From NCBI GenBank assembly GCA_029204225.1, contig CM055099.1, positions 48,534,141 through 48,598,140 of the forward strand: a stretch of 64,000 nucleotides of DNA, given 5' to 3'. The notes beneath the pieces are model-generated. The model did no database searches, was not told the origin of the DNA, and saw only the letters and a list, made by a program, of their open reading frames with translations. This DNA is from Diphasiastrum complanatum (Eukaryota; Streptophyta; Lycopodiopsida; Lycopodiales; Lycopodiaceae). The position numbers were made by a program, and so were the translations under genes. The first letter of the stretch is position 1. Each line of letters starts with the position of its first letter. Of the stretch, positions 1-64,000 are shown one piece after another.

Positions 1-1162
1 TGATTTTTCTTTGGTTTTCACAATCTGCTTGGAACTAACTCTCGCAGGCTTCTATGCAGGTCTGGGAAAGTACCCTGGAGCTGCTACCAATCATGCAAGG
101 GTTAATTCTCACTGATTTCGGAGATATAAAAATCTGATGAGATTTTAGGCTCTTTTTCCCTCCAAAATACAGATTGGTGTGTTTTTTGGATTTTTTGACT
201 GGTTGGGTTAGGTTTCAAGCCCTTAGAGGCTGTTTAGGGCCTCTTCTATCCTCTCACACCTCCTCTGCTAGCTGTGAACAGTCCAAACACAAAAAAATAC
301 AGATAGGTACCTAACTATGCATAGATGCTATTTTTTGTTAGTTTCCTACTTTCTCCCTTAGCTCTACTCACCACTAACACTACTCTCCCTTAACTCTACT
401 CCTCTACAATAACATTCATCATGATTATAGGTGAAAGGAAGGGAATGATTAGAAAAGATGGAGGGGAAAGAAGATAGAAGAGAGAGATAGAGGGAGGGTG
501 GAGGTTAACTCAAATGCACATTGTACTTGCTAAATGAGAAACATAAAGTATTGAAACCAAAAAGCATGAACTTGAAAGCAATAGAAAACAATAAGAGCAA
601 TGGCAAGCATTGAATTGCAAATGAGGATGCTTCTCTTCCAAAATTGGTAGAGTTTTCTCCTTCTCATTAAGCATTCAAATAGTGTACAAATGGTGCCTTT
701 TTATAAAATGGGAAAGGCCCTTGCCTCTCAATCCTATTGGCTAATATTCACAATGATCCTATCCATTCATCTTGGACCCAACTTGATCCAAGGGTCCACC
801 ATTGGTAATCACAAGATTCATGTGAGTCCCAATTTGGACCCAACTTTAAAAAATAATCTTTAACTTAAAAAATGACTTTGGGCCTCTAGTTTTATTTTAA
901 TTCCAAGGCCCCCAAGTCAAGTTTATTTTATTTACAACTTTACTTGCGTGCTCATTGGGCCATGGGCTTACGCGCACAGGATGCCATGCCATCACAACAC
1001 ATTTTATTGAATGATTTTATTTATTTACACTTTGTTGGGAATACTTCCAACACACCATCTCTTTTCAAATAAGTAAATAAGTCATTAGCAACAACCATTT
1101 CCAAAGTAGAGTTTTCATAACCTCCATTAATGAAGTTAGCTCTCTTCTTACCTTTTTCATTT
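1..1162. other. No gene recognised
   Basis: I see no supportable gene here. The stretch holds a purine-rich patch near 430-505 and a short imperfect inverted repeat near 1032-1051 (TGTTGG ... CCAACA) that resembles LTR termini. On the minus strand, the purine run that follows it could be a polypurine tract. A short minus-strand open stretch at about 1027-1160 is lysine-rich and could be a gag remnant, but it is too short to assign. Confidence 0.4.
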
Positions 1163-2094
1163 TTGCACTTGGAACAAATGATTAGGTATTATGATCTGAT
1201 CCAAAATAGCTTCTTCTCAGTCTCTGATCTTCAATAGACCTGAAATATGCTTTTGATCCACAAGTTCAACTCACAAAACAAAGGTTATTAAGATTTGATC
1301 AACAGTGCAATGCATAATCATGCTAGAACCTGATCAAACATCCAAATATCACATAAATGAAAACCTTACTAACTTAGATCTTTGCACAACAGACTACAAA
1401 AGCTAGAAATGGCAAAGCATCTTAATGCTACCTTTGATACACATGAACTTGACAAAGCATTCAAGAGACAAAAGAAACTAATAAAAGATACTGATGGTAG
1501 CCATAAATAGTAGCAAACATGACTCCCAACAGTAACCTACCACTTTTGGAAATCTCCTAAGATCATACACAATAGCTCGAAGACAATACACAAAGCAATG
1601 CTCTCAATGGAGGAAGAAACTGTGACAATGATCTGTTGATCTCTCTCAACAATACAATAAGTTTCTCCAATCTGTTCTCCACAGATTTCAGCCTAATATA
1701 GTGAGAGAGATGACTCTCTCTCCTCTCTCTAGAACTTAGGACCCAATTTTAGGACAACAGTAGCCTAAAATAGCCTATTTTGGCCTATATGTCCAAATAA
1801 CATGATTTTGGTGTCATTTTGAAGGTCCTGAAGTTTGAGACTTCTTCAACAAGAAATATATACTAAAATAAAAGTATCTAGGCCTCTTACACACGTGTGA
1901 AAGGTTAGATCCAAAACTATGTACAAAAATTGCCAATTTAGACCTCAAACTAGCTAGGTAATGTTGACAATTTTCACAACATTTAGACTAATGAACTTTG
2001 AAAAGTCAATCTCTAAGTCTAAAACAAGTTTTGGCCTCAGTATGCCAAATATGGAAATATAGCAAATATGATGAAACTAGTTGAATCTTTCACA
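1163..2094 (-). mobile_element. Degraded copia leader plus LTR remnant
   Basis: Positions 1163-1355 closely match the untranslated leader of element E (56307-56500). Positions 1356-1978 match most of the E LTR, including the stretch around CACACGTGTG at 1890-1899 and the terminal ATTTTCACA at 1970-1978. The primer-binding site and about 70 bp of LTR that should lie between the two blocks are missing. A further 116 bp leads to a second CTTTCACA end at 2094, followed by a pyrimidine run that reads as a polypurine tract on the minus strand. This is an E-related 5' end fused to the 3' LTR of the neighbouring fragment D; the exact breakpoints are not resolved. Confidence 0.6.
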
Positions 2095-2103
2095 CTCCCT
2101 TTT

Positions 2104-3345
2104 CAGCTAGTTTTAGCATAGACTTTGATAACACCCCAAGTGAAGTCCTATGCTTCATGAACAAGTCCTTTCCCAATGCTTTGGTGAAGATATCAGCTAC
2201 ACATTCCCCTTGAAGACACATGTTGAAGCTCCACCTCCTTTGCAATGACTTGCTCTCTCACAAAGTGATATTGTACCTCAATATGTTTGCTCCTAGCATG
2301 AAAGATAGGATTGGATCCATTCTTTGGGCTGATTGATTGTCACAAAAGATGATTGGGCTCTCTGAAAAATCCAGCAAGTGAATATCCTTGATCATCCTCT
2401 TGATCCATACCATCTCCTTTGTGCAATGTGTAAGAGCTTTGTACTCGGCCTCACTAGATAACAATGAGATAGGTGGCTTGTTTCTTCAACATCCATGGTA
2501 TAGCTCCATCACCTATAAAAATACAATAAGCACTAATGTATTTCCTATCCATTACATCTCCAGCATAGTCCAAACCTAAAAATCCAAAAAGATTAGGTAA
2601 TGATCCCTCATACAATATGCCAAAATCTCAAGTTCCAATGGTGTACCTCAAAACTCGCTTTCCTAGCTTCCAATGCTCCTCACTGCATGAATTGACTCAA
2701 TCTTCCAACACAATGGCTTTGATCTGGTCTAGTAATGGCTAGATAGATGAGTGAACCAACTAGCTTCCTATAGAGAGTAATGTCCTCGAAGGATCTTTCA
2801 TTACCTCTTATAGTTAGCTTTACATGAGACTCCATAGGTGTATCAATAGCTTTTGCATCTACCATATGAAATCTTTCTAGAATAGAATTAGCATACTTCT
2901 CTTGAAAAATGAAAGTAGATTGAGAATATCTAATGACTTCTATTCCCAAAATGTAATGCAAATTACCAAGATCATGCACCTCAAACTCCTTCTTAAGAGC
3001 ATTCTTGATATCCTCCACATCTTGATTGTCTCCACCACTCAAGATGATATCATCCACATAGATTAGCAAGATGGTAATGTCATTTCCAGAAAATCTATAA
3101 TAAAGTGAATGATCATACTCACTCATAACAAAGCCTTGAGAGAGTAAAAAAGTGTTAAGCTTAGCATACCAACTCCTTGGTGCTTGCTTAAGGCCATACA
3201 AACTCTTTTGTAGAAGACACACATGATTTGGCTTTATTGATGAAATGTAGCTCTCGGGTTGCTCCATGTACACTTCCTCCTCAAGATCACCATTCAATAA
3301 TGCATTTTAAATGTCCATTTTCCATAGATCCCATCCCATGTAGCA
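2104..3345 (-). pseudogene. Copia pol fragment D: 3' half of RT plus RNase H
   Basis: The minus strand encodes the C-terminal part of a Ty1/copia polyprotein. It begins at about the FLNGDLEEE region of reverse transcriptase, followed by YGLKQAPRSWY, the catalytic IYVDDIILSGG loop and ITRPDQSH. The RNase H part includes LSSEAEYKALTHCTKEMVWIK and a CDNQSAQ motif. The closest relative in the window is the intact element E. The frame is broken: separate open pieces at 2680-3297 and 2258-2464 are joined by frameshifted sequence. RT homology becomes garbled just upstream of 3297 and ends near 3345. Gag, protease, integrase and the N-terminal half of RT are absent, so this is a large internal deletion. 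Confidence 0.8.
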
Positions 3346-3931
3346 ATGACCTGAGCTTCTCTTTCAACCTATTTCAGTGGACAAATCACTCTTTTGAATA
3401 ATAACAAATGCTTTCAAAAGAAATCACCAAGATTTGAAACTATATCACTAATTCTCTTCTAGCACTTATACCAAGCAAATCAACACATAGAATCATGGAA
3501 TTTTGACCAGCCTATGATCTATTCTCAATCTAATGACTTTTGCCACTTCCTAAGATTGAAACACACTCAAATGAAGTCCAGCAACCTCACTATCTAGAGA
3601 TCCAATCAAAATTAGGGTTTTGACAAAATCACAAAAAATTGACTATTCCAAATCTATATGCAAATGCTAAAAATTTGATATGCAATCTATTAGCCACCAC
3701 TTAGGTTGATCCAATGATCCAAAAATCGGCCAAATCCAATATGTGAATTCAAAAATCGGAATTGATCAAGTTTATAAACCTATATAGGATTTTGATCTAC
3801 AAAAGATCCAATCTACAAAAGTAAAAATCTCAATTTTGGTGTCGAATCCTCTCTGGCAGCATGCTCTAGACTTGATATCTTCACCAAATCATTGATAGAT
3901 CTGATTTTCTCCTTCATAACCTGAAACACAA
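3346..3931 (-). mobile_element. Untranslated leader of element D
   Basis: This AT-rich non-coding stretch lies between the truncated RT fragment and the primer-binding site. By position it is the 5' leader of the minus-strand element, comparable to the roughly 1.2 kb leader of E. The left edge, near 3345-3360, is where RT homology stops abruptly, which marks the internal deletion junction. Confidence 0.5.
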
Positions 3932-3943
3932 GCTCTGATACCA
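3932..3943 (-). other. Primer-binding site of element D
   Basis: Read on the minus strand this is TGGTATCAGAGC, the standard copia primer-binding site complementary to the 3' end of initiator Met-tRNA. It is directly followed on plus by TGTGAAAGATT, which begins the LTR, so a minus-strand 5' LTR starts at 3944. Confidence 0.8.
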
Positions 3944-4995
3944 TGTGAAAGATTTCAGATCATTATGATCCAATCTACTTGAATGATCTTTGGTTAGAAA
4001 GAGAAATACACTACCATCCTCACTATCAATCTCACCAATGTAGAAAAATCAGCATCTACACACAAAATGAGATGCAAACACTAATAGAACTAAGCATGAA
4101 ATGAGATAGAGAAGAGAGAAGATAGCTCTCTCCATGAGTTACATCCTTTTATAGCAGGTCCACCAAAATGTGAAAAATGCAAAAATAAGCTTGGTAGAGG
4201 CCAAAAATCTTGTATATAGATAAACACACATGTGTGGATCCTGTTCCCACATGTGAAACTAGTGTACTTGTCATGTACCATAATCATATATGTTGTACAT
4301 ATGATTTAATTCACGTTCTAGTGGCTAAAATGGCCAAAAACTAGTTTTCTAGACATATGACACATGGCATCAATCTATTGATTGCATGAGCCACATCCTT
4401 TGGTTAGGTGTCATATCCCATGTGTAGAGGACAACTCACACGTGTGGAATAAGCTGAGGCGAATTTTGACTTCTAGAAGATTTCCAAGTAGATCTCCATA
4501 TAGAAGGAAAATGGACCAAAAGTGCTCAAAATAGAAGCTTTTGTCCAACTGTCAATTTTGCATGATGAATCATTATATGACAAAGCACCTTCACACATGT
4601 GGGATCAGAGGGATGATCAGTACCATGAGCTCTCACTTATTGTATATATAGAGCCACATTTGGCCATAATCATTGTGAGACACGAATCTTGGTTTTGGAA
4701 GCAATTTTGTGTCAATCTCTCCATTTGTCTTGATTTTTTTTGAATATTTTGAGTTTCTATCATAGTGTACATGATTTTCAGGTTGGAGTCTGTACTCTGA
4801 CAGGGTTTCACACGTGTGAAACCATCAAGTACATTTACCTTAATTAATGATTGTTCTTGTTAGGATTTTGTGTCTAGAATTGACCTAGATTGATCTTCAT
4901 CTCAAGTAGATTGATAGATCAAGTACTCTGACAACCAATCCCTCTTGAGGATCAGATTAGGATACACTCTTGGTCCTTTTTATACTTTTTCCACA
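3944..4995. mobile_element. Abutting LTRs of D (minus) and G (plus)
   Basis: A minus-strand primer-binding site ends at 3943 and a plus-strand one begins at 4996, so this interval must hold the 5' LTR of D and the 5' LTR of G back to back. G's LTR ends in CCACA at 4991-4995. Two CACACGTGTG palindromes sit at 4437-4446 and 4809-4818. I could not find the boundary between the two LTRs because neither has a clear second copy in the window. Confidence 0.5.
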
Positions 4996-6601
4996 TGGTA
5001 TCAGAGCCTAGTACAAGAGGTTTTTTTGAAATTGATAGGGTTAATCCAATCAAAGCCAAAATTAGAAGTTTTTTGGAAACTAGTCAAATTTTGTGTAGCG
5101 AGTTGGATTTGATAGCTATCCTCAAAATTTTTGGTCCAGATCTTGTTGTGGGCTGTAGGGACTCTTTTCACAGGTGTGAGAGCATACAACTTTGGTTTTG
5201 ACTACAAAATTTCAAAAATTTGTAGAATTTGACTCACACACCCAATTTGAGTGATTTTTTGTGCAAAATCAAGCATTTTTTTTTATAGAAAATCTAATCC
5301 CTTGATTAGTTCTTGGATTAGATCAGCCAAAAAATTAAATTTGAAGCTTTAATCAGGTGAATTAATTGATTATCTCTAATTTTTTGAGTGCATGCTGAAG
5401 TTGAGAGTGATTTTGTCAAAAATCATAGATTAAGGAGTGATATGCAAGGTGAGAGGATGAAATCCATTGTACAATCACTCTAGATTTGTTCAAGAGTGAT
5501 AGGGTCAAGTTTAGACACATCAATTTGCTAGAAAACATCCTTGGATATGTCCTCCAAGTGAAACCTTTGAGAGTTTCTAGTGCATATAGAGCATCTATGC
5601 AAATCTTTTGTAGAATTTGACATAAATTGGCTTAAATTGAGGGTCCTAGAAAAGAGATTGAGATCCAAGTCACATTGTTCAACCCTACTCAATTTGTTTG
5701 ACTGATTGTAAGGTTTGAAAAGAGTCATTAAGGTGTCTATGGCAAATGTGTAGAGAGAGATCCAATTTTCTAAGAGTTCCTTCCTTTGTAGAAGGCAAGA
5801 TCTAGAAGCTCATTATGTGTTGTTATAGGTGAAGAATTTCTCTTCTCCTAGGTGATCAAATCTTTCTAAGTGGTATTAGCTCTTTGGAGCACAATATCTT
5901 AGTGATAAAAATCATAACTTTTGATTTTGAATTTCATTCCAAGTCTTAAAAAGTAGAGTAATTGGTGGAATCCAATAGGAGTGATTGAATTCAATTTGTT
6001 GAGCAAAAATTGACATAGAATGTATGAAACTCAAATTAGTTCTATTCAACTTTTTTTGTGAGAGTGTGAGGGTCAATTTGTGATCCCATTGGATGTCTAG
6101 AATGAGGAGGAGCCCATATTTGAGTATTCATGCATGGTTGAGATCTTTGTGAATCTCTAGTTGTCTAAATTTTTAAGCTATGTGAAAAATTGGTGGTATA
6201 GTTTGTTTTCAAATCAAATCAAATTCATTCTAAATCTCAAGACTGAGATTATTTGGGTCAAGAGTGAGTCCAAAAGAAGTGATTATGTTTGATTTTCATG
6301 TGTTTGAAAAAAAAAAACCCATCTTTTGTTCAAGAATCTCAAGTGTTGAGAGAACTAGTCAAGTGAAAAGGAAAATCTAGGTGTCAAATCTTTTCATATC
6401 CATTTCAACTCTCAAAAGAAAGAGTCATTGGTATTTGATGAGTCCAATAGGAGATTGGATCTGATTTCTTTAGTGATTTGATTCAAAGATTGTGTGCTTT
6501 TGTGTTAGTGATCAAAGCAAAGTTTCCAAGTGACTAGTCATTATTGTGAAGATTGATTCTTAGGTTTGTGAGCTAGATCTTTCGTAGATCATTCTAGATT
6601 A

Positions 6602-8101
6602 TTGAAGATGTTCAAATCTAGTCTCTTGAAAGTCACAAATTACATTTGTAGAATCATATCACAGGTTTTTATTCACATGGCATCAATAGGTGGCATCCTA
6701 CTGAAGGAAAGAAAGGATCCTGAGTGCAACCTTTTTGGCAAGGGAGGATATTTTTTCTCAAGATGCTACAAAAAGAAGACCAGTCCATCCAAGGAGAACC
6801 AAATCAAGGGGGCCGAGGTGAAGGATGGAGCTTCAAGTTCAAAATGCAAATACAAGAAGGACAAGTCCAAGGGAAGGTGTTTCCTTTGTGGAAAGGTGAA
6901 TGAGGCTTGGAGTCTCACAAGGACTTGTAAGATTTGTCTTCAAGAGTCCATCACAACACATGTCAAATCTTTTGATATTTTTTATTTGGAAGTGCATTGT
7001 TTAGTTCAAGATGCAAAGATAGATGTCACTTTCATGAAAGTAACTTGGATTTATTTTATGTCCTTGGAAAGTATTTTGCTTGGAACTTTAAATAAGTTCA
7101 AACTTATTGTTATTATCCAAGAGAAATCAATCAAGAATAAGGATCAATCACAAAATGAAAATAGTTTCATTTATGCTATCATGTCAACTTATGAAGAACC
7201 ATTTTACTTTGAAGGGATTTTTGTATCTCAAAGGTGGCTTAAGGCAATACTAGTTGAGTGTGATGCCTTAAAAGATAGCAAAATATGTTTTCCTTGTAAG
7301 CTTACATTAGTTATGAAGTCAAGAAAATGGAAATATATTCATAATGTAGGATCTTTTGGTTTCAATAAGATCATGAATGATGTGTTCATTCATAAAGATG
7401 AAAATTGTAAGTTTTCAATCTTAAAGGCAAGTTGTAAACTTCTTATGAGAATAAGTGAAGCATCCAAAGTGGACACTTATATCCATAAGCAAGTAGTTAG
7501 CCTTATTGAAATGGAAATGCCTTTTGATTTCAATATTGGAAAAATCATGCCAAGTTGTGGTGATTTTTGGACTTATGTTTCTAGCATAAGTAATCTTGAT
7601 AATCATAGGAAGTGCATATTGAATGGTCATACTTGTGATCATTATGAGACATGGAGGTCTCGGATTTCCATAAAAAAGGAGCACCATGAAGAGGATCTTA
7701 AGGAGTCATCTCAAGGTTCAAAGGTGCCAAGGATTGAGGAGGAGAATCCTTCTCAAGGTTCAAGTGTGCCAAGGATTGAGGAGGAGAGACCTTCTCAAAT
7801 TGTGATTCCAAAAAGAAACTCAAGAAATATGGTTGAGTTCATGTGGCTCACATTTCAAGGGAAAGAGGAGCATATCTCATGTGGTATACATCACATACTT
7901 AGTTCTCTTATGTCATTCGATAAATCAATTTGCTTTGGTGAGACCATTGCATCTCAAAATTGGAGTAAAGCCATACTAGTTGAGTATGAAGTCTCTCTTG
8001 AGAGCATAGATGATGTTCTTAAAAGGTTGAAATTGATTTTAGATCAATTAAATGGTTATTTCATCAAATGGTTATTTCATCAAATGTATGCTCTTAAGTA
8101 A
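6602..8101 (+). CDS. Non-autonomous copia ORF with an RT-replacing segment
   Basis: This 499-residue frame is a rearranged gag-pol. The natural start is probably the ATG at 6677 (MASIGGILL, a copia gag start like that of E); the longer start at 6602 is only the first ATG. Gag is cut to a few residues and joined to two degenerate zinc-knuckle-like stretches, the second reading CFLCGK. Protease and integrase are essentially gone. A remnant of the linker that normally precedes RT follows (SQRWLKAILVECDAL). After it, in place of RT, comes an unrecognised segment at about 7285-7690 containing CKLLMRISEASKVDTYI, which is also found in element F. A duplicated 42-bp stretch encodes two VPRIEEE repeats at about 7714-7797. 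A second copy of the pre-RT linker follows. Function unknown. Confidence 0.6.
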   Translation: MKMFKSSLLKVTNYICRIISQVFIHMASIGGILLKERKDPECNLFGKGGYFFSRCYKKKTSPSKENQIKGAEVKDGASSSKCKYKKDKSKGRCFLCGKVNEAWSLTRTCKICLQESITTHVKSFDIFYLEVHCLVQDAKIDVTFMKVTWIYFMSLESILLGTLNKFKLIVIIQEKSIKNKDQSQNENSFIYAIMSTYEEPFYFEGIFVSQRWLKAILVECDALKDSKICFPCKLTLVMKSRKWKYIHNVGSFGFNKIMNDVFIHKDENCKFSILKASCKLLMRISEASKVDTYIHKQVVSLIEMEMPFDFNIGKIMPSCGDFWTYVSSISNLDNHRKCILNGHTCDHYETWRSRISIKKEHHEEDLKESSQGSKVPRIEEENPSQGSSVPRIEEERPSQIVIPKRNSRNMVEFMWLTFQGKEEHISCGIHHILSSLMSFDKSICFGETIASQNWSKAILVEYEVSLESIDDVLKRLKLILDQLNGYFIKWLFHQMYALK

Positions 8102-8465
8102 TGTAAGAGCAAAAGTGATTTGTTCACTCATAGTTGAAAATTTGTATTGAGGCGAATTGTAAACTCTTTATGAGAGTAAGTGAATCATCTTCTAAAGACA
8201 CTTATCTCCTTAATGAAGTATGTAGCCCCATTGGATCTGAGATTAGCATGGTAAACAAGCATGAAGATATGATGCAAACACTTTGTTATTATAGCATGCA
8301 TAGTCTTGCCAATTTGGATGAGTCTAATTGTCTAGATCATGGTAACATGATGTTAGATCTTTGTGATCCTATTAAATCAAGAAGAAATCTTTATTTTCTC
8401 ATGGAGGAGCATCCACATGAAGAAGGAGCAAGCCTCAAGGTCAAGCATCTACATGATATTGATGT
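8040..8465 (+). pseudogene. Second copy of the RT-replacing segment in G
   Basis: After the stop at 8101, homology continues in shifted frames. QMYAL near 8080 matches QKYAL in element F, and from 8145 EANCKLFMRVSESSSKDTY matches EANCKLLLRLSEASKVDTY of F. The segment is open to about 8465 and then runs into unrelated sequence. At least one frameshift and one stop separate it from the first ORF, so it is not translated as part of that frame. Confidence 0.6.
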
Positions 8466-8469
8466 AAAT

Positions 8470-9462
8470 ACTGATATTCTCCGGGATTCTTATTGGCCGA
8501 AATACATCTGTTGATGAATTGATCCCTATAGAGGAGTCTAAATGTCTTTTCAATTTTCCTGTATATTATGTAAATGACGATGTACATTTTCCTATAATTG
8601 ATTTATGTAAATTTTTTGACTATCATGAAGATGAGGTTCTTTGTTTATTATCCGGCACAATTTTTTAATTCTCCGACTTTGTAGAATTTGAAACAGATGA
8701 CCTTGTTGCTAGAATTGATTTTGATGATGAGGAAGGACTTATGACCGGTGAAGAATGTCTGACTAAGTCTTTATCAAATATTGTTGAGGATGGGTGAGGC
8801 AGACCATCCGATGAAGAATTCAGGGCATTTCAATCCCAAATGGGCTTCCCTCGTCCATTATTAATACATTTCACTGATGATTCCACTTAATTAGGTGGTC
8901 ATTATATTGATCATCCTGATTTGGTTGCTGTTGATGATAAAGAATGTGTAAGTGTTTGAACTTCCTTGCATTAGAATGTTTTTAACCACTGAATGTATTT
9001 TTGCTAACATATTTCTTATTGCAGGATGCTCTCATAATTGATGATTTTGCTGCCAGACGAGGTGGTTTCAGACTACATGCATCCTTGTTCTAGAGGGATA
9101 GTGGACTTGGCCACTATCTTAGGCATTTCCTGAAGAATGAGATTTGTATTGCTCATTCCAAAGTGAGCCCAGTTGGGGAGAGTCTTATAATGGTAGTTAA
9201 AGCTTTATCGTTTTATCTAGGAGGACATAAATTTGTTAAGACAAATAAGATCTTTTTTGTCAAAAGATCTTATGTTTTGAACATTCTAGGTTTTATTGAT
9301 GAGAATGTTCCTTTAAGGAGCTCCCATTATTCATTATATTCCACTTATATTGCACTTAGTGAAAATAAGAATAATGCACATCTATTAGATGCATACTCTA
9401 GTAGAGAATTTCTCCATGACAATACTGCCATAGAATCTGACACACAAGCTGATGATGAATAG
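8470..9462 (+). pseudogene. Gene K, unknown two-exon gene with in-frame stops
   Basis: One reading frame runs from about 8470 to 8947 and resumes after a clear intron at 8948-9024 (donor GTAAGT, acceptor TTGCAG, phase 0), ending at a TAA at 9462. The frame has four stops: three in the first part (TTTTTTTAA, GGGTGA, ACTTAA) and a TAG in the second exon. The rest is well conserved as open sequence and rich in Asp and Glu. The second exon encodes FAARRGGFRLHAS and, from 9163, a 99-residue open stretch (SPVGESLIMVVKAL ... QADDE). I do not recognise the family. It converges on gene J and may belong to the same unit, such as a two-gene DNA transposon; that is speculation. Confidence 0.5.
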
Positions 9463-9943
9463 TGGACACTTTGTATTTTGTTATAATACAATCAATACAT
9501 TTACATTGAGTATTTCTTCTCTCTTTTTCAATGAATTTGCAAGCAATACTGAACATGTCATGATTTGATGACAATGATCATCTTCTACTCAACAATCATC
9601 TAATTTTCTCTTCTTGTATGAACTTGTATACTTTTCCAAACTTGTTGTATTGTGTGGACTTTGTTATATGTCGAATCTGAACTCTGCAGTAGAACCACTG
9701 AAACAATTGACAAATGTAGTTTCGTTTTTCATTGGTTCCTCCATGTTGTGTATTTTGATGAAATGCTACTCGTGCTTGCCAATGTGACTTCTACATCCCT
9801 TGTGATGACCATACACTCAAGCTTCCATATGTGTTTCAAAAAATGTTGTATGATCTCTTAGTATGTGCTGCATATGTCAAAATCATAATGTTAGTCTTAT
9901 GTTTGGATCTAGATATATATGAAAAATTGAAAGCATCTTGAAG
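9463..9943. other. Intergenic or possible 3' exon of gene J
   Basis: There is no convincing gene. This is the gap between two convergent genes. A weak minus-strand open stretch at about 9740-9850 could be a last exon of J, because J's frame at 9944 can end at a GTATAA splice donor, but I cannot confirm it. Confidence 0.3.
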
Positions 9944-10673
9944 AATTTATACAAACCATGTAATGAGTGATGTGATCTTCTCCCCATGCTTTGATACTGC
10001 ATCCACAAACTCAACACAAGTCCTTTGGACAGCTTTCTTATCAATATCAGAGTATTTATCTTTTCTTAAAATAGCATTCATACTATCAAGCTTCTTCCAT
10101 ACATCAACTTTTAGTACTCTGGTTTTGCCGTCTTTCTCGAAGTTCTGAGTGGCAGCAATAATATATGTCCAGATTGAGTGTTGAATATTAAAAGCCTTAC
10201 CAATATGATTTGATAGGAAATGACGTGCTTTTGCTCCTCCTATGCTTGGCTTAGTTACCATGCTCCCATTTTTTCCTAAAAGCTTTTCATTTTTTTGAAT
10301 TTTGACATGTCCCTTATGAAGTCCTGCTTTTGATAAAACATCTTCTAATCAAGGGATAGCTTCCTTTGCTAATGATGATGGCTTAGTATTCCAAGCAAAA
10401 ACTATATGAAGATAAATGATCTTTTCTATTAATCTGACTTCTGCATGAAGAGTGCAAACATGCACATTTTTCAAGGGGATAGGCAGCATAGGCTTCCAGT
10501 TTGGATCTGCATAAGTGATTCTTGTACTCCTAGTAACATCTTTTGTCATTTTCATCTAGTACAAACAAGGGTGTTTTGATGTAGCACCATGAGAGACATT
10601 ATACATACATTTCAATGTTTTCAAATTACCTGCTAACTGCCATTCAATATTGAAGTCTCCAAGTCCTGGAACA
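9944..10673 (-). pseudogene. Gene J, 3' part of split exon
   Basis: This is the downstream part of an exon that continues at 23154-23178 and 29204-29265 once the two copia insertions are removed. The conceptual frame crosses both insertion points without shifting. It encodes GLGDFNIEWQLAG, then a GATSKHPCLY motif followed by an in-frame TAG, then HVCTLHAEVRLIEKIIYLHI and a TGA near 10351. A conserved block at 9947-10261 follows (GGAKARHFLSNHIGKAFN and onward). Two stops make it a pseudogene. The Cys-x-x-Tyr region and overall style recall proteins of eukaryotic DNA transposons, but I cannot name a superfamily. Confidence 0.55.
10669..10673. repeat. Target-site duplication of element A, left
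   Basis: GAACA immediately precedes the 5' LTR of A and recurs at 23149-23153 directly after its 3' LTR. This five-base duplication is normal for a copia integrase, and it fixes the outer boundaries of A. Confidence 0.95.
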
Positions 10674-11355
10674 TGTTAAAAATTCACAATTCTAGCTTGA
10701 CTAGTTTTGGTCATATGACTTGTAAATAGTTAGATGGTCATGATGTGGCTTGTCACACGTGCCAAATAGCATAGGATTCCATTCATAAGGATGTTCTCAA
10801 GTAGACCTAAGTGTTAGAACCTTTGGAAGGAGTCCAAATTATGCTTAGATACAAGGGAGAAAAAATAGGAGCTATTTTTGGTAATTTTTGCATTGTTGAG
10901 GGATCTCCAAGATTCCAACCCTAACTTGGTAGGGATGAAAGATCCACCAAAATTAGCATTAGGGATAGGTTTAGGGCTACTCATACCTGCCCAAAACCGT
11001 GATGGATCATGTATATATAGGTGATGATATCTCACCAAAATCAATCAAGCAATTTCATGTTTTTTCTCTCATAATGGTGCAATTGCTCTCTATGTTCATA
11101 ATTGTTTGAGTACTTGTGATTACTAATGATTATAGGATTGAATGTAGGTCTGGTGTACAGTACTCAGACTGTGGGAGGCCGTACTTTCACACGTGTGAAG
11201 CCTTCTTCAAGGATTTGGGCCATTTAGTGAGGTTCAAGCATAGATTTTTGATGGATTTTGATGGTTCAACTTGTGCTAATCTTATGAAATCATAATCTAT
11301 TGTTTCCCTCATCATTTCAAGTGTTTTAGGATCCTTATTTGCTGTAATTTTTACA
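10674..11355 (+). repeat. 5' LTR of element A
   Basis: It begins TGTTAAAAATTCAC and ends TTTTTACA, so it has TG...CA termini. It is followed directly by the primer-binding site. It contains the palindrome TTCACACGTGTGAA around 11188-11197. A TATATATAG stretch near 11010 is a plausible TATA-type signal for the retroelement promoter; this is a motif reading only. Confidence 0.9.
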
Positions 11356-12166
11356 TGGTATCAGAGCCTAAAGGCTGAAATGAGCTAAATCCTTGGTTTT
11401 CATTCAATTTGATCACAATTTTTGATCTAAATCTTGTGTAGATTGGATCTTAGCATCTAGTATTGATTCTAGAACTCAAAGTGAGTCAAATACATTGGAG
11501 ATTGGTGTTGTGTGACTTCATTTGCAGGTGTTTAGGTGTCTAAAACCAGAGGCAAAGTTGAATTCAATTCACATTACCAAGATAGCAAGTTTTGCTTGCT
11601 CCAAGCATTGATTTCTAAGCGAGTTTTGGAGGTGATTTCATAGAGAAGGCTTTCTAGCATTGAAGGAGAGGGAAGATCAGAGTTTTGGGGACTCTTCAAG
11701 GCTGTTCTAAGGTGTAGTAGACACCTCCTAAAGTGATTTAGGTTCAGTCCAACCATTGCTTGACTTATGCACCAAATTAGATCAATTTTTCATCAATTTT
11801 GATCATTTTTTGCTTGTGATTGGATAGTAGATTGTGTTGCATCCTCATTAAGTTCCATTTAGATCTTTTACAAGTGATTTTGGAAGTATATTAGGTTGCT
11901 GAAATTCACTCTTGATCAGATCATTTGGAAGCTTTAATGTTCTTTATAGAAAGAGGGGCAATTCTACTAGTATTGTCTACTTCAATCAAGCAAGTGCATT
12001 GTTTCTAGTATTCTATGATTTGATTTTGTTAGAGATCATTCTTAGATCTTTATAGGAAGTCTATTACTGATCTTTTCAGGTCCCTAAGAAGTGGGGTAAG
12101 GTAGACCTTCAATCAAATCAATAGAAGTAACCTTCATTTGTGTCAAGTCCTTGATTAGGAGACTAG

Positions 12167-15100
12167 ATGGCATCTATAAATGCATATCTTTTGGATACTA
12201 ATGAAAGGCTCAACAAAACTAACTATTCCATATGGAAAGTTAGAATGGAATCTATCATGATCATGCAAGATCTGATGGAAATTGTAAATGGTAAGGAGGG
12301 TGAACCTATTCATCCTCAAGAAAAAGCCAAATACATCAAGAGGTGCAATGTTGCACTACATTGCATAAAAATGAATGTTGCAAATGAACTCTTAAGAGAG
12401 GTAGGAGATTGCACTTCAGCTCAAGATGCTTGGGAGACTTTGCAAAAGGTATATGAATCCAAGAACCAAACTAGAATGTTAGCTTTGAAGAATCAAATCT
12501 ATAGAAGCTATCAAAAGAAAGGAGAGAGTGCACATACTTTTGTCCTAAGAGTAAAGGAATTGAACAAAGAGCTAGCCTTTATAGGTGACCCTATCAAGGA
12601 TGAAGAGCTTGTTCAACTCATATTGAATGGACTAAGCTTTGAATTTGACAATTTGGTTCAGGGATATGCAATTATGGGTAAGCTACCCATACTTGAAGAA
12701 CTCCAAGGCACGCTCATGGCCGAGGAATCAAGAAGGAGCCAAATGCAAGAGAGGATGGATAGGCTTTCCATCCAAGGTGGAGATGACCAAGCTCTCTTCA
12801 CCAAAGGAAAAGGCAAGTCCAAAGGCAAAGGATCAACATTCAAGAAGTCTACAAAGCTTGAGGATCAAGAAGGACCCCCAAAGGCAACTCCATCAACCAC
12901 CAAAGTCAAGAAGGACAAATCAAAGGTGAAGTGCTACTATTGTAGCAAGATGGGGCATTATGCCTCGGAATGCTTCAAGAGGAAGCAAGATCAAAGCCAA
13001 GCCAACATGAGCAAAGAGGAGGAGGAGAGTTCACATGAGGACTCTCTCATGATGTCCATATTTTCTTCAACAAGCTTCAAAGGAGAAGATCCTTGGTGGA
13101 TTGACTCGGGTGCTAGTTCACACATGACTAGTAAAAGGGAGTTTTTCTCTTCTCTCTTATCTTATGATGGACCTATAAAGTCTATCTATACAGCAAATGA
13201 TGAAGCTTGTAAGATTGAAGGAGTTGGTAGCATTCCCCTTTGCTTAGGATCTTCCAAAAAGATCAACATAGAAGGTGTTTTGTACATTCCTACAATAACA
13301 AAGAATCTACTAAGTGTTGGCCAAATGGTAGACAATGGTTTCAATGTTGACTTTGCTTCAAATGAATGTTTCATCAAGAAGAAGGGTAAGATAGTGGCTA
13401 AGGGCACTAGACTTGGCAAACTATATAAGCTGGATGCATTTGTGGATACTAATGTTGTCATGTTGGCCGAGAAGAGCAAGATATCTACCTTTACTTTATG
13501 GCACAAAAGACTTGGACATGTCAACTCGGGTTCCATGGAGGCTATGATCAAGGAGGAGTATGCTTTAGGCCTACCAAGGTCTATTGGGAAGGAAGACAAG
13601 GTTTGTGAAGCTTGTGCCTTATCCAAGGCACATAAGAAGGTGTTTCCTAGCTCCATCACAAAGTCATCTCATCCTCTTGAACTCATACACTCGGATGTGC
13701 ACATTGCTAGCACCAAATCTAATGGAGGTTCATCCATGTTTTTAACCTTCATTGATGACTACTCAAGATATTGTTGGGTGTTCTTACTTTCCTTCAAGTC
13801 TCAAGTATTTGATACTTTTGTAAAGTTCAAGTTGTTTGTGGAAAAGCATCATAATCATAGCATCAAGATTCTTAGAAGTGACAATGGTGGAGAATTCATC
13901 TCCAATGAGTTCAAGGCCTTTTGTGAGGAGGAAGGGATCAAGAAAGAGACTTCTTGTCCTTACACTCCTCAACAAAATGGAGTTGCTGAAAGAAGGAATA
14001 GAACATTATGTGAATGTTCTAAGGCTTTAAGATTAGATGCTTGTTTGCCCAAATCCTTTTGGGGTGAGTCTCTTGTATGTGCAAACTACTTGATGAATAG
14101 GGTGTCTTGCAAAGCAATTGAAGGCAAAACTCCTTATGAGATGTTGTATGGAAAGAAACCCAATCTTAATCACTTGAAAGTTTTTGGGTGTATATGTTAT
14201 GTGCATGTGCCATTGGAAACAAGAACCAAGGAGGATCCATCTTCCACAAGACGGATCATGCTTGGATATGCAAGCTCAAGCAAGGGCTACAAAGTCTATC
14301 TCCCATCCTTGAACAAATTTGTTGTTTCAAGGGATGTCATCTTTGATGAACATCATATGCATATGCTTGAAGAAGGCTCAAGTGCTCCAACAATCAAGAA
14401 GAAGATGGCCGAGGAGCAAGATCTTGGTTTTGAGGAGGAGCTCATGGAGGAGCAAGCACCAAACCCACCTATCACACCAAGGAGATCTTCAAGGGCAAAA
14501 GTGGAGCCATCAAGGCTCACATATCAAGGCAAAGGACAGCAAGTTGAGGGTATCTCATCCACTTCTTATGCTTTATCTAGTTTTGAAGAACCGTCTAATG
14601 TTGAAGATGCATTGAACTCCAAAGAATGGTATAAAGCTATGTTGGATGAGTATGATGCCTTGATTGAGAATGAAACTTGGTTGCTTGTTGAGAGACCTCA
14701 AAGGAATGTAATAGGATGCAAGTGGGTCTTCAAGCTTAAGTTGAATGCAAATGGGAGTGTTAACAAACATAAAGCAAGATTAGTTGCAAAAGGTTATGCT
14801 CAAGAGAGAGGGATAGACTATGAGGAAACTTTTGCACCCGTGGCCAAGATGGTCACAATAAGACTAATCATTGCACTTGCATCACATTTTGGATGGATTC
14901 TATGTCAAATGGATGTCTCTAATGCTTTCTTGAATGGTTTTTTGGAAGAGGATATCTATATGGAGCAGCCACAAGGGTTCATCAAGCATGGAATGGAGAA
15001 CAAAGTATGCCATCTCCAAAGAAGCATCTATGGCTTGAAGCAAGCCTCAAGATCTTGGAATTCAAGACTACATTGCTATCTTATTTCACTTTCTTTTGTT

Positions 15101-16132
15101 CAAAGTGAATATGATCCCACTCTTTACATTAAGTTTGATGATGTTGGTATTGTACTTTTACTCATTTGTGTAGATGACATCATCATTAGTGGAAATAGTA
15201 TTGATGGTATTGAAAAAATCAAGATAGATCTATCCTTAGAGTTCAAGATGGTAGATCTAGGGTGTCTTCACTTCATCTTAGGCATAGAAGTACTTAGAGG
15301 GTCTGATTTTATCTTTATAAGTCAAGTAAACTATGCTCAAAGTCTTTTGAAGAAGTTTAAGATGGAAGTATGCAAAAGTGTTGACACACCAATGGAGCAA
15401 GATGTAAAAGTGCCAAATGAAGATGATGAAAGATCCTTCATGGACATCACTTTGTTTAGGCAACTTATAGGTTCCTTAATGTGGATCACTATAACTAGAC
15501 CAGATCTTAGCTTTAGTGTATGTAGGTTGAGCCAATCCATGCAAAAGCCATTGAATATCCATTGGAAAAAGGCTAAGAGGATTCTAAGATACATCTCGGG
15601 TACATTGGATTTTGGGATTCTATATAGAGGAGATGTGATTAACCTTCATGCATTTAGTGATTCAGATTTTGCAGGGGACAAGAGGGATAGGAAATCAACA
15701 AGTGCCTATTCAACTTTCATAGGAGAAGGTGTGGTTTCATGGCTTTCAAAAAAGCAAGAAACTATATCTCTATCTTCAACCGAGGCCGAGTACAAAGCTT
15801 TGACAACCACTACAAAGGAGGTACTTTGGATCAAGAGATTATTGGTGGAACTAAAGATCATGGATTCAGAGGAGGCACCAATCATCTACAATGACAATAT
15901 ATCAGCCCAACACCTTGCATCTAACCCAATCTTCCATGCAAGATCTAAGCACATTGAGATATGCCATCACTTTGTGAGAGAAATGGTGCAAGCCAAGGAG
16001 ATTGCTTTGGAGCATGTTCCAAGCAATGAATGTGTAGCTGATCTACTTACTAAACCACTTCAAAAGACACCTTTTATGAAGTTCAGATCATCACTTGGAG
16101 TGATTAGTAAAGCAATGATTGAACCAAGCTAG
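12167..16132 (+). CDS. Gag-pol polyprotein of copia element A
   Basis: A single open frame of 1321 residues has the full copia order. The gag domain occupies about residues 1-210, followed by the CCHC zinc knuckle CYYCSKMGHYASEC at 256-269. The aspartic protease has DSGASSH from 313, and the pre-integrase HKRLGH is near 445. The integrase catalytic residues are in HSDVH, FIDDYSRY, LRSDNGGEF and NGVAERRNRT (about 505-610). Reverse transcriptase follows from about 850 with KHKARLVAKGYAQ and YGLKQA, and RNase H has SDSDFAGD and SSTEAEYKAL. It encodes the particle protein and all enzymes for reverse transcription and integration. The RT active-site box reads CVDD (residue 1001) instead of the usual YVDD; both aspartates remain. 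The frame is intact, so it may be functional, although its 3' LTR is interrupted. Confidence 0.93.
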   Translation: MASINAYLLDTNERLNKTNYSIWKVRMESIMIMQDLMEIVNGKEGEPIHPQEKAKYIKRCNVALHCIKMNVANELLREVGDCTSAQDAWETLQKVYESKNQTRMLALKNQIYRSYQKKGESAHTFVLRVKELNKELAFIGDPIKDEELVQLILNGLSFEFDNLVQGYAIMGKLPILEELQGTLMAEESRRSQMQERMDRLSIQGGDDQALFTKGKGKSKGKGSTFKKSTKLEDQEGPPKATPSTTKVKKDKSKVKCYYCSKMGHYASECFKRKQDQSQANMSKEEEESSHEDSLMMSIFSSTSFKGEDPWWIDSGASSHMTSKREFFSSLLSYDGPIKSIYTANDEACKIEGVGSIPLCLGSSKKINIEGVLYIPTITKNLLSVGQMVDNGFNVDFASNECFIKKKGKIVAKGTRLGKLYKLDAFVDTNVVMLAEKSKISTFTLWHKRLGHVNSGSMEAMIKEEYALGLPRSIGKEDKVCEACALSKAHKKVFPSSITKSSHPLELIHSDVHIASTKSNGGSSMFLTFIDDYSRYCWVFLLSFKSQVFDTFVKFKLFVEKHHNHSIKILRSDNGGEFISNEFKAFCEEEGIKKETSCPYTPQQNGVAERRNRTLCECSKALRLDACLPKSFWGESLVCANYLMNRVSCKAIEGKTPYEMLYGKKPNLNHLKVFGCICYVHVPLETRTKEDPSSTRRIMLGYASSSKGYKVYLPSLNKFVVSRDVIFDEHHMHMLEEGSSAPTIKKKMAEEQDLGFEEELMEEQAPNPPITPRRSSRAKVEPSRLTYQGKGQQVEGISSTSYALSSFEEPSNVEDALNSKEWYKAMLDEYDALIENETWLLVERPQRNVIGCKWVFKLKLNANGSVNKHKARLVAKGYAQERGIDYEETFAPVAKMVTIRLIIALASHFGWILCQMDVSNAFLNGFLEEDIYMEQPQGFIKHGMENKVCHLQRSIYGLKQASRSWNSRLHCYLISLSFVQSEYDPTLYIKFDDVGIVLLLICVDDIIISGNSIDGIEKIKIDLSLEFKMVDLGCLHFILGIEVLRGSDFIFISQVNYAQSLLKKFKMEVCKSVDTPMEQDVKVPNEDDERSFMDITLFRQLIGSLMWITITRPDLSFSVCRLSQSMQKPLNIHWKKAKRILRYISGTLDFGILYRGDVINLHAFSDSDFAGDKRDRKSTSAYSTFIGEGVVSWLSKKQETISLSSTEAEYKALTTTTKEVLWIKRLLVELKIMDSEEAPIIYNDNISAQHLASNPIFHARSKHIEICHHFVREMVQAKEIALEHVPSNECVADLLTKPLQKTPFMKFRSSLGVISKAMIEPS

Positions 16133-16146
16133 ATAGTGAGGAGGAG

Positions 16147-16761
16147 TGTTAAAAATTCACAATTCTAGCTTGACTAGTTTTGGTCATATGACTTGTAAAT
16201 AGTTAGATGGTCATGATGTGGCTTGTCACACGTGCCAAATAGCATAGGATTCCATTCATAAGGATGTTCTCAAGTAGACCTAAGTTTTAGAACCTTTGGA
16301 ATGAGTCCAAATTATGCTTAGATACAAGGGAGAAAAAATAGGAGCTATTTTTGGTAATTTTTGCATTGTTGAGGGATCTCCAAGATTCCAACCCTAACTT
16401 GGTAGGGATGAAAGATCCACCAAAATTAGCATTAGGGATAGGTTTAGGGCTACTCATACCTGCCCAAAACCGTGATGGATCATGTATATATAGGTGATGA
16501 TATCTCACCAAAATCAATCAAGCAATTTCATGTTTTTTCTCTCATAATGGTGCAATTGCTCTCTATGTTCATAATTGTTTGAGTACTTGTGATTACTAAT
16601 GATTATAGGATTGAATGTAGGTCTGGTGTACAGTACTCAGACTGTGGGAGGCCGTACTTTCACACGTGTGAAGCCTTCTTCAAGGATTTGGGCCATTTAG
16701 TGAGGTTCAAGCATAGATTTTTGATGGATTTTGATGGTTCAACTTGTGCTAATCTTATGAA
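16147..16761 (+). repeat. 3' LTR of element A, first part
   Basis: It matches 10674-11288 of the 5' LTR and stops where element B enters. The last five bases, ATGAA (16757-16761), are the target duplication generated by B and recur at 23077-23081. Confidence 0.95.
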
Positions 16762-17623
16762 TGATAAATTTTACAGTTTTTAGGACAATAATGATTGTAC
16801 TTTACAATCATAGAGAGTTATTTGTTGCTTAATCAATGAATCTATCAAGTTCTACACATTAGATCTTGATCTAGATTCACTACACTTGGATTTAAGCAAG
16901 AGCAATGGATCAACACATCATTTTTTAGTGAGAGCGGCTTCACACGTGTGGAGTACTGTCCACTGTACGGACTGCACCTGAAACAACAAGTACAATGATA
17001 CTAGATAGCAATCATGCATAAAAATCACAAGACAAATGACTAGAAATCTCACAAAAGTGTAGAGTGCAAAAGTCTCATCAATTTTCTTAGCAAAATGATG
17101 ATCCTTTTATGGATCAAGTACATCCATGAGTCTGGTACAGTCCAGCAGGCCTTCACACGTGTGAAGAGTGCCACATCACTCATATCTATCCATTTGATCC
17201 ATCCTTGATCCTTATCCAATAGTTGACCTTCTAGAATATGACTAAAATCCAAAAAGCTAGTCTCCTAGAATATAGGAATATTCCCTACAAAATAGGATCT
17301 AAGGAAAATGGTCAACTCTTATCTTCTAGTACTCTATACACACATGTGAACATCCACTTGCCATGTGGGAGCATTTACTCATGCACATGCAAGGAAAAGC
17401 TAATTTGTAGGTGACTAGTCAACTTGACTAAAAACTAGTCATTTCATGTTCACACTAACTAGAATGATACAAAATCAATTTGGATATATACAAACATGAA
17501 AAGTACATCCTTTCACACATGGGAACATGCTCCACACGTGTGAAATCATATCATCAACATATTCTAATGTTTGATCAATATTTACATGAACCAATGTCAA
17601 GTGAGAAGTGACAATTTTCAACA
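16762..17623 (-). repeat. 3' LTR of element B
   Basis: 862 bp, essentially identical to 22215-23076. It carries three CACACGTGTG palindromes at 16941, 17154 and 17533 and a near-copy ACACATGTG at 17340-17349. Confidence 0.95.
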
Positions 17624-17636
17624 CTCCTCCTCACTT

Positions 17637-20600
17637 CTAACTTGGCAAATCTAGTGTACATCTATCTACAATTCCAAGAGCATATCTTAACTTAAAAAAT
17701 GGATCTTTGGACAATGGTTTGGTTAAGATATCAGCTATGCATTCGGATGATGGTACATGATGTAGTTGCACTTCCTTGGATTGTACCTTCTCCCTCACAA
17801 AGTGGTGAGCTATCTCAATATGCTTTGTTCTAGCATGGAAGATAGGATTTGAAGCAATTTGTTGAGAAGCTTGATTGTCACAAAATATGTAAGGGATCTC
17901 CTCGGCCTCTAGCACATGTAGTTCCATCAAGAGTCTTCTTAGCCATAAGAGCTCTTTGGTTGTTGAAGTCAATGCCTTGTACTCGGCTTCACAAGAAGAT
18001 AGTGAGATTGTATCTTGCTTTTTGGAAAGCCAAGATATCACTCCTCCACAAAGAAATGTTGCAAATGCACTAATGGACTTCCTATCCATCTTGTCACCTG
18101 CAAAATCTGAATCCGAGTAGGCTCTCAAGTGCAAGTTAGATCCTTCATAAAGTATACCAAAAAATCTAGTACTAGAAACATATCTAAGTACTCTCTTGGC
18201 ACTTTTCCAATGATGAATTAAAGGAGCTTGCATACTTTGACTCAACTTGCTTACACAAAAACTTAAGTCAGGTCTAGTGATGGTTAAATAGATTAGAGAG
18301 CCTATAAGCTTCCTAAAGAGAGTGATGTCCTCAAAGGATGCTTCATCACCTTCATTAGTTGCTTTCACAACATGCTCCATAGGGGTGTCAATCCCCTTAC
18401 AATCTTTCATACCAAATCTTTCAAGAATGGAAGTAGCATACTTAGATTGACTTATGAAAGTACAATTGCTACTTCTAGACACTTCTATCCCAAGTATAAA
18501 CTTTAGGAAGCCTAGATCTACCATCTTGAACTCACTAGATAAGTCAACTTTTACTTTGCCTATGCCATCATCATCATTTCCTGTCATAATGATGTCATCA
18601 ACATAAAGAACCAAAATGATGATCTTTCCTTCATTACATTTGAAATATAAAGAAGGTTCATAAGCACTTAGTACAAAGCCAAGGGAATAGAGAAAATCAT
18701 GCAACCTAGAGTACCAAGCTCTAGGTGCTTGCTTCAAGCCATATAGGCTCTTCCTTAAGTAGCACACCTTTTGCTCCTCACCAATCTTGATGAAGCCCTC
18801 GGGTTGCATCATGTAGATTTCCTCTTCTAAGAAGCCATTCAAGAAGGCATTTGTCACATCCATTTGGTAGAGATCCCATTTGAACAAAGTAGCAATGCAA
18901 ATGATTAATCTAATAGTTACAAGCTTAGCTACAGGTGCAAATGTTTCTTCATAATCCAATCCTTTTATTTGAAGAAATCCCTTAGCAACAAGCCTAGCTT
19001 TGTATTTACTAATAGATCCATCTTGATTGTACTTAATTCTATAAATCCACTTACATGCAAGTGGTTTCTTTCCTCTTGGAAGATTTACAAGATTCCAAGT
19101 ATGATTTTCTTCTAATGCATCATACTCTACTTGCATTGCATCTCTCCAAACTTTAGATTTACATGCTTCTTCAAAAGATGATGGTTCTTCAATCAATGTA
19201 GCTAAAAAAGAGTAAGAGGTAGAAGATGTAGAGCCTTCCTTTTGCTTTCCCTTGTCCACATAGGTAAGCCTTGAGGGCTCGGCCTTGCTCCTTGATGATC
19301 TTCTTGGCCCCTTTTGACTTGGATCCAAATCTCCATCCTCGGGTTTGTCATGATCCTCCTCGGGTTTGTCAAGATCCTCCTCGGATTTGTCAAGATCTTC
19401 AATGCACAATGGGTTAGATCCATTTGACAAGCTCTTAGCAAATTGTGACTCATCAAAAAGTACATCCTTGCTTACCTTTACTTTCTTGGATGTAGGATCA
19501 TATATCCTATATCCCTTGCTATTTTCTCCATAGCCAACAAAGATTCCTTTGAAGGAGGTAGCATCTTCTTTCCTTCTAGTCTCCAAAGGAATGTGTACAT
19601 AACAAGTACATCCAAAGATCTTAAAATATTTTACATTGGGTTTCTTATCAAACAAGGCTTGATAAGGTGAGATCCCATCTATAGCACTACTAGGAAGTCT
19701 ATTACACAAATAATTAGCACATGTTATGGCTTCTCCCCAAAATGAGATGGGAAGTGATGCATCAAGCCTCAAGGACTTTGCACACTCACATAGACTCCTA
19801 TTTTTCCTCTCGGCCACCCCATTTTGTTGAGGGGTGTAGGAACAAGTGTATTGTAACTTAATACCATTGATCTCACAAAAGTCTTTCATTTTATTGGAGG
19901 TGTACTCTCCTCCATTATCACATCTTAGTGCTTTGATAGAAGTACTAAGTTGTTTCTCTACTAGAGACTTGAACTTAATGAAAGCTTCATAAACAAGATT
20001 TTTCTTTGATAGTAACTCAATCCATGTGAATCTAGTACAATCATCTATAAAAGTTACATACATCAAGGCACCTCCATTACTTGCATGTGAAAAACTATGT
20101 ACATCAGAATGTATGAGATCCAAGGGAGAGAGAGATCTTGATGAAGATTTCTTGTAAGAAGATTTGTGTGACTTTGCAAGGCCACATGCCTCACACATTT
20201 TTCCACACTTCTTGAAAGCTCTTGGTAGGCCGAGAGCTAGTTCCTTGCTTGCCATTGACTCCATAGATTGAAGATTAGGATGGCCTAATCTCTTATGCCA
20301 AAGCTCCACTTGAGTTAGCTCCTCCCTAGCCAAGTTCACACTTTCACTTGCAACATTAGCATCCAACTTGAAAAGTCTCCCTTGCTTAATGCCACTAGCT
20401 ATGCACTTATCATTTTTCAAGATGGAACAAACTCCATTCTTGAAATGTACATCTAGTCCATTGTCCATTAATTGTCCTACACTAAGCAAGTTTCTTGAAA
20501 TGGTAGGAACATACAAAACATTATCTAGATCTATCCTTTTAGATGTGCCTAAACAAAGAGGTATAGATCCTATGCCATCTATCTTGCATGCTTGATCACT

Positions 20601-21617
20601 AGCAGTGTATATTGACTTCTTAGAGTCATTACAAGATAGAAGAGTAGAAAAATAATGCTTGTTAAAGGACATGTGGGAACTAGCCCCACTATCTATCCAC
20701 CATGTGTCTTGACTTGAAGTTGGTGTAGATGCAACCATTAAGGATGTGTTGAATCCATCCTCATATTCTTCCTCTTGAGCAATGTTCCCTTGATCTCCTT
20801 TGGCTTGTTGATTCTTCTTCAAGTAGCATTCTGAGGCAAAGTGTCCTTTCTTTCCACAAAAGAAACACTTTAGTTTTGCCTTGTTCTTCACTTTGCCTTT
20901 GGAGGTAGATCCTCCATTCTTCATCTCGGCCTCCTTGCCTTGATTTTTCTTGAATGGATTTTGCTTTTTCTTGCCTTTAGATGTAAAGTTAGCTTTCTCC
21001 TCTCCTCCATTAAGTGACATGCTATCCATTCTTGTCTTGAGGTGTAGAAGCCTACTCTCCTCGGCCACAAGAACATTGTGCAACTTTTCAATGGATGGAA
21101 GAGAGTCTTGAATGGCAAATGATTGGACTAAGTTGGTAAACTCATCACTTAGACCATTCAAAATGATTTGTACTAGTTCTTGATCTTGGATCTTCTCTCC
21201 TATTGCACTTAACTCCTTGTTAAGAGATTTGATCCTAAGAACATACTCTTGTCCACTCTCTCCACTTCCTTTCATGCTTTGGAAAACTTGATTTCTTAGC
21301 ATGAGGATTCTTGAAGTATTGTTGGATTCATAAATGCTCTTTAATGAATCCCAAGCCTCTTTGGATGAGGTACAAGAAGACACCTCTTTCAAGAGATCAT
21401 TGCATACATTTAACTTTATGCAATGTAGAGCTAATCTTGCTCTCTTCTTGTATTTGGCTTGTTCTTGGGGAGTTTGAGGCTCTTCCTCTACTCCTTGAAC
21501 TATGTCATATAGATCATGGATCACTAGGAGTGATTGCATTCTTACTTTCCAAATGGAATAATTTGTGGAAGTGAGTCTCTCACTTGATTCCATCAAATAT
21601 CCACCCATGGATGACAT
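17637..21617 (-). CDS. Gag-pol polyprotein of copia element B
   Basis: An intact frame of 1326 residues on minus. Gag occupies about the first 210 residues, followed by the zinc knuckle CFFCGKKGHFASEC near 250 and protease DSGASSH from 309. Integrase has HKRLGH, HSDVH, FIDDCTRF, LRCDNGGEY and NGVAERKNRS. Reverse transcriptase has KYKARLVAKGF, YGLKQAPRAWY and a canonical YVDD at residue 1005. RNase H has SDSDFAGD and SSCEAEYKAL and ends with HARTKHIEI. Between integrase and RT lies a heptad repeat (DLDKSEE, DLDKPEE, DHDKPED). All catalytic motifs I checked are present, so the protein is plausibly active. The ATG at 21617 is chosen because it starts the conserved gag N-terminus (MSSMGGYLMESSERL). 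Confidence 0.95.
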   Translation of the reverse strand: MSSMGGYLMESSERLTSTNYSIWKVRMQSLLVIHDLYDIVQGVEEEPQTPQEQAKYKKRARLALHCIKLNVCNDLLKEVSSCTSSKEAWDSLKSIYESNNTSRILMLRNQVFQSMKGSGESGQEYVLRIKSLNKELSAIGEKIQDQELVQIILNGLSDEFTNLVQSFAIQDSLPSIEKLHNVLVAEESRLLHLKTRMDSMSLNGGEEKANFTSKGKKKQNPFKKNQGKEAEMKNGGSTSKGKVKNKAKLKCFFCGKKGHFASECYLKKNQQAKGDQGNIAQEEEYEDGFNTSLMVASTPTSSQDTWWIDSGASSHMSFNKHYFSTLLSCNDSKKSIYTASDQACKIDGIGSIPLCLGTSKRIDLDNVLYVPTISRNLLSVGQLMDNGLDVHFKNGVCSILKNDKCIASGIKQGRLFKLDANVASESVNLAREELTQVELWHKRLGHPNLQSMESMASKELALGLPRAFKKCGKMCEACGLAKSHKSSYKKSSSRSLSPLDLIHSDVHSFSHASNGGALMYVTFIDDCTRFTWIELLSKKNLVYEAFIKFKSLVEKQLSTSIKALRCDNGGEYTSNKMKDFCEINGIKLQYTCSYTPQQNGVAERKNRSLCECAKSLRLDASLPISFWGEAITCANYLCNRLPSSAIDGISPYQALFDKKPNVKYFKIFGCTCYVHIPLETRRKEDATSFKGIFVGYGENSKGYRIYDPTSKKVKVSKDVLFDESQFAKSLSNGSNPLCIEDLDKSEEDLDKPEEDHDKPEDGDLDPSQKGPRRSSRSKAEPSRLTYVDKGKQKEGSTSSTSYSFLATLIEEPSSFEEACKSKVWRDAMQVEYDALEENHTWNLVNLPRGKKPLACKWIYRIKYNQDGSISKYKARLVAKGFLQIKGLDYEETFAPVAKLVTIRLIICIATLFKWDLYQMDVTNAFLNGFLEEEIYMMQPEGFIKIGEEQKVCYLRKSLYGLKQAPRAWYSRLHDFLYSLGFVLSAYEPSLYFKCNEGKIIILVLYVDDIIMTGNDDDGIGKVKVDLSSEFKMVDLGFLKFILGIEVSRSSNCTFISQSKYATSILERFGMKDCKGIDTPMEHVVKATNEGDEASFEDITLFRKLIGSLIYLTITRPDLSFCVSKLSQSMQAPLIHHWKSAKRVLRYVSSTRFFGILYEGSNLHLRAYSDSDFAGDKMDRKSISAFATFLCGGVISWLSKKQDTISLSSCEAEYKALTSTTKELLWLRRLLMELHVLEAEEIPYIFCDNQASQQIASNPIFHARTKHIEIAHHFVREKVQSKEVQLHHVPSSECIADILTKPLSKDPFFKLRYALGIVDRCTLDLPS

Positions 21618-22214
21618 TTTAGAATGAATGCTCTTTTAAAAATCACAAAGATTTTTGAATTTTAAAAGATCTATGAAGTGGCCTAAAGCTTACTAGAATG
21701 CCTATAGGCTTGTCTCTATCAAACTAACACACAAGCTTGAATGATACTCAAAGATCTTACCAAAAATTTCTAGCTTTCACTCTCACAAAAAAAAATTGCT
21801 TTACACTTTTCTTAGAGATTTCACTTCAACTAAGGATCTGAACAAATCAACCTCTTAGATCTGATCTTAGACTCTAAAAAGAAATGCTTCAATGATCCAA
21901 AACACTATTTGGTCATAGGCATTAGTTAGAATGAATCTAGATCAATACTATGCTTCAAAAAGCACCAAAAATGAACTAGTATTGTGATTTTGGGACCAAA
22001 AAACACAAAGTAACTTGAATTGAAAGTTGCTGTACGGTTTCACACGTGTGAAAAGTACATACACAGCCTCCAAGTCGTTTTGATCCAAATGATTACAAGC
22101 TATCACTCTAGAAGAACTCGCCCTCACTAGTATTGGCCAAAAAAACAAATTTTGCCAATGATCTTTACAAGATTTATGATTCAATGATCACTCTCTTACT
22201 TAGCTCTGATACCA

Positions 22215-23076
22215 TGATAAATTTTACAGTTTTTAGGACAATAATGATTGTACTTTACAATCATAGAGAGTTATTGGTTGCTTAATCAATGAATCTATCA
22301 AGTTCTACACATTAGATCTTGATCTAGATTCACTACACTTGGATTTAAGCAAGAGCAATGGATCAACACATCATTTTTTAGTGAGAGCGGCTTCACACGT
22401 GTGGAGTACTGTCCACTGTACGGACTGCACCTGAAACAACAAGTACAATGATACTAGATAGCAATCATGCATAAAAATCACAAGACAAATGACTAGAAAT
22501 CTCACAAAAGTGTAGAGTGCAAAAGTCTCATCAATTTTCTTAGCAAAATGATGATCCTTTTATGGATCAAGTACATCCATGAGTCTGGTACAGTCCAGCA
22601 GGCCTTCACACGTGTGAAGAGTGCCACATCACTCATATCTATCCATTTGATCCATCCTTGATCCTTATCCAATAGTTGACCTTCTAGAATATGACTAAAA
22701 TCCAAAAAGCTAGTCTCCTAGAATATAGGAATATTCCCTACAAAATAGGATCTAAGGAAAATGGTCAACTCTTATCTTCTAGTACTCTATACACACATGT
22801 GAACATCCACTTGCCATGTGGGAGCATTTACTCATGCACATGCAAGGAAAAGCTAATTTGTAGGTGACTAGTCAACTTGACTAAAAACTAGTCATTTCAT
22901 GTTCACACTAACTAGAATGATACAAAATCAATTTGGATATATACAAACATGAAAAGTACATCCTTTCACACATGGGAACATGCTCCACACGTGTGAAATC
23001 ATATCATCAACATATTCTAATGTTTGATCAATATTTACATGAACCAATGTCAAGTGAGAAGTGACAATTTTCAACA
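22215..23076 (-). repeat. 5' LTR of element B
   Basis: On minus this LTR lies upstream of the primer-binding site (22203-22214, TGGTATCAGAGC on minus). It holds CACACGTGTG at 22394, 22607 and 22986. Another copy lies in the leader at 22041-22050. Confidence 0.95.
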
Positions 23077-23081
23077 ATGAA

Positions 23082-23148
23082 ATCATAATCTATTGTTTCC
23101 CTCATCATTTCAAGTGTTTTAGGATCCTTATTTGCTGTAATTTTTACA
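23082..23148 (+). repeat. 3' LTR of element A, second part
   Basis: These 67 bp match the end of A's 5' LTR (11289-11355) up to TTTTTACA and complete the 682-bp LTR after the B insertion. GAACA follows at 23149-23153, closing the target duplication of A. Confidence 0.95.
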
Positions 23149-23153
23149 GAACA

Positions 23154-23178
23154 TTGAGAAGTCCTCCATCCATATGGT
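23154..23178 (-). pseudogene. Gene J exon sliver between elements A and C
   Basis: Only about 25 bp of host exon separates the TSD of A (23149-23153) from the TSD of C (23179-23183). On minus it reads in frame with the flanking exon parts at 29204-29265 and 10673 downward, contributing residues in the region DHMDGGLLNVPG. This shows that A and C landed in the same exon. Confidence 0.75.
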
Positions 23179-23183
23179 CCTTG

Positions 23184-23435
23184 AGTTAGAATTAAAGTAG
23201 AATCAGTGTGTTACTGTATTGTGGGTCCTATCAGTGGATAAGGATCTGTTGGCCTCGCCACGAGGCAAGTCGACAGGACATGCATCCCGCCAACGGCAAC
23301 CTGGGTCATGCATGGGTTGCCTGAGTGAACAACTATATGTATAGTGTAATTTTATTTTGAGAAAAACAGTTGCTATGTGAGCTTGCTGTGTAGAGTGTTT
23401 TCTATCTGTGTTCATGTGCAAAGCAAATTCTAAGT
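23184..23435 (+). repeat. 5' LTR of element C
   Basis: 252 bp, preceded by TSD CCTTG and followed directly by the primer-binding site. The start could be shifted by one or two bases because the terminal dinucleotides are not canonical. Confidence 0.85.
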
Positions 23436-23447
23436 TGGTATCAGAGC

Positions 23448-24748
23448 CGTACAGGGAGTGTACACAGTACAACATCGTCGTTGAAGAGAGCTTCGGGAGG
23501 ACTGTATTCTGAGAGTTTGGGGTTTACGGCGGGTTGAAGACGGAAAGAGAAGCACTGGTGCACGGTTCTAGTTTATAGAGGCTTGCTAAGCTTAGTAGAG
23601 GGATTATTAGCCTGTGCACAGCATCAGACATGGAAAAAATTTGGTGAAAAATTGATAATTTTGAAGCCAGCTGAAAATTGAAACCGGGTTTGGGGTTACG
23701 AATTTTATACATAACTGGTGATTTCTTCGCTGTTTGTGCACCGTTTTGGATGCCGTAAGGATAGGAAGGAAGCTAATCACATTGTCACTCATCCATGGAG
23801 AGATTCTGAGGTTTATGTCAAAGATTTGTCTCCAGACAGTTAACCTAGCAGATTTGTGGTAAAAGGTTAAAAAAGCCACTTTGTCAAGTTGAACTAAAAT
23901 CACCGTTTCTCCACAGAATTTCTTGAGTGAACACTCTATAGACTTGGAATCAGTAGGGCAACCCTGCTCCAGGCCTCAGATCGTGCTCAAATCGATTCAC
24001 AGGCGAGTTAGATCAAACAAAAATCAGTGTGGGGAGGTGCGACCGCAGACAGGGAGGTCGCGGACTGTTCGTGCGTGGAACCAGAGTGAGAGCGTAGCGT
24101 TTCGAAGTAGACAGTGTCTACAAGACTCTCCATTGGTCAACAAAAGTGTTCAGATCCGTTGGATAGAGGAGTTACAAGATCGACGGCTCAGATTGTGCTA
24201 CCCAGAAGGGATATCCACAGTTGGATCAGATTCAACCATTGGATGGAGTCTGAAGGGTTGTTGAAAAGGGCCCTGAAGAAGTGAAGTGCATTTTAGCCTT
24301 CAACTTCATTAAAAATCTTCATACTGAAATTGGAGTTGGGTCCTTTCACAAGTGAAGAGTGAAGTTTCTTCAAGGTGAAGAAACAGTTCAAAAACTAGAA
24401 AAGTCCCTATTTTTGGGTCCTTTGCCTATTTTGACCCAAATGAAAGGCTATAACCTCCAAACGAAGGGCACCCAACTGTACCTGCAAGTACGGTACAACA
24501 AAATAGAGTGATTGCAATGGAGAAAGTGTTTGGGTAACTGATTTCACCATTCCACTAGGCACGTTGTTGGGAGTTGACGACTGAGTGCATTTCGAAAGGC
24601 AATGTCGATTTGGCTTTCAAATTGGTGGAAAAGCGGCACGTGGCCTGGAAAGGAAAAAAGTGCAGGTCATTATTTTCAACTTCTGATATCACTGTTGGCC
24701 TCGGCATACTGTTTTTAGCCTACGATAGAAGTTTCAAGCAGTTTTGCG
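23448..24748 (+). mobile_element. Leader of element C
   Basis: Non-coding leader between the primer-binding site and the gag start. It holds several short open frames on both strands but nothing with recognisable homology. Confidence 0.6.
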
Positions 24749-27700
24749 ATGGCAAACTTGGGAGAGTCCATTTTGAGTGAAAGTAGCAAATTGGACGGGA
24801 TTTCTAACTATGCAGTGTGAAAATTCAAAATGAAAAACATACTGATGCAGAAAGACGTGTGGGAAGTTGTCACAGGTGATGAGAGAAGGCCGTCAAATGA
24901 AGCAGATATCAAAGTGTTTGACAAAACGATGAGGAAAGCTTTGACCTTCATTAACTTGTCAGTGAATGATCACATCATTACCCACATTTGTGATTCTGTT
25001 ACACCCAGACATGCATGGGATGTGCTAAAGGAGTAGTTCGAGATGTCAAATCCATCAAGAATCATGTTTCTGAAGTCAAAGTTGAATAGTGCCCGCATGG
25101 AACAAGGAGAGCACATTCAGACGTACATGACCAGAATCAAGACAATGAGAGATGAACTACATTCTATTGGTGAGCGCATACATGATGTGGAGTTGGTGCA
25201 CAATGCATTGTGCGGCATTGCAGAATCCTATCAGATGTTTATGAGTGGAATAGCATCAAGAGAAAGATTGCCAACCTTTGACGAGCTCACAGGAATCTTG
25301 ATGCAAGAAGAGCAATGTAGGGAAATGGTGAAAGCTAGATGTCAAAATACTGACGATCAGGCACTTGCGACACGTCAAAAACAAGGCAAGGGCAAGGGCA
25401 AGAAGAAGTCTGAGCAGCAATTTGCCAAGTCTTAGGAGGACGAGGGATCTTCCAGTTAAACTAATAAGAAAGACAAGTGCTTCCATTGTGGTAAAAAGGG
25501 CCATTGGAAGAGTGAATGTCGCAAATTCCTGGCGGAACAAGGCAAGGGGAAACCAAAACAAGCAAGTAACCTTGTCGATGAGGGTGAGATTGAAGACTCT
25601 AGCATTTTCATATCTGCATTGTCATCTAATCAAGATGATCAAGCATGGTATATTGACTTGGGAGCCACAAGACACATGACAGGTAACAAGAATTGGTTCA
25701 GTAGTTTGAAAGTGTTGGATAATGGAACATCTATCTCACAAGCAAATGGTGAGGTGTGCAAGATCAAGGGGATAGGCACCGTTTCAATCCAACTACCTGA
25801 TGGCAAAAGTAGGATGATTAGGGAGGTACTTTACGTACCAGGTTTGAAGAAAAATCTACTTTCTATTGGAGTCATTACTAATCAAAAGTTGAAAGTAGAA
25901 TTTGCCCATGATTGTTGCTTTGTGAAGGATGTGAACCAAAAGTTCAAAGTTATTGCGGATGGAGTAAGAGAGCCCAATACAAAATTGTACAGGTTGAATG
26001 CTACAATTAAGGGGCAACATGGACTTGTATCATCCATTCCATTGCAAACTGAGTTGTGGCATAAGAGGCTTGGTCACTTGAACTTGGGAAGCCTCAATTT
26101 GATGAAAAAATTGGAGATGGTAACAGGATTGCCTACCATAGAAGATCACTTGAAATCGATGTGCGAATCTTATGTATATGGGAAGCAGCATCGAGAGAAG
26201 TTCAATAAAGGGGGTGTTGCAAGAGCAAAGAACATCCTGGATTTAATCCACATGGATTTATGCAGGCCTATGAGGACCATGTCCTTAGGTAAAGCCTTCT
26301 ATTTCATGACCTTTATTGATGATATGTCACGTAAGACGTGGATATACTTCTTGAAGAAGAAATCAGATGCATTTGATAACTTCAAGAGCTTCAAAGCATT
26401 GGTCAAAAATCAGACAAGTAGGAAGATCAAAGTCCTAAGATCAGATAGTGGAGGTGAGTACAGGTCTAATGACTTCAATGATCTTTGTGATCAATGTGAG
26501 ATTAAAAGACAATTTATGCAAGCTCATACTCCTGCTCTCAATGGTGTAGCTGAGCGCAAGAATCGTACAATTGTGGAAAGTGCCAGATCTATGCTAGCTG
26601 AGATGAAACTACCAAGAGATTTTTGGTCAGAAGCATGTAGCACGGCAGTCTATCTTCAAAATAGAAGTCCTACCATTGCCATACCAAAGATAACACCTGA
26701 GGAAGCATTCACGAAGAAGAAGCCAAAGGTGAACCACTTGCGAATCTTTGGATGTAAGGCCTTTGTACACATTCCTAAGGAAGAGAGACGTAAACTTGAT
26801 GTATAAGCTATCAAGTGCATATTCCTAGGATATGATGATCGTGTGAAAGGCTATAGATTTTTTGATGCGGTGGAAAACAAAATCCATATAAGCCGTGATG
26901 TTATCTTTGATGAATCCAAGATGTATGAAGACGAGGATGCTGAGAAGATAGACACATCCACTGGGGAAGATGGTATATTGAGGATACCACCTGATGATGA
27001 TCCATTCATTGACCTTCCGAGTGATGAACGTGAGGATACATCTCAAGATACAACTACTCAACCTCAAGAGACAGGTTGGAGAGGTAGGGACAAACCTTTT
27101 GGTGCAAGAAGGATTGAAGTTACAGGTGACAAACGCAAGGAGAAGGATGTACCATGGGATACATTTTCACCAGGAAGCCGATCACCTGATAGGAAGCTCC
27201 CTAAGTGGTTTGAGAGATTGTTGGAGAGCCGCGACATAGATGACTTTCCAAGATCATCTAGCCAGGGAGAGCTATGAAGATCAACAAGAGAGAAGACACT
27301 ACCTGAAAGGTATGAAGCAAATTATGCTCTCTTATCTAGCATTATTCAAAGCAAAGAACCTTCGACTTATGGTGAAGTGAAGGATGATGACATTTGGGTC
27401 AAGACCATGGGAGAGGAGATGGAGTCAATTGCTAAGAATATCACATGGGACTTAGTAGAACCACCAGGTGGCAAAAAACCCATTGGTTGCAAATGGGTAT
27501 ACAGGACTAAGTATCATGCAGATGGAAGTATAGCAAAGCACAAGGCAAGATTGGTGATCAAAGGGTATGCACAAAGTAAAGGCATCGACTATGAGAAGAC
27601 CTTTGCCGCAGTTTGTAAGTGGAATACTCTACGTCTACTTGTTGCTTTAGCTTCACATTTTGGTTGGCCTTTGCATCAGATGGATGTGAAATCTGCTTTT

Positions 27701-28898
27701 CTAAATGGTGAGTTAGAAGAAGAAGTGTTCATGGATCAACCTAAAGGCTTTGTAGCGAAGGGACAGGAAAATAAAGTATGTCGCTTGAAGAAAGCGTTTT
27801 ATGGTCTTAAACAAGCACCACGTGCATGGTATAGTAGGATTGATGCCTACTTTCATTCAAAGGGGATGGTGAGAACACATTCTGATCCAAATCTATATGT
27901 CTTATGCTTTGATGGTATGGTTGCTTTGATTGCTCTTTATGTTGATGACTTGATTATTACAGGGAATAATCAAGAGACGATAGACATGATCAAATTCCAG
28001 ATGACAGATCTCAGCCTGATGCATTACGGCCTTGGAGTAGAAGTGTGGCAAAAAGGACATGAAGTGGGTTTAACACAGGTGAAGTATGTCAAAGAGTTGT
28101 TGCACAGGTCTAGGTTGTAGGATTGCAAACCAGTAAACACTCCTATTGAACCAAGTAAAAAGCTTTCTAAGCTTGATGAGTCATAGTCATTTGATGTTAC
28201 GCTGTATAGACAGTTAGTAGGGAGCTTGATTTACCTTACCACGACTAGACCATATATATGCTATGTTGTTGGCATTGTAAGTCAGTTTATGGCAGCACCT
28301 ACGAAAATGCACTGGAAGGCAGCTAAATGCATTTTGCATTATGTGAAAGGCACTTCAGAGTATGGCTTGATTTACAGGAAGCATGATGGTTTACCTGAGT
28401 TGTGTGACTATGTGGATGCGGATTGGGGAGGTGACTATGATGATCATAGATCCACCATAGGGTATGTATTCCAGTTTTGTGGTAGTTTTTTTTCTTGGTC
28501 TAGTAAGAAGCAAAGTACAATTGCTCTTTCCACCACAGAAGGAGTATAAGGCAATGTGTAGTGCAACACATGAAGCTATATGGTTGAGACAAATCTTGGA
28601 AGAAATTGGCATGAAGCAGAAAAATCCCACGACTTTACATAGCGACAGTCAGAGTGACATTTAGCTAGCAAAGAATCTAGTGTTCCATGCGAGAACTAAA
28701 CACATTGAGATTCAGTATCACTTTATACGTGAGAGGCTGCTGAGTCATGAAATTCATGTTGTTCATTGTACCACAGAAGAACAACTAGCTGATATTTTCA
28801 CTAAGCCACTTACTGGAGAGAAAAGTTTGATAAGTTTAGATCAAAGCTTTCTGTACTTAAAGTTTGTTGACTTTAAAGCTATGTATATGACTGTATAA
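24749..28898 (+). pseudogene. Gag-pol of element C, interrupted by stops and a frameshift
   Basis: The frame starts MANLGESILSES at 24749 and meets a TGA where a Trp is expected (24818-24820). Other interruptions are a TAG at 25034-25036, a stop ending the gag piece at 25435, stops near 26804, 27277, 28118 and 28186, and a small deletion near 28543 that shifts the RNase H frame. Recognisable parts in order are: gag; zinc knuckle CFHCGKKGHWKSEC (about 25478); protease with DLGATRH instead of DSGASSH; integrase (HKRLGH, RSDSGGEY, NGVAERKNRT); RT with HKARLVIKGYAQ, YGLKQAPRAWY and YVDD; and RNase H ending HARTKHIEI. The sequence differs clearly from A, B and E, so it is a separate copia lineage. 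It is not functional as it stands. Confidence 0.92.
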
Positions 28899-28924
28899 AA
28901 AGTAGACTCTACTTTAAGGGAGAG

Positions 28925-29198
28925 AGTTAGAATTAAAGTAGAATCATTGTGTTACTATACTGTGGGTCCTATCAGTGGATAAGGATCAGTTGGCCTCGCC
29001 ATGAGGCACGTCGATGGGACACGCGTCCCGCCAACGACAACCTGGGTCATGCATGGGTTGCCTGAGTGAACAATTATATGTATAGTGTAATTTCATTTTG
29101 AGAAAAACAGTTGCTATGTGAGCTTGCTGTGTAGAGTGTTTTCTGTCTGTGTTACTATGTAGCATGATCTCTGTTCCTGTGCAAAGAAAATTCTAAGT
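28925..29198 (+). repeat. 3' LTR of element C
   Basis: 274 bp, with the extra block of about 22 bp near 29153-29174 relative to the 5' LTR. It ends AATTCTAAGT, and the TSD CCTTG follows at 29199-29203. Confidence 0.85.
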
Positions 29199-29203
29199 CC
29201 TTG

Positions 29204-30403
29204 ATGATCCTAGGATAAGATGTCGAGAATATCCATGATAATATATCATGATCCTCCTTCAGCACCTGTCCAAAGAATTAATCAGATTTAGTTTACAATA
29301 AATCAATACTATTCAATGAATGTAATGTAATAATGAGGCTAGTTACCTGAAACGCTGCCAACCACCCTACATCATTTTCTGACTGGACACTGAATCTGAA
29401 ACCTTCTTGGTCCTTTGTTTGTGATAGAGCACCATTCATAAGAGTTATACTAACCCTCTCCATCTTCTACTATTTCACAATTTCTGACTCATCTAACTTA
29501 AGTACTATGACCTTCATAGGTTATATCATAGAATGCGACGATGTATCTCAACAAGTAATTTAGATCAACAAATAAGTTGTTTGATGAATTATAGAATATC
29601 GATCTTCCATCAGTTTCATACACCTCCTCAATATGAAATGGAATTCCAGTGATCTTATGCATACCTATGTTTAATGTATCTCTCTCTTTCTTCAAGTGAT
29701 ATGTCCTTGGGATTGGGACTTTTCTAATTCGAACTTGCTTAAAAGCTTCTCTAATTAGTTTAAATATTGTTGCATATGCTTCCCTTCCTATACCTGCAAA
29801 ATCACAAGCATCCTGAACTATAGTCTTATCTAAAAAAAATTTAATGTCCACCATCAAAGACTCTATTATTTTACACTTTACATTTGAACTCCTATTGTTC
29901 ATCATGATACACTCAGTGGATGTGCTTGTCAATATTGTGCCCAATGACATTCCTACTGAAGCATTGTCTTTAATATTCCGAGGAGCTACTAATGCAGATC
30001 TGCAAAAAAAACATATAGCTAACAGAATATCACCATAGCTGAAATTAAATCCAAATGTCATTGAAAAACCTACAAAAATCAGAATATGCTTACTTGAATG
30101 CGCGGATCCTTCTATTTCGATAACCTCCTTTTGAAAGCGTTTGAATATCCTTGCAACTTTGTCGCTTTTGCTACTTACTTTTAGCCTTCTTCTTTGCCAA
30201 TTCCACATCCTTCAATAATTGTAAGTTTTCAATACGAATAGATTGTAAGATTGATTGCATTTATTTTTTTTAAGTTGTTCATTTTCTTCTAACGTCTTTT
30301 GGAGATGACAATCTCTATTCTGACAATAAGAGGATATCCAGATTAACTCACCTTCTAAAAAGTGAACTTTATTCATATAAATTTGTTTTCTATGGTTCTG
30401 CAA
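29204..30403 (-). pseudogene. Gene J, 5' exons
   Basis: Minus-strand exons can be followed by splice signals. The first runs from about 30400 down to 30094, ending before GTAAGC, in the frame that ends RNRRIRAF. An intron lies at 30093-30000 (acceptor TTTTTTTTGCAG). Exon 29999-29347 begins SALVAPRNIKDNASVG, includes HKITGIPFHIEEVYETDGR, and ends GWLAAFQ before GTAACT. An intron lies at 29346-29266 (acceptor TTTGGACAG). The next exon starts at 29265 with VLKEDHDILSWIFSTSYPR and continues across the C and A insertions. Defects are a stop in the first exon, a frameshift near 29515 and two adjacent TAG codons near 29460. The family is unknown. Confidence 0.55.
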
Positions 30404-31222
30404 TCTTTCACAATATCCTAGTAATCCACTATGCCCATTGCATATCCATGTAAGTAACTAAGTTATTGAGGAGAATGTGGGATGTGTCAAAGTGCTTGGA
30501 TCTTGTGGATATAATGTTCCATCTATCCACAAATCCAAGTTTTTTTTTTCCTTCTGCCTTGTAACGACTAATAATAATTTTTACTAGTCTTTCTTGTCTG
30601 TTAATGAATTTCATTTACTTTACTTATTTGTTATTGACTTTTGTTATCTTTTGTGATGTGTAGATAAGCTCAACATCTTATGTAGAGGAGGGTTCGGGTG
30701 AAGAAGTGCACCAACTATGATTGTATTAAGATTTTGTTTTTGTTATAAGAATGTTCATCATTTTATAAACACAAGTTAGGTAGCTCACATATAGTTTGTG
30801 TAATCTAGTATAAAAAAATTAACATTACAATTTACCAAACCATTTATATGTGAAGATTGATCACATACCTCATTTGCTTGTCTCCATCAAAAGCTCTTTC
30901 TTTTCAAAAGGCATCATCATTTTTATTCTACAAATAAATCAATCAAAGGCAAATCATTAAAGATTAGCAATAACTATCTTTTCTTTTTTGATGTCTAAGT
31001 TTATCTAATCTAGTGTTAAGATCAATACATATTGTACAAAATCCAGTGATTCAATCCCCACACAATTTAACAAACCATAAAATAAAATGACATGTGAATG
31101 CATCACTTAATCTCACAAAATTAACATTCAAATCTTCATAACACTACCCATATGATTATAATATCTTCTTCAAATCAAACACAAATAATATAATAATCAA
31201 CTATCAAGTGAATGTTAACCTA

Positions 31223-31224
<2 letters not shown>
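30404..31224. other. Intergenic, no gene recognised
   Basis: AT-rich sequence with short chance open frames only. It may include 5' sequence of gene J, but no splice-supported exon is visible. Confidence 0.4.

Positions 31225-31293
<69 letters not shown>
31225..31293. repeat. CT microsatellite
   Basis: An uninterrupted run of about 34 CT dinucleotides. The Arg-Glu and Leu-Ser open frames across it are artefacts of the repeat. Confidence 0.98.
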
Positions 31294-31296
<3 letters not shown>

Positions 31297-31413
31297 ACAA
31301 TACAATTGACGCATTGAGAAACACAAATCTCATTTTGTGCACTTTTTTTTTTTGCACAAAAAATTTCGCGTGGTACCACCACGCTACTGGAATTTTGCAA
31401 AATCTGATTCCTA

Positions 31414-31440
31414 GAAATTTGCCATGCCATGGCAAATTTC
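31414..31440. repeat. 27-bp palindrome
   Basis: Two perfect 13-bp arms, GAAATTTGCCATG and CATGGCAAATTTC, are separated by one base. No associated element was recognised. Confidence 0.85.
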
Positions 31441-32142
31441 CAAGAAACTCTTTAACAAAATTTGCCACGTGTGGCTGTGCATGCATTGGCACAGCGACGA
31501 AATTTGAATTCTAAAAGAATTCCACCATTTTTTGGCCGGAAAATGTGCCGGAGATGTCGGCCGGAAAATGTGTCGGCGTGGTTGTACCACGCGTCCGTTG
31601 CCACACGAATTGCCACGCGAAGAGGACTAGCTCCAAATTGACCTCGTCTTATGTGCGTGACAATATGCGTGGCAAATTGCCAATGTATGTAGTTGTGTAT
31701 TTTTATTTATTTACAAGAAATACCCTCAATAGACTACTTTCTTATGATGCAACTTTGGCAAATTGGATGGTCGACAATTCGATAATCAAAATCAGAAACT
31801 GAAGAATGCTTACACATATTTGGCCCCATCTCCCCGCCCGGGAAAACTTTTACGGACACCCAACCATGCAATCCCGATGCCCGACGCCCACAGCTCTTGG
31901 TGGGCCACGTTGTCTTGACGTCCACCACTGATCGTGGAGCAATGGCGTGCACGTGGTGCCAACGTGATCCCGAGGCCCAAAGCCCACCAATCATCATGGG
32001 CCACATGTATGCTCAGTGGCCATCGGCGCCCACGTCTTTCCAGACCCACCAGCGCCCTTGGCGCTCACACACTCAAGAAAATAAAGGCGATTTTTGGCTT
32101 ATATTTCCCATTGGGCAGAAGTCCCAGTTGCTTATGGGATAT

Positions 32143-32181
32143 AAAATGGTTGCCCGGTGATGGCGCCGGGGCAACCATTTT
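32143..32181. repeat. Hairpin with GC-rich stem
   Basis: Arm AAAATGGTTGCCCGG at 32143-32157 pairs with CCGGGGCAACCATTTT at 32166-32181 with a single bulged base. The loop is eight bases. Confidence 0.8.
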
Positions 32182-33029
32182 AATTTAAAAAAATAAAAAA
32201 GAATAGGTGCCGCAGGCAGCCAGGGAGTTGGTTGTCGGCACGGCATGCGCACATGCATTACTGCCTGTGCGCGATTTATCTTGAGGCCCAAGGACCCCGG
32301 GGAATATGGGCCCAGGGGGCCGTACATCCCGTGCGCACATGCATCTATCCCCATGGCAGTGTTCGGGGAACCTCTTTGGGGTTTCCCTCCAATATCCTAC
32401 ATTTTTTTAAAGTTATCGATTGTTAGTATTTTTTGCCTTCGAGATTCTGCATGTCATATCTTTTGCCAGCAGAATCCTACATATCTACATTCATAAATTA
32501 CTTTATCATCATCATAAACTTATGTAACCCAAGTTTTGTAAGGATCTTAAATTTCCTACATTTAAATTCTTGTAAGTTTTTCATGAAATTGATTTTTAAG
32601 GAAAGATGCCGGTTCCATTCTAGAGAGATGCAGCCTTCCATAAGGGTGGGACCCCAACCCACCAGAAAGAAGCACTTCCAAGACAAGAAATTAGCAGGAA
32701 AGCAAGAACAAGAAGAGCACACGACATTAGGCGCTGGCTCTGACAATTTAGACGTTTCTCTTATTAAATCTGCTGATGTATACTGTGTACTGCATTGGTG
32801 CGGCTCTCATACCTATAGAAGGCAAAGCAACTCACTCAAAGGACTGACCAACTAGACACTCATAGTACTCAATATAGTCGTTTGAGCTGGGAATTCAAGT
32901 TGCTGCTAGTAAATCTAAGTATCTTCAACATGTTTTAGATCTTTTTTTGTTGGATCTTGCATTCCTATATTGTTCTATTTCAACAGTTACATTTGAGATG
33001 ATGCTGTTCTTATGTAGTCGATGATCATC

Positions 33030-36000
33030 TCAGCTGGATTCTGTGTTGGTAGCATCTGTGTATTCATACCAATTGGCACAGATTAGGTAAATAATAAAAT
33101 TGACTATGCCGAGCACTGCCAAGAGCCAATAAAAGTAATCAATGTGACCGGCGTTGAGATTGTCACTAATCCATCCAGGCTTGCCGCCATGCCTGGTAAC
33201 GTGGGTGATGATTGAGACCAGAAGGCTGCTCAAGAAGTTGCCACATGCAAGAGTTGTGAATTGGAGTGCACTGCTCAATCCTCGAATATCATCAGGTGCC
33301 TGGTCATAAAAAAACTCGTATTGCCCAACACATGAAAATGCTTCCGAAGCACCCACCAGGAAATACTGAGGAATGAGCCAAAAAACGCTCATCGGCACCG
33401 TTGCGTCAGGCTTTAATGACAGGTCATGCCTTTCTATCATGTTCAGTCGATTCATCTCAAGCACAGCTGCCGCTACCATTGCAGATGCTACAATAGCTAA
33501 CCCCGTACCCATTCTTTGAAGCAATGTAAGGCCTCGTGGATGCCCTGTGAATCTTCTTGCCACTGGAACTATCCACTTTTCGTACGCCAATGTCCAAAAG
33601 CAGACACTTAATGTCTCGAAGACGCCCATAGATGCTGGTGGAATGCTAAAGTTTCCAAGACGCAGGTCCATTGTAGATGCTTGTTCCACGAATAAGGTCA
33701 AAATTTGAATGTACAGAGTGCTATAGTAGACGTTGCTGGCCCAAATAGGTAGCACACGAATAAGAAATTTCACCTCCTCTACTTGTGTCACTGTGCAAAG
33801 CTTCCAGAGACTTCTAGTACCCTCTTTATCAATATCTCCGTCAATCTTGATAGCTGCCTTATCCAAGAACCTAGAGTTATGTTTTAAGGCCCAGCAAAAA
33901 ACACGAGTCAACCGTTGTAGTTCGAAGTTTTCAATAACGACGTTAACGTTTTATTGGAGACACGTTAGAACGTGTTTGAGCAGTTAACAAAATCCTACAT
34001 TTATGTTTTTGGATCAAATAGAAATGCTCGTTTGAGTGCACAACCTGAATTTGTTGCTGTGATGGAGTTGACGGCTCCCGTTCACTTGTGATATTTCGTA
34101 AAGTTCACTCCCATCCAAAGGGCATTTTAAGTGCCACTTTCGAACACTTGCGCAAAGCACTTGTGCAATCCTGGTGAGTGGGTTCCCCTTAGGTTTTTGG
34201 TGCCGAAAGCGTGGAATTCCACTGAGATAAATCAAAACTGAAAGTCCAAGAAATATTGCGCAAACTCCAAAACCCGATGTGTAGCTAACGTTCTGCTCTA
34301 GGTAAATAAGAAATGTGTTCCCAATGAGGCCTCCGCAGCTACTAGTAACATACACCAAACTGAAGAACTGGCTTTTCCTAGGATTTTCAAGCTCGTGTTG
34401 CTCATCGTACTGATCTGCGCCAAATGAAACGTTGCAAGGTTGAAACCCACCAGCACCAAGAGCTTGAATGTACAAGGCTAAGTAAAATATACTTTTTCGT
34501 TTGCCGGATGCTGTCTGACAGGCTGCAGAACTGCTTGGACAAGCTAGTGGCTGAAGCGATGATAATATTGTTGTCAAGGTTGCAAGCAGCATACCCTGCA
34601 GCAAGTTGACAGTGATCAGCTTCTTCTCGCTATTTTCAGTTGGCAAATCTGATTCATATTTCACAGTTCTAGAGAAAGTCGTGATGATTGTTGGCAGGAT
34701 ATTTTGTCAAGCCACGCAGAGGATTGTTGTGCGCCTGCGTGCCTAATGGCCCTTGGGTTATTCTCCATATAAGAAGTGGTTGCACATTATCTCCTGTCCC
34801 ATGGTGTTGGGGTTGGGATCCCAATGCGCGGACGCACACATTGCCAGTGGGCCAAGTTTACAACAATGATGAAACTGCGTGGTAAAAACTGTTGAAATGT
34901 TGAAAGCTATAAATTTAACACTTTGCTATGTGTTCCATGACATCCACTATAAGTTGTAATCATTAGAAAACGTTTGCAGTACTAGTGATATGATTTTCAT
35001 ACCGATCCATACAAAATACTCACAAGGAAGTATATGACGAGAAACGCAACTGATGTCCAGAATCTGCCAAAGTATGAATCTGCCAAAAAAGCACCAAGAA
35101 CTGAGAATAATGTGATTGATCCATTCCAGTTTGCCACAGCGGTGGAAGCACTAGCAAGATTCTCGTGAAGGTTGCTTGACAAGTAAAGCACCAGATTCGT
35201 AGCCAACCCATAGTATGCCACATTAGCTAGTAATTGAACCCCTGCAGCATACACATTGCAAATTTACTATATGCGGACTCCGGAGGCAGCAAATCTCGCT
35301 ATGCTTAGTTCTCAGAATTTCCTATATCTGCGGCATATTATGAACACGATCAATCGTATCAGATGTTAGAAAAACGACTTATTAAGATATATACATGACC
35401 TATGCATCTTTATTCGACGACTACGATTGATGGTGCTAATCCAATCCGTACTGGCTTATGCCATTGGAAGCACTTCGCACGAGCCATTATTCTTTAACGC
35501 GTTGGTGTTAACATGGTGCTGCCGGTGCAGTTGCACTTGCAATTTTTGTAAAAAGTACTAGTTCAAGCGCCGAATAATCAGTAGCTAGAATATTGTAGAA
35601 TAATTCAGATCATACAACCCGAATTCACCTACAAGAAAACTAAAACCAAGGCTACTTGCCAAGTATGAATGGGAGAGTCCTGAAACCACCGGTTGTTGCT
35701 CGGATGGCACGCCTCCCAAACATGTCTACACTTCCATCCTTAGTGTATTCGACATTCCTCTGATTCTCTGCAAGCGAAACATCAGAGAACATGTTCTCCT
35801 CTTTCGTTTCATGCAGCTCGTTCATCTGTAAGAAAGGATTCATCATTCTGATCATCATTATATACGTTAATTTCTGCTAATCCCAGGTCTTCAATATCAG
35901 CCTAGAACATTGAAATAGAAAACATAGCAAGCAGTGAAACATTCATGCCAATTGATATATAATACGAGCATGTGTAAACAGGCAACATACTCCTGAATGG

Positions 36001-36041
36001 CCACAAACATATTCGGTACTTGATCTCTTGTGATCAGGCAT
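33030..36041 (-). CDS. NPF/PTR-family (NRT1/peptide) transporter, five exons
   Basis: The coding exons on minus are 36041-35991, 35825-35660, 35241-35003, 34595-34045 and 33870-33030 (stop included). They sum to 1848 nt, giving 615 residues in one frame, usual for this family. Members are 12-helix major-facilitator proteins that move nitrate, peptides or hormones with protons, mostly at the plasma membrane; the substrate here cannot be told. Evidence: VDMFGRRAIRATTGGF and YYGLATNLVLYL in the N-terminal part, GAFLADSYFGR, then LGAGGFQPCNVSFGADQYDE (about residues 198-217), RFLDKAAI opening the last exon, LCTVTQVEE, and FFYDQAPDDIRGLSSALQ. The ExxER motif of helix 1 is missing (VQLLANVAYYG), as in some NPF7-type proteins. 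The first intron after PFIL uses a GC donor. The 17-residue first exon (MPDHKRSSTEYVCGHSG) is the least certain part; the protein could start at 35825. Confidence 0.88.
35242..35659 (-). other. GC-AG intron in the NPF gene
   Basis: The donor reads CTTG|GCAAGT at 35660/35659 and the acceptor CTGCAG ends at 35242. Only this GC donor joins PFIL to GVQLLANVAYYG in frame; the nearby GT at 35655-35654 would shift the frame. GC-AG introns are a known minor class spliced by the normal U2 machinery. Confidence 0.8.
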
Positions 36042-37031
36042 TATGGCGATTGCACCCAGTACTACATTAGCTGCAAGCCCAGCCAATTAGCACCTCTAAA
36101 TAGCAACAGCAAATTATTTTGAGAGAGAGAGAGAGAGGCGGGGGGGTAGATATATCTGTGTATGCATAAAAATATGTTATATTTTTATACACACATATAT
36201 GTATGAATATACAGGCACCCGATCACAGTGAGCTGGAGAGACAAATCCCAGATAGCTGTTGCAAAACTGCGAATCGATTGTAAATAGCTTGAGATATAAG
36301 CCGCTTGAGGGGAAGGTTTACTGTTTGGCTGCTGTATATATATATATCAAGACATTTGTCAGTTGAATATAGCACCTGGGGTAGCAAATTGCGTTTAGTT
36401 GTAAAAGAACAAGCTATCTAAATCTTGTCTATCCTCGTTGTTGTCGGTGACGAGACAATATAATGGCACGATTATGGCGACATCGACATCGGTGAGTTGG
36501 ACATATCATCACATAGATAGTGCTCCGGTACAAGAATGTGTTGCTATACTACTATAGTACCACATAGTAGCTACTAAATGTGATAGTTGCCATAGTAGTA
36601 TAGTACTACATAGTAGCTACTAAATTTGATAGTGTTTTGAAGTTCATATTTTGGTTGTATTTTGGGGCCTGCACATTTAGAAGCACAAATTTTATGATAC
36701 TTCAAAAGCAGAATTTACTGCTGCTTTCCCACCTCGACTCTCATGTGAGCATCCAAGAATTTGTTGTTGTTTCCCACCTCGACAACTCTCATGTGAACAT
36801 CCAGGGAGAGATTGACATATACCACACTGTCACGAAAACTGGGGCTTTCCCACCTGACTCTCATGTGCATAATGCCAAGTCTTCGATTTTCCTTTGTATT
36901 TGTGATGCACCTCCAGAGGTGGAATTTGCTTGCATCTGAAGTAAGCAGTAGTTTTGTCCAGAATTCTCCTTCTTGAATAAACGCTTGAACGATTCTGCCG
37001 GAATCCATGAGAGATGAGAATCTCAGACATG
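36042..37031. other. Upstream region of the NPF gene, no gene
   Basis: This probably includes the transporter promoter. It contains a GA-rich run at 36121-36136, a TATATATATATAT run near 36336-36348, a duplicated stretch of about 45 bp built on TAGTAGCTACTAAAT at 36545-36632, and three loose repeats of TTTCCCACCT followed by CTCATGTG between 36725 and 36870. No coding feature was found. Confidence 0.4.
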
Positions 37032-37150
37032 TCATTACGCAGGGGAAGACCCGAACCCCTCGGGCCTTCCGTGCAGGTCGGGCCCTGCCCTTGGGCAAGG
37101 GCCCTCCCAACATGAAGGCCCTCGGGGCAGGGCCTTCCCCCCACGTAATG
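37032..37150. mobile_element. GC-rich foldback unit, copy 1
   Basis: 119 bp that is strongly GC-rich in an AT-rich setting. The ends are inverted: CATTACGCAGGGGAAG at the left pairs with CTTCCCCCCACGTAATG at the right. The interior is full of GGGCC and GGCCC steps. It resembles a small foldback or MITE-like element; no target duplication is evident. Confidence 0.55.
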
Positions 37151-37346
37151 CTTAGTGCTGAGAGTTCGTGTGTATTTTGGAGGCACCTCCCACAGAAAGC
37201 ACAGGGTTCGTAATGCCATGATCTGCATAATGCCTACTGTGATAGTTGGATTACTAGCGTGTTCTGTCAGAATGATGGATCTTACAACTGGATTTCTAGT
37301 GCATTATGCAGGAATCTCAACCGGGAATCTCACCCTTTGCATTGAG

Positions 37347-37450
37347 CATTACGTAGGGGAAGGCCCGGGCCCTCAGGCCTTCCCTGCAGCTCGGGCCCTG
37401 TCCTCAAGCTCCCGCCCTCCCAGCACGGAACGCCCTCCCCTCACATAATT
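37347..37450. mobile_element. GC-rich foldback unit, copy 2
   Basis: 104 bp starting CATTACGTAGGGGAAGG and ending with the imperfect inverse CCCTCCCCTCACATAATT. It is similar to the unit at 37032-37150 in termini and in internal stretches (CAGGCCTTCC, CTCGGGCCCTG). A third, partial start (CGTTACGCAGGG) lies at 37630. Confidence 0.55.
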
Positions 37451-38315
37451 TGAATGTGCCATGATACATCACATTATTGATTATCTGAATACACAAATTT
37501 TATTCACAAAAGAAAAACTGTAAAAAAACAAGAGCACAATATGCGAAAATTGCAAGATCTCTAAGAACAATAACCCCAAAAAAACACAAAAAAACGGAAA
37601 ATTTGGAATTTTTTTATTGCACTTGGTCGTTACGCAGGGTAGGTCCAAGAGCATAGGGTGTTCAGCTCTACTTGAGCCTTACGCACGGGCTAATGTCCTC
37701 AAGTGGACATTCGTCCCCACGGGATGTTGTGGTACAACTAACTTTATATCAATTGCAAATGTGATTCATCCCTTGTGACTTTCATTCTAATGTGGTTGGA
37801 GCTAGACTCTGGGGAGAAAGTTAGAATTTGCCTTTAAAAATCTAATTCTTTTCATAAAAGATGTACAAAAGTGACACATATAGTGGTGGTGTATGTCAAC
37901 TCATGATTTTACAATAATCAATTATTAAACACAATGAATACATGTGATGCCTTTCAATTGATCTCCATTTGATACTAATGTCCTTATTCAACATCAATGG
38001 GATTTATGCTTTGACCACGACATGTATGGTAAGCCTTCATACTCTTTTAGAATGCTACATACACAATTACATTTGAATTTTATTTGAATCTAACAAGGAC
38101 CCTAAGTAACATTAGCTACTATCTTGTTGGTGCATAGAACATCTACAAAGATGGCCTAGGCGAGTCTTTAAGTTGAGCAAAGCTCTTACTATGTTCAGTC
38201 CCCCCTGAACAAGATTGAACCCATGTTATGAAGTTATTTGAATTTTTACACAACTATTTTGAGTATTTGAAAAGATAAATTTTTGAAACCAAGACATGTT
38301 TAGTAATTTTGAGAC
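37451..38315. other. Intergenic, no gene recognised
   Basis: AT-rich non-coding DNA. It contains the partial third foldback start near 37630 and nothing else I can support. Confidence 0.4.
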
Positions 38316-39520
38316 TTGTGCAAGTCTCAATATTAATCTATTATTCTGAGAACCTCAAATTTTATGTTAATTTGTATTATTTTTCTCATTCGTATCCTCA
38401 TCCACAATAGAAAAATGCATGCTTCATTGGCTAGTTGTTGCAAGAGGATAACAAACAAAAAAAAAATAGTTTTTCCATATTCTATTCAAATTTAATCATG
38501 CTACAAAAGAAAAAAAATTGCAATTGCATATCCACAGGTATCTTTGATGTCTTATTAAGTGTCTACTGAATTTTTCCTTTACTGTTTCTACAATATAAAA
38601 TAAGATGTGATGCATGGAATTTTCTGAATCATGTATAACATGAAATAAGGATTTTTTATGTATTCTTTTGAATACTCATCAAATACATTATTTTAATTTT
38701 GTCAATTATAACAAGATCACAAAAATAGACTAAGTGTACTAAATTATTCATGAAATTGTTTAATTAATCAAAGTTGAAGGAATAATATTGATCTTTGTCG
38801 CATGCATGTACCATGCTAGAAACTTTATCGTACATCTTCAACTTGATTCACAGATCATTATTGAAACCATCCTTCTCGGTGACACCCTGCTAATAGATTC
38901 CTCTGCTCGTATTTTTTGGCATGTGTGCAGACTGGCAATTTTGTGGAAGATATGGACAGCGAGAAACCAACAAGTGTTTGAGGGAGAGCCCTCTTCTTTA
39001 TCGGTAGCGGCTTGTATTAGACTTGCTATGTTTTTTCTAGATATCACTTAAGTTAGTTTCAGTTTGCTACCCTGCGTGGTATGCTATCTTGGCAGCCTTT
39101 GGGCTTTGTAAGTAAATATGGACCTAGGACTGATTGCGGCCTGCTGGAAGCCATTTTTTGTACTTGATACTTGTGAATATATGAGTGCTATTAAGCTTTT
39201 CAAAAAAAATAAAAAATAAATTGATATATCATAAATTAAGTGATTGCATATCAAACATGAAGACAAACATGAAATTGCTTTATTAAAATCCATATTTTAA
39301 TTTCTATATAAGATAAGAGAATTGTTGCATCAATACAATAGGCATATAAGTTTACGAAGCATGTTGAGCATTACATAAAGTTGAAGGCAATTTTGATGCC
39401 TAATCAACATTATATTTGTATTGACGCTCTTGTTCTCAATTTCCTTTCTCTTTCTCTTCTTGTAAGAAGGAACTAGACATGATCTCATGCTCAATTTTCA
39501 CTAAGGTTATCTTTATTCAG
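38316..39520. repeat. Diverged direct duplication, copy 1 (with LINE insert)
   Basis: Non-coding sequence that aligns in order with 39869-40700. Shared anchors include GCTTCATTGGCTA, GAATTTTTCCTTT, ATCTTCAACTTGAT and AAGTGATTGCAT. The copies differ by many substitutions and indels, so the duplication is old. This copy is longer because it contains the LINE fragment at about 38850-39228. Confidence 0.7.
38850..39228 (+). mobile_element. 5'-truncated LINE with A-rich tail
   Basis: The plus-strand frame ending at 39051 encodes the tail of a plant non-LTR retrotransposon polyprotein. The reverse-transcriptase-associated zinc-binding region is recognisable from FWHVCRLAILWKIWTARN and QVFEGE. A 3' UTR and an A-rich tail (AAAAAAAATAAAAAATAAA) follow near 39208-39228. 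The upstream boundary is approximate, inferred from where the flanking duplication loses alignment. Only about 65 codons of pol remain. Confidence 0.75.
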
Positions 39521-39868
39521 ACCAAGGTAAATCACCATAACAATTTTGTTTGACCTCTAGTGCGAGAAGAGCGAGGCTTTCTTACAAGTGATTTCAATAA
39601 TTGTTATAGTAATTGATCAACATCAAATTCCTCATATATGGATTGAATATTTGTGACTTCAATTTTTTGTGATGTGGCACATCATCAAACATTGATCTCT
39701 TTGATGGAGTTGTAGGTAGAATACACTCCCATGTTGAGAAGGTGCTTCCAAAGGAGATTCATGTACCTTCATTGGAGTGTGTTGTTGCTGTGTATACAAA
39801 GTCTTTTGGTAAAGTTTTTTATTTCCGAGCATTGGTTTTCACTTGGAGACAAGAAGACGACATAAAAG

Positions 39869-40700
39869 TCTCAGTATTAATTCATGATTTTGAAACATAG
39901 AAAATATAATTTTGCATTATTTTTCTTTTTTGTATCATCATTTATAGCGTAAAGATGCACGCTTCATTGGCTAAGGTTGCAAGAGAAAAACCTTGACAAA
40001 ATCAAAAGAGAAAAAGTAATATTTTTTCCACGTTTTATTCAATTATGCTACTAAGGGAAATAGCTGAAAATTGCATCTTTGAAGATATCTTTGATGTTGT
40101 ATTAATGAATCTATTGAATTTTTCCTTTCTGTTTTATAATATAACAAAAGATGTCAAACTTGGGTTCCTCTCAAATAACATATAACATGAAGTAACTACA
40201 ATGGGCTAGCTTTTATATGTACACTTTAGAGTGTTACATACTCATTAAATACATTATTTGATTTTGCCAAACCTACTAGAGATTACAAAAATAGTGTATT
40301 AAATTGTACATAAAGTTGTTTGATTAACAGTTGAAAAATTTATATAATTTACGTGATAGAAAATTACCTGATAGAAAATTTACCTTAGATCTTCAACTTG
40401 ATCCATACATCAATACTAAAGTGATTGCATCACAAACATAAAGACAAAATATAGAAATTCAACAATTTGAAATTGCTTCATCAAAGTTTATATTATAATT
40501 CTAATATAAAATAGAAAATTGTTACATAGAGTTTGAACATTAGGCATATGACTTTGAACATTACATAGAGTTGAAGGCAATTTGAAAGCCTATTTGACAT
40601 TTACATTTCTATTGACTCTCTTGTCTTCAATCAGGCTTTCTCTTTCCATTCTTGCAATAAGGAATTGGATATGATCTTTTGCTCGTTTTTCACTAAAGAT
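39869..40700. repeat. Diverged direct duplication, copy 2
   Basis: The uninterrupted copy of the sequence at 38316-39520. It runs through the ACTCTCTTGTCTTCAATC region near 40614 and ends just before a perfect hairpin at 40696. No coding function is seen. Confidence 0.7.
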
Positions 40701-40739
40701 GGTTTGTGTAGTATATTTGAATACTACACAAACCATCTT
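40696..40739. repeat. Perfect 19-bp stem hairpin
   Basis: Arm AAGATGGTTTGTGTAGTAT (40696-40714), loop ATTTGA, and the exact inverse complement at 40721-40739. There is no poly-T run of terminator type and no nearby gene end, so its role is unknown. Confidence 0.9.
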
Positions 40740-40774
40740 ATGTCAATTGTTCTTACTTTTCAATTGTACTTGTG

Positions 40775-40800
40775 TGTATGTGTGTGTGTGTGTGTGTGTG
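40775..40800. repeat. TG microsatellite
   Basis: A short run of TG dinucleotides with one TA interruption, just upstream of the broken phosphatase gene. Confidence 0.9.
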
Positions 40801-40933
40801 CATCACTTATATTGTTTTTCTTTTAAGAATATAGGAAGGTAAATAAAGACTTTTAAGGAGATCTAAGAATATATTTTGATAGATTAAGGCATGAAGAGCA
40901 TGAATATTAATATATTGGCTTATGTACTTTCAG

Positions 40934-41799
40934 GTCCAACAACCAAAAAAGCATTACCATGATGAGTTGTTTATTATTTTAGATTTGAATGACATACTTT
41001 TAAAAAGATATGGAAGGCATCCTGGCTATCCTGATGTTGTGAAAGTTGGAAAATGATGGATAAAACTATGTTTTGGATGGTTATGTTTTTTGAAGAAAAT
41101 ACTCTCTTTGTTTAAATATGGTCATCCATGACGTACACCAATTTGTTATGCACTTATACATTCATGGAGGAACAAGCACAACAAAAGCTACCGGCTTTTA
41201 TGGTCTGGAGCTAAGAGAATTGCTATTAGCATGAAAGAATGATGAGACCTGATAATGATAATGTCATTGTTGACTTCAAACCTTTATGTTACAATTGGTG
41301 CCACTTCTACCCATCTTTAGATTGTCATAACACGATACTAATAGATGACTCTTCGTATAAATGTTGTATGAATAATGCAGAAAATTGCATATTTCCAAAG
41401 ACATTTGATGGGTGGAGTGAGGGAGACTATCTAAATGATGTATTACTACCTCATTTGGAAGAAATGAAAAAGGCTCCCAATGTTCAAGAGTATAATAGAG
41501 AAAATCGTATCGGTCAACAACCAATCACGTCAAATCTTAGCTTTTATAGTTATCTCCAACCGGTGATGCAAAATCCTTGGGACTCTATTCTACCTGCAGC
41601 TCCATCAAAAAAATCAATGTTTGATGATGTGCTACATCACAAGAAAATGGAAGGCACGAAGGTTCTATCCATATATGAGGAATTTGATGCTGATCAAATA
41701 CAAACATTGGAAGCCCTTGTAAAAAAACCATGGCTTCCTCGCACCAAAGGTGAAGCAATTGTTATGGCTATCCACCTTGGTCTACTTATTATCCAATAG
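40934..41799 (+). pseudogene. FCP1-like HAD-family phosphatase, broken
   Basis: The sequence follows an acceptor-like TTTCAG and can be read across frames as an FCP1-homology (NIF) domain. HAD motif I is IILDLNDILL near 40975; plant members often have DLNG here. Motif II is IWSSMT near 41117-41134, and the late acidic motif is ILIDDSSYK near 41330. It is followed by NCIFPKTFDGW, LLPHLEEMKKAPNVQEY and RIGQ, all typical of plant members of this family. The frame is interrupted by stops and shifts between about 41055 and 41240. The rest, 41239-41799, is open for 186 residues and continues past the domain. Such enzymes dephosphorylate Ser/Thr in the RNA polymerase II tail or other targets; this copy cannot make a complete enzyme. 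Confidence 0.75.
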
Positions 41800-41876
41800 A
41801 AAAAAAGGAAATTGTTCTTTGAAGAGTGCATCAAGGCATCCATCCCATGACTATACAACGACTTTACTAACTTGCC

Positions 41877-44800
41877 TCATGTTATGTCCTTTTCTATAGC
41901 TTGGTTCTCCATAGTCTCTTTACCATCCATTTCAACATGCCCCTCATCCTCAATCAAAGTGTTATCATTATGATCTTTAATAGCATCATCAAGGCCAACA
42001 TAACCTTCTTGCATATTGAAAAAATCAATGTCGTTTGAGGATTCAGCAATATCTCTAAGGAAATCTGTAGGCAGTGGCTGAGCTTGACATGAAGAAGGTA
42101 ATTGGCTTGCACTTTGACTTGCACTTCCCATCTTCCCCCCAAGCTTTTATAGAAGGCATTAACCTCAGGCAAGCTTTCAACCATCATCATAACTTTCAAG
42201 CAAATCTTTCTTAGAAGAGTTACTTACAACCAGAATTGTCTTCCTCTCGCTATGTAGGGCCTCTCTCATGGGAAATCCTCCAGTAAATGCATCTACAACA
42301 ACTTTTCCATGTTGGCAAAATGAAGAAACAAGCATAGAAAAGAATGTGCGGTCTTTGGGATATTTGCTGGTACAACCTCCGCTTAGTGCACAACTCTCAT
42401 ATGCTATAGGCTTCTCAAACAATCCAAATTTTGTTTTTGAAGTTGACATTGGTTCTGATGGTGATTCTTTTTCCTCTTCACTTTCATCTTCATCATATAT
42501 AATGGATGGCACTTCATTGGTAATAAGAGCATCCCATATGGTTTTGTCCTCTGTCTTTGAGATCATTGCCATCAACACAACAAGATCATGGCTACTTGTG
42601 TACCTTTTTTTACATGCATCCCCTCTAGTGTATGATCCATACTCTAGATGAACGGAACCAACAATGTGTCGTAAAGTAGTATCCAAAGCACTCAAAACTG
42701 GTCCATAAGGTACTAGTGCAACCAAGACATAAGAATAACTCAAGATAATGCTAGCAATGCATTCCACCAACCTTTTAAAAGCATCTGTGGTCCACTCGTA
42801 CTGAGGCCCTTTTGATGTAGTGTCTACAAGCACTAACCCAATGTCATTAGAATCACCACATGCTGCTATCACATCTGTAAAGCATGAGATTAATTCCCCT
42901 ATGTTGAAAATCCTTGAAAATCCTCCAAGGCCTTTCAAAATGTAGATGTTGTTGTACTCCAAATGCCTTCGCAATGTGCAGACATAGTTCATTCTTCACA
43001 ACTTCAGGTAGAGGTGTCCTTTTTTTTGCTTTGTTGATTGACTCCTTCATCCAATCTTTGCTCCAACTATACATCTTATCATAAAGTTCTTTTGTGATAT
43101 TGTATTTTTTTGCAATCTCATCATATTGTAGCTTCTCCTCACCAGAGATGCTCTTTATGTACTCCACAATTCCATTCTTCAATACTCTATTATACTTGAA
43201 ATTTGTAGCCACATCCTCCATGTCTTTGTACTCTGTTACTACTTTTGAATTTTTTAACAATATGGTGCCACTTGTATCTTTAAAACCTCATCATCAAGCA
43301 ACCCTCGAATACAACAAAACATGCTGGGAGATAATTGTGTGGTACCATCCACTTGCATCTTTTTACCTTTTGCAACCTCATTTGAATTCTTATTGGAATG
43401 ATCACCCCTATTGTTTTCAATTTCTCCAATTATGTACTTCTCCATAATATCCAACCACCTATTGAAAATAAACTCGCTACTCAAAAGCATATGCAAGTCA
43501 CTTCTTGCGTTTATTGCCTCCAATGTAACCTTTATTGCTTCCATGAATTCCTGCACAACATTTAGTAAGACAAGGAAATATCATAAACACGCTTACAATT
43601 TAGAAATGCATGAGTAAATCTTTACTACTTAAAATCTACTAATAAAAAAGATTAAAAAAAAAACATAGCATAAGTACAAGGATCACCTTCCATTTTGAGT
43701 TTGCTATGGAGTGCCCTCATGTTCGCTTTGGCGGACAAACAAAGTATTCCCATTGTTTTCTTGCTTGTAATAGAGCACCTTGATATGGAGTCTTTACCAT
43801 AACCTCTTGATGGAGTTGATTCATGAATCTTGAAAGCTTCAAAGTTTCAAGATATTCATGTGCACCTAGTATCCTTGAATTCCTAGTACTGTAATAGTCT
43901 CTTAGATGTTGTGGACATGTTAAAGACTCCACTATTCTTCTTGCAACTAATATAGAGTGTTGACTAGAGACAACATAATACTTGTAAGAAAAATTTTTGC
44001 TCTCAAGAATCTCATCTCTCTTTAACATTTTTTTTGTTTGAACATCATAAGGTACCAGGTCTGCTATCATATCAACCACATGAGGCATACTAGTAAACTA
44101 GCTCATCAGATATTTGTAATGTACCTTGTTGATTAATCGAGATACATAATGAGTGGGAGCACAAGCACACAATGTCACAGGAATCAAGAATGTGCGATTT
44201 TCTCCAAATGGTTACATATGTGAAAATTTCTCCCAGAACAGTTGACCTTCTACTTTTTCCAAGGCCTTACTTACATTGTTGACACTTTCATTTGGTCCTA
44301 ATTGGTTCAATGGTTGAGCCATCTCGAGGGTGATCATGTCCATGCCAATGATATCTAGGTTGATTGGCAATAGTCTCATATCCTTGAAAGTTCTGAGGCA
44401 TGACTTCTTCTCCACCTCTTGTGCTTGATCGCCCGCTATGTGGTTGTTTTTTTGTCTCATTCCTCCATGAAGATGAAGTTGTCACTTTCATTTTCTCTTT
44501 AAGCACTTTTGGTTGTGATGCCTTCTCAATGTTTGAATCCGACATTGGTACCTTTTCTTCAGTATTTTTTGAGACTATATCCTTGTCGATATCTAGCTCC
44601 GGTTGTTTTCCCATGTCTTGAATCTTTTTTAATGGTGTTTCTTTCTCACCATCTATCTTCAAACTTTTGCCTTAGATATCTTCTCCTTTGTCCTCCTTAC
44701 GCTTCCCGATTTGCACATAGCTAGATAGTTTGTAAGATTTCCTTCTACCAATTGAATGCCTCTCCTAGAAAAAACATCATTGCCCAACGTATGTGGTCTT

Positions 44801-45371
44801 TTTCCCTTTAGTGCATCTTTTATAATACTAGAATAAACTTTAGGAGAAGGAGCTCTTCCTTCTTCAAGTTGCTTAGCTTTGACCTTTTTAAATATTCAAC
44901 AATGTCTTCATAAGAAGAGAGTCCAGAATCTGCAATCCATTCTGAAAGATTTGGAATATCCCAACTCATCTTGATCATTGAACCTTCTCTTCCATTTTTG
45001 CTTGGCCCCATCATGATAGGAGAGTACTTAGACCATTGGAACTCAATACCGAATAATTTTTTCTGTTGTGGGCATTCCACTTGAGCAAAATTACATGGTG
45101 CACCATATGTAGGCATTATGTTATCCATGCTTAAAATTATTCCCATACATTTGTAACCTTGTCCATTGTCATTAACATAATGAAATACATCTCCCTTATC
45201 TTTATTTGGTCCGATAGATTCCATATACCAAGGAGTTGCTTCAGAAATTTCCATCCTTACATCTACCTCCATGTCTATTATTGGGAGATTGTCATGACAA
45301 GAGACCACTTCCATAGAACTTGTATTATTTACATCTGCAACACTGATCTCTTTTTCCATGTCTGCAACCAA
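41877..45371 (-). pseudogene. Decayed gene resembling a ParB-like / DNA methyltransferase protein
   Basis: A minus-strand gene can be traced from ATG at 45371 to about 41877 across several frames. The N-terminal 183 codons are open but unrecognised, and a frameshift lies near 44880. A region at 44088-43717 includes YKYYVVSSQHSILVARRI, which recalls the GHHR-type core of ParB-like domains (tentative). An intron follows at 43689-43551 (donor GTGATC, acceptor TGTGCAG). Frameshifts near 43255 and 42950 lead into a 271-residue open stretch. There LVLVDTTSKGPQYEW lies where DPPY (motif IV) is expected, and VVVDAFTGGFPMREAL resembles the SAM-binding motif I (DPFxGSG). That order, IV before I, is the beta class of DNA amino-methyltransferases. 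DPPY has become DTTS, so catalysis is doubtful even in an unbroken relative. The assignment rests on motif order only. Confidence 0.45.
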
Positions 45372-45447
45372 TATTAGCAGTGATGAATAAATAAATAAAC
45401 ATGTACCATGATAATAAAAAATGTACTACTTAGTGAGAGCTCATAGT

Positions 45448-46945
45448 ACTAATCATGTCCACTTTATTCACTTGACAGAAGGTGTCTGTGAAGGTAGAGG
45501 GAAGCAAGAATTATGGCTGTCCACATGTGATGTATGTGTTTGGGGAGGGCTAGTGTGTATAACCTTGTCTACTCCATTCATGTTTGATGGATGAAGGGAA
45601 GCAGGAAGAAGAGTTGCCCTCACGCGATGTACGTGTGCATACAACCCTATCTATTTCATTCATGCTTGACAGACGACGTCCATCAAAGTAGAGAGAAGCA
45701 TGGTGATGGACTACTTGCATGAGTTGCTAAAGCATGGCAAGGGGTAGTGCAACAACCTTGTCTACTTCATGCATGCTTGGCGGACGGTGTCCGTCAAGTA
45801 GGAGGGAAGCATGGAAAAGGAGTGTTGACTAGGGATATATGTACTTAATGAGAGTTGAAGCATGGTGAGGGCAAGCGCAATAGCCTTGTCCATTTCATGC
45901 ATGTTTGATGGACAACGTCTGTCAAGTAGGAGGGCAGCACGTGGAAGGAGGGCACATGGGATCTAGGTGTTAATGAGAGGTGAAACATGGTGCAACAACA
46001 TTGTCTGTTCCATGCATGCTTGACGAACAACATTTGTTAAGTAGGAGGGAAGCATGGAGAAGCAGTGTTGATATGGGATATATGTTCTTAATTAAAGAGC
46101 ATGGCGAGGGCTAGTGCAACTGCCTTGTCTACTTCATGCATGCTTGATGGACGATGTCTGTCAAGTAGGAGAGAAGCATGGAGAAGAAGGGGTGCTAACA
46201 TGGGATGTAGGTGCTTAAAGCATGGTGAGGGCTAGCGCAACAGCCTTGTCCACTTCATGCATGTTTGATGGACAACATCCGTCAAGTAGGAGGGAAGCAC
46301 AGGGAAGGAGTGATCACATCGGATGTATGTGTTAATGAGAGATGAAGCATGGTGCAACAGCCTTGTCTAATTCATGCATGCTTGATGAACGACGTCCGTC
46401 ATGTAGGAGGGAAGCATGGAGAAGCAGTGCTAGACATGGGATATATGTGCTTAATTAGAGGTGAAGCATGGCAAGGGCTAGTGCAATTGCCTTGTCTAGT
46501 TCATGTATGTTTGACGAACGATGTCTGTCAAGTAGGAGGGAAGCATGAAGAAGCATTGCTGACATGGGATATATGTGCTTAATTAGAGAGCATGGGGAGG
46601 GCTAGTGCAACTACCTGTCTACTTCATGCATACTTGATGGACGACGTCCATCAAGTACAAGAGAAGCATGGAGAAGGAGTCATGGGATGTAGGTGCTTAA
46701 TGAGAGGTGAAGCATGGTGAGGACAAGCACAACAACCTTGTCTGCTTCATTCATTGCTTGACGGACAACGTCCGTCAAGAAGGAGGGAAGCATGGAGAAG
46801 GAGTGATCACATGGAATGTACGTGCTAGGGAGGGTGTCCGTCAAAGAGGAGGGAAGCATGGCGATAGGCTACCTACATGCGCTCCATGTGCTTGGTGAGG
46901 GTCTCTAATTGTTTACTTCATGTGTGGTGGTGAGGACTTTTAATT
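45448..46945. repeat. Satellite of about 12 units with a central palindrome
   Basis: Head-to-tail units of about 105-130 bp share CCTTGTCTACTTCATGCATG, then an imperfect palindrome with arms of CTTGACGGAC type, then GTAGGAGGGAAGCATGGAGAAG. Palindrome starts are at about 45471, 45664, 45777, 45905, 46018, 46141, 46261, 46380, 46509, 46633 and 46757, with a degenerate unit near 45580. Unit spacing varies and sequence drift is high. The open frames across this block are by-products of the repeat. Confidence 0.9.
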
Positions 46946-47390
46946 GTCCACTCTATTAAATAAAAACTTAATATAAAATTTAAATTGTTTAATTCAAATT
47001 TCCCCCCAAAACGAATTCCCTCCAAAATTTCTCAGTTCAAATTTTCTAGTTCAGGTTTAAACTCCTCATAAGCACTTTATTGGTATTTCAAAGTGTTGGC
47101 CCTCTCCTCTCTTTAAACTTAGCTTTTAGTGTGTAATCCTTCTACCAAAATCCACAACTTTCAGTCTTGTAACTAGCTCTTTATGCTTTATTTATTGCAG
47201 GGTTTTGTGAGAATCCTATTAGAAGGTACTCCACAAAGTAAGAAAGAAAAAAATAAGAAGAAGGATGGAGCAACATACATGTAATGGGAAGGATGGAATT
47301 GATGTGTTGAGCAACAAGCTGAGCTCTTTGGAGGACCAAGGTATGTACGTCTTTCTTTGTTTATTTATTGAGATGGATTCAATCTGTTAA
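46946..47390. other. Intergenic, no gene recognised
   Basis: AT-rich spacer between the satellite and a short tandem repeat. No supportable coding or RNA feature is seen. Confidence 0.4.
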
Positions 47391-47520
47391 AATGAGATTT
47401 ATTTAGGCTGTGTGTTGTAGGCTATTCAAATAGAATGAGATCTATTTAGGCTGTGTGTTGCATGCTATTCAAATAGAATGAGATCTATTCAGGCTATGTG
47501 TTGCATTAGTATTCAAATAG
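47391..47520. repeat. Three-copy 43-bp tandem repeat
   Basis: Three consecutive units start AATGAGAT at 47391, 47434 and 47477, each ending ATTCAAATAG. They differ by a few bases. Confidence 0.9.
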
Positions 47521-48083
47521 AATGTTTGTAGAATTTGTTTTGTGGATCGATAGCCCCTGGTGAACAAAGTGCATTGGTTTGTAGAGAAGGTCTTTAGCAT
47601 CCATGTTAGTCCACTCCAATCTGCATTTGCTAATTTTGTGCATATTAGAACTATACATTAGAAAAGCGGTTATGCAAAGTGTGCATCTGAAAAAAGATCC
47701 GTAAAAAAGCACCTGTAGAGAGACGTTGTAGGATGAGTAACATACTTGCAATGGGAAGGATGGCATGAGCGTAGGATAAGCGATGAGCAAAACCATGGGC
47801 AGTGAATCCATGGGCAATAAACGCCAGCGACGAGCGAACCCATGAACAAAGCAGGATGAACCTGTGGCCAGAAGCGAAGTGTGATTCAGTAGCATAGAAG
47901 GCAGAAGCACGTTCCAGCAGTACAAGACAGAAACGCGATCCAAGAGTAGGCTGAAACACGTCCAAGCAGCACTCAAAGTGCGATCCAGAATCGAGCGATG
48001 AGCTCCAGCAGGTAGAAGCACCCTGAGCGTGTTCTGAAAGGAGAAGGAGGAACGAACATGCAGCACCCTGATCGTGTTCTAAG
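47521..48083. other. Non-coding flank of element F
   Basis: No gene is supported. The stretch contains loosely repeated phrases such as CACCCTGAGCGTGTTCTG and CCTGATCGTGTTCT that recur after element F at 59983-60140. The host locus was therefore a low-complexity, partly tandem sequence before F inserted. The 186-residue minus-strand frame here has no recognisable homology and lies across these repeats. Confidence 0.45.
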
Positions 48084-49298
48084 TGTGAGAAATTGGCAAA
48101 AATCTAGCTTGGTATTTTTTATGATAGAAGTTTGTAAGTGAATCTCACATGTGTGGAGGATGTTCCCACGTGTGGACAATTGTAAAGTAAATCAAAATGT
48201 TTGATATAGGGGTCTCATAGAATTTCATAGTCAAGCATTTAGGTGTAGGATGTTGATAGGATCAAATTTGGCATAGATGGCAAATTATCCATTTCCACTT
48301 GTAATGCCAATATTGAGCCAAACTTGTGTCAATTAGAGTGTAGACAAGTGTCATGCTTTTGTTTGATGAAGCTTAAGAGGTCCAATAGGATTTAGAGGTG
48401 GAAACTTGTGAGGTCCAATAGAAAATTGAGGTGTGCTTGAATATAGTCCAATAGAATTTAGAGGTGCATGGATCAATGGTCCAATAGGATTAAGAGGTGG
48501 CAAAGTGTGATCCAATCATAGTTAAGCATAGTGGTAGCTCATGAATCTATTAGTATCATTGTACTCCTCCTTTTGGATCTAATTGATTTTGAGATTGAGT
48601 GGATTTTGAGTGTCATTGAATTTCTAGCTTTCTCTCTCTACCCGAGAGCTCATGATGGTTTTTCTCTCTCTACCAGAGGAGAGCAGCTTTTTATCCATTT
48701 CCACTTGTAATGCCAATATTGAGCCAAACTTGTGTCAATTAGAGTGTAGACAAGTGTCATGCTTTTGTTTGATGAAGCTTAAGAGGTCCAATAGGATTTA
48801 GAGGTGGAACCTTGTGAGGTCCAATAGAAAATTGAGGTGTGCTTGAATATAGTCCAATAGAATTTAGAGGTGCATGGATCAATGGTCCAATAGGATTAAG
48901 AGGTGGCAAAGTGTGATCCAATCATAGTTAAGCATAGTGGTAGCTCATGAATCTATTAGTATCATTGTACTCCTCCTTTTGGATCTAATTGATTTTGAGA
49001 TTGAGTGGATTTTGAGTGTCATGGAATTTCTAGCTTTCTCTCTCTACCCGAGAGCTCATGATGGTTTTTCTCTCTCTACCAGAGGAGAGCAGCTTGTTTT
49101 TACTTAGAATACTTTTGGAACACTTCCCACACGTGTGAGTGAGAGTTGGAAGTGATTGAATGCATGTAGTAGTGTGTTTTTGCCATAGGATACAAGATTG
49201 ATCTTGAATCTCAATCTAGTCTTGATCTTGGTGCATCTACACACCTTAGGAGATCACAAGTACATGTAGTGGACAGTCCACACGTGTAAAATTCAACA
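48084..49298 (+). repeat. 5' LTR of element F with internal tandem duplication
   Basis: It begins TGTGAGAAATTGG and ends TTCAACA. A block of about 406 bp (48285-48690) is repeated directly at 48691-49096. The copies differ at only a couple of bases, and the 3' LTR has only one copy. CACACGTGTG is at 49128-49137. Confidence 0.93.
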
Positions 49299-50055
49299 TG
49301 GTATCAGAGCCTACCTAAGGTTACCATGCATTTTGATCCATTTGAGTGAAAACTATTCATCAATCTTGAGCTAGAAATTGTCAAGGCCCATTTTCCTAGC
49401 TATCTTGTTCAATTTTGGATCAAAAGAGATCAAAAGGACATTGATTGGGTCTGACCTGGTACTGTACGGAATCAGGTTCTCAGACACGTGTGAGGAACAT
49501 CCAATTTCAGTTTGGGATTTCTCTTTCATGTTTGATCCAAAAATCTTGCTAGATAGCTTGTTTTAAAGCTATTTTTGTCTAGTTTCTGATGCAATTAGTT
49601 TCATTCCATTTGGTTGAGCCAATCAAAAGTTATAAGATTTTGAAGAGGGTTAGGTAGGGCACCTAGACCTGGGTGGACACATTTGGTTTGGTCAAAAGAT
49701 TGCTTGTTTGATCTAAAATCACAGTTGAATGCTTACCAATCTCATCTATATGTGATCTAGGCACTGTTTTGAGATCTTAGCCATTTTGTTTCATGCAATA
49801 TCATTGTATTTGAGTCAAATTTGGTTTCTTAGTGTATTTTACACGTGATAAGAGTGTTTGATCCTAACTTTGCCCATACTCCATCATTTGATGTGAAGTA
49901 GATCTAGTTTTGGAGAGATTGAGATAGCTAGTGAGAATCATCTCACAGTTTGTTGCAAGATCTTGCATAGGAGATGGTAGCACACCATTATTGGATCCTA
50001 TAGTGAGAGAGAAGCAACATTTTTTGTTCATCAATTTTATTTATCTCCACTTTAC

Positions 50056-50752
50056 ATGACTTCAATGAGTTCATACTTGTTGCAACCAAGTGAGAGATTG
50101 TCTACTTCCAATTATTCAATATGGAAGTTGAGGACGGAGTCCATCTTGATACTCCAAGATGTGATGGACATTGTACTTGGGATTGAGGAGGAGCCTCAAG
50201 TCCTTCAAGAAGTACAAAAATACAAGAAGAGAGCTAGGATGGCTCTCCACTACATTAAGATGAATGTCTCTAATGAGATATTGAGGGAGATTGGTGATTG
50301 TTCTACATCCAAGGAATCTTGGGATTGTCTCAAGTCCATCTATGAGGCTAAGAACACCTCTAGGCTCCTCACTCTTAGAAATAAAATATTCCAAAGTAGT
50401 CAAAAGAGTGATGAGAGTGCATCTAATTATGTTTTGAGAGTCAAGGATATTCATAGGGAGCTTGCATGTATTGGTGACTCAATCAATCAAAGTGAGCTAG
50501 TCCAAGTCATTCTCAATGGCTTGAGAGATGAATATGACAACCTTGTCCAATCCTATGCTATTAAGGAGGAGCTACCAAGTTTATTTCTGAAGAATCAAGA
50601 CAAGAGTACAAACTCTTGAGGATGGACAAGCTATCACTCAATCATGATGATGGCAAAGTTCTATTTGCCAAGCACAAAGAAAGGAGTAAGAAGCAACACC
50701 ATCACTTCTCTAATGACAAAGCTAAAGACCAAGATGGAGAGGAGGAGGATAC
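50056..50752 (+). pseudogene. Gag of element F, N-terminal part
   Basis: It starts MTSMSSYLLQPSERLS with the copia gag (UBN2-type) domain through VQVILNGLRDEYDNLVQSYA. A small deletion with frameshift near 50582 causes the stop at 50619. Homology continues in another frame (EESRQEYKLLRMDKLS) up to the insertion of E after GATAC at 50748-50752, and resumes in frame at 57184. Confidence 0.85.
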
Positions 50753-51407
50753 TGTGAAAAATACAGATCCTAAGTGGATCTAAACTCCAAGATCATTGGC
50801 TTGAATGCTTGCACTCCAAACTACATAAGCTAGGAATTGGCAACACATTCTATGCTACCTAGAATGCAAAGAACTTGATCAAAAAGCATTTATCACAAAT
50901 GGAAACTTCCATAAACATCAAGTGTGGCCCAAAATAGCATTATACAGTCCATAATACATCAGCCTATCACTTTTGGAAAGCACCTAAGATCATACACAAT
51001 AGCTTGAAGACAATACACACAACAATGCTCTCACTGGAGGAAGAAACAATGACAATGATCTATTGATCTCAATGAAGCATACAAAAGGTTTCTCCAACCT
51101 ATTCTCCACGACTTCCCTACTATTTATGGATGAGGAAGATGACTCTCTCTCCTCTCTCTAGAAGGTACTTGACCCTAGATATTCCCTATATAGGAAAAAT
51201 AGCTAAAAATGGCTTATATGACCAAAATACATCAAAATGGTCTCATTTTGAAGGGTATGAAGTTTGACACTTCATCATACTGAAAAAATACAGTAAATAA
51301 AAACATTGTGGCCTGGTTCACACGTGTGAAACTCCAGAACCAAAACTATTTACAATTTTAGCCAATTTAGGCCTCAAACTAGCTAGGAAATGTTGACAAT
51401 TTTCACA
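50753..51407 (-). repeat. 3' LTR of element E
   Basis: 655 bp, matching 56529-57183 with three visible differences. CACACGTGTG is at 51319-51328. Confidence 0.95.
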
Positions 51408-54400
51408 CTCCCTCTTCAACATTGGATGCTAGTTTCAACATAGTCTTTGAGCACATTACAAGATTAGATCTATGCATTAAATATAGGTCCTTTCCCAATG
51501 GTTTGGTGAAGATATCAGCCACACACTCCTTTGAAGAGACATGTTGAAGCTCCACCTCTTTGGCAATGACTTGATCTCTCACAAAATGGTGAGCAATCTC
51601 AATGTGCTTGCTCCTTGCATGAAAAACAGGATTGCTTGCCAAGCTTTGGGCTGAAAGGTTATCACAAAGTATGATTGGAGTCTTCTCTGGTTCCAGCAAG
51701 TGAAGATCCAATAACATCCTCTTGATCCAAAGAATCTCCTTGGTGCATGTTGTTAATGCCTTGTACTCGGCTTCGGTGGAAGATAGAGAGATAGTTGGTT
51801 GCTTCTTTGATAGCCATGAGACCACTCCATCTCCAAGATAGATTGCAAAGGCACTTGTTGACTTCCTATCCATTTGATCACCTGCAAAATCTGAATCTGA
51901 AAATCCACAAAGGTTAGGTGTAGTACCTCCATACAAGATGCCAAAATCTCTAGATCCCGAGATGTATCTAAGTACTCTCTTTCCTAGCTTCCAATGAGCC
52001 TCACTAGGATCTTGCATAAATTGACTTAGTTTACCAACCACAAAGCTTAGATCAGGTCTTGTGATGGTTAACCATATAAGAGATCCTATTAGCTTTCTAT
52101 AGAGAGTAATGTCCTTGAAGGATCTTTCATTACTTCTTGTAGTTAGCTTTACATTTGATTCCATAGGAGTAGAAACAACTTTACAATCTTCCATATGAAA
52201 CCTTTTTAGAATAGAGTTAACATACTTTTCTTGACATATGAATGTAGATTTAGAAGTTCTAATAATCTCTATTCCTAAGATATAATGAAGTTTACCAAGA
52301 TCTTGAATTTCAAACTCTCTTTTGAGTGCCATCTTGATTTCATCTATATCTAGATTGTTACCACCACTTAAGATAATGTCATCAACATAGATCAAAAGTA
52401 AAGTGATATCATTTTCATTCAATCTAAAGTAGAGAGAATGATCATACTCACTCATAACAAAGTTTTGAGAAAGTAAGAAGGAATTGAGCTTAGCATACCA
52501 ACTCCTTGGTGCTTGCTTTAGCCCATACAAACTCTTTTGGAGATAGCACACATGATTAGGCTCATCATGTGAAACATAGCCCTCGGGTTGCTCCATGTAA
52601 ATATCTTCTTCAAGATCACCATTCAAGAAGGCATTAGTAACATCCATTTGCCACATATCCCAATCATAAAGAGTTGCAAGAGAGATTAGGATTCGAATAG
52701 TTACCATCTTTGCCACGGGTGCAAAGGTCTCATCATAGTCAATACCATATTCTTGAGCATACCCCTTTGCCACCAACCTTGCCTTGTACTTGTTGATTGA
52801 TCCATCTTGATTTGTCTTGATCTTGAAGATCCACTTACAACCAATTGCCTTCTTGTCCTTTGGAAGCTTTACCAACCTCCATGTGTTGCTTTTGATGAGT
52901 GCTTGATGCTCATGATCCATGGCTTGGATCCATTCCTTCTTTTGAATTGCTTCACCTACACAAGTTGGTTCATCAAAAGAGGTAAGAAAAGCAAAGTTAG
53001 AGTTGTCCACCACTTGCTTTCCTTTTTCATCATAGGTTAGCCTTGATGGCTTAGCCCTTTGCCTTTGAGTCTTCCTTGAAGTTTGCTTTGGAGTGGCATC
53101 TCCATCTTCATCCAAGACATCTTGCACATCATGATGATTAGTAGGCACATCAACATCAACATCAACAACATTGGAAACATTCTCTTCATGAAAGATGACA
53201 TCCCTACTTATGACAACTTTCTTTGTAGAAGGAATGTACACTTTGTAAGCCTTGCTTACTTCACTATAGCCAACAAACACACCCTTCTTTGATGAAGGAT
53301 CTTCTTTAGTTCTATCATCAAGTGTGATATTGACAAAACATGTACATCCAAAGATCCTACAATGCTTGACACTCGGCCTTCTACCATAAAGAACCTCATG
53401 AGGAGTTTTACCATCCAAGGAAGCACTTGTCCATCTATTACATAGATAGTTAGCACATGCTAAAGCTTCCCCCCAAAAAGACTTAGCAAGATTAGCATGT
53501 AGTCTCATTGCCTTGGCACATTCACAAAGGGTTCTATTCTTCCTCTCGGCCACTCCATTCTGTTGTGGAGTCCTAGGACTAGACATCTCCCTCTTAATCC
53601 CATGTGCTATACAAAAGTCTTTGAACCTATTTGAGGTGTATTCCCCTCCATTATCAGATCTTAAGCATTTGATCTTTGTATTGAATTGGTTTTCCATTTC
53701 ATTCTTGAACTTGACAAATGCAGCAAACACTTCATCCTTACTTTTAAGAAGATAGATCCAAGTATACCTACTAAAGTCATCAATGAAAGTTGCATACATC
53801 TTTGCCCCACCATTGCTAGTTGTACTAGAAGAATGAATATCAGAATGCACAAGTTGAAAAGCTTCTTTAGATCTAGAAGTAGATCTAGAATAAGCAAGTC
53901 TATGAGATTTGGACAAGGCACAATGTTCACAAACACTATTGTTTGCAACAAGACTTTTAGGGAGACCAAGAACAAGCTCTTTCTTTGCCATTACCTCCAA
54001 AGATTTGAAGTTGGGATGGCCCAACCTCTTGTGCCAAACTTCTTGGTTTGTCAATTGCTCCCTAGCCATACATCCTTCATGATTAGAGATCACACATGCA
54101 TCAAGCTTGAAAAGTTTACCATGCCTCCTACCTTGAGCAATCAAGGATCCACATTTACTTATCAAACATGCATCTCCAATGAACTCCACATCAAGTCCTT
54201 TGTCAATCATTTGACTTACACTAAGCAAATTCTTAGTGATTGAAGGAATGTACAAGACATTTTCAAGATTTGCTTTCCTATTTGTTGAAAGGGAAATAGG
54301 AATAGTGCCTATGCCTTTGATGTCACATTGACCATCATTTGCAGTGTAGATGATGTTACCTTCTCCCTCATAAGACAATAAGGATGTAAAGTATTCCTTA

Positions 54401-55356
54401 TGTCTTGTCATGTGAGATGAGGCTCCACTATCAATCCACCAAGGATCATTATCATCTATGTTGGCTAACAAACTTGAAGTCATAACAAGTGATTCACATG
54501 TGTTATGTTCTTCCTCATCTATTGTAAGATTTCCTTGCCTCTCTCCTTGCTCTCTTTTCTTCTTATAACATTCATTTGCAAAATGACCTTTTATCCCACA
54601 ATAAAAGCACTTGAACTTTGACTTATTGTTCTTAGTAGAAGAGGAAGAGGAAGAGTGATCATCATGATCAAAGTTACCACCTTTGGACCATTTCCCTTTG
54701 CCTTTACCTTTGCCCTTGAATTTGCCTTTTGTGAAGAAAGCCTCTTCACCTCCACCTTGCAAGGATGCACCATCAAGCTTTGATTGCAACCTATGTTCTT
54801 CAGCCAATAAGATTTCTTGCAAGTCAACCACACTTGGCAAGACTCTTTGAATGGCAAAACTTTGCACAAGGTTAGCATGTTCATTTAGCAAACCATTCAA
54901 CATAACTTGGACTATTTCACCATCTTTTATGTTCTCATCAATGCATGCTAAATCATCACTTAGGGACTTAACTCTCAAGATAAATGCATGAGCACTTTCA
55001 CCCTCTCTTTGCCTACTAGAAAATATTTGTCTCCTTAGGGTCAATACCCTAGATGTGGACTTTGATTCAAAGAGCTTCTTTAAGGCATTCCATGCCTCAC
55101 TTGCACTTTGACACTTTCCAACTTCCTTGAGAAGTTCATTTGTAACATTCATTTTAATGATATGAAGAGCCCTTTTGGCCTTCTTATCAAACCTTTGTTG
55201 CTCTTGAAGTGTGAGAGGTCTCTCTTCAATTTCTGCAACTATGTCCATGAGTTCATTCAACTCAAGTAAGGACTCCATCCTCACTTTCCAAGTAGAGTAG
55301 TTTGATGAACTCAACCTTTCACTAGACTCTAGCATGATCCCACCATTGGAAGCCAT
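51403..55356 (-). CDS. Gag-pol polyprotein of copia element E
   Basis: An intact 1317-residue frame on minus, starting MASNGGIMLESSERLSS. Gag is followed by a zinc knuckle CFYCGIKGHFANEC near residue 250 and protease DSGASSH from 309. Integrase has HKRLGH, HSDIHS, FIDDFSRY, LRSDNGGEY and NGVAERKNRT. RT has KYKARLVAKGYAQ, YGLKQAPRSWY and YVDD at about 990. RNase H has SDSDFAGD and SSTEAEYKAL and ends with HARSKHIEI. All expected catalytic motifs are present, so it may be functional. Fragment D (2104-3345) is a close relative. Confidence 0.95.
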   Translation of the reverse strand: MASNGGIMLESSERLSSSNYSTWKVRMESLLELNELMDIVAEIEERPLTLQEQQRFDKKAKRALHIIKMNVTNELLKEVGKCQSASEAWNALKKLFESKSTSRVLTLRRQIFSSRQREGESAHAFILRVKSLSDDLACIDENIKDGEIVQVMLNGLLNEHANLVQSFAIQRVLPSVVDLQEILLAEEHRLQSKLDGASLQGGGEEAFFTKGKFKGKGKGKGKWSKGGNFDHDDHSSSSSSTKNNKSKFKCFYCGIKGHFANECYKKKREQGERQGNLTIDEEEHNTCESLVMTSSLLANIDDNDPWWIDSGASSHMTRHKEYFTSLLSYEGEGNIIYTANDGQCDIKGIGTIPISLSTNRKANLENVLYIPSITKNLLSVSQMIDKGLDVEFIGDACLISKCGSLIAQGRRHGKLFKLDACVISNHEGCMAREQLTNQEVWHKRLGHPNFKSLEVMAKKELVLGLPKSLVANNSVCEHCALSKSHRLAYSRSTSRSKEAFQLVHSDIHSSSTTSNGGAKMYATFIDDFSRYTWIYLLKSKDEVFAAFVKFKNEMENQFNTKIKCLRSDNGGEYTSNRFKDFCIAHGIKREMSSPRTPQQNGVAERKNRTLCECAKAMRLHANLAKSFWGEALACANYLCNRWTSASLDGKTPHEVLYGRRPSVKHCRIFGCTCFVNITLDDRTKEDPSSKKGVFVGYSEVSKAYKVYIPSTKKVVISRDVIFHEENVSNVVDVDVDVPTNHHDVQDVLDEDGDATPKQTSRKTQRQRAKPSRLTYDEKGKQVVDNSNFAFLTSFDEPTCVGEAIQKKEWIQAMDHEHQALIKSNTWRLVKLPKDKKAIGCKWIFKIKTNQDGSINKYKARLVAKGYAQEYGIDYDETFAPVAKMVTIRILISLATLYDWDMWQMDVTNAFLNGDLEEDIYMEQPEGYVSHDEPNHVCYLQKSLYGLKQAPRSWYAKLNSFLLSQNFVMSEYDHSLYFRLNENDITLLLIYVDDIILSGGNNLDIDEIKMALKREFEIQDLGKLHYILGIEIIRTSKSTFICQEKYVNSILKRFHMEDCKVVSTPMESNVKLTTRSNERSFKDITLYRKLIGSLIWLTITRPDLSFVVGKLSQFMQDPSEAHWKLGKRVLRYISGSRDFGILYGGTTPNLCGFSDSDFAGDQMDRKSTSAFAIYLGDGVVSWLSKKQPTISLSSTEAEYKALTTCTKEILWIKRMLLDLHLLEPEKTPIILCDNLSAQSLASNPVFHARSKHIEIAHHFVRDQVIAKEVELQHVSSKECVADIFTKPLGKDLYLMHRSNLVMCSKTMLKLASNVEEGV

Positions 55357-56528
55357 GATTCTAATGTTTCTTCAACTTTTAGGTTCTGTCCTAAAGCACT
55401 TAGAACTCACTTTTCTCTCAACAAATGATAGATAAAGAGATCTATGAAGATTTAGGACCCTAAAACACTTCTATCTTGAACCTAGATGGTTTCCAAGCAT
55501 AGAAAGGAAGATTGAAACACATGCAACACTTTGCACACACTAAGAATGGATTACAAAATCAAACCAACCTGAACACACTCTTGCTTAAGCTCTCAAACTT
55601 TCCAGCAAGTGACCAAATCAAGTTATGGTGTGAAGAGTTACTTGCATTCTTAGAAAATACCCAAAACTAGGATGCCAAGATTACCTAGTAATGAACAAAC
55701 TTGATCAACATATGATCAACACACTAAGATATTGATTCAACCTGTAAAACCACATGTAAACCACACTTCTAAAAGTTTATAAACTCCAGCAAGTGATAAA
55801 TACAAGATTTAGAGGTGAATGAATGAGCACACTTAGTGAATCACAAGACTAGCTTCACTATCTTGTCAAATCTTGGTGTTTAGATGTAGATCTAAGATCA
55901 CTTCACATGAGAATGTTCCTCAACCTGTTAAGAACCTGAAAACACACTTGCATAATGGTTAACACCTTCCAGCAAATGCTCCAATCAAATTACATAAGGA
56001 GAGTTACTTACATGCTCAACAAAGTACACCAAAATTTATGCCAAAATTGATGACAATCTTTACAATATGCTCTTCACAATGGAGCTTACAATATGTTCAC
56101 CCAAAAAAGGGGATCTTTCATCCAAATGGGAGCTTTGCTCAGCCTTTAGGAGAATTACAACTCACTCAAAAGAGCATTTGTCATCCACTTAAGGAGAAGT
56201 TTCATCCACTTAAGGAGAGTGTTCATCCAAGAATGGAGATTGTCAACAATAGGATTGAAAAGAACATTGTTAGTATTGAATATGCACAAGCCTCACAATC
56301 ACAAATGATTAGGTGTTATGATCTGATCCAAAATAGTTTCTTTTCAGCCTCTGATCTTCAATAGACCTGAAATATGCTTTTGATCCACAAGTTCAACTCA
56401 CAAAACAAAGGTTAGTAAGATTTGATCAACAAAGCAATGCAAAATCATGCTAGAACTTGATCAAACATCCAAATATCACCAAAAATGGAATACTTACTGT
56501 AAATAGAAGCCAACCAGCTCTGATACCA

Positions 56529-57183
56529 TGTGAAAAATACAGATCCTAAGTGGATCTAAACTCCAAGATCATTGGCTTGAATGCTTGCACTCCAAACTAC
56601 ATAAGCTAGGAATTGGCAACACATTCTATGCTACCTAGAATGCAAAGAACTTGATCAAAAAGCATTTATCACAAATGGAAACTTCCATAAACATCAAGTG
56701 CGGCCCAAAATAGCATTATACAGTCCATAATACATCAGCCTATCACTTTTGGAAAGCACCTAAGATCATACACAATAGCTTGAAGACAATACACACAACA
56801 ATGCTCTCAATGGAGGAAGAAACAATGACAATGATCTATTGATCTCAATGAAGCATACAAAAGGTTTCTCCAACCTGTTCTCCACGACTTCCCTACTATT
56901 TATGGATGAGGAAGATGACTCTCTCTCCTCTCTCTAGAAGGTACTTGACCCTAGATATTCCCTATATAGGAAAAATAGCTAAAAATGGCTTATATGACCA
57001 AAATACATCAAAATGGTCTCATTTTGAAGGGTATGAAGTTTGACACTTCATCATACTGAAAAAATACAGTAAATAAAAACATTGTGGCCTGGTTCACACG
57101 TGTGAAACTCCAGAACCAAAACTATTTACAATTTTAGCCAATTTAGGCCTCAAACTAGCTAGGAAATGTTGACAATTTTCACA
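56529..57183 (-). repeat. 5' LTR of element E
   Basis: 655 bp, with the primer-binding site at 56517-56528 on its inner side. CACACGTGTG is at 57095-57104. The E-like remnant at 1356-1978 is a diverged copy. Confidence 0.95.
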
Positions 57184-58947
57184 GATACCTCTCATGCTTC
57201 TAATTCAAATCTCAAGAAGAAGATGATCAAGTGCTTTTATTGTGGCAAGAAAGGCCATTATGCCACCAATTGCTTCAAGAAGAAAAATCAACTCAATCAA
57301 GCCAACATCACCAATGAGAAAGAAGACTATATTGCAAGTGATGGAGAAGGCTCTCTTATGGCATCAAGCTTCTCCTCTTCCACCTTCAACAAGGATGACT
57401 CATGGTATATTGATAGTGGAGCATCTTCACATATGTGTGGCTCCAAGCACTTTTTTTCATCTATTATGTCTTATGATGGAGTCAAGAAGACCATATACTT
57501 TGCAAGTAAGCATGAGTGCAATATTGAAGGAGTAGGGATTATTCCCTTGAAGCTTGCATCTTCTAAAGATCTCTTTCTCAACAATGTTCTTTTTGTCCCA
57601 AAGCTTACAAAGAACATCTTAAGTGTTGGCCAACTTCTTGATAGTGGCTTTGATGTCAATTTCAATATTGACAATTGTGTGATTAAGAAGGATGGTGAGA
57701 TCCTTGCATATGGATCAAGATTTGAAGGCACCTACAAATTGGATCCAAGTGAGAATGCAAACTCTCTTGATGTTTCTTATATGTCCAATATTTCAAAGGA
57801 GGATGATCACACAAGATGCACATATCTTCTCTCTTCAAGTATTATGGTTTATGATTATTCCTTATTATTCAAAGCATATGTTGAGAAGAAATTCTCATTG
57901 AAGATCAAAGCCTTGAGGAGTATTGGAGCTCTTGAAGGAATAGCACCATATGAAGTTTTATTCAAGATGAAGCCTAAGGTTGATCACCTTAGTGAACTTG
58001 GTAGTGCTTGCATTGCACATATTCCCTTGGAAACAAGAAGGAAGGATGATCGAAGCTCATGGATCATGATTGGATACTCATCCATCAAGGAGGCCTTTAG
58101 TGTCTTTACACTCTCTATTTCAAATGTGATCGTGAATAGAGATGTCATATTGCATGAAGATTCAATCTTGGAAGTGGCCGAGATCAAGACTTCTCAAGAA
58201 GCATCACAAGTTATCCTTTTTGAAGGTATTCAAGTTATGATGGGGCCAATGTGTGAGGAGGAGTTTCTTCTTCGTATGATTTCAAGAAGATCTTCAAGAT
58301 GCATGGCCGAGTCTTTATGGCTCACCTTACATGGCAAAGAGGGGCATCTTTCATGTTGTATCTACTACAACACATTCATATATGCTTCTCTTCCTTTGCT
58401 TGAAATGCTATCTTGCTTCATTGAATTTTTTGGATCTCAAAGTTCAAGAAAAGCTATACTAGTTTTGTATGATGCTTATGGTATGGACATGTTTCTTGTC
58501 ATTATTGACTTAGATGTGTTTCCAATAATTTTTGAAAGCAAGATATTGTATTGTCAAAAGTATGCTCTTGGTTCTAGTAAGAACAAGATTGAGCTTGGTA
58601 CTCACTTTTTTGAAAATCATGTTTTCACATGTTTTGAGGCAAATTGTAAACTCCTCTTGAGATTAAGTGAAGCATCCAAAGTGGACACTTACATCCTTGA
58701 GAGAGTAACTAGCCTAAAAAAGATCAAGATGGTCTTTGATATCAAGATTAGATCCATCATGGATATAGTTCATTGTATGTGGACTAGTCAAGCTAGAAAG
58801 CATAATCTTGATAATCATCATTGTTTCACATCTTATGATCTTGATCTCCATGATCCTTATGAGGCTTGGAAGCCTCAGATTTCTCTATTTATGGTGCATC
58901 CATCATGCAAGTGGAACTTTCAAGGCAAAGATCATCATCAAGCATAA
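57184..58947 (+). CDS. Element F ORF: zinc knuckle, protease, then unknown segment
   Basis: This is the continuation of F's ORF after E. The first in-frame ATG of the open stretch (57166) lies in E's LTR and is not biological. It has a zinc knuckle CFYCGKKGHYATNCF, then protease DSGASSHMCG and LSVGQLLDSGF. Integrase is collapsed to a short linker (KIKALRS joined to LEGIAPYEVLF and HIPLETRRKDD). A pre-RT linker follows (RRSSRCMAESLWLTLHGKEG ... SSRKAILVLYDA). From about 58489 to 58880, where RT should begin, there is an unrecognised segment with EANCKLLLRLSEASKVDTY, shared with element G. The frame is open to its stop although no RT or RNase H remains. Function unknown. Confidence 0.75.
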   Translation, partial: DTSHASNSNLKKKMIKCFYCGKKGHYATNCFKKKNQLNQANITNEKEDYIASDGEGSLMASSFSSSTFNKDDSWYIDSGASSHMCGSKHFFSSIMSYDGVKKTIYFASKHECNIEGVGIIPLKLASSKDLFLNNVLFVPKLTKNILSVGQLLDSGFDVNFNIDNCVIKKDGEILAYGSRFEGTYKLDPSENANSLDVSYMSNISKEDDHTRCTYLLSSSIMVYDYSLLFKAYVEKKFSLKIKALRSIGALEGIAPYEVLFKMKPKVDHLSELGSACIAHIPLETRRKDDRSSWIMIGYSSIKEAFSVFTLSISNVIVNRDVILHEDSILEVAEIKTSQEASQVILFEGIQVMMGPMCEEEFLLRMISRRSSRCMAESLWLTLHGKEGHLSCCIYYNTFIYASLPLLEMLSCFIEFFGSQSSRKAILVLYDAYGMDMFLVIIDLDVFPIIFESKILYCQKYALGSSKNKIELGTHFFENHVFTCFEANCKLLLRLSEASKVDTYILERVTSLKKIKMVFDIKIRSIMDIVHCMWTSQARKHNLDNHHCFTSYDLDLHDPYEAWKPQISLFMVHPSCKWNFQGKDHHQA

Positions 58948-59169
58948 AGGAAGCCCATGATAATAGTGGCATATTGGTGGAGCACTCTTCAAAGGCATTG
59001 GCAAGAGATCTCTACCAAAGAGATCTTATCATGGATATGGTGAGGGTGCTGCTATGATGGATCCCTTGGCTGATCTTTACATCTTATGCATACCAAAGGA
59101 TCCACTCAAAAAGAGTTACAAACTTCTCAAGTGATCTAGTACCTTTCCAAGCTATTTTTTGAGGAGGAG

Positions 59170-59977
59170 TGTGAGAAATTGGCAAAAATCTAGCTTGGTA
59201 TTTTTTATGATAGAAGTTTGTAAGCGAATCTCACATGTGTGGAGGATGTTCCCATGTGTGGACAATTGTAAAGTAAATCAAAATGTTTGATATAGGGGTC
59301 TCATAGAATTTCATAGTCAAGCATTTAGGTGTAGGATGTTGATAGGGTCAAATTTGGCATAGATGGCAAATTATCCATTTCCACTTGTAATGCCAATATT
59401 GAGCCAAACTTGTGCCAATTAGAGTGTAGACAAGTGTCATGCTTTTGTTTGATGAAGCTTAAGAGGTCCAATAGGATTTAGAGTGGAACCTTGTGAGGTC
59501 CAATAGAAAATTGAGGTGTGCTTGAATATAGTCCAATAGAATTTAGAGGTGCATGGATCAACGGTCCAATAGGATTAAGAGGTGGCAAAGTGTGATCCAA
59601 TCATAGTTAAGCATAGTGGTAGCTCATGAATCTATTAGTATCATTGTACTCCTCCTTTTGGATCTAATTGATTTTGAGATTGAGTGGATTTTGAGTGTCA
59701 TTGAATTTCTAGCTTTCTCTCTCTACCCGAGAGCTCATGATGGTTTTTCTCTCTCTACCCGAGGAGAGTAGCTTGTTTTTACTTAGAATACTTTTGGAAC
59801 ACTTCCCACACGTGTGAGTGAGAGTTGGAAGTGATTGAATGCATGTAGTAGTGTGTTTTTGCCATAGGATACAAGATTGATCCTGAATCTCAATCTAGTC
59901 TTGATCTTGGTGCATCTACACACCTTAGGAGATCACAAGTACATGTAGTGGACAGTCCACACGTGTGAAATTCAACA
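59170..59977 (+). repeat. 3' LTR of element F
   Basis: 808 bp, TGTGAGAAATT ... TTCAACA, with TSD CTAAG following. CACACGTGTG is at 59807-59816 and 59958-59967. It has a single copy of the block duplicated in the 5' LTR. Confidence 0.95.
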
Positions 59978-59982
59978 CTAAG

Positions 59983-61520
59983 AGGAGGAGGAGGAGGCGC
60001 GACACAGCAGGAACCTGAGCACGATGTGGAAGGAGGAGGCACAAGCATGCAACACTCCTTGATCGTGTTCTGGGAGGAGGAGGAGGCGCGACACAATAGC
60101 AACCTCGTCATGGGGAAGGAGAACCTGAGCGTGATGTGTTTGGAAGGAGAAGGAGATGGCGGCGCAGAAGGTGAAGAAAAAGGGTTTAGATTAGGGTATC
60201 AGATTTTTTGTTTTTTTGAGTTTTTTTAACTTGATTTTGTTGGGGTTCTAGCATGGATTTTGGTTTTTTTTTTTTGCATGGGTTTGTGAGTTTTCAAATG
60301 TGTTTTTGGGTTGTTTTGTTGGAGTTTTGGTATTTTTTTTGTTTTTAATGGGTTTTTGGGCTTCTGAACGGGTTTTTTACATGGACTTGCGGGCTTCTTG
60401 AATGGGTTTTGGATTTTTTTTTGCATGAGTGCTTTGTGAATGTTTTTGGATTGTTTTTGGCGAGGGTTTTTATTGAATGGGGTTCAAGGCTGGTTTTATT
60501 TGCAATGGGTTTCGAGGACCTTTTAATTGGGTTGTGTCTTTTGGACAGTTTGTGGGTTATGTGTGCATGGGTCGGTAGGTTCATGATTTTTGCGATTTTT
60601 TTTTGCATTTGGTTTGTGGCCTTGGGGGTGTGCATGTGTGGTTTTTTTTTTTTTTTTTCGGTTCTATTTTTTGCATGGGTTTGTGCAAAGAAGGGAAAAG
60701 GAGGGATGGACCGCCCCGAAAAAAAAAAAGAAAAAAGAAAAAAAAAAGGTCCTCTTTCTCCTATATATATTTACTCATATTCTTGAAAGGCTTTTGGTGC
60801 TTATTATATTTTTGGAAACTAAAAGGTTAAGCATGTGTTTCCTAGCACAAAACTGGGATGGGTGGCATGTTTGTAACATAGTTTTGGTTTTTTTTTTGTA
60901 GTAGGATAGTGCTCAAATAGAACTTCATGTGCCTTTTACCTTTTAAATCTTTAAAAAAATCATAGTATATTTCATAATAGTATATTAAGGTGCTAGTGTA
61001 GTTGAGATTTTTTCTTGAAATAGTCTATATGAGAGTATTTTGGCGAGTCAACGTGGAACCTATATGAGAATCTCTCATGGGTACACTTTTCAGAATCTCC
61101 ATATCTGAAGTGCATATAGTTTCACAATAAGTTCATTTTTTACTTGCTAATGCCAAAAATTGTTTGAAGAATATTGGAGAGTTTAAGCCTATTTGGGTTG
61201 GCATGACTGTAATGTGACATAGAAGCTCCGTGTCCAAGCGATGAACTACATTGATCTAATGCCATGACATTGCTCTATAAGTTAAAGTATACATATTCCA
61301 ATTTTAAGTTGTAGAAGTAGAAGATAAGTCATAACAGTTAAAATAGCAATGATCGACTTATATAGTGCTTTCTTATTTTGACGACACCACGTGTGCTTAG
61401 TTCTAGAATTATCGGGCCGTCTTTCTTTTACGAGCCCTTTGAGTGCTTTTAAGCAACTTTATCTTTGTACTTACTTATCAGTTGAATATACAGTTTGTGG
61501 AGAGCAATTTTGTTGTCTTG
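59983..61520. other. Intergenic: GGA-rich repeat, then G/T-rich tract
   Basis: 59983-60160 has repeated GGAGGAGGAGG and CGCGACACA phrases. 60205-60680 is strongly G+T on plus, built on loose TGGGTTTT-like units, which makes chance open frames on both strands. A purine run lies at about 60718-60749. The remainder to 61520 is AT-rich. No gene is supported. Confidence 0.5.
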
Positions 61521-63680
61521 TCTTGTTGCACTTGACGTTGTGCTGTGGTGATTGATCCGGTCGGGTGTTTAAACTGTTTTCTTAACTTGGTATCAGAGCC
61601 CTTTGATGGCTACAATCACTGGACAAGAACAGAGAGCTACGAATTCACGACGGTTTTTTGGCTAGGAAGCACAAAACCGAGTCTGTGGAGATTCATGGAA
61701 TAGCTCAAAACTGTAAGAAGATTCAGAGGCAAGGAATTGTCGGCTGAATCAGAGGGCAAGCATAGATTGAAACTGGAAATTCTTCTAAAGGGTTGCTTGG
61801 CATTTGTGATTGGTTCGAATCCAATCAGACACCATTTGAAGAGCAGTTTGGAACAGAATATTGCTTGCTATAGGGCAACCTTAGAGAGATAGGTAGCTGC
61901 TCAGTGAAATTCTCAAGAAGATCAGACAAAGCCCAAAAATATCCTCTTCTTTGACAGCTAGAGTTTCAAGAAGGGAAAAAGCATTTCTCTCTCAATACAA
62001 ATCCGTTTTTGAAACTGTAAAGGGCTAGAAGTGGGCGCTCTGCTACTGTTGTGGATGTGTGGAGAGGCCGTGGGCCGTGGATCAGCCACTTGTTCAAGTA
62101 GTCCTAAATGGACTTAGAGATGAGTATGACAATATTGTGCAGACTTATGCTGTCAGAGAGGATCTTCCATTCTTGGAGACACTGCAAGGTGTTCTCATTG
62201 CTAAAGAAAACAGGCAAGAGAACAAGATGCTGAGGACCAACAGACTTTCATTGAAAGATGGTGGAGATGACAAAGCACTCTTCATCAGAGACAAGTCAAG
62301 AGGCAAGGGCAAAGGACAACAACACTTCAAGAAGGACAAAGCCAAAGAAGGTGGTGAGGATCAGTCCTCAAAAGGTGCAACATCCAGTGGCAAGAAGAAG
62401 CTGTCAAAGATCAAGTGTTTTTTCTGTGGAAAGAAAGGACATTATGCATCAAACTGTTTCAAGAAGAAGAACCAATCTAAGCAAGCTAACCTTACTAATG
62501 AGGATGAGTGTGAGGGTGTAGAGAGTGAAAGAGAGGATTCATTGATGATGTCTACTTTTTCATTTTTTTCTTTTAAGAATGAAGAAGTCTGGTTACTTTT
62601 GGAGCTTAAGTGTTATGCAGATGAAGATTTACCAATTATCAAGAATGATAACATTTTTGCTCAGGCTCTTGCAAATAATCCAGTCTTTCATGCAAGGAGC
62701 AAGCATATTGAAGTGGCTCATCATTTTGAAAGAGAAAAAGTCAATGGAAGAGAGATCTCATTGGAGCATGTTTCATCTTCAGATTGTGTTGCAGATCTTC
62801 TCACCAAGCCTCTACTCAAGAATGTCTTTATGGAGATGAGGTCTAACCTTGGCCTAATTTCGAAATCTATGTTGATAGGAATATAAATTGTGAATATTAT
62901 TAAAATATTATCTTCCTATCTCGAGTTTGGGGTCATGTCCATGACAATTTCCACTAGATTTCATGCTGTACATATAAGGAGTGTGAATTAAGCACATATC
63001 CTTCCAGTGTAGCTCAGATTTAGATAGGTTCAATTATGATGACATGCAGATGTTTAGATAGCATGCAAAGTCTTATTGTATGCATGCAAGCCACATGCAA
63101 TCAGTGCATGCAACATGCAAAGTAGTTTCTATGATCTACACATGTCTAGGCAATTTTATGAGTTGACATGCAGTACATGCACCATACATGCATGCAGTTA
63201 CACATGTGGATCTCTGGTAGGTGAATTAGTTCAGTTAAGTGGACTTTCCATGCAACTCCACTGTAGGAATTCGAGTCTCTCTCATGTAGGGAAAGCTGAG
63301 CATGTTTTGCCATATTGTGAATATTGAGATTTTGGTGTTTTGGACTCATTCTCTCTCTACCCGAGTTTTCTATGTATGATCTTCTCTCTCTACCCGAGAG
63401 CAGCCTCTTTTTCCCATACTGAACACTTAGAATTATTTTTGACATTCATTTCTCATAGTGAAGAGTTAGATTTTTTTATCAGATGTATGCCATTGTGCCC
63501 TTGCCTTAGATTTTTCAAGCATACTGTTCTTTGATCAATCTTGTGCAATCACAACACCTCAGTAAGATTCTGTAGGGTGTGTGGTGAAGTTCACACGTGC
63601 TAAAAACTTCACGTCTTGTTGCACTTGGCGTTATGCTGTGGTGATTGATCCGGTTGGGTGTTTAAACTGTTTTCTTAACT
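61521..63680 (+). mobile_element. Copia deletion derivative H
   Basis: Bounded by a 67-bp direct repeat (61521-61587 and 63614-63680, four visible differences). The first copy is followed at once by a TGGTATCAGAGC primer-binding site at 61588. The internal part is a leader and a 275-residue gag/RNase H fusion at 62059-62886. The sequence before the second repeat copy, roughly 62890-63610, resembles the LTR of F in its CTCTCTCTACCCGAGAG block and its ending around CACACGTG near 63592. The ends of H are thus mixed; complete LTR boundaries are not resolved. Confidence 0.6.
62059..62886 (+). CDS. Gag fused to the RNase H tail in element H
   Basis: 275 open codons, although the ATG at 62059 is only the first in the open stretch and the true gag N-terminus is missing. 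It reads VQVVLNGLRDEYDNIVQTYA (gag), a lysine-rich linker, then zinc knuckle CFFCGKKGHYASNC. It continues to NEEVW, where protease would start, and passes straight into LLLELKCYADEDLPIIKNDN, HARSKHIEV and VADLLTKPL, the end of RNase H. Protease, integrase, RT and most of RNase H are deleted in frame; the junction sits at a Trp shared by both partners. It may still encode a nucleic-acid-binding gag. Confidence 0.75.
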   Translation: MERPWAVDQPLVQVVLNGLRDEYDNIVQTYAVREDLPFLETLQGVLIAKENRQENKMLRTNRLSLKDGGDDKALFIRDKSRGKGKGQQHFKKDKAKEGGEDQSSKGATSSGKKKLSKIKCFFCGKKGHYASNCFKKKNQSKQANLTNEDECEGVESEREDSLMMSTFSFFSFKNEEVWLLLELKCYADEDLPIIKNDNIFAQALANNPVFHARSKHIEVAHHFEREKVNGREISLEHVSSSDCVADLLTKPLLKNVFMEMRSNLGLISKSMLIGI

Positions 63681-64000
63681 ATAACTTTTCAAATCACACT
63701 CTCAGCCACTATCAATATAAGAAGACTTAGTAGTCTAAACTTTTCAAAGTGCACTTTTGAAATTTCTTACTAAGTTAATGAAAGGCCTAAATTATTGAAA
63801 AGTCATACCTTAAAGTCAATATATAAGCTCACACATAATGCTTCACAAAAGCTTAATATGCACAACAACCATGTTATATTGTCTAATGTGCCCTTTTAGA
63901 CAATAACAATGTATGAAGATAGTAGATTAGTACAAATAAATGCACTACCCTTCATACAACAACAACTTAAAATTCTTGTAAAAAGATTGTCAGCATAATT
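63681..64000. other. No gene recognised
   Basis: AT-rich sequence after element H. No feature can be supported before the window ends. Confidence 0.4.

What the first reader, a model, noticed from the sequence alone, without database searches (positions are those of the whole stretch)
58489..58880. A conserved unknown coding segment replaces reverse transcriptase in non-autonomous copia elements
In element F the frame runs normally through zinc knuckle, protease and the linker before RT, then enters about 130 codons that are not RT. The same segment, with the core CKLL-R-SEASKVDTYI, is in element G at the equivalent place. It aligns over about 60 residues before the core and about 70 after it, and it has stayed largely open. 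Shared position and conservation suggest a lineage of non-autonomous elements propagating an extra segment, perhaps captured host sequence or a new non-coding or protein function.
Basis: partly seen in the sequence, partly recalled or inferred. Interest (0 to 1): 0.72.

Follow-up and report, generated by a model that had tools for sequence, protein, structure and literature searches.

The report
Collapsed transposon polymerase keeping RNA hairpin
The mystery stretch in these plant jumping genes is not a new protein but the shrunken remains of their own copying enzyme, and what has been kept in it is a folded hairpin that related complete elements carry at the same place, perhaps a signal that lets the crippled copies be copied by others.

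Summary
In detail: F and G share a homologous open segment (181 aa, 38% identity, E 5e-22), present in thousands of copies. It is not captured host sequence or a new domain but the collapsed RT-RNase H end of copia pol. Linker and RT start align to local autonomous pols; the conserved core is the best of 1291 placements on pol, at the RT C-terminus, for F and both G units. Codon positions 1-3 diverge about equally, yet the frame stays open beyond neutral expectation. F's Gag-protease shows no consistent acceleration. The core CKLL-R-SEASKVDTYI is a hairpin of about 60 nt that relatives A, B, C, D and L39 carry at the homologous place inside RT, with compensatory changes (13 of 22 pairs; 0 of 500 shuffles), more stable than most synonymous recodings, and detected by held-out models except in A. 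Best reading: Gag-protease-encoding non-autonomous elements that kept a hairpin, probably cis-acting, after losing RT. Function is untested; arm correction by template switching is the main rival.

The parts
48079..48083 (.). target-site duplication of F, CTAAG (partner at 59978-59982)
48084..49298 (+). 5' LTR of F (longer than the 3' LTR through an internal duplication of about 406 bp)
   Evidence: 98.4-98.7% identity to the 3' LTR in two pieces
49299..49311 (+). primer binding site TGGTATCAGAGCC (initiator tRNA-Met type; that assignment is recalled)
49981..50619 (+). gag frame of F; in this copy it ends early compared with other copies
50748..57183 (-). nested autonomous-type copia element C (1322-aa frame), inserted into F
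   Evidence: LTR pair 99.2% identical; flanking GATAC
57226..57276 (+). zinc knuckle of F (zf-CCHC)
57403..57651 (+). protease region of F (Pol_BBD, DSG motif)
   Evidence: E 1.4e-23 for the whole protein
57793..58164 (+). integrase remnant: core mostly deleted, SH3-like domain kept
   Evidence: SH3_retrovirus E 3.2e-11; tblastn pieces
58282..58569 (+). pre-RT linker and start of RT, decayed
   Evidence: hhalign to 3 local pols E 1.8e-10 over 93 columns
58649..58708 (+). conserved hairpin of F: basal stem, lower stem, 5-nt bulge, 4-bp upper stem, 3-nt loop; encodes ..LLLRLSEASKVDTYI..; homologous to the RT C-terminus (TPMExxVKL..SFxDITLYRxLIGS)
58709..59113 (+). RT end-RNase H remnant: TKEILSWIW near 59010-59040 and LADLYILCIPKDPLKK at 59066-59113, after the stop
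   Evidence: collinearity and weak tblastn matches (E 0.66 for the latter); inference
59155..59169 (+). polypurine tract TTTTTTGAGGAGGAG; its last nine bases GAGGAGGAG are shared with A and B
59170..59977 (+). 3' LTR of F
6572..8101 (+). open frame of element G (this copy): CCHC and integrase remnants, unit 1, linker, start of unit 2
7437..7496 (+). hairpin of G unit 1
8162..8221 (+). hairpin of G unit 2 (weak fold in this copy, z -1.06)
15408..15467 (+). homologous hairpin inside RT of autonomous-type element A
   Evidence: not found by model R3
18305..18364 (-). homologous hairpin inside RT of autonomous-type element B
52089..52148 (-). homologous hairpin inside RT of nested element C
2760..2819 (-). 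homologous hairpin inside RT of partial element D

Best explanation
The segment is the collapsed reverse transcriptase-RNase H end of copia pol in non-autonomous families. F still encodes Gag and protease and would borrow integrase, RT and RNase H from autonomous relatives; G has lost gag too. SHOWN: the pre-RT linker and RT start are recognisable; the core is homologous to the RT C-terminus; the core holds a hairpin of about 60 nt with compensatory changes, which autonomous-type relatives carry at the same place in RT; between families the amino-acid sequence is little constrained although the frame is kept open. INFERRED: the hairpin is a cis-acting signal in the element's RNA or cDNA (for example packaging, dimerisation or a step of reverse transcription) recognised by the helper's machinery, and was therefore kept when RT coding was lost, and doubled in G. 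INFERRED: the frame is kept open because the RNA must be translatable along most of its length (for example to escape nonsense-mediated decay), not because of what the C-terminal peptide does. My own levels: identity as pol remnant 0.95; hairpin a conserved structure 0.9; hairpin cis-acting for mobilisation 0.5; open frame for translatability 0.45.
For: Pol remnant: hhalign P 96.9, E 1.8e-10; G linker vs A E 2e-12, G integrase remnant vs B E 2e-5; the 31-aa core ranks 1 of 1291 pol offsets for F, G1 and G2 each, and at nucleotide level 1 of 3876 in C, 1-2 of 6908 in L39, 1 of 534 in D, 1-17 of about 3900 in A and B, for four sequences. Hairpin: 9 distinct sequences, 85.4% of cells paired against 72.2% shuffled and at most 48.0% slid; 13 pairs with changes on both sides against 7.4 (0 of 500) and at most 5 when slid; covariation 0.393 against 0.180 and at most 0.205. 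Fold z-scores -2.9 to -4.8 in 8 of 9. Synonymous recodings reach the observed stability with p 0.002, 0.012, 0.003, 0.0007 and 0.002 in A, B, C, D and L39. A model from non-autonomous copies alone finds D, B and C at E 8e-8, 5e-6, 1.5e-5; one from autonomous-type copies alone finds G1, F, G2 at E 0.004-0.025. The structure derived from autonomous-type copies is kept in F and G'2 more than neutral drift gives (p 0.0008-0.007). Protein free, frame kept: codon-position identity 0.61/0.62/0.58 for F-G2 against 0.75/0.81/0.43 for gag F-L39; G-G' ORF 0.86/0.89/0.87, 4 of 4 indels multiples of 3 against 4 of 20 in the leader; neutral drift to about the F-G distance gives 13 stops and 0 of 2000 open. 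Gag of F not accelerated against L39, SH3 and linker mostly accelerated. AlphaFold pLDDT 33.6 for the segment, from 3 sequences.
Against: No function was tested. Between the hairpin and TKEILSWIW no profile match to RNase H was found; that stretch is assigned by collinearity. Column permutation of the core reaches its best score somewhere on pol in 233 of 5000. The window's G2 is not unusually stable (z -1.06; 28 of 200 shuffles as good); model R3 did not find A at E up to 1. Counted as D-type pairs kept, A, B and L39 do not clearly exceed recodings (p 0.54, 0.15, 0.06). The number of pair types is not raised (447 of 500 shuffles). Stability of this size is not rare in pol. G-U pairs are rare (1 cell, 5 A-C cells, outside the basal stem), and both strands fold about equally well, so DNA-level or arm-correction processes fit as well as RNA. 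Some omegas point to weak protein constraint: 0.41 before unit 1, 0.43-0.65 in parts of the G ORF, 0.40 in the core for F-G1, and shared variants among F copies in linker plus segment are 6 N to 9 S (about 11 to 4 expected), in a sample chosen by protein similarity. In one comparison F's protease is accelerated (23 against 11 versus A, outgroup C). Five autonomous-type families from one genome is a small sample, and C and D are 76% alike. Another copia lineage lacks the hairpin (0 of 40 stretches).
Confidence: 0.62

Rival explanations
1. Arm correction: the hairpin is an old quasipalindrome in the RT gene whose arms are kept complementary by template switching during reverse transcription or replication, without any function.
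For: Pairs are almost strictly Watson-Crick, with 1 G-U cell outside the basal stem, as expected if one arm is copied from the other. Template switching is reported to create and maintain RNA hairpins (PMC8794818, title and start of abstract in a search listing).
Against: The 5-nt bulge is kept in all ten copies, although arm correction would be expected to remove such asymmetry (inference); in RT the arms must also encode conserved residues; stability exceeds synonymous recodings in five families. None of these excludes it.
Confidence: 0.25
2. The C-terminal peptide has a function (for example in particle assembly), and its sequence is only loosely constrained.
For: Frame kept open beyond neutral expectation, indels in threes, omega 0.65-0.77 in three of four family comparisons, a deficit of shared amino-acid variants in the segment among F copies (6 N to 9 S; biased sample).
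Against: Codon positions 1-3 diverge about equally; G1-G2 omega 0.92; fixed G-G' differences give omega 0.96 over 279 codons and 1.24 in unit 1; no confident fold; no Pfam match to the segment at E up to 10 and no PDB match below E 0.7.
Confidence: 0.15
3. Captured host sequence or a new domain that replaced RT.
For: No RVT_2 match at E up to 10.
Against: Homology to linker, RT start and RT C-terminus in order. Of 100 listed core matches 20 stretches were fetched and all 20 are F or G elements; no free-standing host copy was seen among them.
Confidence: 0.03
4. Plain decay: F and G are defective copies amplified recently, and openness and similarity are leftovers.
For: Variation among 18 distinct F copies is near-neutral in gag-protease and integrase parts, and the 150 scored F copies are 97-100% identical to the query.
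Against: F and G differ at about 40% of sites in the segment and both are open (0 of 2000 in simulation); the segment is shared by elements with unrelated LTRs; a G' copy whose LTR stretches are identical over 577 bp is open over both units.
Confidence: 0.05

Closest known systems
RLG_Sabrina_SA, semi-autonomous Gag-Pro elements of wheat (PMC9744471, passages read)
   Same: LTR elements that encode Gag and protease and lack RT and integrase, so need a helper.
   Different: Sabrina is Gypsy; F is copia, keeps an open decayed pol after the protease, and carries a hairpin homologous to one in RT of relatives. No such hairpin is named in the passages read.
RLG_Quinta with DUF1 (PMC11302176, passages read)
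   Same: Non-autonomous element whose frame is Gag plus a domain of unknown function; the authors have no hint as to its function.
   Different: Gypsy, centromeric. Here the comparable unknown segment is traced to collapsed RT-RNase H. Whether DUF1 is the same kind of thing was not tested.
BARE2 / BARE1 of barley (PMC3735527, passages read)
   Same: Copia pair in which a gag-less partner is packaged in particles and keeps dimerisation and packaging signals.
   Different: BARE2 lacks Gag, F lacks RT and integrase. That the BARE signals lie near the 5' end is recalled, not read; here the conserved structure lies in the RT gene or its remnant, towards the 3' end.
TR-GAG elements (seen only as a search term and in a search listing; definition recalled)
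   Same: Non-autonomous LTR elements with a gag frame.
   Different: F also has protease, an integrase remnant and a long open pol remnant.

Membership tests
Ty1/copia LTR retrotransposon | paired LTRs, 5-bp target duplication, tRNA primer site, polypurine tract | tested here: met
   F: LTR pair 98.4-98.7%, CTAAG on both sides, TGGTATCAGAGCC and GAGGAGGAG
Ty1/copia LTR retrotransposon | integrase before RT; RT of RVT_2 type | tested here: inconclusive
   Order PR-IN remnant-RT remnant seen; RVT_2 itself not detectable in F or G. Relatives A, B and C have long copia-type pol frames
Semi-autonomous Gag-Pro element (Sabrina_SA type) | intact Gag and protease frame, no RT or integrase | tested here: met
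   41 of 150 scored F copies have an 882-aa frame and 59 of 150 at least 860; protease match; most of integrase and the RT palm not found. Activity not tested. Not met by G, in which gag is cut down to a short start
Semi-autonomous Gag-Pro element (Sabrina_SA type) | shares primer site and LTR termini with an autonomous partner | tested here: inconclusive
   TGGTATCAGAGC follows the 5' LTR of F, B, C, L39 and G, and GAGGAGGAG precedes the 3' LTR of F, A and B; LTR bodies match only in short pieces or not at all. No single partner identified
LARD / TRIM (no coding capacity; definition recalled) | internal region without open frames | tested here: not met
   882-aa (F) and 659-673-aa (G, G') frames
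Transduplicated host gene in an LTR element | segment closer to a host gene than to pol | tested here: not met
   Pol homology; no host-like copy in 20 of 20 fetched stretches. The genome's own genes were not searched apart from this
Known RNA family (Rfam 15) | match above gathering score | tested here: not met
   0 matches in the window
cis-acting packaging or dimerisation signal | needed in cis for incorporation into particles | not testable with these tools
   only structure conservation shown

The most novel reading that the evidence does not exclude
A conserved hairpin buried in the RT gene of one plant copia lineage is a cis-acting signal shared by helper and parasite elements. When RT coding was lost, the surrounding peptide was freed, but the hairpin and an open frame were kept, and in G the hairpin unit was doubled. 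The unknown domains reported in other Gag-only or Gag-Pro elements may be the same: decayed, translatable pol carrying hidden cis-signals.
Probability: 0.4. Interest if true: 0.75.

Novelty: new variant of a known kind. Interest (0 to 1): 0.58.

Why it matters
What a non-autonomous LTR element must keep in cis to be mobilised by a helper is poorly known outside a few cases (my general knowledge). Here evolution has done a deletion experiment: after RT coding was lost, the peptide drifted but a 60-nt hairpin and the reading frame did not. That names a small, testable candidate signal and offers an explanation, and a test, for unknown C-terminal domains in other Gag-only elements.

Tried and rejected
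A first alignment of the core by eye to the RT motif FAPVAK..ASKFDWD was dropped: in a local alignment of three 60-aa cores to an RT profile none had its best score there, and only G2 (placed elsewhere) beat most shuffles (1 of 40 as good; F 36 of 40, G1 30 of 40). The later placement (TPMESNVKL..SFKDITLYR) came from weak hits and was then tested, so it was partly post hoc; the held-out models are the cleaner test.

hhalign of the part after the RT start against full pols gave nothing. An overlapping-frame explanation was dropped: the other five frames of F X, G1 and G2 hold 7-34 stops each. A 3710-aa open frame at C7:34201191 lies beside a long run of N in the stretch fetched, so I take it as an artefact. 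Selection inside the F family stayed unclear: near-neutral in gag-protease and integrase parts, a deficit of shared amino-acid variants in the segment, in a sample chosen by similarity to the segment. The RVT_2 genome search (150 of 119352 candidates scored) led to another copia lineage in the stretches I fetched (40 of 150; 31 readable at the expected place, 9 not), useful only as a negative control (0 of 40). Queries with RT of A and B returned 150 of 150 copies at 100% identity, so no new families; the L39 query gave 150 copies at 92-100%, not read further. One stretch was fetched beside its target through my slip in coordinates (L058). Helper identity for F was not settled.
Full report
WHAT WAS CHECKED. 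The finding says that element F runs through zinc knuckle, protease and linker and then enters about 130 codons that are not RT, shared with element G. F's frame is 57163-58947 and G's is 6572-8101. BLASTP joins them over 181 aa at 38% identity, 86 bits, E 5e-22, plus a second stretch of 102 aa (linker), because G holds the unit twice. Pfam finds zf-CCHC, Pol_BBD and SH3_retrovirus in F above cut-off and nothing in G, and no RVT_2 or rve in either at E up to 10.

THE ELEMENTS. F is an LTR element at 48084-59977, flanked by CTAAG, with LTRs 98.4-98.7% identical, a TGGTATCAGAGCC primer site and a GAGGAGGAG polypurine tract. A second copia element, C, sits inside it on the minus strand, flanked by GATAC. 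The gag frame 49981-50619 ends early in this copy. The window lies at G000:C8:48534141-48598140 in a genome of 1.745 Gb.

HOW COMMON. The F segment gave 9880 first-look candidates; 150 were scored, all 97-100% identical over the whole query, 4 of 150 with a stop inside. Of these 150, 41 have a frame of exactly 882 aa and 59 at least 860. The G units gave 10001 and 8396 candidates, 150 scored each. Exact counts are safer: an F-derived 31-mer occurs 469 + 422 times and the 27-mer core shared by F and G 1428 + 1352 times, with 0 control matches. Of the 100 core places listed, 20 stretches were fetched (19 with the core, one beside it by my slip); all 20 match F (5) or G (15) elements, in part or throughout, and 3 of the G ones are a diverged subfamily G' at about 84%. 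The LTRs of F and G show no similarity at E 1e-3, so the segment is shared by separate LTR families. A full G copy (L041) has one 659-aa frame and LTR stretches 97.3% identical. A G' copy (L062) has a 673-aa frame with both units and LTR stretches identical over the 577 bp that were fetched on both sides; a second G' copy fetched (L063) has the frame broken.

WHAT THE SEGMENT IS. Profile comparison with three local pols aligns the linker and RT start (93 columns, P 96.9, E 1.8e-10). G's first part aligns to integrase of B (E 2e-5) and its linker to A (E 2e-12). After the RT start profile comparison is silent. The 31-aa core, however, has its best of 1291 ungapped placements at the same RT C-terminal site (STPMESNVKLTTRSNERSFKDITLYRKLIGS in C) for F, G1 and G2; permuting its columns reaches as good a score somewhere in 233 of 5000 and at that site in 0 of 5000. 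At nucleotide level the same site ranks 1 of 3876 in C for all four sequences tried, 1-2 of 6908 in L39, 1 of 534 in D, and 1-17 of about 3900 in A and B. Intact copies of both families end in a shared ..KE(I/A/T)LSWIW, resembling RNase H TKEILWIKRML of C, and after the stop a weak in-order match to the RNase H end follows (LADLYILCIPKDPLKK, E 0.66). The RT palm and most of RNase H were not found.

SELECTION. In the segment, codon positions 1, 2 and 3 are about equally conserved: 0.61/0.62/0.58 (F-G2, omega 0.65), 0.64/0.58/0.60 (F-G1, 0.73), 0.56/0.63/0.59 (G1-G2, 0.92). Controls in the same call: gag F-L39 0.75/0.81/0.43, zinc knuckle-protease 0.75/0.77/0.40, SH3 0.71/0.72/0.42, linker F-L39 0.48/0.59/0.36, RT A-C 0.71/0.80/0.49. 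Badly aligned codons would push these figures towards equality, so they are upper bounds on freedom. Fixed G-G' differences give omega 0.96 over 279 codons (20 more ambiguous, left out), 1.24 in unit 1, 1.18 after it and 0.41 before it. Two single copies, L041 and L062, give 0.86/0.89/0.87 and omega 0.77, by region 0.43 to 1.68, not significantly below 1 over the whole frame (Fisher p 0.11 on rounded counts). In the 31-codon core omega is 0.40 (F-G1), 0.82 (F-G2) and 0.51 (G1-G2), where pairing also constrains the bases. Yet the frame is kept: neutral drift to about the F-G distance gives 13 stops on average in F's 253 codons and 0 of 2000 open; 4 of 4 ORF indels are multiples of 3 against 4 of 20 in the leader. 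The ORF (87.5% identical) also diverges more slowly than the leader (74.4%), for which exchange between families is an alternative to constraint. On the F branch gag and protease are not accelerated relative to L39 (8 against 10 and 18 against 18 unique changes, outgroup A), while SH3 (21 against 6) and linker (18 against 9) are; with outgroup B the last two differences shrink (15-9, 15-10), and against A with outgroup C the protease is faster in F (23-11). So F's Gag and protease look maintained on the whole, and the rest of the polyprotein looks freer but translatable. Among 18 distinct F copies variation is near-neutral in gag-protease and integrase parts; in linker plus segment shared variants are 6 N, 9 S and 3 stops, in a sample chosen by similarity to the segment.

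THE HAIRPIN. Folding the core of five non-autonomous copies showed a stem with compensated changes. The homologous RT sites of A, B, C, D and L39 fold alike: over 60 aligned, gap-free nucleotides, a basal stem, a lower stem, a 5-nt bulge on the 5' side, a 4-bp upper stem and a 3-nt loop (A: 3 bp and 5 nt). On 9 distinct sequences 85.4% of cells pair; 13 of 22 pairs have changes on both sides (0 of 500 shuffles; slid versions at most 5); the number of further pair types is not raised (447 of 500 shuffles reach it). The basal stem pairs in a register shifted by one in the non-autonomous group, which lowers its score. z-scores are -2.9 to -4.8 in eight of nine; the window's G2 is -1.06. In autonomous-type elements the fold is more stable than synonymous recodings (60 nt: p 0.002, 0.012, 0.003, 0.0007, 0.002 for A, B, C, D, L39; Fisher 4e-9 if the families are taken as independent, which C and D are not fully; 48 nt: p 0.023, 0.095, 0.016, 0.004, 0.037 in the same order). 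By number of D-type pairs kept, only C and D exceed recodings clearly (p 0.0005 each); L39 is 0.057, B 0.15, A 0.54. Stability alone is not rare: 165-304 of about 1300 48-nt windows in the pols of A, B and C, and 271 of 2318 in L39, fold as well. RNAalifold gives the same central structure from either group alone. A model from autonomous-type copies only finds G1, F and G2 at E 0.004, 0.018, 0.025 in 64 kb (and one unrelated place, 9288-9347, at 0.95); a model from non-autonomous copies only finds D, B and C at 8e-8, 5e-6, 1.5e-5, but not A. With the joint model all 12 matches at E up to 1 lie at the seven known sites, 5 of them on the opposite strand. Rfam has no match, and another copia lineage lacks it (0 of 40 stretches). 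The structure derived from autonomous-type copies is kept in F and G'2 above neutral drift, p 0.0008-0.007.

HOW IT PROBABLY WORKS. F encodes Gag and protease, lacks integrase and RT, and shares the primer site, and with A and B also the polypurine tract, so a relative of A, B or L39 is a plausible helper (inference). A and B have at least 150 copies each identical over 85 aa, many with frames of 1322 or 1332 aa. The hairpin was kept when its protein-coding role ended, and G carries two, which is what a cis-acting signal would show. Its step (packaging, dimerisation, reverse transcription) is unknown. The main rival is arm correction by template switching, reported elsewhere to create and maintain hairpins (PMC8794818, search listing only); the scarcity of G-U pairs fits it. 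Why the frame stays open is unproved. Translatability, for example against nonsense-mediated decay, is my inference; the 17 and 20 upstream ATGs in the G and G' leaders are a difficulty for it, although element C has 17 too (F 9, A 5, B 3).

WHAT IS KNOWN. Passages read: wheat Sabrina_SA encodes Gag-Pro and is called semi-autonomous (PMC9744471); Quinta encodes Gag and a DUF1 of unknown function (PMC11302176); BARE2 is packaged in particles and keeps dimerisation and packaging signals (PMC3735527). I saw no report of a conserved hairpin in the RT gene of copia elements in the listings of the searches (open-licence papers only; the lists were capped at 8-15 papers).

Mended: the account of F-family variation, the outgroup-dependent rate tests, regional omegas and the end of the RT-start part.

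Noticed in passing
45484-46895: Array of about 11 copies of a unit of about 120 nt, many with a palindromic stretch like TTGACGGACAACGTCCGTCAA.
   Followed up: no
61520-63680: Small element in which gag, zinc knuckle and protease start are fused to RNase H (62029-62886); RT and the hairpin are absent. A 100% match to its RNase H part was found at only two of 150 scored places, both on C8, one being the window, so this form may not have amplified.
   Followed up: partly
window, G000:C8: Several window sequences have 100% twins about 243-262 kb upstream on the same contig: a segmental duplication or an assembly duplicate.
   Followed up: no
LTR-like regions, near 4810, 11190, 57095, 59960: The palindromic motif CACACGTGTGAA recurs in LTR-like regions of different element families (read by eye); perhaps a shared promoter element.
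   Followed up: no
G000:C8:41305087-41323216 and G000:C10:14770216-14781498: Evenly spaced hits suggest head-to-tail arrays of G (period 4465 bp, five hits) and of B (period 5514 bp, three hits) elements.
   Followed up: no
48285-49098: The 5' LTR of F carries a tandem duplication of about 406 bp that the 3' LTR lacks.
   Followed up: no
L041 1-5183: Identity between G (L041) and G' (L062) is about 0.88-0.91 in most of the ORF, 0.67-0.88 in the leader and 0.45-0.68 in the LTRs (250-nt bins), as if the ORF module had been exchanged between families or were constrained.
   Followed up: partly
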